A DNA stretch of 64,000 bases, from positions 25,958,365-26,022,364 of the forward strand of contig NC_092678.1 in assembly GCF_964355755.1 (NCBI RefSeq). The letters are read 5' to 3'. The notes beneath the pieces were generated by a model that was not told where the DNA came from, searched no databases, and saw nothing but the letters and a program-made list of their open reading frames with translations. This stretch comes from Antedon mediterranea. Taxonomy: Eukaryota; Echinodermata; Crinoidea; Comatulida; Antedonidae. The position numbers and the translations under genes were made by a program. Shown in pieces: positions 1-64,000 of the stretch (positions within the stretch are counted from its first letter, which is position 1; each line of letters begins with the position of its first letter).

Positions 1-1240
1 ACGTCTATAGGCCTGTAGGCGTCCTGCATGTGTTTTTGTGAAACGATCCAATGAGCTATAGATGCTCGACGCGATTATGAGATTATGTTCATTCATTCTT
101 TATTTAGCCTTTAAAATCGAAATACATTTAAAACATAGGTAACAAAATCAAGACACGTGGAAATCTAAGGAGGCAAGGATAAGCAAAAGCAATTAAAATC
201 GCTGTAGCTCACAGGCTTGCTTATCCATAATAATTCCGAATAAAGCACTGTTTCTATAATTTGACAGTATGATTTATATATAATTTACGTATATACGTCG
301 GCGATAGGTCTACTATAGATTTTAATTTGAATATCTTTTATTTCTTCATTTATTAATCATTTAATGTAAATAATTAAGTAAGTGCAACTCAGTGTCTCAC
401 ATTCATACGCCGTTCGTAAATATCTAAATGTTTAAATATCAGTGCAGATTACCTCTTTGAGAATCGTGTCCACCTTTATTATCCATACATTATTATTCTC
501 ACATAGTCTATCATTGTACATCATAGTCCTAATGTAGGCTGGTAGATTGATTTATAACGGCATATTATCTATATATTTTATTAATATCCTAAAACCATAC
601 GTAATTGTTTGCATAATAAAAGACACGACATACGTATATTCTCTATATAATATATTAATTACAGTACATATAAATAGAGGAATTATTATATGCCTAATAT
701 AACATTATGCCTAATATAATATTTAAACGTGTTTAGAAATGGCCATTGAAAAGACAGTCCTTCTCCGAGACCTGTGAAATACAAAAAAAAAATAATTTAA
801 TGATTGATAATAAATATTTATTAACCAAGTACAGTACACATAAATAATCTAGTTCCTAAAAAATATAAATTAAATCTATATAAACGAAAAATGTATATCC
901 CGCTCTAGCATCCAGCATCCCGCTCGATCCATACAAAATAGCGCGACCGATTTCACACGCGACCGATATCAAAAGTATAGCTCTAGCGGCGCGCCATACA
1001 AAATACCGGAAGTTGATTTTATCGCGACCGATTTCAGACGCGACCGATTTCAGACGCGACCGATTTCATCGTAAACTGAAGCTAGCTTACTACTAAACCA
1101 AACAAATTCTATTTTTACTCATTTATAGGCCTAACCAGCCATACATACATACAGAACAGAAAGGAGAAAATATTGAACTGAACCGTTTTTATATTCTTTA
1201 TTTTAGCTTTTTATATAATTCATTTTACTTCGTCGTAATC
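1..1240. other. upstream DNA of TMBIM4
   Basis: No coding exon is recognisable here. A short GC-richer tandem repeat of a 14-15 bp unit (gcgaccgatttcaga and variants) lies at about 943-1070, just upstream of the first TMBIM4 exon. A 22-nt stretch at 62-83 recurs exactly at 30210-30231, where it adjoins a tRNA-like sequence, so positions 1-90 are probably the edge of a retroposon copy. A promoter may lie here, but no specific element can be defended. Confidence 0.5.
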
Positions 1241-2639
1241 ATGGAAGTAATTGACATAGAAAGTGGTAAACAGTCTAGTATTGAAGATGACTTTAATTAT
1301 GGAAGTAATGTTGCAACAGCACACATTCAAGTTCGTATGGGTAAGTAAATATGACAATAGTTAACAAACTATAGTAAATAGTACTGTGACTATACTCAAA
1401 TCTGTATTCCTTCTAAATATAAATAGATCATGTTTTGTATGCTAGTCTACGAATAAATTTCAAATGTATCACTAGCAATTGTAGTGTAGATGGATCAAAC
1501 TCAAATGTTTAAACTTTGTAATTTAAATGGATCATAAATGTTTTATATGCTAATTATAAATTTCAAATTTATCTGTTGTAGGTTTTTTGCGTAAGGTGTA
1601 TGGAATTCTATCCTTACAGCTAATTGTTACCACCGTCACTGCAGCCTTGTTTATGTCATCATCCACCATAAAGGGTTATGTACAACAAAGGTACAATTTT
1701 TAATTTAGTTTCTTCAACTTATTTAAATAATATTAAGACATGGGCTTTTAAATAATTGGTACATGACAGAGATCATGGGTGTTGTGGAACCAGTGACTAT
1801 TACAATAACAGAATCAATACTGTGTAACAGTGTGAATAATGGTACATATTACATTAATGTTGTTTAGTTCTAGATATTTCATGTTTTCTATTATTAGTGT
1901 GTAGCTCCTTAATGTTTTATAAATGGTTTTTTTTTCAGTTCTGGATGTTTGATGTTAGCATGTATTCTTTCACTAGGCCTTATTGTAGCATTAATGGTTA
2001 AACGTCATGAATCGCCTACAAACATGTACCTTCTGTTTGCTTTTGTAAGTATTTTATATCATTTGTCCTAAATTTAGACTACAGTATATTCTATATTCAA
2101 ACACTGATGTGATGCATGCATTATTAACATGTTTTGTGTCATATAGACTTTTGTAGAAGCATACTCTATTGGTACAGTGGTCACATTCTACGATGTAGAT
2201 GTTGTGATCCAGGCATTTGTGTTAACGGCTGCAGTCACTCTAGCACTTACGTTCTATACACTTCAAAGCAAAAGAGACTTCACTTCCTGGGGTGCTGGGT
2301 AGGTAATCTACATGTCTATAGCATACTATATTAATATTTTTGCTTGATTAGAACAATTAATAAGCAACCATACTTTCATGTTTCAGATTGTTTTCAGTTT
2401 TGTGGGTGTTGATTTTTGCAAGCATACTACAGCTGTTTTTCCAAAGTGAAGTAATGAATCTGATGATTGCCGTTGGAGGCGCTGTTCTCTTCTCGCTGTT
2501 TATCATTTATGACACTCATCTTTTAATGCATAAATTGTCACCAGAAGAGTACATCTTGGCGTCTATTAACCTTTATTTGGATATTATAAACCTTTTCTTG
2601 TACATTCTCCGTATCCTTAATGAAGCAAAGAAACGATAG
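1241..2639 (+). CDS. TMBIM4: Lifeguard 4 / TMBIM4 (Bax-inhibitor-1 family)
   Basis: Five coding exons, 1241-1340, 1582-1690, 1939-2044, 2147-2298 and 2387-2639, join in frame through GT-AG introns into a 239-residue protein, close to the length of the vertebrate orthologue. The family acts as multi-pass Golgi/ER membrane cation channels that modulate calcium stores and protect from apoptosis. A soluble N-terminus of about 35 residues is followed by [15 protein letters not shown] and a run of about seven hydrophobic segments. Family signatures seen are [16 protein letters not shown], the YDTH motif with D198, [12 protein letters not shown], and LYLDIINLF with D221. D198 and D221 correspond to the di-aspartyl pair that gates BI-1 proteins. 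The ATG at 1241 opens the first exon containing an acidic leader. The gene ends about 2.3 kb before PARP4 on the same strand. Confidence 0.96.
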
Positions 2640-3097
2640 GAGTAAGAAATCATTCCAGGACAAAAAGGTTTCATTCAAGTGATTCTAGTGCAAAATGCAT
2701 TCTTGGCATACATTTTAAATTGTTATTTCTTTACATCAGTCATGGGGATATATTTTATCTTCATGCATCAATTGAAACTCCTCTGTATTAATATTTTAAT
2801 TGCTGTTACTACTATAAGTTGTTTTTAGATATCATAAGGATATTTGATTGTGTATTTAGAGGTGCATGGAGGTATAAGGTGTAATTAAATATATTTTCGT
2901 AAGTTTAATATATGAAACTAAAGTAATATTAAATATATGGGTTTTCACTGCATAGATTTAGAGTTGGAGGAATAAGATTAAGAAATAATACTTAATTGTT
3001 GTGAAAGAGGTGAATTTGTTTGTTATTATACAGCACAGTAGACACTGATGCTTCTAGGGAGGAAAGATCTGACAGGTGAATTTTATGTATTTAAAGC

Positions 3098-3103
3098 AAT
3101 AAA
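3098..3103 (+). terminator. candidate poly(A) signal of TMBIM4
   Basis: AATAAA lies about 460 nt after the TMBIM4 stop codon, with a T/G-rich stretch shortly downstream. This would give a 3' UTR of about 480 nt. The call rests on position and consensus only. Confidence 0.5.
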
Positions 3104-3299
3104 AACAAATTGGGACACAGCTCTATTTTTGTTGTTATTTGTGTTTACGTTGTCACTTTTATATTCATCATTAACGTCATAATGTAATTTGTCAGCGTTG
3201 AGGGCGCTAAAAGAGTAATGTTTATTTTTAGACGATTACGTAATTGTTTACAGCATTTCCTTATCTCACGGTTGGTTGGTTAAGTTGTTCACTACTGTC

Positions 3300-3376
3300 G
3301 GTGCCACACACAACCCAACAAACAACAGTAGGCATTATTAGTAGAGATCGAATTTAATGGAATGAGTTACTTGAAG
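3300..3376 (+). promoter_or_regulatory. possible non-coding first exon of PARP4
   Basis: The PARP4 start codon at 4956 follows a 3' splice acceptor (tgtttcag, ending at 4928), so an upstream 5' UTR exon is expected. TTGAAG followed by GTTTGT at 3377 is a reasonable donor, and the locally GC-richer DNA just before it would fit a promoter. Nothing shows transcription, and other donors are possible. Confidence 0.25.
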
Positions 3377-3627
3377 GTTTGTATATAAAGAAATTTTAGG
3401 GTTTGTTAATTACTTATTTGATGATGATGTTGCATTATATTGCTCCATGATTATATTATTAACAATATGCAATTTCAGATCAACCATTGGCTGTTTTAGT
3501 TATTAGAGGCTGGGATCGTTTGGTTGTGCACGATCGACCCTCTTTCTCCCAATAACATGGCGCGCCACTCTCGTCATAATTTACCTTTCTTTATGAAAAT
3601 TCCGAACGATATGTTCGGAATTTATTT

Positions 3628-3990
3628 TTTTTTTTTTTATTTTTTATTTTATGTCTTTAGGCAATGTGGCCAAGGATTACCAATAGTGAATTAATCACTG
3701 TCCTATCAGATAGGTGGTAATCCCCCTGATACAGGGGCTATTGTGTGAACCAGTTCACCGGGGTAACCCCCTACTCTTTTTCGAATAATGAACTGGGTTC
3801 TTTAAAGTACACACAGGTTATAACTGTGTACACTGGACCTACGGTTTATAGTCCTTATCCGAGAAGACTTGTTCCACCACCAGAACTAGGAGCGAGTCGG
3901 CCTCGAACCCTTGCCGATGTTGTTGTTGGCTCTTTAGGTACGGTAAACGGCGCCCCTGCCTTAACCGCTCGGCCATACGCCTCAAATGTC
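3628..3990 (-). mobile_element. tRNA-derived SINE
   Basis: Read on the minus strand, the element starts near 3985 with TATGGCCGAGCGGTTAAGGC, a Leu/Ser-tRNA-like D-arm with an A box. The B box follows as GGGTTCGAGGC near 3905. A non-tRNA body of about 250 bp then leads to an A-tract, seen as a long T-run at about 3628-3650 on the plus strand. This order (pol III promoter, unique body, A-rich tail) is that of a SINE. It occupies the space between TMBIM4 and PARP4. The family is not recognised. Confidence 0.7.
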
Positions 3991-4089
3991 AAAAAAAGTA
4001 GTGTAAATAAATTGTTTTGCACTGTGACAACCAACCAATGCTAAATACTTAACTAGTAACTTAAACTAGTAGTACGTGTTGTTTTTAGC

Positions 4090-4886
4090 GTGCTGTGCCA
4101 CCACAATATTATAACGGCGTGGTTAGGATTCTGGCACCGGAACTCAACTGCCCACCGTTAGGGAATCCAACACGCTATTGCGCATGCCCAGAGCTCTGGG
4201 AAGTGAATTATAGCTCCACACCACGGAGAGTCGGAGTGTTATTGGTTATAGGGATTTACTGTAGCCTAGATAGTCGTTGCGCGAGCGAGAGAGCGATGGA
4301 TGAAACTTGGCCTATGCCATACATGAATTAATAATTAAAATACGACTACGCCATGCGTTAAAATAATTATAATGATATTAATAAGTATCAGTATCTATCT
4401 AAGAATCGTAATGCTGTTTTTAGCGTTGCGACCCTGACTTCCCGAACAGTTTTTTCACATCCACGCGGTGGCTGCCGTCAACAAATCAACTTGTGATTGC
4501 ATGTTGTTATGTACAGTATAATGCATTATGAAAAATCATAAAACTAGTCATGTAATTATATAATTCATAATGATATGAAGTTTATATATGAATGAAGCAA
4601 CCACTTTTTAATTACAAAATAAATACTATACGCCCACTGCCTGGTCATGTCTAACTGGTAGCCCTAGCCTAGATTAGTGGATCCCATATTAGCAGGCATC
4701 TAGGCTAGTTCGCCGTGTGGCGCAGCTATGAAATGATCCATCGCTGTGATAAGTATATAGAGTCGCCCCGATTACCTCACTCTGGGCATGCGCAATAGCG
4801 TGTCGGATTCCCTAACGCTGGGCAGTTGAGTTCCGGTGCCGGAATCCTAACCACGGCGATATTATAACCCAATATACTGTAGCACC
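4090..4886. mobile_element. long fold-back (inverted-repeat) element
   Basis: Arms at about 4107-4196 and 4780-4869 are nearly perfect reverse complements; both contain ggttaggattc, ggaactcaactgccca and cgctattgcgcatgccc. Pairing continues more weakly inward (gcgatggat at both sides) and outward to a gtgct/agcac end. It has the structure of a MITE-like or fold-back non-autonomous DNA transposon and ends about 45 bp before the PARP4 first coding exon, so it lies in the promoter or 5' UTR intron of that gene. Confidence 0.75.
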
Positions 4887-4955
4887 TCAGATATTCTTAA
4901 TTGGTTCGCATTGTATTTTTTGTTTCAGAATTCTGACATATAAACAGCTTTGATA

Positions 4956-6203
4956 ATGTTTGGTATTTTCCAAGGCTATCAATTTGCATTTGAGCTTGAC
5001 TACAGTTTCCGTTACAAACAAAAACAAGACCTAAAGAAGAAAATAACAAACAATGGTGGAATAATAACGTACATCCTTACAAAAAAGGTATTTTGAACCA
5101 ACTGCAAAGATTTTATTGATATGCTAGACCCTATTAAGCCGATTTTCAACTAGACGAATTTATTCGCGCAAATAAAAATTGTAAGCTTATACGCAAACAT
5201 GCATGCGTATAACCTGACGCTTTCGATTCACACGAACGATTTCGCATAGTGGAAAATCGGCTTTAATCAATTTTATTTTTGGTACACTGTGTCATGTCAT
5301 ACTTTTTCTAAAACAGGTTTATTTGATTTCAGACCAACTTTTTGATTGTAAGTAATGGAAACCAAGCTGAGTTAACATACAAAGGTAGAACTGCTCAGAA
5401 ACATGATATACCAATAGTCACTGTGGAGTTTATATACCGTTGTGTAAATGAGCAAAAAGTATTGAATTTCACAGATTACCTGGCAACTGATGGTAAGCAA
5501 GTAAAGGAATTTGAAAAAGGAAAAATCAAAAGTAAGTATTTAACCATTTAATTGCCAGAGAGCACCAAACACCAAACATCATCACACACTTGTGTGTTTA
5601 TATTTGAACCTGTGTTCACTACTACTTCTTTCTGAAGAAGAACTATCTACCCAATTAAAAGATATTCTATCATTTCTAGATATACCTATAATCTTTATTA
5701 TTTATTGAAAAGCCATATACTGTACTTATTACATAATTATTCTGTCTATGTATTTAACAGGTAAAACTAAGAGTGCTATAAAGACAAGCAGTTCACTTAA
5801 TGTTAATGCAGTCACGTATGTACTATTATTTATACTTTACAAAAGGAAATTATTTGACACAAATTATTATTTTGTAAATTCAATTTATTGTCAAATACTC
5901 CAAAATGGCGAAGAGATAATAGTTTGGTTTTATTTAGGAGAATTTATTGACTTCTTATGCAAATTAACACTATGTTTTTTGTTATACTCAGTACATATAA
6001 ATAGAGTATTTTATTGACTATTTCTTAAGCTAATTAATACTGTTTTTTTTATTATCAGTACATACAAATAGAGTATTTTATTGACTATTTCTTAAGCAAA
6101 TTAATACTGTATGTTTTGTTTCAGTACATATAAATGGGGTGACAATAAAGCACCAGAGTTTGATGAATTCAATTATGAAGTTGCCAAAAGCTGTCTCCTT
6201 TTG
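4956..6203 (+). other. PARP4: PARP4 exons 1-4: BRCT domain
   Basis: The ATG at 4956 opens [18 protein letters not shown]. The paired motifs [16 protein letters not shown] and [18 protein letters not shown] are the two halves of a BRCT fold (about residues 1-110), with F/Y near the position of the usual conserved Trp. The exons use phases 0, 1 and 2 and close cleanly. The remainder (about 110-155) is a linker ending in [13 protein letters not shown]. Confidence 0.85.
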
Positions 6204-9200
6204 GTAAGTTTTATCTGAACAACTAAAAATCCAAATTAGTCACTGATTCACAGAGAATATCTACAGTCAAAATGTTATTAATTTTTTTTTCAGGGTTCAC
6301 CAAAACCCAAAAAGGGTAGCCTTTTTTACCAGCTTGAACTGCATGTTTTACCAATTACCAACCAGTCTACTATCAAAAAAAGCTTTCGTGTGTTCTGTCA
6401 CCATGGAAACTGCAATGACCTTAAGGTAGGCATACCTACAGTAGGTTTGTTAAGTTACGTACTACTGCCCTCACGTCAGCATTCATGAAGTTAAAAACTG
6501 TGTTATCACTTTATAAATAACCATACACAAAATGTTAATGTTTTTCCTTTGATTTTAATTAGGATGAAAATAGTGGTTCAAAAGAATGTCGGTATTTGCA
6601 GTCTAGCTCTGATGCCCTTAAAATATATGCACACTTATACAACTTGTACAGTGGTCCAGCCCACAATTACAAGAAATCAAACAAGTTTATCTCAAGATGG
6701 ATTGGATCTGATAAACAGAGAAAGGTAGAATTTGATTTGAAAAAAGAATGTAGAAAATTATGTAGTAGAACTATGAAATGTCATAATATTAATTACAATT
6801 AGTTTGAAACAACACAATTTGGAATTCATTAATTTCAATGTTTTTCTTTAGATCTCTATGGAATCCAGTTTTGAATCTGATTCTCTGTCATCAGAAATAG
6901 TTGAGTTGGTAGAGCATATTTGGCAAGAAGCAAATGAAGAACTAAATGAGCTCCTGTCTCTGCCGCAAGCAAGTCTAAAGAAAGAACAGGTACATTTGAT
7001 TCCTTGGCTACATGCCAATTTCATTGTTGGCTGTTTTGCCTTTTAAATATGCACATTGTTTTGGAAGGCAAGAATAGATACTAATGTTGTTGTTATTTAA
7101 TTTATTCAGGTTGAAAAAGCTGAAGCAATACTTCTACAAATAAAGCATGAATTGGATAAAAACCAAAATAGGACAGAGCTTGATAAACTTAGTAAGAGAT
7201 TCTTTGAGCTAATACCTCTTCAGAAAACGTACAGTGTGATTGAAGACAAACTGATGTTAACAAGAGTACATGATATTTGTCAAGTATGTAGAATTTTTTT
7301 ACTTTGTTCTTTGTTAATTATTTCAGCGGTCGTTATGATCTAGATCAAACAAACTGATTTTTTATTGCTTAATTTTATAGCTGATTAAAGATGTAGTGAG
7401 TGTGAGTGAAGCCACTGAATTTTCACCACGTAGCAGTATTCAGGCTAAGGTCCGTGCTCTCAGATGTCACATTCAGCATCTGTCAACTTCATCCCCAGAA
7501 TTTAAAACAATTTTAGACATGGTCAAGGCTAACAATGAAAGGTAAATAAAAGTGACATTTTAGACAAATATGCAATAAATACTAAGTTAAAATTATACAT
7601 AATTTAATATAAACTACAACATTTGTTAAAATTATTTTACAGTAGAAATAAATTTGATGTTAAAAACATTTTTGCTGTTAATCGACCAATCGAGGAGACT
7701 AACTTTGCAAATCATCTTGGAAATAAAAAGCTTTTATTTCATGCATCCAAGCCAGCAAACTTTGTTGGGATATTTACACGGTTTGTATAATAGTTTTGAT
7801 AATTATTTTGTAATAATGTTGACAACATCACACACAATAAAACATGTCTTTCCTATTAAAATAACAAGCATAGTACAGAACCTGATTCTATTCTTTGTTG
7901 TGTTATTATGTTTATCTTATATTGTTTGAAGGTTTTCATGGCGAAATCAAATGTTGATATAAAGTTTGCAGTACACCACATGTATTAGTTCTGAAAAGAA
8001 TTGTTGAGTCTCTCGACGTGCTTTGATCGTCCTAAGGAGTGAGAATGATTGATCGAAACGTCGAGAAACTCAACAGTTTATTTCAGAACTAATACATGTG
8101 GTGTACCGCAAACTTTATATCAACATATGTTTATCTTATAGTGTTAACTTACATATTTAATTGTGTCAGGTTGTCTTGATGTTAACACTTGTATTTTCAG
8201 AGGCCTTCTTCTGCCAAAAATAGTTGTAGATGATTTTGGTGGAAAAAGAACAGATCCTGGCAACCTGGGATGTGGAATTTATTTTACAGACAGTAGCAGG
8301 TATGCTCTATTATTAGTAACAATGATTGTGAATCTTAGTGTGTTACACTTCTTTTATATTGTATGCAAATTGTATTGTTTTCTATATTTTCAATAAAGAG
8401 ACAAAGACAGTTTTATTATTTATTTCATTTCATTGACCATAAGTATTGATTGCCTGAACTATAATGAAAAAAAGTATAAAAAGTGCTTTAACTACAACAT
8501 ATCTTTGGTTTATTTCTTTAATAGTACAAGTGGAAAGTACTCTTCTCGAGGAAAAGTTAAAGGATCTCGCTTTATGCTAGTAAATGAAGTAGCACTTGGA
8601 AAGTGTCTGGATATGAAGTCTAAAGATTACAAACTGTCATCTGCCCCAAGGGGCTATGATAGTGTGCATGGTGTGAAAACAGCAGTTGGAATAAAGTCGG
8701 ATTTCATGGTATTTTAACACACACTTTCAATAATAACTTTTAGTTGATGTAGATCCTGTATTTGAATCAGAATCTGAGTGGTGATTCCATTGTTTTTTTT
8801 ACACCAAATCCTTGATAGTGATTTTTGGCTCTAGTTAAAACAGCATTTGTTGATGTTTTTTTTTTTTTAAGGATGATGAGTTAGTTGTATACAATACAAA
8901 TCAACAACGCATTCGTTACCTTGTTGAGTTTACACTTCCTGAGGACACCATCAAAGATATTGTTCATATGTCGACGATGAAAGAATCACAGGATAAAGAT
9001 TTAGAAATGATGCATACAGATATCAGTAAGTAGCTATTTTGTTTATATTTAAAAAACACTGATTGAAATCTAGTTTATTAAGCATTATCTGATGAACACT
9101 TAATATTCCTAATGTTTTAGATATTGATGATATTGAATGTATTGTGAATCCATTGGACAAGGTACAAGCTGGTCTGCAGTCTGTGGACAATCATTCTGTC

Positions 9201-12200
9201 CCACTAACTGCTGTTCATATCAAAGCAAAGTTGATAGATCTTGCTGCTCAGGTTAGACTCAACAATTAATAGTTAGTTTCCATAACACTGTTCTAGTGAT
9301 CTTGTTGTATAATACATTGTTTCATTAAGTATAGTTGATCATACTTAACAAAATGTATGCTTTATGAACGTGTGCAATGGTACAGCTTGACCCTAACCTT
9401 TTTGTATAAGGTAAAAACTAAGCAAATAATTAATCATACCCAATTTTCACTGATAAATGAATCATTTTATTTACAGGTTGTTGTACTCCAAGCTTATAAG
9501 AATGACAACAACGTTCCAATTGAAGCCAAGTATGTATTCCCTCTGGATGACATGGCAGCAGTGTGTGGCTTTGAGGCTTTCATTGATGGTAAACACATCA
9601 TTGGTGAAGTTAAAGATAAAGAGGTCGCTCATCACGAATACAAAGAGGCCATCAGAAAAGGACATGGGGCTTACTTAATGGATGAGGAAACACCCGTAAG
9701 TAACTTAAGGGGCTTACTTAATGGATGAGGAAACACCCGTAAGTAACTTAAGGGGCTTACTTAATGGATGAGGAAACACCCGTAAGTAACTTAAGGGGCT
9801 TACTTAATGGATGAGGAAACACCCGTAAGTAACTTAAGGGGCTTACTTAATGGATGAGGAAACACCCGTAAGTAACTTAAGGGGCTTACTTAATGGATGA
9901 GGAAACACCCGTAAGTAACTTAAGAGGCTTACTTAATGGATGAGGAAACACCCGTAAGTAACTTCAGAGTTTTAAAACCCGCTTTAATATAACTAATTAC
10001 TAACTACATTGATTAAGAGCTTTGATTGGTTGATATAATAAGAGGTTACCTACATTGATTAAGAGCTTTGATTGGTTGATATAATAAGAGGTTACCTACA
10101 TTGATTAAGAGCTTTGATTGGTTGATATAATAAGGGGAGGTTACCTACATTGATTAAGAGCTTTGATTGGTTGATATAATAAGAGGTTACCTACATTGAT
10201 TAAGAGCTTTGATTGGTTGATATAATAAGAGATTACCTACATTGATTAAGAGCTTTGATTGGTTGATATGTAACATACATTGATTAAGAGCTTTGATTGG
10301 TTGATATAATAAGAGATTACCTACATTGATTAAGAGCTTTGATTGGTTGATATAATAAGAGATTACATACATTGACTAAGAGCTTTGATTGGTTGATTTG
10401 TTTTGTTTTCTAAAGGATGTTTTTACTGTGAGTGTGGGTAACTTGCCTCCAAATTCTGAAGTGTTGATTAAAATCACCTACGTAGCAGAGTTGGCTGTTG
10501 ATTCTAGTAAGATTGTTTTCAATCTTCCCGGCAGTGTAGCACCTTGGAAAAAAAATAGTGCTCTCTCTGTGACAACACAGGAAGAAATGGAAACCATGAA
10601 GATTTCGAGCAAACCAAAAGGGTACACATATTTCACATTTTATTATGCCAATGTTTTATCAATTGAAAATAAAAGGTTGTCACCTAACTAAGCTTTTGAA
10701 AGCATTTGTAATTTAATTTATGAATTTGTATTTTGTAATGTAATTTCCATTGATAGTATTTTAAATGATACAAACAAATTAATTTTCCCCCGCAGAGATA
10801 CATCAGTCCAGGTTGCAATTGAGATGCCTTATGAAATTCGTTCCATTAAGTCTCCAACTCATCCTGTCAAAATGAAGGTAACAACAAATATATAAGTGAA
10901 TTATTTGTTATTGATCAATAAATATTGACTAGCTTCAGGTATTGATAGATTTTTTTTATTATCTAGCAATCTGCTACCAAGGCTACAGTAGAATTACAGA
11001 AGAATATTTCACTGGGAGATGGTTTTCAACTGTTGATCCAATTAGCAGAAATACATGTACCCAGAATGTGGGTTGAGAGACATCCAGAAAAGGTTGACTC
11101 ACAGGTATGACTTGTTTAAAACAGAAAAGGTTGACTCACAGGTATGACTTGTTTAAAACCAAATGTTTCAATATGTTTTTGATATTCCAGTAGTTTAAAA
11201 AAAAAAATTTAAAACAAATGTATGTACGATATTTTTTTCCCATGACATTTACTTTGTTGTTGTTAATAGGCATGTATGTTGACATTCTATCCTAAGTTTG
11301 AAAGTTAAAATAAATTTAGTTATGATAGTTTTTACATTTGCTGCATTTGTTGTTGTTATTAGGCATGTATGTTGACATTCTATCCTGAGTTTGAAAGTGA
11401 AGATAATGAATCTCCAGAGATTCTATTAGTGCTTGATTTGTCAAACTCAATGAAAGGAGAGAATTTGTTGGAAGCTAAGAAGATTCTTCTTATGACTCTT
11501 CATCATCTTCCATCTAAAGCACTGTTCAACATCATCACATTTGGAACAAGTAAGGCGGAAATTATTATCATCTGTTAAACAAAATAGTAAAATATTTGGC
11601 CAATACAAAACAAATTTGTAATCGATGTACTGATATCTTTGTTTTTTAGATTTTGACGAGTTGTTTCCAGCTAGCCAACCAGTGTCTAATGCTAATCTGT
11701 CTCTTGCTAAAACGTTCATCTTCTGTGTTCAAGCTAATATGGGCAACACAGAAGTATGGCGTCCTCTTCATGCCTACTTTTTGCTTAGTGATGCCAAATG
11801 TCTGCGCAACATCTTTTTGATTTCTGATGGACACATCAATAATGAGGAATCTACTTTAAGAGCAATTCGACTAAATTCAAAAACTAACCGAGTGTTTACT
11901 TTTGGGATAAGGTATATTAGTTTTCAATCCATAAGATGAATTTAGTTTAAATAAAATGTTTTTAACTTATAAAATTCATGAATGGTCATTCAGAAGAGAA
12001 TCATTGTATTCATGTCTTCAACTGTTTCTATTACCTTAGCTCTAGTGGCAACAAACACTTGCTGAGAGCCATCGCCCGTGTCGGAACTGGAGCCTTTGAA
12101 TTCTTTGATACAACTACAAAGTCCAAGTGGGAAAGAAAGGTTAGAGGTTAAATAAAAATAAACAAAATAATTATAATCTGTTTTAGAATGACACTAAATA

Positions 12201-15200
12201 ATACAATAATTTTAAAATGATTTTAATAGATCAAAAATCAGTTATTGAAAGCTAGGCAACCAGCATTAAGCAACGTGAGTGTTGAATGGCAACAATTTGA
12301 TGACAACGCCCCCAAACCAATCCAAGCGCCCGGACAAATAACATCGTTATTCAGTGGATCACGGCAAGTAGTGTATGGATACATTCCATTTTGCCAACAG
12401 GTTAGAATCATTCATAATTCACATACAGTTTATTAAACTTACATCAACAATTTAAATATCCAGATTGAGAACATAGTGTCCTTGATTTCTCAGTGCTAAC
12501 AATTTAAATATCCAGATTGAGAATATAGAGTCCTTGGTTACTCAGTGCTAACAATTTAAATATCCAGATTGAGAACATAGTGTCCTTGGTTACTCAGTGC
12601 TAACAATTTAAATATCCAGATTGAGAACATAGTGTCCTTGGTTACTCAGTGCTAACTGGTTTTGTGATATAATTTAATGATTGTGCATTCTTTTCGAAAT
12701 ATTTCTATTTGATAAATATCAAATGTGAAAACAATTTCATCTGGTTTTGATATAAAAAGGAGAAACTGTTTCCGACATTCGTAAGTTTTTCACAGGTTTT
12801 ATGAGCTCTATCTTTTTATTACCATTCCATTAAAGGCAACTTTAAAAGCTGAGGTTGGTGGAGAAGAAATATCAACCATGGTTTCCACTCAGGAACTTAA
12901 TATAACAAAAGGAAAGGTAAGACATTAGTACATTTTATGTTATTAATCTTTAGAAGTATTTCTCAAAATCCTCAATTTTTAATATCAAATTCTATATCAA
13001 TGTTGAAAAAGCAATATCGTTGCATTATGACCAAATTTCATATGGAGATGAATTTATTATAACTTGATTGATTTCCAAATCATACATATTTCTTGATACA
13101 TACAGTAGCAGTTTCCATATCAATAATAACAATTGTATACAAAATGATTAAAAACCTGTAGATACTACACCAACTTACGGCCAGAGCTATTTATATCTAT
13201 GTCAATAATAACAGTTGTATACAAAATGATTAAAAATCTGTAGATACTACACCAACTGACGGCCAGAGCTATTTATATCTATGTCAATAATAACAATTGT
13301 ATACAAAATGATTAAAAACCTGTAGATACTACACCAACTGACGGCCAGAGCTATTTATATCTATGTCAATAATAACAATTGTATATAAAATGATTAAAAA
13401 CCTGTAGATACTACACCAACTGACGGCCAGAGCTATTTATATCTATGTCAATAATAACAATTGTATATAAAATGATTAAAAACCTGTAGATACTACACCA
13501 ACTGACGGCCAGAGCTATTTATATCTATGTCAATAATAACAATTGTATACAAAATGATTAAAAACCTGTAGATACTACACCAACTAACGGCCAGAGCAAT
13601 CATCCGTGACTGGGAAGATGGAACTTTGGATGTTGACCCGGTAGAGCATGACATTAAGAAAGAAGCTCAGAAATCTTACATCATTGATGTCAGTAAAGAG
13701 TATTCTATAGTGACACAATTTACCAGTTTTATCGCCGTAGAAGAACGACATATGGTTTGTATTTATTGGTTAATATTACTTACTTGTTATATAACATGTC
13801 ACCCATATACCTGTACTTCTCTGAGGGTCTGTTTCTGCTGCATAACGCAATTTAACCGGTTATTTTTAAATAGATTAAAAATAGATAACAATAACAAGAC
13901 CGCGTTTCTGCTCAATTTGTGCTCCGAAATAACCGGTTAAATCTATGGGTGGTCGTCGAGCAAAACGTCATCATTACCCAAAATGCAATACACTCAGACG
14001 GAAGTAGTAAGTTGGCTGTTTGTTTACATCGACGTCGTCAGTACACACGTGTGTATATCGCCGAACATCTCAAACATGTTAAAATAATAAAATGTTGTCT
14101 ACAGATCTACAAGTTTTGTTTTTTGTAAAGCCTACTTACTGATCGCTATTAAAATTAATTCTCATGGCGCCTTCAAAAACATGGGGAGGGTCGTGCAGCG
14201 CCCGATCGCCTAGGATAATTTTTATCTAGCCTAAAATTCATCAACAAAGGCGATGATGATACGGCCCTTACCACGTGAACGACTGTTGTCTTTCGCGAGC
14301 GCGCGGTCCTACAAAAAACCAAACGGAAACAAAAACGAGACTTAGAATGTTGCAATACCTACCAAACGAGAGTAGATAATTGTTAATTAATTATGATTCA
14401 TGAAACCCTAACTTTTATAGCAAAAATCGTCCGAATTTGTGTTAAAAACGACGAGTTTAGCCACAAAAACTTAAATCAAACGAGAGTATCCAAGTCATAG
14501 AATATCGCACGCACATAGTGCCTTTAATAGAATAATGAGTATTAAACATTGTTTCGCATAATATTATGTACTAACATAAATAATAACACATTTCTATGCT
14601 TAATAAAATCATATTTAATATATTATCAAAGGCTCTCATAACCTTTGTTTTCGGTCGATGTGATGTTTTTCTAAAAAAATTTTATAAAACGATCAAATTA
14701 AGATTGTTCATTGTTCTCCTATTAAAGGCACTAAGGGCGTGCCATAAATACGCTCGTTTGGATTAAGTTTTTGTTGCTAAATTCATCGTTTATAACATAA
14801 ATTCGGATGATTTTTGCTATAAAATTTGGGTTTTCATAATCAATTAACCATTATCTACTATCGTTTGGTAGGTATTTGCAACATTTTGAGTCCCTTTTGT
14901 TTCCGTTTTGGTGTTAATATAGGACCATCCATACCCTTCGCGAGCGTGTACTAACGCCTCAAATTGCTTAGCTTGGGTAGTCCCCGGAACTCCACCCCAA
15001 ATTCCTCTTTTACTTTCGCAAAAATGCTCTTATTTATTATCTGTGATTCTTTTCTATTGCCTGCCATCCTTCCCCGTACTTTCTCTCCCTCCACAACTGA
15101 ATAACATATCTTGTGATTTCATTCATCCACATACATGTTCACTTCTTCGTTCGACTGTCAAAACCACGAGGAAAACACACACCGTATGCGACGGTATCTG

Positions 15201-18200
15201 ACCCGGGGTCACAACTGTCAATCAAATAACCGTTATTTCGTGTTGCAGCTAAGAATTGCTCAGCGATAACCGGTTAAACGGCGTTCTAACACCGATTTAA
15301 ATTGGTGTTTTTAACCGGTTATTTTGCGCTGCCTTTTAACCGGTTACCACAAATTTGTCCTGTTTCTGCTGCCAAGAAAATGGAGTTAATTTATTCACAC
15401 CGATTTTAATTTATTCACACCGATTTTAACCGGTTATTTTTATGCAGCAGAAACAGGCCCTGAGGTACACGCAGGAGGAAACAATGAGCCAAACAAAACT
15501 TTAGATTGCTTGTTACATAATTTATTGGAATAATTTAGTTAGTGCCACCAGACCATATTGAAGGTTGTCTGCATATAAAGCAGAAGTGTTTGAATTATGT
15601 TTGGTACATAATTTTCTTTAAAAAAGAGTTAAATAATAGTAAGTACTTTTTAAAAATGAATTTATATTGTTCAAAAATACATACAGACTGATTTCCTTGG
15701 AACTGTTTTCAAGCCAAGTATTAATGACCTGGTTGCGAAAGAAGATGTTGATGTTATTCCTTATATTGGCTGGGAAGAAAATTTTGAGCATAGTGTTCAG
15801 AAAAAAGAAGTTGGATGTACAAGTTTGGAAGAAAATAATGAAGATGAATATTCAGTTTCAGAGTCTTATTATTCTGAAGATTTTTTGGTAAGACTAAGTA
15901 CACCCATAAAACACACAATAAGATAAGATAAGGATAAGAGAAAATATAAGAAAATAACTGGGAAAAAATCAAACAATGGAATATATATTAGGAAGATGTA
16001 TAACATCATTGTATTGATCATTTGAAAATGAAATGAATAAAAGTAGTTAACGCCACAAAAGAGAAAAAAAAAAATAGTAAAACACACAATCAAGTGATTC
16101 TAATAACTACTTTAAAACCTTTCTGTCCAATAATTATATGTTGTCTTGAGAGTTGTTCTATTTAGCTTTTACATTAATACTAAATTGTATTTTTAATCTT
16201 TTAGAGTGAATCGGACATGCTTTGCAATTTTGAATATTTAGGTTAGTGAATGATATTGTGTTATATAATTGTGTATAAACAACATTACACCATGTTAAAT
16301 ACTACATGACAGGAACACATAATTTATTATGATTCATGTTAGGGCTTTGACTCCTAACCCTTTTTGTATCTCAAACCATTCTATACTGTATGCCATTCTA
16401 TAATACCAAATTGCCTGATTGTATAGTCTATTATTAAAATATACTGTATGCCATTCTATAATACCAAATTGCCTGATTGTATAGTCTATTATTAAAATAT
16501 ACTGTATGCCATTCTATAATACCAAATTGCCCGATTGTATAGTCTATTATTAAAATATACTGTATGCCATTCTATAATACCAAATTGCCTGATTGTATAG
16601 TCTATTATTAAAATATACTGTATGCCATTCTATAATACCAAATTGCCTGATTGTATAGTCTATTATTAAAATATACTGTATGCCATTCTATAGTACCAAA
16701 TTGCCTGATTGTATAGTCTATTATTAAAATATACTGTATGCCATTCTATAATACCAAATTGCCTGATTGTATAGTCTATTATTAAAATATACTGTATGCC
16801 ATTCTATAATACCAAATTGCCTGATTGTATAGTCTATTATTAAAATATACTGTATACCATTCTATAATACCAAATTGCCTGATTGTATAGTCTATTATTA
16901 AAATATACTGTATGCCATTCTATAGTACCAAATTGCCTGATTGTATAGTCTATTATTAAAATATACTGTATGCCATTCTATAATACCAAATTGTCTGATT
17001 GTATAGTCTATTATTAAAATATACTGTATACCATTCTATAATACCAAATTGCCTGATTGTATAGTCTATTATTAAAATATACTGTATGCCATTCTATAGT
17101 ACCAAATTGCCTGATTGTATAGTCTATTATTAAAATATACTGTATGCCATTCTATAATACCAAATTGCCTGATTGTATAGTCTATTATTAAAATATACTG
17201 TATGCCATTCTATAATACCAAATTGCCTGATTGTATAGTCTATTATTAAAATATACTGTATGCCATTCTATGATACCAAATTGCCTGATTGTATAGTCTA
17301 TTATTAAAATATACTGTATGCCATTCTATAATACCAAATTGCCTGATTGTATAGTCTATTATTAAAATATACTGTATGCCATTCTATGATACCAAATTGC
17401 CTGATTGTATAGTCTATTATTAAAATATACTGTATGCCATTCTATAATACCAAATTGCCCGATTGTATAGTCTATTATTAAAATATACTGTATGCCATTC
17501 TATAATACCAAATTGCCTGATTGTATAGTCTATTATTAAAATATACTGTATGCCATTCTATAATACCAAATTGCCTGATTGTATAGTCTATTATTAAAAT
17601 ATACTGTATGCCATTCTATAATACCAAATTGCCTGATTGTATAGTCTATTATTAAAATATACTGTATGTCATTCTATAATACCAAATTGCCTGATTGTAT
17701 AGTCTATTATTAAAATATACTGTATGCCATTCTATAATACCAAATTGCCTGATTGTATAGTCTATTATTAAAATATACTGTATGCCATTCTATAATACCA
17801 AATTGCCTGATTGTATAGTCTATTATTAAAATATACTGTATGTCATTCTATAATACCAAATTGCCTGATTGTATAGTCTATTATTAAAATATACTGTATG
17901 CCATTCTATAATACCAAATTGCCTGATTGTATAGTCTATTATTAAAATATACTGTATGCCATTCTATGATACCAAATTGCCTGATTGTATAGTCTATTAT
18001 TAAAATATACTGTATGTCATTCTATAATACCAAATTGCCTGATTGTATAGTCTATTATTAAAATATACTGTATGCCATTCTATGATACCAAATTGCCTGA
18101 TTGTATAGTCTATTATTAAAATATACTGTATGCCATTCTATAATACCAAATTGCCCGATTGTATAGTCTATTATTAAAATATACTGTATGCCATTCTATA

Positions 18201-21200
18201 ATACCAAATTGCCTGATTGTATAGTCTATTATTAAAATATACTGTATGCCATTCTATAATACCAAATTGCCTGATTGTATAGTCTATTATTAAAATATAC
18301 TGTATGCCATTCTATGATACCAAATTGCCTGATTGTATAGTCTATTATTAAAATATACTGTATGCCATTCTATAATACCAAATTGCCCGATTGTATAGTC
18401 TATTATTAAAATATACTGTATGCCATTCTATAATACCAAATTGCCTGATTGTATAGTCTATTATTAAAATATACTGTATGCCATTCTATAATACCAAATT
18501 GCCTGATTGTATAGTCTATTATTAAAATATACTGTATGCCATTCTATGATACCAAATTGCCTGATTGTATAGTCTATTATTAAAATATACTGTATGCCAT
18601 TCTATAATACCAAATTGCCCGATTGTATAGTCTATTATTAAAATATACTGTATGCCATTCTATAATACCAAATTGCCTGATTGTATAGTCTATTATTAAA
18701 ATATACTGTATGCCATTCTATAATACCAAATTGCCTGATTGTATAGTCTATTATTAAAATATACTGTATGCCATTCTATAATACCAAATTGCCTGATTGT
18801 ATAGTCTATTATTAAAATATACTGTATGCCATTCTATAATACCAAATTGCCTGATTGTATAGTCTATTATTAAAATATACTGTATGTCATTCTATAATAC
18901 CAAATTGCCTGATTGTATAGTCTATTATTAAAATATACTCTATGCCATTCTATAATACCAAATTGCCTGATTGTATAGTCTATTATTAAAATATACTGTA
19001 TGTCATTCTATAATACCAAATTGCCTGATTGTATAGTCTATTATTAAAATATACTGTATGTCATTCTATAATACCAAATTGCCTGATTGTATAGTCTATT
19101 ATTAAAATATACTGTATGCCATTCTATAATACCAAATTGCCTGATTGTATAGTCTATTATTAAAATATACTCTATGCCATTCTATAATACCAAATTGCCT
19201 GATTGTATAGTCTATTATTAAAATATACTGTATGCCATTCTATAATACCAAATTGCCTGATTGTATAGTCTATTATTAAAATATACTGTATGCCATTCTA
19301 TAATACCAAATTGCCTGATTGTATAGTCTATTATTAAAATATACTGTATGTCATTCTATAATACCAAATTGCCTGATTGTATAGTCTATTATTAAAATAT
19401 ACTCTATGTCATTCTATAATACCAAATTGCCTATGTAATTTTTATTAATTAAATTGCTGGTTCTTTTACAGATTATGAAGTTGGCGACTCATTTGAATCA
19501 GAATGTAAGTGAATGGTTTGCTATTACAGTACAGCTTGTAGATCAGTTAAGACCCTTTCTCACAGACGTGCCTGCAATATACCGGTATGATGCTGGCGTC
19601 GTGCCGGTATCGTTACCGGCATATACCTATTCTCATTACGGCATGGTAATGGTACATTCCCGCAACATTTCTGGCACACAGCTCTGTGAGAATGGGGCTT
19701 TATAGGAATATATAGTCTCTAGTGTGATGTCCTGTTAAGTAATTATTTTGTTTTTTCTGTAATTTTTATTAATTAAATTGCTGGTTCTTTTACAGATTAT
19801 GAAGTTAACGACTCATTTGAATCAGAATGTAAGTGAATGTTTTGCTATTACAGTACAGCTATTTGAATGTAAGTGAATGACTTGCTATTACAGTACAGCT
19901 ATTTGAATGTAAGTGAATGTTTTGCTATTACAGTACAGGTATTTGAATGTAAGTGAATGTTTTGCTATTACAGTACAGCTATTTGAATGTAAGTGAATGT
20001 TTTGCTATTACAGTACAAGTATTTGAATGTAAGTGAATGTTTTGCTATTACAGTACAGCTATTTGAATGTAAGTGAATGTTTTCCTATTACAGTACAGCT
20101 ATTTGAATGTAAGTGAATGTTTTGCTATTACAGTACAGGTATTTGAATGTAAGTGAATGTTTTGCTATTACAGTACAGGTATTTGAATGTAAGTGAATGT
20201 TTTGCTATTACAGTACAGGTATTTGAATGTAAGTGAATGTTTTGCTATTACAGTACAGGTATTTGAATGTAAGTGAATGTTTTGCTATTACAGTACAGGT
20301 ATTTGAATGTAAGTGAATGTTTTGCTATTACAGTACAGGTATTTGAATGTAAGTGAATGTTTTGCTATTACAGTACAGGTATTTGAATGTAAGTGAATGT
20401 TTTGCTATTACAGTACAGCTATTTGAATGTAAGTGAATGTTTTGCTATTACAGTACAGGTATTTGAATGTAAGTGAATGTTTTGCTATTACAGTACAGGT
20501 ATTTGAATGTAAGTGAATGTTTTGCTATTACAGTACAGGTATTTGAATGTAAGTAAATGTTTTCCTATTACAGTACAGGTATTTGAATGTAAGTGAATGT
20601 TGTGCTATTACAGTACAGCTATTTGAATGTAAGTGAATGTTTTGCTATTACAGTACAGGTATTTGAATGTAAGTAAATGTTTTCCTATTACAGTACAGGT
20701 ATTTGAATGTAAGTGAATGTTTTGCTATTACAGTACAGGTATTTGAATGTAAGTGAATGTTGTGCTATTACAGTACAGGTATTTGAATGTAAGTGAATGT
20801 TTTGCTATTACAGTACAGGTATTTGAATGTAAGTGAATGTTTTGCTATTACAGTACAGTAAATATATGAAGGTCAGATACATGATGACTTGCACCATACA
20901 CCGGACTTGTAGGACTATATCCCGGACTTGTAGCACTATATCCCGGACTTGTAGCACTATATCCTGGAATTGTAAACCCTAACCCTATTTATTTATTTAT
21001 TTACTGAAAAATTAAATCCTAAAAATAAACATGTTAGGAGATTCAATCTTGTATTCTCAATACCTATTTATCCGGATGATAAAAGAAATGATTTTGCATT
21101 TTTTGTTTTTATTTATATATTTGGTTGCGTTTACTGTACAACTCCAGAATTTTGTCTTACAGTTCAAGAAAAATATAGTGCTACAATTCCAGGATATAGT

Positions 21201-24200
21201 GCTACAAGTCCGGGATATAGTGTTACAAGTCCGGGATATAGTGTTACAAGTCCGGGATATAGTCCTACAAGTCCGGGATATAGTCCTACAAGTCCGGGAT
21301 ATAGTCCTACAAGCCCGAGATATAGTCTTACAAGCCCGAGATATAGTCTTACAAGCCCGAGATATAGTCCTACAAGTCCGGTGTATGGTGCAAGTCATCC
21401 TGTATCTAGCCATACAGGTACGAAATTCCTATTGTATTGGGATGCAAATTTACAATATTACTACTATAACAATATCAACTTATGAAATCATTATGAATCT
21501 ATGATAAATAATATATTAAATTAGATATCAGTCAAAATAAATAAATATATTGTATTTTTGCTTTTGTTGTTTATCATTATAAAGTGTGAAAGTCGTTTAG
21601 AGTAAACTTTGAAATTATAAAATATTCACTATGTGTGATAAACCGTAATCATCAGTGAGATTTTGTAATCATTATCACCACTACATTTAAAAAATATTCA
21701 TAATAAAATATTCACATTGTGCTAAAATAAACATTCTGTACCAGCTCAAATAATAATTATGTTTTACTGGCACAGATATGCCTATTGTAATGGACTCCGG
21801 TTCATTTTCAATTAAAGCTGGAATGGCTGGAAACACTTTCCCGTCCAGGGAACTACCAAGTGTTGTAGGTCGTCCTCGTCACCAAGGTGTCATGGTTGGC
21901 ATGGGTCAAAAAGGTGCATATGTTGGGACAGAAGCTGTTGGAGGCTCCTCACATCTATGTAAGTATAGAAAATGGTCTGAATCAACATTTTTAAATCTCA
22001 TCTTTTTGTTTGTTTGTTGAGAATTGTCAAAATCAACATTTTTAATTCTTATCTTTTTGTCTGTTGAGAATTGTCTGAATCAACATTTTTAATTTTCATC
22101 TTTTTGTCTGTGTGTTGAGAATTGTCTGAATTCAAATTATATCAATATGATTGATAATTTAAAACAAATTATATATTACAATTTCTTTTCTTTAGTTCGT
22201 AAAATAGAAAAAAAAAAAAGAAATTCAGATCAGCCAACCTTCTCTTATGTCTCTATGGGTACTTCTCCTCGTCCTTTACGTCTACCACCTCCACCTCAAC
22301 CTAAACCAAAGCTAGATACGTTTGTTGGATGGATGGATAATGATGAAGATGATGATGATGATTATGATGATATGGGTTTTGGGGATCCATGTCCACCTAA
22401 ACCAAAGCCAGGTATGTTTGGTGCAAGACATTTAAAAAAAATATTATTATAGATTTCAAGATGCTCTAATTTATTAACAAATAAAAATGTTTAAAATATA
22501 AAGATGAGTATACATATAGATATTACAAACCAAATCTCTACAGATTACTGTATTTCAAATTTGTGAATTATGTTTAATTTAAAGCAGTACCTGCCATCTG
22601 TTTTATTTAACACTGAATTTATTGTAATCAAATCTAGCATTGTATATTGTGGCAGGAGTTTTTTAGTTTTAGATAGTTTAATTTTGTAGACTTTGTGCAA
22701 GTTAAAAAGTGGCACGCTTTCAAAGTGCTTGTTGACATAAAACATATTCCTCATGTAATACAGTATTACATTTTGCAGGCCCACAGCAAATGCAACAACA
22801 GCAAATGCTTGGTAAGACAACACGACAATCAGCTGAACAGACGACTGATAGATTACCGGCAGTAGAACGTTCATTGACCTTAGGTACTTTTGATTATTAC
22901 TTAAAGATTATTATTAATGACAAGCTATTCTTACAAATTGCACCATGTATTTCATAAAATCTCATTAAATTCATTCCCACCACCACACCATTCATTTGGT
23001 AGTCGTCGTAAGTTAGTGTTTTCCCTCAATATACATCATTTTAAATTTTAAATCCACCACCACTATCATCACGAGGTGCATCTGTATCACCTTCTGCTTC
23101 ACTTCTGTCAAAACTTTGTCCACCACCACCTCCACCAAAGCCACCAGCATCTGTATCAATTCCTCTAGGTACAATTGTTGGATCGATGGATAATGATGTT
23201 GAAATGGGTTTTGGTGGTCCATGTCCACCTAAACCAAAACCAGGTATGTTTGGGGCAATTTTTTTTTATGTTATATCACAGGGTTCAATATTTTAAAAAA
23301 GATTTTAAGATGCTCTAGTTTAGTAACAAATAAAAATGTTTAAAATATAAAGATGAGTATACATATGGATATTACAAACCAAGTCTCTACAGATTGCTGT
23401 ATTTCAAATTTAAAGCAGTACCTGCCATCTGTTTTATTCAACAATGAATTTATTGTTATCAAATGTAGTATTGCATATTGTGGCAGGAGGTTTTAGTTTT
23501 AGTTTTGTAGACTTTTTGTGCAAGTTAAAAAGTGGCACGCCTTGAAAGTGCTTGTTGACATAAAAAACATTCCTCATTTAATACAGTATTACATTTTGCA
23601 GACTCACGATCAGTTCCGCTTATAATGCTTGGTAAGACAACACAACAATCATCTGAACAGACGACTGATAGATTACCTGCAGTAGAACGTTATAGAACGC
23701 AAAAATGTATTACCTTAAGATCTGGTGCATCTATACAAAGCCCCTCTATGGGTATGGCTCCACCTGCAGCTGCTGCTGTTGAACGGTCACCACCTTTAGT
23801 AAAATCAGGTACGTTTGTTATTTATCTATACAAAGTCTCTCTATGGGTATGGCTCCACCTGCAGCTGCTGCTGTTGTACAGTCACCACCTTTAGCAAAAT
23901 CAGGTGCGTTTGTTATTTATCTATACAAAGTCTCTCTATGGGTATGGCTCCACCTGCAGCTGCTGCTGTTGTACGGTCACCACCTTTAGCAAAATCAGGT
24001 ACGTTTGTTATTTATCTATACAAAGTCTCTCTATGGGTATGGCTCCACCTGCAGCTGCTGCTGTTGTACGGTCACCACCTTTAGCAAAATCAGGTGAGTT
24101 TGTTATTTATCTATACAAAGTCTCTCTATGGGTATGACTCCACCTGCAGGAGCTGCTGCTGTTGTACGGTCACCACGTTTAGCAAAATCAGGTGAGTTTG

Positions 24201-27200
24201 TTATTTATCTATACAAAGTCTCTCTATGGGTATGGCTCCACCTGCAGCTGCTGCTGTTGTACGGTCACCACTTTTAGAAAAATCAGGTGCGTTTGTTATT
24301 TTTACTTGAACACAGATTTGTCTTTGTAGCTTTGTAGTGCTGTGCACATAAATCGCTGTGACATTATTATGGTAGTTGATTGATTATTCAATCCAGTGTT
24401 TCTCTCTTCTTTTTTTTTCAGAAGACTTGTTAATGACCAATAGGGAACAAAATGTAACGAAAATGTTAACAATGAAAACTCGTGGACTTTCACCACCAAC
24501 AAACTCTAGTGCTTCAGATCCATCACTTCCTCGTCTTTCAAAACAATATCGTGTACCACCTCCACCTCCACCTAAACCAAAGCTAGATACGTTTGTTTTA
24601 ATGGATAATGATGAAGATTACGATGAAGATGATGATTACGATTATAATGCTATGGGTTTTGGTGATCCATGTCCACCTAAACCAAAGCCAGGTATGTTTG
24701 GTGCAAGACATTTTATTTATTTTTTTATATTATATCACAGGGTCCGATATTTTAAAAAAAGATTTCAAAATTCTCTAATTTATTAACAAATAAAAATGTT
24801 TAAAATATAAAGATGAGTATACATATAGATATTACAAACCAAATCTCTACAGATTACTGTATTTCAAATTTGTGAATTATGTTTAATTTAAAGCAGTACC
24901 TGCCATCTGTTTTATTTAACACTGAATTTATTGTAATCAAATCTAGCATTGTATATTGTGGCAGGAGTTTTTTAGTTTTAGATAGTTTAATTTTGTAGAC
25001 TTTGTGCAAGTTAAAAAGTGGCATGCTTTCAAAGTGCTTGTTGACATAAAACATATTCCTCATGTAATACAGTATTACATTTTGCAGGCCCACAGCAAAT
25101 GCAACAACAGCAAATGCTTGGTAAGACAACACAACAATCAGCTGAACAGACAACTGATAGATTACCGGCAGTAGAACGTTCATTGACCTTAGGTACTTTT
25201 GATTATTACTTAAAGATTATTATTAATGACAAGCTATTCTTACAAATTGCACCATGTATTTCATAAAACTCTCATTAAATTCATTCCCACCACACCATTC
25301 ATTTGGTAGTCGTCGTAAGTTAGTGTTTTCCCTCAATATACATCATTTTAAATTAGTAAACAATTATTGCTTTATATGATAGGTGACATGCGTAGGAAGC
25401 GTGAAAGACGTGAAACAGATGCATATAAAGAAGAAATATCCGACGCAATCTCCCTTCATCGATGTAAGTATTTAGAGAATTTTCAGATTAAAAAATGTTG
25501 GTATGGTTAAATTTATACTATTCTACTATTCTATGTATGTGTATGTGGGTGAATGTATGTAGAGAATGAATCCTGTTAGTCTTTTGTTAGAGTTTGATGC
25601 AAATGATTTTGAGGTAAGTATCAAACACTACTATCTGCTTTGATTGTAGCTTCGCAAGCAAAGAGAAAACAGCGTGAACATTTTCAAAAAATTATTATTA
25701 TACTCAATATACATTATTTTAAATTAGTGATCAATTATTGCTTTACATGCTAGGTGACATGCGTAGGGAACGTGATACGTGTAGGCAACTTGATACGCGT
25801 AGGGAACGTGATACAGATGCATATGAAGGTGAATGTAGATCTCGTACATTTCGACAAAAGCGCTGTATGGATATGGCTCCAACTTCAGCTGCTGCTGTTG
25901 TACGGTCATCACCTTTAGCAAAATCAGGTGAGTTTGTTATTTATTTATACAAAATCTCTCTTTGAGTATGGCTCCACCTTCAGCTGCTGCTGTTTTACAA
26001 TCACCACCTTTAGCAAAATCAGGTGAGTTTGTTATTTATGGGTATGGCTCCACTTGCAGCTGCTGCTGTTGTACGGTCACCACCTTTAGCTAAATCAGGT
26101 GAGTTTGTTATTTATCTAGACAAAGTCTCTCTATGGGTATGGCTCCACCTGCAGCTGCTGCTGTTGAACAGTCACGGCCTTTAGCAAAATCAGGTGAGTT
26201 TGTTATTTATTTATACAAAATCTCTCTTTGAGTATGGCTCCACCTTCAACTGCTGCTGTTTTACGATCACCACCTTTAGCAAAATCAGGTGAGTTTGTTA
26301 TTTATCTAGACAAAGTCTCTCTATGGGTATGGCTCCACCTGCAGCTGCTGCTGTTGTACGGTCACCACCTTTAGCAAAATCAGGTGAGTTTGTTATTTAT
26401 CTAGACAAAGTCTCTCTATGGGTATGGCTCCACCTGCAGCTGCTGCTGTTGTACGGTCACCACCTTTAGCAAAATCAGGTGGGTTTGTTATTTATCTATA
26501 CAAAGTCTCTCTATGGGTATGGCTCCACCTGCAGCTGCTGCTGTTGAACAGTCACCACCGTTAGCCAGATCAGGTATTTTTGTTATTTTTACTGAAGAAC
26601 ACAGATTTGTCTTTGTAGCTTTGTAGTGATGTGCAAATAAATCGCTGTGACATTATTATGGTAGTTGATTGATTATTTAATCCAGTGTTTCTTTCTTTTT
26701 TTTTTTAGAAAACTTGTTAATGACAAAAATAACATATAAGACAAGAAACAGAGAAAGGAAAAGAAATTCATCCATCCATGGTGTGTTTATGCATCTCACA
26801 TTACTTCATTTACCACATATTTTGAAGAATAGTTTTTTGTTACTGTTTACTCATTATATATTTTATGTTACACTTTTAATAAAATGATTTTTCTGGTACA
26901 GTGAAATTGAAAACAATAAAAATGTATTAAACATTAGTTTAATCATGGACCTATTCTAATTTATATGTCCATGGTTCAATAGTGAAGACTTACTAACAGA
27001 GCTTCAAAAAAAATTCTAGCAAATAAGGCAATGTTTTCAAAATTCAAAGCAGAGAATACTCAACTATGGACATTTGGTGCACCTACTTTCAATATATCAA
27101 TATCTATTCTGGTTTTCATCCAATTATTGTTTCACTGAAATATTTTGTCACATTTGTCGTTTAGAAAGTATGGAACCGAGGAAGAGTGGAGTGCGTGTAT

Positions 27201-29566
27201 TTGGATTGAACAGAACAGATCTATTGTCGTACTACAAAAGTAAGTCTTTTCACTGTTTCTGTAAACCTTAACTCAGTATAATAACAATTTAAATGGTTTA
27301 TAAAAAAATGAATTTGTGGATAAAAATAACAAACATAATACACTTAAATGCTGGTAGCAAATGTATGAGAGTTTAGTTTCTAACTTGACTCTAAATCAAC
27401 CAAACAATGTATGATTCTTCAGATACCATATTTTGTATATAGTAATAAACATTTTATCTTATTTTTAAAAATGTTAGAAGATGAGCCAAACCTAGCTTTT
27501 GTATTTGAATCACTAAAAGAAGCCATTAATGCACAAGACAAAGTAAGAAACAAATTAATGATTATATAATATTGTGATTATTCAATGTTGACTCACTAAA
27601 GGAAGCCATTAATGCACAAGACAAAGTAAGAAACAAATTAATGATTATATATTATTGTGATTATTCAATGTTGACTCACTAAAGGAAGCCATTAATGCAC
27701 AAGACAAAGTAAGAAACAAATTAATGATTATATAATATTGTGATTATTCATGATGTGATTGTGATTATTCATGATGTCATAATCTATGATATCCGTCATT
27801 ATTGTGTTCAGTGTGTTGTTATTATTATTTGTTTATATGTAACATATTTTTGATTTGTAATCATCATGATTACATTTATTAACCGAAGTTTATTCACATT
27901 TTTATATTAAAGGCTTCTGGTTCCTGGTCGAGATTGTCTATTAAAGAGCTGATCAAACTTGATGCTGTCATCAATGATCAGTTAAAAGAAATTTCACAAA
28001 AAGATGGTAAATATAGAATTCATTATCATTTCCCAGTTGTTCTTAAGATCCAGTGTATGAATCAATCTTATGTACAGCAGTAGTTGTATGTCTGCTAGAG
28101 TGTGTACTTCAATCCTGTTCACTCCTTTTTTCAGATTCAGTGTATGAATCAATCTTATGTACAGCAGTAGTTGTATGTCTGCTAGAGTGTGTACTTCAAT
28201 CCTGTTCACTCCTTTTTTCAGATACAGTGTATGAATCAATCTTATGTACAGCAGTAGTTGTATGTCTGCTAGAGTGTGTACTTCAAAATTGGAAACAGTT
28301 TACAATAATAATTGACAGAGAAATAACAGAAGAGTATCATAATGCAATAACCAGTCTTTGGAATGCAGAGTTCTTTCTTCAGTCAGTGGTGCAGCCCAGT
28401 GAACATTACAATGTGAAAGAACCAACCTGGATTGAATATGCTGAAAAGCACTTGCTTGAGACTCCTCAGATAGGTAAGTCATCCTCATCAACGTTAGCAA
28501 CTTTATTTGTTTGTGATTGATCTTACACTTTGTTAAATAGTAGCTTACAATAATTTAACAGTGAGTAATGGTAATTTTAAAAGGTAGTGTTAGGTTGTAG
28601 ATTGATGTTGATAAGTTCTCCTTTCAGGCTTACATGATAAAACATCTATATTCATTGATTCTGAAGGTTTGATGTGCCTGGAAGGCCGATTAACAGGAAT
28701 GTTAAAAACAGGTTATGGAATAACTGTGAGTAAATGTATCTTCTTTGTTAATGTAAATCTTTGTATCTTTTGACGTGTTTTTTCAATATCGTATTTTTTG
28801 ATGTTTTTTATAATTTTAAGAGCTTTGTCTGTGTACAATCTTTAAATTTTAAATATTATATATATTTCACAATAAATGCTGTGCAAGCAGCGCATTCATG
28901 TATTATAGGTGACTGTGAGTATGTAGGTTACTGAGTAATGTATTATTAAACTGATATAGTGGTTAATCCTACAGACATCCACAACTGGTTCAGATGAATT
29001 ATATTATTTCAAGAAATTAATTGTTTGTTTTAAAGCATACATTCTGGAGATTATCAGCTTGTTTTGCAGTACTCTTTGCTATTGATCGTAGATATGTTTC
29101 ACAACTTTTCAACCAAGCTGGACTCCGGTCTCTGGGTATGTGCTGTAGTATACATGTTTATTAGTACTACTGTCTCATAGTTTTGTGCTGAATTTAATGA
29201 TTCTATTATTTACTGAGAAAGGTTGGGTTCTTAACAGTCTGAGAAATAAAGTAATTGCTGTGTGTTTTTTTAATAGGAGTCAAACGTCAACAAGCAGTAT
29301 ATTCCATGTTTACCATGGCTGTTGGCATCAAGTTATTAACTAATGCTGCAAAGGATACCACCTCTTTCACCAAATCTGGAGAAATGGATGCATATTATAA
29401 TTTGAAACATCTATTGGCCGAGTTGGAAACTTCCCTAAATGATAAAGAAAGGAGTTACTTAGGACTTGCCAGAAATCTAGACATGGGCAGCAATTGGCGC
29501 AATGTAGCTTCAAAATTATGCAGATTTGAACAAGATGAAGATGGAGCCGGCTGTAATTGGTTGTAA
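4956..29566 (+). CDS. PARP4: PARP4 (vault PARP) with an expanded modular tail
   Basis: Exons: 4956-5087, 5333-5531, 5761-5815, 6125-6203, 6294-6425, 6563-6724, 6852-6989, 7110-7283, 7381-7541, 7643-7780, 8201-8299, 8525-8708, 8872-9025, 9121-9251, 9477-9695, 10416-10621, 10796-10877, 10967-11104, 11363-11549, 11650-11911, 12040-12139, 12230-12400, 12836-12916, 13572-13754, 15687-15887, 16205-16241, 19472-19504, 19796-19828, 21163-21417, 21776-21958, 22196-22411, 22779-22883, 23602-23808, 24422-24691, 25088-25192, 25383-25463, 25754-25927, 26709-26780, 27165-27239, 27478-27542, 27913-28006, 28222-28473, 28628-28725, 29036-29135, 29277-29566. They sum to 6,513 nt, an uninterrupted frame of 2,170 residues against about 1,720 in vertebrates. 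PARP4 ADP-ribosylates proteins on vault ribonucleoprotein particles and binds the major vault protein. The domain order BRCT, PARP regulatory, catalytic, VIT, vWA and C-terminal vault-binding region is complete; the extra length is the exon-modular tail (about residues 1257-1846). The tail exon set is inferred from splice consensus and phase and may be alternatively spliced. Confidence 0.9.
6294..9251 (+). other. PARP4: PARP4 regulatory and ADP-ribosyltransferase domains
   Basis: Exons from 6294 to 7541 encode the WGR-less linker and the helical regulatory domain ([20 protein letters not shown]; about residues 260-400). The catalytic core follows with [14 protein letters not shown] (H444), [12 protein letters not shown] (Y484) and DDELVVYN (E554). 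H-Y-E is the full transferase triad, so the enzyme should be active. Vertebrate PARP4 is generally classed as a mono-ADP-ribosyltransferase despite having this Glu. The donor loop ([16 protein letters not shown]) and the EVALGK strand are intact. Confidence 0.93.
7951..8126. mobile_element. 176-bp MITE-like hairpin in a PARP4 intron
   Basis: The whole segment folds back on itself. The left arm (gttgataTAAAGTTTGCAG..., then ccacatgtattagttctga) is repeated in inverse order on the right with only scattered mismatches; arms are about 75 bp around a short loop. It sits between the two catalytic-domain exons ending at 7780 and starting at 8201. Flanking AT could be a two-base target duplication. 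Confidence 0.8.
9668..9965 (+). repeat. 43-bp array repeating an exon end and its splice donor
   Basis: Seven copies of a 43-bp unit start inside the last 28 nt of the VIT exon and run into the intron. Each contains the coding end (CTTACTTAATGGATGAGG), the codons for ETP and the donor CCC/GTAAGTAAC. The first copy is the true exon end at 9695; the other six are perfect or near-perfect decoy donors. Confidence 0.9.
10008..10412. repeat. 46-bp intronic tandem array
   Basis: About nine copies of a unit containing cattgattaagagctttg and attggttgatataataag fill the rest of the intron up to the acceptor of exon 10416. One copy is shortened near 10265. The terminal copy runs directly into the pyrimidine tract (ttttgttttctaaag). 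Confidence 0.9.
11088..11362 (+). repeat. duplicated exon edges between two vWA exons
   Basis: The end of exon 10967-11104 with its donor (aaaaggttgactcacaggta) is repeated once about 36 bp downstream. The start of exon 11363 with its acceptor and the codons for ACMLTFYP is present in a decayed copy at about 11262-11310, which runs into stop codons. Both flanks of one intron therefore carry junction duplicates. Confidence 0.85.
12446..12656. repeat. 52-bp intronic tandem array
   Basis: Four copies of a unit with acaatttaaatatccagatt and gtgtccttggttactcag lie in the intron after exon 12230-12400. No coding segment is included. Confidence 0.88.
13125..13571 (+). repeat. 82-bp array repeating a splice acceptor and exon start
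   Basis: Five tandem 82-bp units precede exon 13572-13754. Each holds aaacctgtag followed by ATACTACACCAACTGACGG, the acceptor and first codons (ILHQLTAR) of that exon; the sixth and last occurrence is the real exon start. The vertebrate-like reading [16 protein letters not shown] fixes the acceptor choice. Confidence 0.9.
13826..15459. mobile_element. 1.6-kb DNA transposon with nested palindrome in a PARP4 intron
   Basis: Terminal inverted repeats begin GGtCTGTTTCTGCTGCATAA at 13826 and close as its reverse complement ending at 15459. They are flanked by CTGAG on both sides (13821-13825 and 15460-15464), a likely 5-bp target duplication. Copies of AACCGGTTA are scattered near both ends, like subterminal transposase sites. 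Inside is a second inverted repeat with arms of about 210-230 bp (about 14300-14525 and 14720-14930). No transposase ORF is visible, so it is non-autonomous. Confidence 0.8.
16381..19431. repeat. 58-bp satellite, about 52 copies, inside a PARP4 intron
   Basis: A very homogeneous 58-bp unit (ccattctataataccaaatt, then gcctgattgtatagtc and tattattaaaatatactgt) runs for about 3.05 kb between exon 16205-16241 and exon 19472-19504. Units differ by a few recurrent single changes (TAATACC/TGATACC, GCCATTC/GTCATTC, GCCTG/GCCCG) that recur in blocks, which indicates multi-unit duplication. Confidence 0.97.
19472..19828 (+). other. PARP4: PARP4 twin 33-nt exons
   Basis: Two 33-nt phase 1-1 exons, 19472-19504 and 19796-19828, each after the same acceptor region (ttgctggttcttttacag) and before GTAAGT, encode [11 protein letters not shown] and [11 protein letters not shown]. 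The exon with its upstream intron end has been duplicated. Between them (about 19540-19710) is a CCGGTAT-rich hairpin-forming insert. Either or both exons can be included without changing frame. Confidence 0.75.
19829..20868 (+). repeat. 40-bp array with a donor and an acceptor in every unit
   Basis: About 26 units, each gtaagtgaatgttttgctat followed by tacagtacaggtatttgaat, follow directly on the second 33-nt exon. Each unit contains the donor GTAAGT, a pyrimidine-rich tract with the acceptor TATTACAG, and a 15-nt segment (tacaggtatttgaat or tacagctatttgaat) before the next donor. The founding sequence is the exon end TTTGAATCAGAAT/GTAAGTGAATG. Confidence 0.95.
20872..20975 (-). pseudogene. 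inverted partial copy of the heptad-repeat exon
   Basis: Read on the minus strand this segment reproduces the first and last parts of the exon at 21163-21417: heptads [28 protein letters not shown], then YGASH. It has fewer heptads and no splice signals in this orientation. It lies about 190 bp upstream of the true exon, so the transcript contains a reverse complement of its own coding exon. Confidence 0.85.
21163..21417 (+). other. PARP4: PARP4 exon with RNA-polymerase-II-CTD-like heptads
   Basis: A 255-nt phase 1-1 exon with acceptor tcttacag and donor CATACAG/GTACGA. After FQEK it encodes ten consecutive heptads of the form Y-S-x-T-S-P-x: [21 protein letters not shown] (twice), YSPTSPG (twice), [14 protein letters not shown] (twice), YSPTSPV, followed by [12 protein letters not shown] (residues about 1291-1375). 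The consensus equals that of the RNA polymerase II largest-subunit C-terminal domain. The reading frame matches both neighbours. Function here is unknown. The Ser-Pro sites could be kinase targets. Confidence 0.85.
21776..21958 (+). other. PARP4: PARP4 exon encoding an actin N-terminal segment
   Basis: A 183-nt phase 1-1 exon (acceptor ctggcacag, donor CTAT/GTAAGT) encodes 61 residues (about 1376-1436) that align without gaps to the first part of actin. [13 protein letters not shown] corresponds to the first phosphate-binding loop, and [17 protein letters not shown] followed by AYVGTEA to subdomain 2 with the DNase-I-binding D-loop. The D-loop is almost unchanged, whereas the nucleotide loop is altered (DSGSF for the usual DNGSG). 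No further actin sequence is present downstream, so this is a captured exon and not a complete actin gene. Confidence 0.85.
23809..24296 (+). repeat. 95-bp array repeating an exon end and donor (copy 1)
   Basis: Five units follow exon 23602-23808. Each has the coding end ATGGGTATGGCTCCACCTGC through CCTTTAGCAAAATCAG and a donor (GTACGT, GTGCGT or GTGAGT), then tttgttatttatctatac. The period of 95 is not a multiple of three, so in-frame inclusion of successive units is not supported. Confidence 0.9.
25928..26575 (+). repeat. 95-bp array repeating an exon end and donor (copy 2)
   Basis: About seven units of the same family as the array at 23809 follow exon 25754-25927, again reproducing the exon end (GCTGCTGCTGTT ... 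AAATCAG) and GTGAGT. Units differ mildly (SPPL/SSPL-type codons, CCTTCA for CCTGCA), which shows independent expansion after the block duplication. Confidence 0.88.
27543..27770 (+). repeat. tandem copies of an exon end plus donor
   Basis: The last coding 37 nt of exon 27478-27542 (tcactaaaagaagccattaa ... GACAAA) and its donor GTAAGA are present three times in all, the genuine one and two intronic copies about 82 bp apart. Confidence 0.88.
28040..28221 (+). repeat. tandem copies of an acceptor plus exon start
   Basis: The first about 60 nt of exon 28222-28473 (GTGTATGAATCAATCTTATG ... GTACTTCAA) occur twice upstream with a period of about 85 bp. The second copy has its own complete acceptor (cactccttttttcag). 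The last copy is the one continuous with the rest of the exon. Confidence 0.9.
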
Positions 29567-29589
29567 ATGTAACTAAATTGTTGAGCAAC

Positions 29590-29820
29590 ATGTTATTAAT
29601 ATCTTATTGTTAATGTTGTTTTATACGATTTTTACATTTGCTGCTAGACTTGTACATTTACCAGCATGTTATTAATATCTTATTGTTAATGTTGTTTTAT
29701 ACGATTTTTACATTTGCTGCTAGACTTGTACATTTACCAGCATGTTATTAATATCTTATGGTTATTGTTGTTTTATACGATTTTTACATTTGTTGCTAGA
29801 CTTGTATATTTACCAACATT
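29590..29820. repeat. 3' UTR tandem repeat of about 77 bp
   Basis: Three units containing atgttattaatatcttattg, ttttatacgatttttacatt and gctgctagacttgtac follow within 25 nt of the PARP4 stop codon and are probably part of its 3' UTR. No AATAAA is evident close by. Confidence 0.85.
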
Positions 29821-30507
29821 GCATATATATTGCTCTGCTTGAAATTAGTCAAGAACATGGCAATATAACGTTTGAATTTGGACATGAAAGGCAATATTTA
29901 TTTTTACATAATATTTAAATACATTAACAATTTAGGCAATATACGTTACTTAAAACGTTTATCAGTGCATTAATAACTGAATGTTGAGTCAATATATAGA
30001 AAATATTAAGTAATAATCAAATTTGTTGCGTAGCACTGTGTAAATTATATTACGACATTGTCAAATGATTGAAACAGTTTGGTACATGATCTCATACATC
30101 GAGCACAGCACATCAACGAAGTTTCTATATTTTTAGTTTAGTTAGTATGAAAAAAATGTCTCTGGTGGGATTCGAACCTGCAACCTCTCGCCTCGCTCGT
30201 TGATGTACCATGCTCGACGCGATTATGAGATCATCTTTCTAATATGAGCACTCTGATAGTCAATTGAAGTATATTGATTTGTATATATAAGATTAAGATC
30301 CATTCCAAAATTGTTTATATCTACCAAGCTATCTTGTGCCCGAAAGCTCTGCTAATTTTTCTGGTTGTTTTTACCTTTGGTATCTCCATTGAGATTAAGC
30401 CAAATTCGCCTAATTTTTATGTTATTTTATTGTATTGTACAAAAGTTATACGTTGTAAGTATTTTAGTTATCGCACTCATATGACCTTGGACATAAAACG
30501 GAAGACG
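29821..30507. other. intergenic DNA with a tRNA-like SINE fragment
   Basis: On the minus strand at about 30150-30235, GCAGGTTCGAATCCCACC is a good pol III B box / T-arm, preceded by a poorer A-box region and followed by a T-run. The 22 nt at 30210-30231 match 62-83 exactly, so this is a dispersed family. The rest of the stretch is AT-rich with no recognisable exon. Confidence 0.55.
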
Positions 30508-32110
30508 GCGCCGTCGTTTAATTAGGTGATCATTTAGAATAAAATGATCACCTATTGTTATTGTATAAAATCTTTATTCTTATGATTCTTCTTTATTTCT
30601 CTCTGTACAGATTTTGTGTAACAAATATCTCAAAAAGTTGAATGTTAATGATTACCAAAATTTCACAATGTCTTTCAAATACTTTAACTTAGTCCTAATA
30701 AGCTTTTCAGCGTGATCACTCATCCGTGACGTCATTTATACGCCATTTTGTGAATTCACATTATCAATCATATCTCCATAATTCATTATCACATATTAAC
30801 GAAATTCACAACACGTAAACTTCAGGTCAAGGGTAAAAATATTAGCAAATAAAAACGCACGCGCACGTAGGGTCCTGTGCGTGAAATCGCGCGTTAAAAA
30901 TTTAAAAAGCTCAAAATTAAGTTTTGATCAATTTAGAGCATGAATTGGGCCATTTGCGTGTTTCAAAAAATTACTGCGCAAAAACACGTTTTTGCGCGCG
31001 CGATACTTAAAAAGCGTAAAAATACGATTTTTTTGTACAAATCGCATTCTGCTCACCATCCTTAGTACATTCTCCAAATTTGAGTCAGTTCAGACTTAAA
31101 ATAACGCTATACGAGCAGGTTAAAAATGACAAAATGCGCAAATTAATTGCATCAAAGTGCTGAAAATGGTGAAAAATAAGGCATTTTTGAAATGAAAATA
31201 TTTCTTCAGAATGCACGATGACCCCCAAATTTTTTAACTTATTCTGGAAGCCATCGAGTTGTAGATATGAATTCATGTACATATTTTACGTACAAAATGT
31301 TATTACGTCATCAAATGGCCACTTGAATTTAAAATAAAGTTTTTTTTCTTTTTAGTCATATTTTATCACATTGAATAGAACTCATCTCTGTTATTGTGTT
31401 GCCGATTTTCGCTCAAATTTTAGTATGTGATTGCTCAATTAATTGACTTTCTTAGGACTTGCCACTATTTTTATTTTGACGACATCATCATGCGTAAAAA
31501 CTTGAATAACGTAGGTCGTGTAATTTCACCTTCGCCGTAAATTTGAATATCTTACAGCTCTTCAGAATTAAAGGTGACCTTGATGATTACAATTTATTAT
31601 GAAAGCTGATGAAATGTAGATATGAATTCATATAAAAATCAAGCCTATCGGATGTTGTGACGTTAACATATGGCCAGTTGAAGTTAAAAAGTAGTTTTTT
31701 CATCTTTTTTGTCAAAGTTATACAAATTTCAAAGAGCGCGCACAGCGCTTATACATGCCAAATTCTCTTCCAATTCTTATATTGATTTGCTCAATTCATT
31801 ATCTTTCGAAATTGTCATCATTGAGTTTATTTTGATAATTCCATCATAACAAAAAATTAGAACATGATGTGTGTCCCGTAATTTCACCTATGCTACACTT
31901 TATATATATATATACATTATGTATGTACATATTGTATATGGCATATAATAGGCACAACTCAGCACTATAAGCGTATAATAGGACGTCATACATTCAACAT
32001 TTTCTGATCGTATGTTAACGTGCGTGTATGTAAAAAAAAAATTAATTTCAGTAAAATGATAAAAATGATCACCTATAATTCGTCAAAGTGACGAATTAAA
32101 TTCTAGTTTT
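30508..32110. mobile_element. probable DNA element with AGGTGATCATTT termini and internal dimer
   Basis: aattaggtgatcattt at about 30520 is matched in inverse orientation by aaaatgatcacctataatt at about 32062. A small internal palindrome also lies at 30524-30553. Between them are two diverged direct copies of a unit of about 355-360 bp (about 31190-31530 and 31555-31895) sharing tagatatgaattcat, atggccacttgaa/atggccagttgaa and gtaatttcacct. No ORF of note. The exact termini are uncertain. Confidence 0.55.
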
Positions 32111-32240
32111 ACGTTCCATTTGTTCCGTTCCGTGAAACAAGTTACAGAACATTATTTTAAAACAGCGACCTCAACGAAAATGATCTTTAGCGCCGTAATT
32201 TAAAAGGCTCTGTTTACGTTTTTCTGTGGTTTTATTGTAG

Positions 32241-32302
32241 ATATAGATTCTATGGTTGAAGTCGTTCGCCGTCAAATGAATATTTTATCCACAGTAAAAA
32301 AG
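32241..32302 (+). other. orphan exon-like segment
   Basis: A strong acceptor (ggttttattgtag), 62 nt of open frame reading DIDSMVEVVRRQMNILSTVKK, and the donor AAG/GTATTT form a perfect-looking internal exon. No partner exon was found on the plus strand before the minus-strand gene begins. It could be a retained or captured exon, an exon of a nested small gene, or chance. Confidence 0.35.
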
Positions 32303-33050
32303 GTATTTATGGATACTAAATTGTTAATTGATTGTATTTCAAGTACTACTACTACTGTAACTTTTTAATATTGAATTAGGGTTAGGGTATAGCATCTCTA
32401 AAATGTCGTCTCACGTTACGTCTAGCGGTAACGGTTAGATGATTACATTATCGAGTTTTGTAATAGTAGGCTAGACATATAGCCTGGCGGTACCAACCTG
32501 TTATTTAGGTATCCAGTGAATAATTAACATGGTGTCTATATTGTAAAATTATGAATTCCTCCATGGTAAAATGAAACACTTTAAAATTCACAATGTACTA
32601 TGAACTATCGCACTGTAATAAGTTGATTTAACACAACAATGTTGTAAAATAAAGAAAAGTTTAATAATATTTTCATTAATGTATATACATATCAATAAAT
32701 GCACTGATGAAGGGCTGTGTTGGCCGACGATGAACTATGCACATTGTTCTAGCTGTTCTTAATTCTTATCGCCGCATTTACATTGGTGGTGACTCTACAG
32801 CAGTAGTCCATGATAAGTATACCTATGTTGGATGCCTATCGGAGGTACCTCCGTGGTATGCCAGTAAACCAGTGAATTCTCTCTCATTAATCAACATATT
32901 CCAGAAATTATACTACTGGTATTTACTGTATAGTGGTTAGGGAAAACTTTGTTTAGTGCTCCGATCATTTACATACATATTATGCAATAATAATGTTTAG
33001 CATTTCTGAAATGATTATTAATTATAATGTGATAGAATCAAATAAATACA
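32303..33050. other. intergenic DNA without a recognised gene
   Basis: This AT-rich stretch has no supported gene. A TTAGGG-type telomere-like motif occurs near 32378. The 67-codon frame at 32737-32940 has no recognisable domain or splice context. Confidence 0.5.
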
Positions 33051-33053
33051 ATT

Positions 33054-33430
33054 ATATTAATAACAGATTTGTTTGGTTAATTTGTTTACCTTACTTTAGG
33101 TTACTTTCAGTTAAGTTATTAATAACAGATTTGTTTGGTTAATTTGTTTACCTTACTTTAGGTTACTTTCAGTAAAGTTATTAATAACAGATTTGTTTGG
33201 TTAATTTGTTTACCTTACTTTAGGTTACTTTCAGTTAAGTTATTAATAACAGATTTGTTTGGTTAATTTGTTTACCTTACTTTAGGTTACTTTCAGTTAA
33301 GTTATTAATAACAGATTTGTTTGGTTAATTTGTTTACCTTACTTTAGGTTACTTTCAGTTAAGTTATTAATAACAGATTTGTTTGGTTAATTTGTTTACC
33401 TTACTTTAGGTTACTTTCAGTTAAGTTTTT
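33054..33430. repeat. 62-bp tandem array
   Basis: Six nearly identical units (taacagatttgtttggttaa, tttgtttaccttacttta, ggttactttcagttaag) lie just downstream of the FGD-like gene's last exon. Each includes TACTTTCAG, resembling an acceptor on the plus strand, but no associated exon is seen. Confidence 0.93.
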
Positions 33431-33592
33431 AAACTGTATTTATTTTTTCCAATATAAAAATAGTTTTAACAATAATACTGTATAACTTACGCGTTATCCT
33501 TTATATATCAACAGCCTCACAATACTAGTTTTAGTTTCTGACGGAAACCACCTTGTGGTTCTTGAATTAAATACAAATCAATCGTGAATATT

Positions 33593-33602
33593 TTTATTTA
33601 TT
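33593..33602 (-). terminator. poly(A) signals of FGD-like gene (distal last exon)
   Basis: Two overlapping AATAAA hexamers on the minus strand lie about 45 nt past the stop codon at 33645-33647. Confidence 0.7.
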
Positions 33603-33644
33603 CTTTAAACTGGATAGCCTCTTCAAACTACGGTACAGTTACAG

Positions 33645-33863
33645 TTAAACAAATATTTCTTCAGTTTCACTCGCGGAAGTGAGTTGAGTGTGTGTAATTG
33701 GACCGTTTCTTTCTGGACCAAGTCTCTCCATTCCATTTTTAATGTGCATCTTCTGGAAGATTTGCTTTGGGTGATATCCAGTAGATTTTGATTTTTGCTC
33801 TTCCAACTTTCTTCTAAAACTCAATGATCGCTCGTGTGCTTCTTTTGTGGCTTCCGTAAGTTC
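33645..33863 (-). other. alternative last exon B of the FGD-like gene
   Basis: Acceptor ttaatag, then a phase-0 frame beginning [20 protein letters not shown] and ending ETEEIFV-stop, 72 residues. Spliced after the exon ending DIKYAWLQ it supplies the C-terminal helix of the PH domain, as exon A does. It has its own poly(A) signals. Use of A or B is inferred from equal phase and equal homology. Confidence 0.7.
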
Positions 33864-36800
33864 CTATTAATGTTTTTTTTAATAGAGAAGTTAGTATGTT
33901 AGAGCAGAAGTCTGTAATATCAATGTACGTGAATTAAACATGTGACATAAAAAGGTCCATGAGAAGCGACTACAGCAATAAACTAAAGAAAGCGTCACGA
34001 CGCCTACAAGCAGGGCCTAGTCTGAATCCCAGATTTAGATGATATTATTCATAAATAATTATTTTTATTAACGTTAAAATGATAATATCGGGGGGTTGTT
34101 TTTAAAAAGAAGTGGTTAATAAATAATTGTTTACTAAATCTAAGGATGCTAACAAAATTGCAATGATTTGACATCAGTGTAGTGAGTATTACTATTTATT
34201 AATTTAGTATTCCAGTCCGGTATATTTAAGTGGTTAAGTAGGATATTAGTATTTAGTTAATCATCCTTAGTTCCACGCAAAGATTCCCCAAAATCCAGCT
34301 TTTCCTCTAGAGGTTTCACTGCAATTCTTTGGCAAACCCCTTTTACTGCCTTCTTGTTTTGTCTCTATATTTTGACTACATTCAATATCCGAATCTGTAA
34401 TGTTCGACAATTCAGAATGGTGTCGTGCACGTTGGCGGCGTTTGTGATGTTCATTTTGCTTAATTCGAAAGCTTTCTTTTCTATAATATTCTTCATGCAT
34501 TGTTTCTATTATTGCCTGAAAGTTGAGATGTTTTTAAGTAAAACAAATAGAAAATACATTTTCAATATTAAACAGAAAAGTCGAATTATAAAATGATTAA
34601 AAGTGAATTCAGTAAGACTTACTTGAAGCCATGCGTATTTAATGTCTTCAGAATCACATTGCATTTTTATAACCTCTGTAACAGTCCCGTCTTCTGTTGT
34701 AGATTTGACAGTAAATGTACATCCGGTCTGATCAAGTTCATAATCATTTGCCTACATAAAATTAACACATACTAGTTTACAATTTTGGTTGGCCCCCCCC
34801 CCCCCTAGTTACTGTACCTATAACCCATTCGTCTATAGAAACTAAAGATGGAGATTATAAAAGAACCGTTTTACCTTGATCCTCTCATACACATACTAGT
34901 TTACAATTTTGGTTGTCCTCCTCCCCTAGCTACTGTACCTATAACCCATTCGTCTATAGAAACTAAAGATGGAGATTATAAAAGAACCGTTTTACCTTTA
35001 TCCTCTCATACACATACTAGTTTACAATTTGGTTGTCCTCCTCCCCTAGTTACTGTACCTATAACCCATTCGTCTATAGAAACTAAAGATGGAGATTATA
35101 AAAGAACCGTTTTACTTTGATCCTCTCATACACATACTATAGTTTACAATTTGGTTGTCCTCCTCCCCTAGCTACTGTACCTATAACCCATTCGTCTATA
35201 GAAACTAAAGATGGAGATTATAAAAGAACGGTTTTATCTTTATCCTCTCATACACATACTAGTTTACAATTTGGTTGTCCTCCTCCCCTAGTTACTGTAC
35301 CTATAACCCATTCGTCTATAGAAACTAAAGATGGAGATTATAAAAGAACGGTTTTATCTTTATCCTCTCATACACATACTAGTTTACAATTTGGTTTTCC
35401 TCCTCCCCTAGCTACTGTACCTATAACCCATTCGTCTATTAGAAACTAAAGATGGAGATTATAAAAGAACCGTTTTACCTTGATCCTCTCATACACATAC
35501 TAGTTTACAATTTGGTTGTCCTCCTCCCCTAGCTACTGTACCTATAACCCATTCGTCTATAGAAACTAAAGATGGAGATTATAAAAGAACCGTTTTACCT
35601 TTATCCTCTCATACACATACTAGTTTACAATTTTGGTTGTCCTCCTCCCCTAGTTACTGTACCTATAACCCATTCGTCTATAGAAACTAAAGATGGAGAT
35701 TATAAAAGAACGGTTTTATCTTTATCCTCTCATACACATACTAGTTTACAATTTGGTTGTCCTCCTCCCCTAGTTACTGTACCTATAACCCATTCGTCTA
35801 TAGAAACTAAAGATGGAGATTATAAAAGAACCGTTTTACCTTTATCCTCTCATACACATACTAGTTTACAATTTGGTTGTCCTCCTCCCCTAGCTACTGT
35901 ACCTATAACCCATTCGTCTATTAGAAACTAAAGATGGAGATTATAAAAGAACCGTTTTACCTTGATCCTCTCATACAAATACTAGTTTACAATTTGGTTG
36001 TCCTCCTCCCCTAGTTACTGTACCTATAACCCATTCGTCTATAGAAACTAAAGATGGAGATAATAAAAGAACGGTTTTATCTTTATCCTCTCATACACAT
36101 ACTAGTTTACAATTTGGTTTTCCTCCTCCCCTAGTTACTGTACCTATAACCCATTCGTCTATAGAAACTAAAGATGGAGATTATAAAAGAACCGTTTTAC
36201 CTTTATCCTCTCATACACATACTAGTTTACAATTTTGGTTGTCCTCCTCCCCTAGTTACTGTACCTATAACCCATTCGTCTATAGAAACTAAAGATGGAG
36301 ATTATAAAAGAACCGTTTTACCTTGATCCTCTCATACACATACTAGTTTACAATTTTGGTTGTCCTCCTCCCCTAGTTACTGTACCTATAACCCATTCGT
36401 CTATAGAAACTAAAGATGGAGATTATAAAAGAACCGTTTTATCTTTATCCTCTCATACACATACTAGTTTAAAATTTTGGTTGTCCTCCTCCCCTAGTTA
36501 CTGTACCTATAACCCATTCGTCTATAGAAACTAAAGATGGAGATTATAAAAGAACCGTTTTACCTTGATCCTCTCATACACATACTAGTTTACAATTTTG
36601 GCTGTCCTCCTCCCCTAGCTACTGTATCTATAACCCATTCGTCTATAGAAACTAAAGATGGAGATTATAAAAGAACCGTTTTACCTTGATCCTCTCCACA
36701 TTCAACTTGTATTTGACCTTTAATGTTTCATTTCCCGATAACATCTTCTTGGTTGGTGTACACACCATCAACATATCATTGAACTACGATTAAAATAAAC

Positions 36801-39800
36801 CATGTTATTCATGATTGTAATGCGTGTGAAAAAAAATATTGACTATACATTTTTATTGGACGTGTATATGGAAAAACCCTAAGAGCATCAAGGGTAAACG
36901 AAGTTTATTAAAATTGTACTGTATTGTTATAATATTATTTAAAATCATAATATAAATAAAGTAAATTAGATGATGATAATTATAATATTATAAATAATAA
37001 TTAACTTAATTTTCATTTCTATAGCACCTTTATAAGAACAGGTCATCTAATCTGGTGAACATTACTTTTTTTTTAACCGTCACTGATAATTTTATTTTAT
37101 TTTATTTTATTTCATACTCATCCAACAGCGAGTAACTCGCCAATAACAGGATGGATAAACTATTTAATAATTTCACAAGACAAACATATACACAAGATGC
37201 TCTACATAAACAAAGACTTATTATTAAGTCTTTGGGACTTGCGTAATGTGAGGTTTTGACATAGTTGGGCCAAGCTTTGAGGAGAACGACCGATAGCACC
37301 TCTTGCTTTCATTATTTTCCAATATAATATATATATATATATGTCTTACCAAAAAGATTCGTTTTTGTTCGAGACCATTTTTACCCAGCATTAGTACGTT
37401 GCCTTCTTTAATGATTTCTCTAGTTGGCGTCACTATTTTTTCTCCGTCAATCATTTTTCCTATTGTGATGAGTCTTAGTCTCATTTCCTTAATTATTAAA
37501 AATAAAGTTTCATTTCTTAATTTATTAGGTCTGTGTGAGTGACACCAATGTGATATTACGCATCAAGTATGTGATATAACGCATCAAGTATGTGATATAA
37601 CGCATCAAGTATGTGATATAACGCATCAAGTATGTGATATAACGCATCAAGTATGGGATATTACGCATCAAGTATGGGATATTACGCATCAAGTATGGGA
37701 TATTACGCATCAAGTATGTGATATAACGCATCAAGTATGTGATATAACGCATCAAGTATGTGATATAACGCATCAAGTATGGGATATTACGCATCACGTA
37801 TGGGATATTACGCATCACGTATGGGATATTACGCATCACGTATGGGATATTACGCGTCACGTATGAGATATTACGCGTCAAGTATGTGATATTACGCATC
37901 ACGTATGGGATATTACGCATCAAGTATGGGATATTACGCATCAAGTATGGGATATTACGCATCACGTATGGGATATTACGCATCACGTATGGGATATTAC
38001 GCGTCAAGTATGTGATATTACGCGTCAAGTATGTGATATTACGCATCAAATAAGGATATTACGCATCAGTATGGGATATTACGCATCAAGTATTGGACAT
38101 AAGTATTGGACATTACGTATCAAGTATGGGATATTACGCATACGTATGTGGTATTACGCGTCAAGTATGGGATATTACGCATCAAGTACAGGATATTACG
38201 CATCAAGTATTGGATATTACGCATCACGTATGGGATATTACGCATCAAGTATGGCATGTTACTAATCTTAGTAAGTTTACAATATGTTGTTCAAATACAA
38301 GAAAAATTGAGGTAAGTCACTTAGTTATTTTGACAGCAAATATTTTTTATGTTTGAAAGCAATGATAATACACTATATCTTAATGTTGTTGTATCTCCAG
38401 CTGCTTTGCGGAGTATGTTTTTTAAAGTAAAGCAACGTGTAGCTACTGACTTACCCTCGACTTGATAAAATCATTTGCATGTTGCGCGGCTTCCTTGATG
38501 ATCCCTAAACCCTCTACAACATAAAACAAACATGTTATTATAATGTTTGGTTTGGAATATTTTGTCAAAATTATGTAAAACGTGCAGGCTACTTACTCTC
38601 TGTTTCGTCTCTATCTTCTGAATTGTCTGGTAGTTTCTTAAGATATCCTAAATAAAAGTAATACATACTGTTAATCCACAGTCGTGATAACTCCAAACGC
38701 GAAGCGGCTAACTGTTCAGTTGTCTACAGAAAATTAAGTAATCCCAAGAAAATATCTATGATTCTCTATACATCACACACTGTATCCCACTGTATACCTG
38801 AATGTCAACCATTTCAAACAGAATTGATAAATAGAATCAAAATTGTTATCAAAAAATAGTGGATGACTTGTTTTTAATGTGTTTTTTAAAATGTTTTTAG
38901 TTAGTTTAGTCTTTTTTAAAGAGGGTAACCCAGATCAGTGATATCACTGCTTTCCACTGAGGCCCTCTAGTCACCATAATGTTAGGGCCTTACTTTCTAA
39001 AAATAATTGGTAGCGTGGTAACCGCTGAACAGGTTCCAGCATGTGCTCTTTTAGACCGATCCGACCACAGATCTTCCTTTTCTATAAAATATGAAAATCA
39101 AATAAATTTATATATCATACCTTAATCTCATTAATCATATTATTTTCTATTAAAAAAGTAAACCAAAATTAGTAGGAAACGTAATTATTGTGACATAAGG
39201 CATTTGAAAAATATGAAAATTAATTGTTGTTATATTAATTATTAATCTTACCTGGATGTTTTTCAAGAGATTGTTGAATTTGGATGACTTGGATGTCCAC
39301 TTATCAAGAGCTTCTATAGCGTCATCCATGTCACACACATATATTGAATAGAGCTTAAACATTGGAGCATATTTACTCATGATATCACCGATCCTTTTTT
39401 GCTTTTTCCTTAACAAATAAATATTGTAAAATGTTATGTAAATGTACTGGCATAGAGAGACTTCAAACCTCCCAGTGATGATATTCTAGAAAACAAAATT
39501 AATATTTCTGACCAAATAAACGATTCAGTTCAAACCCTAGACCAATCATTGATTTAGCTTTTATTACTAATGTTTTAAGTCATTATGAATAACTAAGGAG
39601 GATTGGGTACCATTCGTGCAGCCTCTTCTTCAGCTCTGGTAACAGATGATCCCTGTGCAGTGAATTAATTTCAGGTGTGTTTGAAAATATTGTCTCCAGA
39701 ACATCTGAGCTAAAATATCGGTGCTTTTCATTTTCACGAGCAATTGTTTCAAGAAAAATCTACATTGAATTAGAAAATAAATATATTAATTGGTCTGCAA

Positions 39801-42800
39801 AAGGAATCTCACAGTACATTATATCCATGTTTCGTGACTGGAAACACAACTTTTGTAGGCGTGTGCAAACGCGACTCTATAGCTCACAACTATGTCGGTC
39901 GGTCGGTCGATCGGTAAACACTAACTAAAATTTATGCACGCGACGGCAGCCATGTATATGGCCTTGTCCATATTCTAAACGAATGTACACTAGTAATATT
40001 ACTGTATACTTGTTGTGCGTTATCTATTTATCTCAATATGCCATCATATCGTGACCTTTATCTAATGACCTCAAGTGGACATGTCTAAGTGTTCCTACAT
40101 TCTGAACATACTATATTTATATTCGTCATCTATAAATCATTTGTAATCTAAATTACTATATTAATATTCGTCATCTATTATTAATCATTTGTCATCTAAA
40201 GAAGAACCTCTTTTCACCTGAGGATTGAGGACCACATTTTGTTACATGCGTCCATTACTCGTGGTTAGTGATGACAACACACTCACACGCTTGCGAAACA
40301 CATACTTGTCAAAAACTATTGTATACGAACCTTGTCTAGTAAAAACAATTTACTAACGTATGATTGTTCGGTTGTAACAAGTTCATAGACAATCTTGTAG
40401 CAACCATCGTCGTCGTTTTTAGGAGCTAGCTCCTCGAGACTCGTACTCTGACAACAAAAACCCCAATATAGAATTAATTATGTTAGAAAAAATTATTTGT
40501 CACACGGAGATCAGAATAACCTTTCTGTGTATTCTCACTTATGTTTAAATGCAATTCAGTAATGGAGTTACTTCTTACCATTGGCGAAGGAAAATCGTCA
40601 TATAGTTCCTCTGCAGTAATAGTTGTTGTACCACCCAGTCCTCGTAATCTTGGTAAAGAGAACCTGTGATTGTTATCATCCACTTTTTTCAACTGATTTG
40701 CTCTTTTGCGTCGTATAGTTGGTAGGCTCATTCTCGGAGAGAGAGTATCGAGGTTGAAGTTAGTATCTCTCCTAAAATGGAGATTAAAATCATCTTCAAA
40801 TTGTCCTGGTGTTACTACTGGCTTAGTTCGCCTGTTTTCTATTTCTGGTGGTGATAGGGTGATCTCGGGACCTGAAGTGAGGTTACTTCTTGAAGAATTC
40901 ATTCGTCCAAAGTCTAGAGACTTTGGACGAATGACAAATGGGGATGTACCGTGGGTTTGAATATCTACATCAGGTAGTTTAGTCAATTGAGCAGTGTTCA
41001 AGCGTTGACTTGTTGTTGAATTAAAAACATAATTCGCATCTAGTGACTTTGGACGCACAGGAGACAATTGTTGCGTCTTTTTAAATGATTCAACTACACT
41101 AATTGTATGTACGAAAAAGTCTCTATTTTCGTTATCCAATTCTTGTAAGGAATCGGAATTTGATGTGTCCTCCTCTTTCTTCAAAACATCAGCATTGGAA
41201 GATCTATCAATACCCGTTGAACTATTTGAATTTGATGTGTCCTCATCATTCTCTAAAACATCAGCATTGGAATATCTATCAATACCCGTTGAGCTATTTG
41301 AATTTGATATGTCCTCATCATTCTCTAAAACATCAACATTGGAAGATCTATCAATGCCCGTTGAACTATTTGAATTTGATGTGTCCTCATCATTCTCCAA
41401 AACATCAGCATTGGAATATCTATCAATACCCGTTGAGCTATTTGAATTTGATGTGTCCTCATCATTCTCCAAAACATCAACATTGGAAGATCTATCAATG
41501 CCCGTTGAACTATTTGAATTTGATGTGTCCTCATCATTCTCCAAAACATCAACATTGGAAGATCTATCAATGCCCGTTGAACTATTTGAATTTGATGTGT
41601 CCTCATCATTCTCCAAAACATCAGCATTGGAATATCTATCAATACCCGTTGAACTATTTGAATTTGATGTGTCCTCATCATTCTCAAAAACATCAGCATT
41701 GGAAGATCTATCAATACCCGTTGAACTATTTGAATGTCTTTGACGGCTTCGAGATGTATGATTTATATCATTGTAATTGTCATATGCATTGCCATAGGCT
41801 AATATTTCAGTATTTTTTTCAAAAGAACTCGTTATGTCTGAACATCCATTGAGTCCAGACTTTGTAGAGTTATTTATTTCAAAGCTATGAGACGCCTCTA
41901 CTGTAGTACATACTGGTTCAATACCTTGTGATGAGCTATGAGACGCATCAACGGTAGTACATACTGGTTCAATGCTTTGTGATGAAATAGTTTCATTACC
42001 CCGAAGTTCGGTTTGAAATATTTGTTCATAATCCGCATTAGTTTCTTTCACTTTGTTATGATCAGAGTCCGAATATTCTAATGATTGATCAGAGCAGGAT
42101 AGGGGCGATGGTTGAGTTGGTATGACACAACATTCAACTTTGTTATGATCAGAGTCCGAATGTTCTAATGATTGATCAGAGCAGGATAGGGGCGATGGTT
42201 GAGTTGGTATGACACAACATTCATCGTCAGTCTGATTATCAAGTGTTTCAGTATTCGACCAGGTATGTAAACTACTGTAAAATCCATCATTGTATTGCAT
42301 TGAAACAGACAGGTTTGCCATCGTCGCATTTAATGTTACACAATTTTCATTCAGATGTTCTTGCTCTAGCGACGGCTGAAGTAAATCTGGCATACTTTGA
42401 GTTCCGTTACTACGATTACTAATTTTCTCTTTGAAGTCTTTTGACGCATTTATATTTAGTAAAATTGCGCCGCCAGAATTTGTTTTTTCCATACTTTCGT
42501 TGATGTCTCCAGTGGAATTATGGTTTTTGTCCATTTTAACAGTTGGAATATTTGAATTCAATAGTTTACCACATGAATGTAATGATCGTGATACCGACGA
42601 CGTGTCGTGGTGTAAATCTGTGTTAGCGTTGGTGTGCAATGGACACAAATCATGTCTTATGGTTTTACTTGAGAGTGATTCCTCTGATCTAGGTCTCCTA
42701 TGATGTTCTAAAATGAAACTACGATCACATGTGGTACAATCTGAAAGTGATCTCATACGCTTAAATTCCACCAAAGAATCTAACTCATCACTACCTTTAT

Positions 42801-45800
42801 AATATGTTTCATTTGAGAAATCATCTTTTGATGTACTTTCAGCAACATGGTTATGTTTGATATTTCCACAACAATCTATGTTCTGCTTAATATGTTCTGA
42901 TCTATAACCAGTTTCTTTGTTATCATCATTTTCTTGATCATTAGAACGTAGTAAGTAGTAATCAATCGACGATTGGTCTTCTTCGCCGTCAGTCACCGAG
43001 TTTTCGTAAGAGAATCGTTTCTCTGATTGGTTATTTGCTGTTTCTGTAGACACATTTAGGTCACATGACTGTTTTGAAGACATGTAAACTGGCGTCATTA
43101 AACGTTTTACTACGTCACCCGAAATTCGAAGTTTGTGACGTTGTGTGAGATCTGGTCCGGTCTCCATCACATGATTTTCAGGCGGCAAGTGAATGGTCTG
43201 TTTTTGGGGTGAATATGCGTGACGTAAACTGCTGGTCCTCTTCACCTTAGATGAACCTCCTAGATTTATACGCAAACAAACAAATATTAATGGTAGAATA
43301 TTTCAAACTAAGAATTTGAATATAATTAATAATTATTTAAAACACTTAATATTAAACGTTGAACACTTTTTTTCTTTTTAAAGTTACCCTTTTAAAACCG
43401 CGGATAAATTATGCATGTATACAATATACATGTATACAATGATGGAATATGTTTCCAATAAGTGGGTGTATTTAATGTGTACGAAAGTTAACTTTTTTTA
43501 GAAGGCAGTGATTGGCATCAACTGTAGTGTGAATATTGTCTATCGGAGCGTTTGATTCAAGCAGAGATGCGGCCTAGTGATTCACTAACTAGATACAGTA
43601 ATAAACCCAGCACCAGCTGTTTCTTTTTCTAAACTAGCGCTGCTGAATTTGATGTATATATGATATTATTTTTAACAACAAATACAATATGTAAACAGAT
43701 TAAATATTCATTGTCGTAATATAATCACTTCATTGTTTTTTTCTATGTAATTTCAAACATTAAAATTGTCATATTTTGCTATTATTACTTTTAGTGATAC
43801 TCATGTTTTGAAATGTAAATTTTATATCTTTTACAATTAGGCTAGGTCTGTACAATTATAATGGTTGAACACTGATTGGTTACTGCTCTATAAATCGGGA
43901 ATATGGACCATGCACTGGACTTTAGAAATTTCGTTGAATAGAAATTTGATTAATGAACGTGAACCTTTATTATGTTTTCTCTACACTTCAGTGCCAACTA
44001 CGTTGATGTTTTCTGCAGTCTATCCTCCCCTTTATTTACCAAATTTTAAGATACACGTATCATAATGCTGTTTAAATTTACCCATGCCACTAATAAACGG
44101 TGTGGCGCCGCTAAGTAAACTAAAATAGTGTAGGGCCTATTGTTAAACGCCCTTTGAACCATGCTAATGAAAATACTGTAATATATATAATTTAAAACTA
44201 AATGTGACAACGTTATTTATAATATCATCGCAGAGCTATGTGTTATTATTGATTCATTTTATAATGTTACTTTTAAAATGTTGACATTTTCTTTGTATCC
44301 TAACTAACAATATGAACACCGTACAAACAACAACCTGTTCAGACCCTGTTGTACAGTCCTTCAGGCTAGTGAACAATGACAAGACTGTAAACAGAAAATG
44401 CATTCCACTGGTAATAATATACGGAAAGGGTAAAGTGTATAGGGGTTTTTTACGGTCACTTGTAAAATCTTAAAGGGCTTTATGATGGTGTATAATGTAT
44501 TATTCTACTTTAGGTGAAATAGGTTAGATTATACGGCACAGTTTGTAAGGGAAAAGAAAACCCTTATACTTATTTTGATGGTAAAGTTAGCGAAAGAAAT
44601 GCTGAAATGTGTATACTGCACTTAACAGGGAACCTTACTCATCGACTAAACAATAAGTTGTATAGGCCATGTATCATGAATGATGTTTAAAAATGTGAAA
44701 TGTTCGTCAAACCTTGTAATTTGTACACTAGGGCCTATTATTATAATTCTGTAAACACATGCTCCTATTCAAAATATACAGTATTTATTTACCAGCTTTA
44801 CGCTTTTACACTTATACCTTTTAAACTAATTTTGTGCTAGTTTTCGAGTTTGGACGACAAGATACATCTGTTCTTAATCATCGTCTTTTTCTTTGATTCA
44901 GCATTTAATACATTTTGTGGGTCAATTACTTCGACAAAGTCGGAATGCAAAACATATTTCAACTCACCTTTCGATGCATCAGGAATTCTAAACAGTGTAC
45001 TTAATCCCGAATAATAATGTTTATGCTCAATTACAATACGAATGTTACATTCAACACCAGGACCACATTCATCACTTTTCTGGAAACGAACACCGTCAAT
45101 ATACGGCTGTAATGGTCCTTTGCGGTAACAATTCCAAACTGTTCGTAGGTCAGTCAGATTTATAAAAATAATTTGTAACATAACAGCAGCAGAATAATCT
45201 GCTTTTGTCACGATTCTTGTTGGGTAACGAGCGAAAAGTAGACAAAGTGAACAATAAGTGTCCGCTTCATCGAATTCTGCTTCGGAAGTCGTGACTGAAG
45301 AGGGCGGAAAAGTTTCCTTCAAATCTAGCCAATTTAATACTTGTTGTATTGTAGAAGTTGAGCTGTCCGTTCTTGATGATTCAACTATTAATTTCACTGG
45401 TAAGACTATAGTAAATGATAAATTAGTTTTACGTCTAGAAAACTAGTTTAAAATTTTTTAGGCCTATCTTGCTTTGTATAATATCGACGTAACGATTTAA
45501 AGATTTTCACCATGAAAAACAATTGTGGAATATGCCATTTTAATATCACATATTTTAAAATTTGAATTTGAGTTTTTGTAAAATTATTACAGATATACAC
45601 TGTTAACAATACAACGTCAAACAACTGGTCTACCCCGTTCTAAGTTGTTACCGTATAGTTTAATACGAATTGATAAATAAACCATAAATGTACTATTGCA
45701 GTCGTGATTATAAATATGTATAAATAACAAATGTGTATTGGGTTTATATATATATTTATATATTGGGTATATTGGGTTATGTGAGGAGGCAGGACGTCAC

Positions 45801-46024
45801 TAAAAGCCGAATGGTTTGAATGTCGTCAAAGAACGAAATTATATGTATCCTTGTGAACTGATTCTGCAACTCAGAAATAAAAATCTAAACTCACCAAATT
45901 GAACTGAATGTGTTCCACCAATAGTATTATGAGGTACTTCCCTTTTTTGTCGGGAAGGTTTTGTTGAATGTCTACGAAACGAACGTTGTGTAGTAAAATC
46001 GCCCGGTTGTTTTGGCCCAGCCAT
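33645..46024 (-). CDS. FGD-like DH-PH Rho guanine nucleotide exchange factor
   Basis: Minus-strand exons in order: 46024-45895 (ATG at 46024), 43259-40579, 40447-40331, 39759-39611, 39408-39252, 39081-38994, 38647-38597, 38513-38455, 37487-37350, 36783-36685, 34751-34623, then either 34515-34267 or 33863-33645. All phases close, giving 1,348 or 1,338 residues. The DH domain (about 952-1140) shows [40 protein letters not shown] and [20 protein letters not shown]. The PH domain (about 1165-1285) shows [29 protein letters not shown] and [12 protein letters not shown] modules load GTP on Rho-family GTPases (FGD proteins: Cdc42). The DH resembles FGD most, but no FYVE finger or second PH follows, unlike canonical FGDs. 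Residues 44-937 come from one exon, are Ser/Asp-rich and contain tandem repeats. [18 protein letters not shown] starts the protein. The large first intron contains an intronless ORF. Confidence 0.88.
34267..34515 (-). other. alternative last exon A of the FGD-like gene
   Basis: Acceptor aactttcag, phase-0 frame [20 protein letters not shown], followed by a basic stretch ([11 protein letters not shown]) and a Ser-rich tail ending WGIFAWN-stop, 82 residues. AATAAA on the minus strand at 34195-34200 lies about 67 nt downstream. It aligns with exon B over the PH C-terminal helix ([10 protein letters not shown] against [10 protein letters not shown]). Confidence 0.8.
34785..36700 (-). repeat. 121-bp array repeating an exon end and donor
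   Basis: About sixteen units of 120-122 bp fill the intron between PH exons 36783-36685 and 34751-34623. On the minus strand each unit contains AGAGGATCAAG/GTAAAACGG, the true donor junction of exon 36685 (ERIK/intron). The copy at 36685 is the genuine exon end. Others read TCAAG or TAAAG before GTAAAA. Confidence 0.92.
37545..38260. repeat. 21-bp minisatellite
   Basis: About 33 copies of gatattacgcatcaagtatg and close variants (cacgtatgg, gtgatataac) lie in the intron between exons 38513-38455 and 37487-37350. A 21-bp period keeps frames open on both strands (e.g. RNIPYVM repeats on the minus strand), but nothing suggests translation. Confidence 0.93.
38994..40579 (-). other. DH-domain exons and their introns
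   Basis: This part of the FGD-like gene holds the DH exons listed in the gene entry. The intron stretch 39760-40330 has no repeat or exon that I can support. The small DH exon 39081-38994 was placed by homology ([18 protein letters not shown]) and phase, since it is only 88 nt. Confidence 0.75.
41160..41735 (-). repeat. coding 66-bp repeat in the FGD-like large exon
   Basis: Eight to nine copies of a 22-residue unit ([22 protein letters not shown] and variants with YSNADV or SSNVDV) lie at about residues 553-742. The exact multiple of three and the preserved Asp/Ser pattern show that expansion was tolerated in the protein. Two smaller duplications lie upstream in the protein: [19 protein letters not shown] twice (42040-42220) and [20 protein letters not shown] (41880-41990). 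Confidence 0.92.
43260..44836. other. FGD-like intron 1, distal part
   Basis: No further exon is recognisable between the acceptor of exon 2 and the intronless ORF. The region is AT-rich with no long tandem repeat. Confidence 0.5.
44784..44789 (-). terminator. poly(A) signal of the nested ORF
   Basis: Minus-strand AATAAA about 48 nt beyond the stop codon of the 186-codon ORF. Confidence 0.5.
44837..45397 (-). CDS. intronless ORF of unknown function nested in FGD-like intron 1
   Basis: A continuous 186-codon frame from ATG at 45397 to the stop at 44837, on the same strand as the host gene. Visible features: Ser/Thr-rich start ([20 protein letters not shown]), Cys pair CSLCLLF, a middle part [40 protein letters not shown] and a basic Lys-rich end. 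No signal peptide or clear membrane helix. AATAAA follows at 44784-44789. The codon-like, repeat-free sequence and the poly(A) signal suggest a real gene, possibly a retrogene or an alternative exon. I do not recognise the family. Confidence 0.55.
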   Translation of the reverse strand: MKLIVESSRTDSSTSTIQQVLNWLDLKETFPPSSVTTSEAEFDEADTYCSLCLLFARYPTRIVTKADYSAAVMLQIIFINLTDLRTVWNCYRKGPLQPYIDGVRFQKSDECGPGVECNIRIVIEHKHYYSGLSTLFRIPDASKGELKYVLHSDFVEVIDPQNVLNAESKKKTMIKNRCILSSKLEN

Positions 46025-46574
46025 TTGTGTACATTAATTACCACCGCAGTATAGAATTTGAACTTTAGTACCTGATCTGTTCTTCCATGGTCATTTACTG
46101 TATGTTCTCTTTGGTTAGATAACTGTATCAAAAGTCAAAAGCGTTCCGGCGGATTAAAAGTCTAATACAACTGTGTACTGGAAGGTGGATTCACGGAATA
46201 AAAGGCCACTAGAATTTAAGGATTAGTGTGAACTTGGCTACTGAGGAGATCGTCTATAAATTCAGTAGTCATCGTCCGAGTAAAACGTCTATAATTATTG
46301 TTTGGACACTCAACTCATGTTTGCATAATGTTAGAAGTGTAAATATTTCAGTTATGTACCTATCTCTAAAGTAACAGAGTGTTCTCTAGAGTGCCTCAGA
46401 AAGGTAGATTAACCCTAACCCTAACCCATAATGGGGTTATTCCCATCTCCCAATTCTAAAATAAAAACTGAAACTAGTGTAGAATACGACCAATCGTAAT
46501 TGATATAAAACTAGTGCCGCTATTAATACTACTCTTCTATAGGAGAAACATTAATTAATAATCATCACAGTCAT
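46025..46574. other. upstream region of the FGD-like gene
   Basis: The 5' UTR and promoter of the minus-strand FGD-like gene should lie here, but no defined element can be shown. Three telomere-type repeats (taaccctaaccctaaccc) occur at about 46410-46428. Confidence 0.5.
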
Positions 46575-49500
46575 AACATCAACATGATCAACATTCAGGT
46601 ACATCAGTATCATCAACATTCAGGTACATCAGTATCATCAACATTCAGGTACATCAGTATCATCAACAGTCTTTAATAATAGTCACATCAACATGATCAA
46701 CATTCAGGTACATCAGTATGATCAACAGTCTTTAATAATAGTCACATCAACATGATCAACATTCAGGTACATCAGTATGATCAACAGTCTTTAATAATAG
46801 TCACATCAACATGATCAACATTAGGTACATCAGTATGATCAACAGTCTTTAATAATAGTAACATCAACATGATCAACATTCAGGTACATCAGTATCATCA
46901 ACATTCAGGTACATCAGTATGATCAACAGTCTTTAATAATAGTCACATCAACATGATCAACATGAGGTACATCAGTATCATCAACAGTCTTTAATAATAG
47001 TCACATCAACATGATCAACATTCAGGTACATCGGTATGATCAAGTCTTTAATAATAGTCACATCAACAAGATCAACATTCAGGTACATCAGTATGATCAA
47101 CAGTCTTTAATAATAGTCACATAAACATGGTCAACATTCAGGTACATTAGTATGATCAACAGTCTTTAATAATAGTCACATCAACATGGTCAACATTCAG
47201 GTACATCAGTATCATCAACAGTCTTTAATAATAGTCACATCAACATGATCAACATTCAGGTACATCGGTATGATCAAGTCTTTAATAATAGTCACATCAA
47301 CAAGATCAACATTCAGGTACATCAGTATGATCAACAGTCTTTAATAATAGTCACATCAACATGATCAACATTAGGTACATCAGTATCATCAACAGTCTTT
47401 AATAATAGTCACATCAACATGATCAACATTCAGGTACATCGGTATGATCAAGTCTTTAATAATAGTCACATCAACAAGATCAACATTCAGGTACATCAGT
47501 ATGATCAACAGTCTTTAATAATAGTCACATCAACATGATCAACATTCAGGTACATCAGTATGATCAACAGTCTTGAATAATAGTCACATCAACATGATCA
47601 ACATTCAGGTACATCAGTATGATCAACAGTCTTTAATAATAGTCACATCAACATGATCAACATTCAGGTACATCAGTATGATCAAGTCTTTAATAATAGT
47701 CACATCAACATGATCAACATTCAGGTACATCAGTATCATCAACAGTCTTTAATAATAGTCACATCAACATGATCAACATTCAGGTACATCAGTATCATCA
47801 ACAGTCTTTAATAATAGTCACATCAACAAGATCAACATTCAGGTACATTAGTATGATCAACAGTCTTTAATAATAGTCACATCAACATGATCAACATTCA
47901 GGTACATCAGTATCATCAACAGTCTTTAATAATAGTCACATCAACAAGATCAACATTCAGGTACACCAGCATGATCAACATTCAGGTACATCAGTATGAT
48001 CAACAGTCTTTAATAATAGTCACATCAACATGATCAACATTCAGGTACATCAGTATGATCAAGTCTTTAATAATAGTCACATCAACATGATCAACATTCA
48101 GGTACATCAGTATCATCAACAGTCTTTAATAATAGTCACATCAACATGATCAACATTCAGGTACATCAGTATCATCAACAGTCTTTAATAATAGTCACAT
48201 CAACAAGATCAACATTCAGGTACATTAGTATGATCAACAGTCTTTAATAATAGTCACATCAACATGATCAACATTAGGTACATCAGTATCATCAACAGTC
48301 TTTAATAATAGTCACATCAACATGATCAACATTCAGGTACATCAGTATCATCAACAGTCTTTAATAATAGTCACATTAACATGATCAACATTCAGGTACA
48401 TCAGTATGATCAACAGTCTTTAATAATAGTCACATTAACATGATCAACATTCAGGTACATCAGTATGATCAACAGTCTTTAATAATAGTCACATCAACAT
48501 GATCAACATTCAGGTACATTAGTATGATCAACAGTCTTTAATAATAGTCACATCAGTATGATCAACATTCAGGTACATCAGTATGATCAACAGTCTTTAA
48601 TAATAGTCACATCAACATGATCAACATTCAGGTACATCAGTATGATCAACAGTCTTTAATAATAGTCACATTAACATGATCAACATTCAGGTACATCAGT
48701 ATGATCAACAGTCTTTAATAATAGTCACATTAACATGATCAACATTCAGGTACATCAGTATGATCAACAGTCTTTAATAATAGTCACATCAACATGATCA
48801 ACATTCAGGTACATTAGTATGATCAACAGTCTTTAATAATAGTCACATCAACATGATCAACATTCAGGTACATCAATATGATCAACATTCAGGTACATCA
48901 GTATCATCAACAGTCTTTAATAATAGTCACATCAACATGATAAACATTCAGGTACATCAGTATCATCAACAGTCTTTAATAATAGTCACATCAACAAGAT
49001 CAACATTCAGGTACATTAGTATGATCAACAGTCTTTAATAATAGTCACATCAACATGATCAACATTAGGTACATCAGTATCATCAACAGTCTTTAATAAT
49101 AGTCACATCAACATGATCAACATTCAGGTACATCAGTATCATCAACAGTCTTTAATAATAGTCACATTAACATGATCAACATTCAGGTACATCAGTATGA
49201 TCAACAGTCTTTAATAATAGTCACATTAACATGATCAACATTCAGGTACATCAGTATGATCAACAGTCTTTAATAATAGTCACATCAACATGATCAACAT
49301 TCAGGTACATTAGTATGATCAACAGTCTTTAATAATAGTCACATCAGTATGATCAACATTCAGGTACATCAGTATGATCAACAGTCTTTAATAATAGTCA
49401 CATCAACATGATCAACATTCAGGTACATCAGTATGATCAACAGTCTTTAATAATAGTCACATTAACATGATCAACATTCAGGTACATCAGTATGATCAAC

Positions 49501-50276
49501 AGTCTTTAATAATAGTCACATTAACATGATCAACATTCAGGTACATCAGTATGATCAAGTCTTTAATAATAGTCACATTAACATGATCAACATTCAGGTA
49601 CATCAGTATGATCAACAGTCTTTAATAATAGTCACATCAACATGATCAACATTCAGGTACATCAGTATGATCAACAGTCTTTAATAATAGTCACATTAAC
49701 ATGATCAACATTAGGTACATCAGTATGATCAACAGTCTTTAATAATAGTCACATCAACATGATCAACATTCAGGTACATCAGTATGATCAACAGTCTTTA
49801 ATAATAGTCAAATTAACATGATCAACATTCAGGTACATCGGTATGATCAAGTCTTTAATAATAGTCACATCAACATGATCAACATTCAGGTACACCAGTA
49901 TGATCAACATTCAGGTACATCAGTATGATCAACAGTCTTTAATAATAGTCACATCAACATGATCAACATTCAGGTACATCAGTATGATCAACATTCAGGT
50001 ACATCAGTATCATCAACAGTCTTTAATAATAGTCACATCAACATGATCAACATTCAGGTACATCAGTATGATCAACAGTCTCTAATAATAGTCACATCAA
50101 CATGATCAACATTCAGGTACATCAGTATGATCAACAGTCTTTAATAATAGTCACATCAACATGATCAACATTCAGGTACATCAGTATGATCAACAGTCTT
50201 TAATAATAGTCACATCAACATGATCAACATTCAGGTACATCAGTATGATCAACAGTCTTTAATAATAGTCACATCA
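46575..50276. repeat. 3.7-kb array of a 59-bp unit
   Basis: About 62 units built from agtctttaataatagtcaca, tcaacatgatcaacattcag and gtacatcagtatgatcaac, occupying nearly the whole space between the FGD-like gene and MEST. The 25-bp sub-part gtacatcagtatgatcaaca with ttcag is sometimes iterated alone, and some units lack ac before agtcttt. Blocks of several units recur (compare about 47.7-48.8 kb with 48.1-49.4 kb), so a higher-order structure exists. Confidence 0.97.
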
Positions 50277-50328
50277 ATTGACAGAAGTTGACAAATGTAT
50301 CAATAAACAATTATTTCTTTATTCATTT

Positions 50329-53300
50329 TTATTTGTTAGAAAGTAAAATTGGTTTGATAAAGTTTTTAAAATGCTTGCTGACATTCTTTGGATCTTCCCA
50401 ATGTGGATAGTGACTTATGCTTGTATTAAGAACGTCTACACTGCAATTTGGAACAAGTTTTCTGGAAAATCAAAGATAACATGTTATTGGAAAAAAGCCA
50501 CACACAAAATGAAATTTTTTTAATCTATATTACAAGTGAGAGAGTTTGTACGTCTGTCTGTTTGTTTGTTTGTTCGTTATAAAAATTTTTTTTACTGCAC
50601 GTAATCTTACATATGGGGTATCAAAATGACCGCAATTGTACCGGGAATGTTCTAAGCTATATTTCAACATCATCCGCCACCTAGGATCCAAGTTAGGGAC
50701 CAAAATGTGGTCAAAACCCCCACTTTCGATGTTTGTTTGTTATACAAATTTCTGTTTCTGCACGTAACCATACATATGGGGTATCAAAATGATGGCAATT
50801 GTACCCGGAAGGTTTTAAACTACATTTTAAAAACTCCTGGGGTTTTTGTGGAAGGGGTGGGGGTGTGTGGTGGTTTGTGATGTCATTTTTGCTAGGGCTC
50901 GGGGTTGTAGGCTATCGAATTGTAAAATTATACTAAAAAAGTATTTGAATTATCCTCAGCAGGGCGTTTGGGGAAGTATAGATATACATATTTTATTCAT
51001 TAACCAATATGACACCTATATTCAATTACACATTTAGCAAAGTACTTTAACCATATCCAGCTATGTATCAGTCTCTTGGACTGTCTCATTACAGATATCC
51101 ATTCCTGTGTGAACATACGTTGTTTACTGTTACTGTGTTCAACTACATCACCATGCCTCCACAGGAAAAACGTCAATTGTGGGAGAGTGGGGTTGGGAAA
51201 TAGGGTTTGGGAGTTGGGGTTCAGGGGATAGTGGGGATTTTGCTTACATCAGAATTGTGGTTGGAAAATATTAAAGTATTCAATTATCCCTGGGAAGCGG
51301 CTGCCACTGAGGGATTATGGGTTGGGAGTGATAATAACATAATTTGTACTGGAACCGTCTTCAACACAACACATCACCCAGTGTATCTGGGGTGTGTTTG
51401 TAGGGGGAGGAGGAGGAGCGAAAATACTGGCGTAATGAAGTAGCCTATATGCTGGGAATTGTACTAGGAAAAGTTACTATATTTGAACTGTCCAGGGGAG
51501 GAGTTAAGGTTTGTTGATTGTGGCTGGGGTGGTGAGAGGAGAAAGAAGGCTGGGGGACCGCAGTATCTAAATTAGATATTTTAATTATCAGCCAATATGA
51601 CACCTATTCATTTACAAAATTTACAACGTACTTCAACCATTATTAGACCCATCATAGCTATGTATACTCCTCTCAATTTGAAGTTTAGATTGCATTGAAT
51701 TTGTCCATCCCTGGGAAGAATTTGTTTTTAAAAAAGAGTATGGGGTAGTATTGAAGAGGGGTGGAGGTTGGTGAGTATAGACAGATACTGGCGTCGAGTG
51801 TTTAGAAGGCTTTAAACTAATTTTAAAACCCGCCCTGGGGCGGTTATAATTGCTAGTGAAGTTATATTTCTGGAAAGTATTCGAATACAAATTATTTCTT
51901 ACCTAAATCTCTTCAGAAAAGTTTCTGGCCCATTAATTGGATCACTTGGGCCATAAATAAGATGTACTAAAAAAGAAAGAAATAAATAAGAAGACTTCTG
52001 CTAAATATGAACATAAACTTTATTATTGTATCATCTTATGTGTTTATACCGTACGATACTATAACAAAATTAATTGTTTAATTTTTGAAAATAATTAATG
52101 AGACCTTTGTGTACATACATGGCACTGTGGTGTTTTGTAGAACATGGACCCATATATCTCGTTTATATACTGGAGCAAGCTGTGATTATAACCCTAACCC
52201 TTTGTGTACATACATGGCACTGTGGTGTTTTGTAGAACATGGACCCATCTATCTCGATTGGCATGCCTTTGGTTTATACACTGGAGCAAGCTGTGATTAT
52301 AACCCTAACCCTTTGTGTACATACATGGCACTGTGGTGTTTTGTAGAACATGGACCCATCTATCTCGTTTATATACTGAAGCAAGCTGTGATTATAACCC
52401 TAACCCTTTGTGTACATACATGGCACTGTGGTGTTTTGTAGAACATGGACCCATCTATCTCGATTGGCATGCCTTTGGTTTATATACTGGAGCAAGCTGA
52501 AAAACAAACAACATTTGTTGGTTAGTTTTCCAATCCTGTAAACTTTATGTTGCACATGTTATCTTCTATATTACAATACCCACTCAGCTGTTACTAGGTA
52601 GCCATCATTCCAAATATTAGCAGACCAGAAATCAGCTAATTCCTCTTCACTTGGTTTTGTATTCTCGCCAAATACATCTGAAAAACTAGAATAACATTTC
52701 TATATCAACTAAAAACAACAATCATCATCTTAACATTTATTATCAATAGTTTTGACCAATAGCCTGCAACCAGTTTATAGTCTTACCTTTGTTTAAATAT
52801 TACATAATTTGTAAGTCTCATAAGTACAGGTGATAAATATTTGTTTAACAAAAGCTGAAATAAAAGATAATTTTACAAAATTAAAGATCAATATTCATTT
52901 GATTTAGTTATTAAGTTATTAACTGCATCAATTACAAAGAAAATGGTTTACAAAAATATGAAAAACAAAATTTAAAGTATGATTTGATTTGTTTAGATTT
53001 GAATATGCAATGTACAGTAGAACAAACCTTTTGAATCAATTTTGGATTGTGACTTTTAGGTAGGATTGTGACTTTTAGGTAGGATTGTGACTTTTAGGTA
53101 GGATTGTGACTTTTAGGTAGGATTGTGACTTTTAGGTAGGATTGTGACTTTTAGGTAGGATTGTGACTTTTAGGTAGGATTGTGACTTTTAGGTAGGATT
53201 GTGACTTTTAGGTAGGATTGTGACTTTTAGGTAGGATTGTGACTTTTAGGTAGGATTGTGACTTTTAGGTAGGATTCCTAAAGAATGAAGAAAAGTTATT

Positions 53301-56300
53301 TTGAAGTAAAACAAACAAACCTTTTGTATGATTTTTGGAAAGTTTGTTTCAGGCAAAATACCTAAAGAAATCAAGAAACAATATTAGTATATTATTAAGC
53401 AAGTATAGGAGTACATGTGATTATTTAAATGTTTTTTTTCTGTCAGTTGCCACTCTACATACGTCTCAGCCATCCGCTTTTATCATCCATAGCTTTTCAT
53501 TGTATTTCATTTTTATCCACCTGTCTTAAATTATTATTACACTCTCTACAGTACCAAACCAACATACAAGCATGCTTACCACCGTTTAGTAGTGTTACAC
53601 TCTGTAATAAAATCCTGTCTTTTTCCCCATCTTCAAACCTATACAGTAAAAATATAAGATGTATTATTGCTATGCTACCCTAAGCATAATATAAGATGTA
53701 TTATTGTTATGCTACCTTAAGCATAATATAAGATGTATTAGTGTTATGTTACCTTAAGCATAATATAAGATGTATTATTGTTATGCTACCCTAAGCATAA
53801 TATAAGATGTATTATTGTTATGTTACCTTAAGCATAATATAAGATGTATTATTGTTATGCTACCCTAAGCATAATATAAGATGTATTATTGTTATGCTAC
53901 CCTAAGCATAATATAAGATGTATTATTGTTATGCTACCCTAAGCATAATATAAGATGTATTATTGTTATGCTACCCTAAGCATAATATAAGATGTATTAT
54001 TGTTATGCTACCTTAAGCATAATATAAGATGTATTATTGTTATGCTACCCTAAGCATAATATAAGATGTATTATTGTTATGCTACCTTAAGCATAATATA
54101 AGATGTATTATTGTTATGCTACCCTAAGCATAATATAAGATGTATTATTGTTATGCTACCCTAAGCATAATATAAGATGTATTATTGTTATGCTACCCTA
54201 AGCATAATATAAGATGTATTATTGTTATGCTACCCTAAGCATAATATAAGATGTATTATTGTTATGCTACCCTAAGCATAATATAAGATGTATTATTGGT
54301 ATGCTACCTTAAGCATAATATAAGATGTATTATTGTTATGCTACCCTAAGCATAATATAAGATGTATTATTGTTATGCTACCCTAAGCATAATATAAGAT
54401 GTATTATTGTTATGCTACCCTAAGCATAATATAAGATGTATTATTGTTATGCTACCCTAAGCATAATATAAGATGTATTATTGTTATGCTACCCTAAGCA
54501 TAATATAAGATGTATTATTGTTATGCTACCTTAAGCATAATATAAGATGTATTATTGTTATGCTACCCTAAGCATAATATAAGATGTATTATTGTTATGC
54601 TACCTTAAGCATAATATAAGATGTATTATTGTTATGCTACCCTAAGCATAATATAAGATGTATTATTGTTATGCTACCCTAAGCATAATATAAGATGTAT
54701 TATTGTTATGCTACCCTAAGCATAATATAAGATGTATTATTGTTATGCTACCCTAAGCATAATATAAGATGTATTATTGTTATGCTACCCTAAGCATAAT
54801 ATAAGATGTATTATTGGTATGCTACCTTAAGCATAATATAAGATGTATTATTGTTATGCTACCCTAAGCATAATATAAGATGTATTATTGTTATGCTACC
54901 CTAAGCATAATATAAGATGTATTATTGTTATGCTACCCTAAGCATAATATAAGATGTGTTATTGTTATGCTACCCTAAGCATAATATAAGATGTATTATT
55001 GTTATGCTACCCTAAGCATAATATAAGATGTATTATTGTTATGCTACCTTAAGCATAATATAAGATGTATTATTGTTATGCTACCCTAAGCATAATATAA
55101 GATGTATTATTGTTATGCTACCCTAAGCATAATATAAGATGTATTATTGTTATGCTACCTTAAGCATAATATAAGATGTATTATTGTTATGCTACCCTAA
55201 GCATAATATAAGATGTATTATTGTTATGCTACCCTAAGCATAATATAAGATGTATTATTGTTATGCTACCCTAAGCATAATATAAGATGTATTATTGTTA
55301 TGCTACCCTAAGCATAATATAAGATGTATTATTGTTATGCTACCCTAAGCATAATATAAGATGTATTATTGTTATGCTACCTTAAGCATAATATAAGATG
55401 TATTATTGTTATGCTACCTTAAGCATAATATACGATGTATTATTGTTATGCTACCTTAAGCATAATATTAAGAACGAATTTTAGTTGTACTATTTATTTT
55501 TTATAAGATGAAACTTTTAGAAGACATTCCAGTGTATAATTAGAATTTTTTAAATAAAGCATTAAAAGAAAAAATGCCCGGAAAGAAGCAATATGTTACT
55601 ACAGTACCTGGCTAGGATCTCTTGTGCGATGGTGTCACCTAGGTCATGGGCTAATATATTAACTTTGTTTATTGATAGACTTTTAAGTAGATATGTAATA
55701 ATATCAGCTTGTTCAAAAACAGTGTAATTGTGTACTTTCTGAAAAACAAACCCCAAAAACAAAACATTAGCTAATTATAACAACCAGTATGTGTATAATT
55801 AGTATATTAGTTGTGTGGACTAAAAAACTGTATCATGTTCTTAACATGTTACTAGGTGCGGTACAATAGACAGAGAGTGTTATATATTGTTGTAAATAAG
55901 CATGATTACTCACAGGCTTATCGCTGAACCCAAATCCTAGCATATCAGCAACAATGACTCTTCCAAATATATTCTGCAAGTCTGGCAAAATCTTTTAAAA
56001 ATAAAAAATGATCTTATTTATTTTCTTAATAAGAATTACCATGTTGTTACCTGCTCAGGTTTAAGTACTGTATGTTATAGTTAGTCTACTCAAACAGACT
56101 TTCCAGATGCCATACTATCAATGTAGTCACTACCTTTATAAAGTCAAAACTTGATGTTGGAAATCCATGAATACACACAAGAACATCTTCGTTATTTTCA
56201 TTACCATAATCTGTGATGAAAAATAACAAATCTAATTTAATTAGTAAAAAGGTTCATCTGGATCACTGTATTTAATGGATCTAATTTAATTCCTGAAAAT

Positions 56301-56568
56301 AGTTTTTCTCTTGGACTGCTGCACTTCAGTAAACATTTCTAATGTACAGTGTTAATGTTAGTACCACCACCATCTTCTCTTGGCAGTTATTTGAGTATTT
56401 ACCATGATAGAAAATGTTGTTATTTTGAAAGTTAAACATCTTTCCAGATTGTTTCCATTTCTTTAATGTATCTGACAAAGGAGGAGGTGGATAGTTGAGA
56501 AATACAGCAATTGCAGCAACACATGTTGATAGGAGGAGTAAGTACGACTTGTTGAGATGGAGGGACAT
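50329..56568 (-). CDS. MEST: MEST-like alpha/beta-hydrolase
   Basis: Eleven exons on the minus strand: 56568-56403, 56210-56134, 55991-55914, 55738-55608, 53638-53580, 53361-53321, 52854-52787, 52685-52584, 52496-52420, 51966-51903, 50461-50329. They total 996 nt, 331 residues, against about 335 in vertebrates, and every phase closes. The N-terminal hydrophobic segment LLLLSTCVAAIAVFL is a membrane anchor or signal. Fold and active-site motifs are IHGFPTSSFDF (H70-G oxyanion region), ADMLGFGFSDKP, NILAHDLGDTIAQEIL (nucleophile-position D139), LLQYINQRHANRDRWV, HLIYGPSDPINGP and SISHYPHWEDP (H305). MEST is an ER-associated hydrolase/acyltransferase-like protein imprinted in mammals. The acceptor ttattctag for 52685 and the donors CTGA/GTGGGT and CCAT/GTATGT were chosen because only they keep the MEST frame. 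Confidence 0.93.
50500..51880. repeat. dispersed-repeat tract in the last MEST intron
   Basis: Several diverged copies of one motif series occur in a row: tttgtttgttatacaaat/tttgttcgttataaaaat, ctgcacgtaa, catatggggtatcaaaatga, gcaattgtaccgggaa, then G-rich tggggttgg stretches and a closing tatgacacctat motif (50540-50830, 50995-51060, 51590-51640). It looks like a degraded, partially tandem transposable element. No coding frame is supported. Confidence 0.6.
52085..52500 (-). repeat. tandem copies of a whole MEST exon with splice sites
   Basis: Four copies of exon 52496-52420 lie head to tail, separated only by about 30 nt that include GTATGTACACAAAGG, gttagggttataatcacag. Each copy has donor CCAT/GTATGT; copies 2-4 have the acceptor AATCACAG. 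Copies 1 and 3 keep the full frame (INQRHANRDRWV); copies 2 and 4 lack 16 nt and are frameshifted. The joint contains TTAGGGTTA, a telomere-type motif. Confidence 0.9.
53040..53277. repeat. 19-bp minisatellite in a MEST intron
   Basis: Twelve perfect copies of gattgtgacttttaggtag between exons 53361-53321 and 52854-52787. Confidence 0.95.
53651..55467. repeat. 37-bp array, about 49 copies, in a MEST intron
   Basis: The unit is aatataagatgtattattgt followed by tatgctaccctaagcat, with a C/T alternation at ACCC/ACCT that forms repeating blocks. It fills the intron between exons 55738-55608 and 53638-53580. On the minus strand each unit contains TTATGCTTAG/GGTAGC, an acceptor-like and donor-like junction. 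Confidence 0.97.
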
Positions 56569-57230
56569 CTAAAACAAAATACAAAATCACTTTAATTTAC
56601 CTACCCTCTCATTAGAGAAGTTATTAGTGGGGATCCCACATTCTGGCCTACCTAGCGCCCCTCTCTCACACCTGGGAGGTATTCCCATACCTTCATGCTC
56701 TCACACTCAGACCTAACCCTACGTACTTAACACTCTAGGCCTAGGACTACTAGCTAGCCTATGTAGCCTAGGCTCTAGGCGGCCTACTCTACTACGAACG
56801 AGGATGGCCTACTTACTTACTACAAACAAACGGTTAACAACCCCACAAACACCTAGGCCTACTAGTATTAAATGCCTAACTACTAGCCAGAGGACCTATA
56901 CTAGGCCTAGTTTAATAATACTGTACTACTGTACTATGATTAATTATCTATTTGAGTCTATCTATATGTGTTTTAGTTTATAAAACACATTAACCGGCCA
57001 CGCAGGTATATAAACTATACCAAACTGGCGAGTAAATCATGTTTTACTTTTTAAACCTCGCAACGTCTGGTTGAACAGGCTACTTGGACAAATATTTTCT
57101 ATTAGCCTAGGGGTTATTGCGATTTGGATGTTTCTGATTGGTTGTAGCCATGGACTATATTGATTAACACTGTTCTGATTGGTTGTAGCTTTGAATACAT
57201 CTTCTCGGAACTCGTCCTTAATACAATAGC
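56569..57230. other. upstream region of MEST
   Basis: This is the DNA 5' of the MEST start. It is locally less AT-rich, with many CCTAGG/CTAGGC motifs (56640-56910), where a promoter would be expected. ctgattggttgtagc occurs twice at 57130-57190; its ATTGG is the CCAAT box in plus orientation. No defined start site. Confidence 0.4.
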
Positions 57231-57233
57231 AAT

Positions 57234-58060
57234 TTAGCACAGTGTTTTACTATATAACCAGATAAATAATAGGAAACATTTAATAATTTGATAAATGACA
57301 TTTAAATAGCAATTTAGGTAAATGTCTTTTGAAATGAAATTAAATAAATTATAACCAATTTGGTTAGAGTAAAACACAATGATAAAGAATAGGAAACATT
57401 TAATAATATGATAAATTACATTTACATAGCAATTTAGCACTGTGTTTTACTATAACCAATTTGGTTAGAGTAAAACACAATGATAAAGAATAGGAAACAT
57501 TTAATAATATGATAAATGACATTTACATAGCAATTTATCACTGTGTTTTACTATAACCAATTTGGTTAGAGTAAAACACAATGATAAAGAATAAGAAACA
57601 TTTAATAATATGATAAATGTCATTACATAGCAATTTATCACTGTGTTTTACTATAACCAATTTGGTTAGAGTTAAACACAACGATAAAGAATAGGAAACA
57701 TTTAAAAATATGATAAATGACACATTCACATAGCAATTTAGCACTGTGTTTTACTAAACCAATTTGGTTAGAGTAAAACACAACGATAAAGAATAAGAAA
57801 CATTTAATAACATGATAAATGTCATTACATAGCAATTTATCACTGTGTTTTACTATAACCAATTTGGTTAGAGTTAAACACAACGATAAAGAATAGGAAA
57901 CATTTAAAAATATGATAAATGACACATTCACATAGCAATTTAGCACTGTGTTTTACTATAACCAATTTGGTTAGAGTAAAACACAATGATAAAGAATAGG
58001 AAACATTTAATAATATGATAAATTGCTAGCACTGTGTTTTACTATACCAATTTAGTTTTG
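57234..58060. repeat. palindrome-centred satellite, orientation 1
   Basis: About eight units of roughly 100 bp. Each contains a perfect or near-perfect palindrome: GTGTTTTACT, ATAACCAATTTGGTTA, and then AGTAAAACAC. Linker text is gataaagaataggaaacatt, taataatatgataaat and catagcaattta. The palindrome should form a cruciform or an RNA hairpin. Confidence 0.92.
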
Positions 58061-58411
58061 GATAAAGAATATGAATTTAAAGAATGGATATAATATGATA
58101 TGATACAATATGATTTTCTATGATTAGTAAGACATTTTGGAATACTGCGTGCGTAGTGCATTTTAAAACCGTAAACGCATAAATTTGCGGACATACTCGT
58201 AAAACACACTTCCAGAGATTTAATAATTTTAACAGTACTACAACATCCATAATATAAAGTAGTATAGATTTGTACAAAAAGAGCAGAACAATTAAATTAA
58301 CTGTCATTGCATCTACTGAACTGTCTCATTACATCTACTGAAAAATTCATCGCGATGAATTTATTAATACACCAATCAGATCACACGCAATTAGTATGGA
58401 ATGCCAGTTTA

Positions 58412-59254
58412 GGCGATGATAAAATCGCGTCGATGATGCAATGAAAATTGCGTCGATGAATATAGTATTGATGTAATGAAAATTTAAGTCGATGTGATGA
58501 ACATTGCGTCGATGAAAATTGCGTCGATGAAAACTGCATCGATGAAAACTGCATCGATGAAAAAAAAAAAAATTTTTCATCGATGCAGTTTTCATCGATG
58601 AAAATTGCGATCTCCCTGCCGGTATGATTTGAATATTATGTCATGGATGCTGGACATCTGAATTTTATGTACTGTACTGGTGGATCAACGGAAGCAATTA
58701 GCTAAAAGATATAATGTTTCCGAAAGGACAATAATGGATCCATTGCTAAAATGTGTTGACAATAAATCACTAAAATGTTAATCAGTGCATATATTTCAAC
58801 ATTGTTTTAGTGCGCGATCACTGTGCGCTTGTCTATAACGCGCGCTAGCGCAAGCGGTAAACATGTTTATCATATCAAAATATTCAGAAACCGTCAATTT
58901 TTAGCAACATAATAACATTATTAACATCATTATTAACATCATCATTTACTTTACTAGTAGTAATTTTCATCATTGATTGAATTAAAACCATTTGGAATTT
59001 TCATAATCAATTAAATTCGTCACATCAATTTTCATCGATGCAGTTTTCATCGACGCAATTTTCATCGATGCAGTTTTCATCGACGCAATTTTCATCGACG
59101 CAATTTTCGTCGATGCAATTTTCATCGACGCAATTTTCATCGACGCAATTTACATTGCATCGACGCAATCTACATTGCATCGACGCAATCTACATTGCGT
59201 CGATGCAATTTTCATCGACGCAATTTCATCATCGACGCAATTTTTATCATCGCC
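58412..59254. mobile_element. inverted-repeat element with CGATG minisatellite arms
   Basis: The left end GGCGATGATAAAA at 58412 is mirrored by TTTTATCATCGCC ending at 59254. Next to each end are 15-bp units aaaattgcgtcgatg / aaaactgcatcgatg, in opposite orientation on the two sides (about 58430-58615 and 59030-59240). A near-perfect palindrome sits at 58545-58590. The 400-bp centre has no ORF. It resembles a non-autonomous transposon whose subterminal repeats have expanded. Confidence 0.7.
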
Positions 59255-59930
59255 AAAAACTTGTGTAAAACGGCGTTCCATAATTAGTGACGAATCGCAG
59301 ATTCGCCGTTTATTGTTGTTGAGGCGCGTAAACAGTGTGCGCAATGCACGTTTTCTTCCCATGACGAGATGAATCGATATTCGACGCTTCGTGTGACGAA
59401 TAATCGCCAAATTATAATTAATATAATTAATTAATGAAATAAGATACGCAGTTGATGTTTGCATCAATTGTTCTTTAGAATAAATACTTTCGAATTACAA
59501 AACAAAAAATGTGTGGTGAGTGACGATATGTTCAATCATGGACCTATAAATTACTAATTTATAGGTCCATGATTCAATATATGTAGCTTCAATTCAAACA
59601 TAATGTAACAGAAAATTCGAAGCGTAAAAAACGTTCGTTTACACAACACTTTTTGTTATACTTTATTATTGATTATTATATTATACAGGAATACTATTTA
59701 TTTCCTCATTTCTACCAAAAATAAACAATATTTTGGATACAAAACTTTGTGCATGTGAATTACATTACCAAAATATTAAAATGAGGATAAAAAAACATCG
59801 CGTAAAATACTCGTATTCAAAAGCTTCTGAAATTTGTAGATATATGTCATGAAAAAGAAATTTGACATTCCCAATAATTTTTTTTGGTAAAAATGTAATA
59901 TATGAAACATACAATTTACATAGTTTATCA
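59255..59930. other. intergenic DNA with a small palindrome
   Basis: No gene seen. atcatggacctataaatta and its inverse form a near-perfect palindrome at 59535-59573. A related sequence (catggacctattctaattt, tatgtccatgg) lies in a PARP4 intron at about 26942-26974, so this is a dispersed short element. Confidence 0.5.
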
Positions 59931-59934
59931 CTGT

Positions 59935-61790
59935 TTTTTATTAGAACCAATATGGTTACACAGTTAAACATAGTGATAAAGAATAGATACTTGTTAGGTT
60001 ACTACCCTACCCTCTAGTTTGAAGCGACATTATAAATTCATCGCGAAAAAAAACGTATCGTATTCAGAAACGTTTGACATTTTGTATAGATATGTTCAAT
60101 AAGACAAAACAAATTATAAATTTCAAGACAAATCGATGATTTCAATAATTTGCATTTCTAAAAATTCACACTTATGAAAGACCATACATTTTCAACATAT
60201 TCGTTTTACTTCATTGATGATTCTCACAAAAGTATACAATAAAACCATTAGAATATCATAATTTTTTCTGTGTACCGAGTTTAGAAACTTTTTGAATACC
60301 AGACGTATTTTTTTGTGATGCTTTTTCATTTGAATTGTAGTATAAAATGTCATTGAAACGAGATAAAAATCATACAAGACATGTTATAATAGGTTGCTCT
60401 ATATACATAACAAAATTAGTCCTTTTTTTTGGGTAAGAATCGCCAATGAAGTAGAAAATTAATAATCATTAATAGTAGGCCTAAAATATAATATTAAATA
60501 TTACAAAGAATATCAAACATTTTATGTTATGAAAAATAAAATTTACATATAAGTTTATCATTGTGTTTTACTATAACCAATTTGGTTAAAAGTTAAACAC
60601 AGTGAGTGATAAAGAATAGAACTGTTTTAGTTTATTTAACCCTAACCCTAGTTTGAAGCGATCACATATTTAATATTTATCGCTAAAAATACGTATCGTC
60701 TTGAAAAACGTTTGATATTTGGTAGATATGTTCAATATAGGTTCTTACATCTATAATGCAAAAGAAATATCCTAATAGTTTTATTTTGATTTCTGGGAAT
60801 CATCAATGAAGTAAAAATGTGTTGGAAATGTATGGTCTTTCATAAGTGTAAATGTTTAGAAATGCAAATTATTAAAATCACGAATTTGTCTTGAAACTTT
60901 TATTTTTTGTTTGTTTTATAGACGTAAGAACCTATTGAACATAATAATTTACCAAATTTCAAATGTTTCTGATTACGATACGTATTTAATTTTTCGCGAT
61001 GTATTAAGTATGTGATCGCTTCAAACTAGGGTTAGAGTTATATAACCTAAAACAGTGTCTATTCTTTATCACTGTGTTTAACTGTGTAACCAAATTGGTT
61101 CTGTAAAACAAGATGATAAACTATGTAACTTGTATTTATTATATTACATTATTTGTTGTATCCTATAATGTAATATGAAAAATAAAATGTACATAGTTTA
61201 TCATTGTGTTGTACTAAAACCAATTTGGTTAAAAGTTAAACACAGTGTTAAAGAATGGAACTGTTAGGTTAACCCTAACCCTAGTTTGAAGCAATCACAT
61301 ACTTAATTCATCGATAAAAATACGTATGGTCTTAAAAAACGTTTGAAATTTGATAGATATGTTCAATATAGGTTCTTACATCTATAATGTAAAAGAAATA
61401 TCATAATTTGTTTTATTTTGATTTCTGGGAATCATCAATGAAGTAAAAATGTGTTGGAAAATGTATGGTATTTCATAAGTGTACATTTTTAGAAATGCAA
61501 ATTATTAAAATCACGAATTTTTCGTGAAATTTATATTTTTTGTTTGTTTTATAGACGTAAGAACCTATTAAACATATCTAACAAATTTCAAAAGTTTCTG
61601 AATACGATATACGTACTTTTTCGCGATGAATTTATTATGTCGCTTCAAACTAGGGTTAGGGTTATATAACCAAAAACAGTATCTATTCTTTATCACTGTG
61701 TTTAACTGTGTCACCAAATTGGTTCTGTAAAACAAGATGATTAACTATGTAAATTGTATTTATTATATTATTACATTATATGTATCCTAT
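59935..61790. repeat. fold-back modules of about 630 bp in series
   Basis: The landmark ctagtttgaagc(g/a) appears forward at about 60016, 60648 and 61278 and reversed (gcttcaaactagggtta) at about 61018 and 61640. The landmark ggttcttacatctataatg appears forward at about 60735 and 61370 and reversed (gacgtaagaacctatt) at about 60922 and 61553. Two tandem copies of a self-complementary module (about 60540-61140 and 61170-61780) and one partial copy (59935-60200) result. Each is bordered by TAACCCTAACCC-type telomere-like steps and by halves of the palindromic satellite. Confidence 0.75.
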
Positions 61791-62593
61791 TCTTTATCAT
61801 AACGTTTAGATAATAAGATATATTTAATATAATATTTTGCTATGTAAATAACATCATATAATAAATGTTTCATTATCATTGTGTTTTACTGTAACCAAAT
61901 TGGCTATGGTAAAACACAATACTAAATTTGTATGTAAATGTATCATATTATTATATGTTTCCTATTCTTTATTTGTGTTTTACTGTATCCAACACAGTGC
62001 TAAATATCATTTATCATAGTTTAAATGTTTTACTCTAACCAAATTGGTTATAGTAAAACACAGTGATAAATTACTATGTAAATGTCATTTTGTCATATTA
62101 TTAAATGTTTCCTATTCTTTATCATTGTGTTTTACTCTAATCAAATTGGTTATAGTAAAACACAGTGCTAAATTGCTATGTGAATGTCATTTATCATATT
62201 ATTAAATGTTCCTATTCTATATCATTGTGTTTTACTCTAATCAAATTGGTTATAGTAAAACATTGTGCTAAATTGCTATGTAAATAATCATTATTATTAA
62301 ATGTTTCCTATTCTTTATCATTGTGCTTTACTCTAATCAAATTGGTTATAGTAAAACACAGTGCTAAATTGCTATGTGAATGTCATTTATCATATTTTTA
62401 AATGTTCCTATTCTATATCATTGTGTTTTACTCTAACCAAATTGGTTATAGTAAAACACAGTGCTAAATTGCTATGTAAATGTCGTGTATCATGTTATTA
62501 AATGTTTCCTATTCTTTATAGTTGTGTTTTACTCTAACCAAATTGGTTATAGTAAAACATTGTGCTAAATTGCTATGTAAATAATCATTATTA

Positions 62594-63191
62594 CCTCCGC
62601 CAAGAAGGTTATGTTTTCACCCCTGTATGTTTGTGTGTGTGTTTGTGTGTTTGTGTGTTTGTGTGTGTGTCTGTGAACAGCCTGGAGGCCACAGTTTTTA
62701 TCTGATTCTAACCAAATTTGGACACAATGATCTATGCCCAAAAAGCTCGGACGAGTTCGAATTTGAGGGGGAAAGGTCATAGGTCAAGGTCACAACTAAC
62801 AAAAAACTATTTTACTGCCTAGAGACCACAGTTTTGATCCGATTCTCACCAAACTTAGCCACAATGATCAATGACACATCATATAATTGTGGTTAAATTT
62901 TGAAGGGTCAGGGTCAAAGATCAATGTCCACAAAAAAAAAATAAATAAAAAATAAAAAAATAGTAAAAAAAAAAAAAACCCTCAGTGGGACTTGAACCAG
63001 CGATCTCAACTGTGCGAGGCTGGATACATAACCATTACACCACACTGTCATCCACAACTTTGTAGTGTGCAGTTAACATATTTACACTTAGAACTAATAA
63101 AAAAAAATGTAAAAAAAAAATATTCAGGGGGAATTTTATGTTGGGGAATTTTACAGTAGGCGGAGGTTTGTACTCTCGGAGTACCCTCTAG
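62594..63191. mobile_element. 598-bp insertion with CCTCCGCC/GGCGGAGG ends
   Basis: It interrupts a satellite unit. The uninterrupted unit reads cattattattaaatg, and here TTA is duplicated on both sides (62591-62593 and 63192-63194). The element starts cctccgccaagaaggttatg and ends ggcggaggtttgtactctcg plus gagtaccctctag. This end pair is a motif I know from widespread invertebrate and fish repeats. A GTGTGTTTGTGT microsatellite and degraded repeats of gattcTaaccaaatttgg-type text lie inside. No ORF. Confidence 0.75.
62983..63060 (-). tRNA. tRNA-like sequence inside the 598-bp element (pseudogene/SINE head)
   Basis: On the minus strand: GTGTGGTGTAATGGTTATG (A box), a GCCTCGCAC-containing anticodon region, and CTGGTTCAAGTCCCACTGAG (B box and T-arm), then a T-run of about 12 acting as a pol III terminator. 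It resembles an Asp/Glu-type tRNA body, but the acceptor stem pairs poorly. It is most likely a SINE-type promoter and not a functional tRNA. Confidence 0.45.
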
Positions 63192-64000
63192 TTATTAAAT
63201 GTTTTTACTCTAACCAAATTGGTTATAGTAAAACACAGTGCTAAATTGCTATGTAAATAATCATTATTATTAAATGTTTCCTATTCTTTATCATTGTGCT
63301 TTACTCTAATCAATTTGGTTATAGTAAAACACAGTGCTAAATTGCTATGTAAATGTCATTTATCATATTATTAAATGTTTCCTATTCTTTATCATTGTGT
63401 TTTACTTTAACCAAATTGGTTATAGTAAAACACAGTGATAAATTGCTATGTGAATGTCATTTATCATATTATTAAATGTTTCCTATTCTTTATCATTGTG
63501 TTTTACTCTAACCAAATTGGTTATAGTAAAACACAGTGCTAAATTGCTATGTAAATGTCATTTATCAAATTATTAAATGTTTCCTATTCTTTTTCATTGT
63601 GTTTTACTTTCCAAATTGGTTATAGTAAAACACAGTGCTAAATTGCTATGTAATTTATCAAATTACTAAACGTTTCGTATTCTATATAATTTTGTTTGAC
63701 TCTAACCAAATTGGTTATAGTAAAACACAGTGATACATTGATATGTAATGTCATTTATCATATTATTAAATGTTTCCTATTCTTTATCATTGTGCTTTAC
63801 TCTAACCAAATTGGTTATAGTAAAACACAGTGATACATTGATATGTAATGTCATTTATCATATTATTAAATGTTTTCTATTCTATATCATTGTGTTTTAC
63901 TATAACCAAATTGGTTATAGTAAAACACAGTGATAAATTACTATGTAAATGTCATTTTGTCATATTATTAAATGTTTCCTATTCTTTATCATTATGTTTT

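What the first reader, a model, noticed from the sequence alone, without database searches (positions are those of the whole stretch)
21776..21958. Actin N-terminal exon captured inside PARP4
A phase 1-1 exon encodes 61 residues aligning to actin's start, including an almost intact D-loop ([12 protein letters not shown]). It reads through in frame from the heptad exon and into the proline-rich exons. No other actin sequence is nearby. The nucleotide loop is changed (DSGSF), so selection seems to favour the D-loop surface. I infer a vault-linked enzyme displaying an actin D-loop mimic that could bind actin partners or DNase-I-like proteins. I know of no PARP4 described this way.
Basis: partly seen in the sequence, partly recalled or inferred. 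Interest (0 to 1): 0.92.

Follow-up and report, generated by a model that had tools for sequence, protein, structure and literature searches.

The report
Actin D-loop exon inside vault PARP

Summary
Window 21776-21958 is an open 183-bp exon with AG/GT borders and phase 1-1. Its residues 3-54 match actin 8-59 (E about 1e-16). It lies between the BRCT-ART-VIT-vWA exons and the C-terminal exons of a PARP4 gene, and is the only such place found in the genome. It spans the point where the three canonical actins here break after codon 41, so it probably came from actin cDNA or an intronless copy. Against them the D-loop part keeps 17 of 18 residues, the subdomain-1 part only 11 of 25 (Fisher p = 0.0009). 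Synonymous sites are saturated, so neither gene conversion nor neutral drift explains this. The two divergent actins scored show no such excess. A PARP4 paralogue on another contig lacks the exon. Actin or actin-binding domains in PARP4-like proteins of Salpingoeca, Capsaspora and Acanthamoeba were reported in 2014. Splicing into PARP4 is inferred: the last clear upstream exon is in the wrong phase to join the heptad exon directly. I favour a D-loop peptide docking PARP4 or vaults on actin; binding is untested. New variant of a known kind; interest 0.6.

The parts
21776..21958 (+). actin-derived exon, phase 1-1, 61 codons with the split ends
21784..21858 (+). segment A: residues matching actin 8-32 (subdomain 1, phosphate-loop hairpin), decayed: 11 of 25 residues as in canonical actin of this genome
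   Evidence: subdomain border recalled
21859..21912 (+). segment B: residues matching actin 33-50 with the D-loop ([18 protein letters not shown]), kept: 17 of 18
21913..21936 (+). segment C: residues matching actin 51-58, 5 of 8 kept; likeness to actin ends just after
21163..21417 (+). preceding exon, phase 1-1: heptads like the RNA polymerase II CTD (YSPTSPG/R), a homogeneous 21-bp minisatellite
   Evidence: (PF05001 2.5e-18)
22196..22411 (+). following exon, phase 1-1: proline-rich then acidic ([29 protein letters not shown])
   Evidence: a short proline stretch in the C7 paralogue (PPPLPPKLKL) is alike but not significant, E 1.3
22779..22883 (+). next exon, phase 1-1 ([16 protein letters not shown]...)
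5327..5548 (+). open frame holding BRCT exon of PARP4
   Evidence: PF16589 2.4e-6
7608..8714 (+). exons of the ADP-ribosyltransferase (ART) domain
   Evidence: PF00644
9339..10688 (+). VIT domain exons
   Evidence: PF08487 3.2e-24
11363..11936 (+). vWA domain exons
   Evidence: VWA_3; 1.9e-5 and 6.5e-6, just under the Pfam cut-off
15660..15887 (+). open frame of the last clear PARP4 exon before the disordered part; the one donor of GTRA type found is at 15888, phase 0
29021..29563 (+). open frames of the C-terminal region matching the C7 paralogue; taken as the MVP-interacting domain from its place and from recalled human sequence
   Evidence: 2.9e-9 and 1.0e-7; no Pfam family for 29255-29563

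Best explanation
An intronless actin copy, most likely reverse-transcribed mRNA, was exonised into the phase-1 exon array that codes the disordered linker of PARP4 between its ITIH-like part and its vault-binding end. It lost nucleotide binding and the actin fold. Its D-loop was kept as a linear peptide that lies in the groove between actin subdomains 1 and 3, as the D-loop of the next protomer does in a filament. With the proline-rich exons beside it, which may bind profilin, it would tether this PARP4 copy, and so vaults or ADP-ribosylation, to actin. Shown: the exon, its phase and borders, likeness to actin, place in the gene, absence of the codon-41 break, and selective keeping of the D-loop part. 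Inferred: splicing into the mRNA, cDNA origin, a disordered linker, actin as the ligand, profilin, and the tethering role.
For: Actin match E about 1e-16. One place found. Intact frame through four phase 1-1 exons of 255, 183, 216 and 105 bp. PARP4 domains upstream and PARP4 C-terminal exons downstream, with a second copy on C7. The three canonical actins break after codon Q41; this exon does not. Segment B 17 of 18 kept against A 11 of 25, Fisher p 0.00085; the C8 actin gives A 21 of 25, B 13 of 18 (p 0.46) and the C4 actin L006 A 25 of 25, B 13 of 18 (p 0.009, the other way round). Fourfold sites in the 17-codon D-loop stretch differ at 8, 7 and 7 of 9 from the three actins, so no recent gene conversion. 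dN against them is 0.66-0.71 for A and 0.10-0.12 for B; dS was undefined in all but one of these comparisons (2.3). In a neutral simulation at six distances, 20,000 runs each, both results came together in at most 0.0001 of runs. The D-loop contacts SD1 and SD3 of the next protomer (PMC10072879, passages). Actin or actin-binding domains occur in other PARP4-like proteins (PMC4245714). The genome has MVP-shoulder matches, so a vault shell protein is likely present.
Against: No transcript evidence. The upstream exon ends in phase 0 and the heptad exon starts in phase 1; the best candidate bridging exon (19472-19685) has no homologue to support it. The C7 paralogue has no trace of exon or heptads, so the module is dispensable or new, and its only proline-rich likeness is not significant (E 1.3). 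A lone 61-residue actin piece probably does not fold: AlphaFold from one sequence gave mean pLDDT 57.9 and returned no secondary structure, which says little. Selection could have acted before capture, in an actin now lost. No other species could be examined. No binding is shown.
Confidence: 0.4

Rival explanations
1. The exon is a remnant of an older actin domain in PARP4-like proteins, inherited and trimmed, and lost in the C7 copy, rather than a fresh capture.
For: PARP4-like proteins of a choanoflagellate, a filasterean and an amoeba are reported with actin or actin-binding domains, and actin is named as an extra C-terminal domain of some. Exon against actin differs at 16 of 21 fourfold sites, the two PARP4 copies at 169 of 367; Fisher p 0.012, so the exon may be older than the gene duplication.
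Against: Canonical actins differ among themselves as much (19 of 26 between two of them), so the donor may simply be unsampled. No actin trace in C7. The extent of the actin parts in the 2014 proteins was not seen.
Confidence: 0.2
2. The D-loop is kept for another reason than docking on actin: it is bait or a sensor for enzymes that act on the actin D-loop (MICAL oxidation of M44/M47, actin-cleaving bacterial proteases), coupling damage to ADP-ribosylation. An integrated decoy.
For: The target residues are all present: G42-V43, M44, M47, K50. MICAL and grimelysin sites are as in the abstract beginnings of PMC10705957 and PMC7311988 (listing).
Against: No test. MICAL acts on filamentous actin (same listing). 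Any intact D-loop would carry the same residues.
Confidence: 0.08
3. The exon is not part of mature PARP4: a captured actin fragment, or a second small gene, lies in the long intron region, and its D-loop likeness was shaped while it was still part of an actin gene.
For: Phase mismatch with the last clear upstream exon; the region is full of minisatellites, one with splice-like sites in nearly every unit; no remnant in the paralogue.
Against: Canonical borders on both sides, symmetric phase shared with three neighbours, open frame only in that phase. A fragment decaying evenly would hardly keep 17 of 18 beside 11 of 25.
Confidence: 0.22
4. Ordinary neutral exonisation; the D-loop was kept by luck.
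For: Such exons are tolerated in a phase-1 array (inference).
Against: Neutral simulation and the A against B contrast.
Confidence: 0.05

Closest known systems
PARP4-like proteins with actin or actin-binding domains (Salpingoeca rosetta, Capsaspora owczarzaki, Acanthamoeba castellanii; PMC4245714, section 9 read)
   Same: clade-5 (vault) PARP carrying an actin-related part, with a proposed cytoskeletal link
   Different: those were found as database domains in unicellular species; here a PARP4 with BRCT, VIT and vWA carries a 61-residue piece in the linker with a decayed phosphate loop and a selected D-loop. Whether they are homologous was not testable.
PARP4 / vault PARP (human architecture: PMC10450202, passages)
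   Same: BRCT, HD/ART, ITIH-like region with VIT and vWA, C-terminal MVP-binding region, long disordered regions
   Different: no actin or CTD-like heptads in the passages seen on human PARP4; 'actin' has 0 occurrences in its main text
POTE-actin chimeras of primates (search listing only; mechanism recalled)
   Same: an actin retrocopy joined to an unrelated gene
   Different: POTE carries nearly all of actin at its C-terminus (recalled); here one internal symmetric exon holds only actin 8-59
Actin D-loop / barbed-end groove contact (PMC10072879, passages)
   Same: the sequence [12 protein letters not shown] is identical to canonical actin of this genome
   Different: presented in a linker, without the rest of subdomain 2

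Membership tests
PARP4 (clade-5 vault PARP) | BRCT plus ART plus VIT plus vWA in one gene | tested here: met
   vWA just under the Pfam cut-off; joined as one gene by order and strand, not by transcripts
PARP4 (clade-5 vault PARP) | C-terminal MVP-interacting domain | tested here: inconclusive
   region conserved with the C7 paralogue but no Pfam match; likeness to human only recalled
PARP4 (clade-5 vault PARP) | H-Y-E catalytic triad | tested here: inconclusive
   LFHAS, GIYFTDS and DDELVVYN are present in the open frames; the assignment is recalled, no structure aligned
Actin | sequence homology of the N-terminal region | tested here: met
Actin | nucleotide-binding phosphate loop DNGSG | tested here: not met
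   DSGSF
Actin | full four-subdomain fold | tested here: not met
   only residues 8-59; no other actin match found in the window
Actin | D-loop sequence | tested here: met
Actin-domain PARP4-like proteins of unicellular relatives | same actin segment at the homologous place | not testable with these tools
   no collection of eukaryote genomes at hand; figure of PMC4245714 not held
Retrocopy-derived exon | absence of the donor's introns | tested here: met
   spans the break after Q41 of three canonical actins; an intronless donor is equally possible, one divergent actin on C8 also has no break there
Retrocopy-derived exon | poly-A tail or target-site duplication | not tested
   too diverged to expect

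The most novel reading that the evidence does not exclude
A vault-associated ADP-ribosyltransferase carries a selected, detached actin D-loop as a linear motif, beside CTD-like heptads and proline stretches that may recruit profilin. Through it vaults dock on or cap actin, or sense agents that modify the actin D-loop.
Probability: 0.3. Interest if true: 0.82.

Novelty: new variant of a known kind. Interest (0 to 1): 0.6.

Why it matters
What PARP4 and vaults do is still open. A piece of actin kept by selection inside PARP4, mainly at the surface that contacts actin, would give a concrete and testable link between vaults, ADP-ribosylation and the cytoskeleton. It would also be a clean case of a linear motif made by capturing part of a globular protein's interface.

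Tried and rejected
Gene conversion from actin: rejected, since 8, 7 and 7 of 9 fourfold sites in the D-loop stretch differ from the three canonical actins. Origin from the divergent C8 actin, which also has no break after codon 41: not favoured, its D-loop reads RSVMVGVGTK and its fourfold sites are hardly closer (14 of 21 differ). Assembly error: no N in the window and one place found, so a misplaced actin fragment is unlikely. Remnant of the exon in the C7 paralogue: none above noise in the 30 kb fetched (best E 8.8). Single-sequence AlphaFold of the exon: uninformative; no fold search was made. Papers tying vaults to F-actin: 10 of 23 listed, none opened or used. Papers on a PARP4 with an actin part: 1 paper, a mussel proteome, not opened; 5 papers; 10 of 679 listed. 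Of these only PMC4245714 and PMC10450202 were opened; the first reports it. Heptads as capture from RPB1: the PARP4 units are a homogeneous 21-bp minisatellite, unlike the varied units of the C5 array that I take for RPB1, so convergent repeat growth is as likely.

Four further divergent actins (L007, L008, L012, L013) were read but not counted because of gaps or uncertain exon joins in the D-loop; by eye their D-loops are changed too. The simulation assumed AT-rich base frequencies and a transition bias that I chose. While checking I found that the proline-rich likeness to C7 is not significant, so I lowered the best explanation from 0.42 to 0.40 and raised the separate-gene rival from 0.20 to 0.22.

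Full report
WHAT IS THERE. At 21776-21958 there is a 183-bp open stretch with AG before it and GTAAGT after it, read in phase 1-1; the other two frames carry stops. Its residues 3-54 match actin 8-59 with best E 9.8e-17 against PDB sequences and above the Pfam Actin cut-off. The D-loop string [12 protein letters not shown] is unchanged; the phosphate loop reads DSGSF. The exon was found at one place only. Of 58 Pfam Actin matches listed for the genome, this is the only one in the window.

THE GENE. Upstream, on the same strand, are BRCT, ART, VIT and vWA exons (vWA just under its cut-off). Downstream at 29.0-29.6 kb are open frames that match the end of a second PARP4 copy on contig C7. The 25 in-frame stretches that I kept from that comparison share 39-95% of amino acids. 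The heptad exon, the actin exon and the next two exons (255, 183, 216, 105 bp) are all phase 1-1 and read through in frame. In the 30 kb fetched, the C7 copy shows no heptads or actin; a short proline stretch (PPPLPPKLKL) is alike but not significant, E 1.3. One weakness: the last clear upstream exon ends at 15887 in phase 0, as its counterpart does in C7, while the heptad exon starts in phase 1. At least one more exon must lie between. By a simple splice-site rule 19472-19685 or units of the 40-bp array would fit; neither is proven.

ORIGIN. The three canonical actins (C1, C1, C4) break after codon Q41, as an intron would cause; in three divergent ones the break is CAG|GTA (L006, L007, L008). 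The exon runs across this point. A cDNA copy or an intronless actin is the simplest source. Synonymous sites are saturated or close to it (16 of 21 fourfold sites differ from each of the three, 14 of 21 from C8, 13 of 17 from L006), so the event is old or the donor is lost. The two PARP4 copies differ at 169 of 367 fourfold sites (my sum; Fisher p 0.012). This hints that the exon is older than the duplication, but canonical actins differ from each other as much (up to 19 of 25-26), so the hint is weak.

SELECTION. Split at the recalled border of subdomains 1 and 2, segment A keeps 11 of 25 residues and segment B, with the D-loop, 17 of 18 (Fisher p 0.00085). The divergent C8 and C4 (L006) actins keep 21 and 25 of 25 in A and 13 of 18 each in B. 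dN is 0.66-0.71 in A and 0.10-0.12 in B against the canonical actins; dS was undefined but for one value of 2.3. A neutral simulation at six distances gave the observed pair of values in at most 0.0001 of runs. Recent gene conversion is excluded by the synonymous differences. What cannot be excluded is that part of this history took place in an actin before capture.

MECHANISM. In filaments the D-loop of one actin meets subdomains 1 and 3 of the next, and H39/40 and M43/44 are among the anchors (PMC10072879, passages). A detached D-loop could bind the same groove, or a protein that reads the D-loop. The neighbouring proline stretches could bring profilin-actin (inference). MVP-shoulder matches occur in the genome, best E 1.6e-16, so vaults are likely present. 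I therefore favour tethering of this PARP4 copy to actin. A decoy or sensor for D-loop-modifying enzymes is a bolder alternative without a test.

LITERATURE. PMC4245714 (section 9 read) states that PARP4-like proteins of S. rosetta, C. owczarzaki and A. castellanii have actin or actin-binding domains, and names actin as an extra C-terminal domain of some PARP4-like proteins. The idea of an actin link in PARP4 is thus in print. I saw no report of a D-loop-only segment among the papers listed (1, 5, and 10 of 679), of which I opened two. PMC10450202 (passages) gives the human domain plan; its main text has no occurrence of actin.

VERDICT.

Noticed in passing
window 9666-9964, 11085-11159, 13120-13597, 19825-20858, 23729-24301, 26037-26588, 27505-27750, 28046-28286: Minisatellites in this gene often seem to span exon-intron borders and so multiply splice sites (arrays; borders by eye). 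The 40-bp array has about 26 units with an acceptor, a 15-nt stretch and a donor; the 95-bp arrays seem to carry a 66-nt phase 1-1 exon per unit (by eye).
   Followed up: partly
window 21163-21417 and inverted copy 20893-20974: Heptads like the RNA polymerase II CTD inside PARP4 (PF05001, 2.5e-18), a homogeneous 21-bp array with an inverted copy just upstream that could form a hairpin.
   Followed up: partly
window 9477-9716 against L016:6440-6679; window 13572-13775 against L017:1329-1532: Two stretches of the PARP4 copies on C9 and C7 are 93% and 86% identical in DNA while the other 23 compared are 56-84%: possible gene conversion between chromosomes, or stronger constraint.
   Followed up: partly
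window 22093-22452, 23045-23296, 24376-24786 (open frames): Three copies of a proline-rich then acidic stretch (such as [13 protein letters not shown]...DNDED...[11 protein letters not shown]), with some neighbouring DNA also duplicated (22545-22907 and 24854-25216), seen by eye.
   Followed up: no
window 1097-2639: Open frames that look like a multi-pass membrane protein of the TMBIM/Bax-inhibitor type (by eye, recalled).
   Followed up: no
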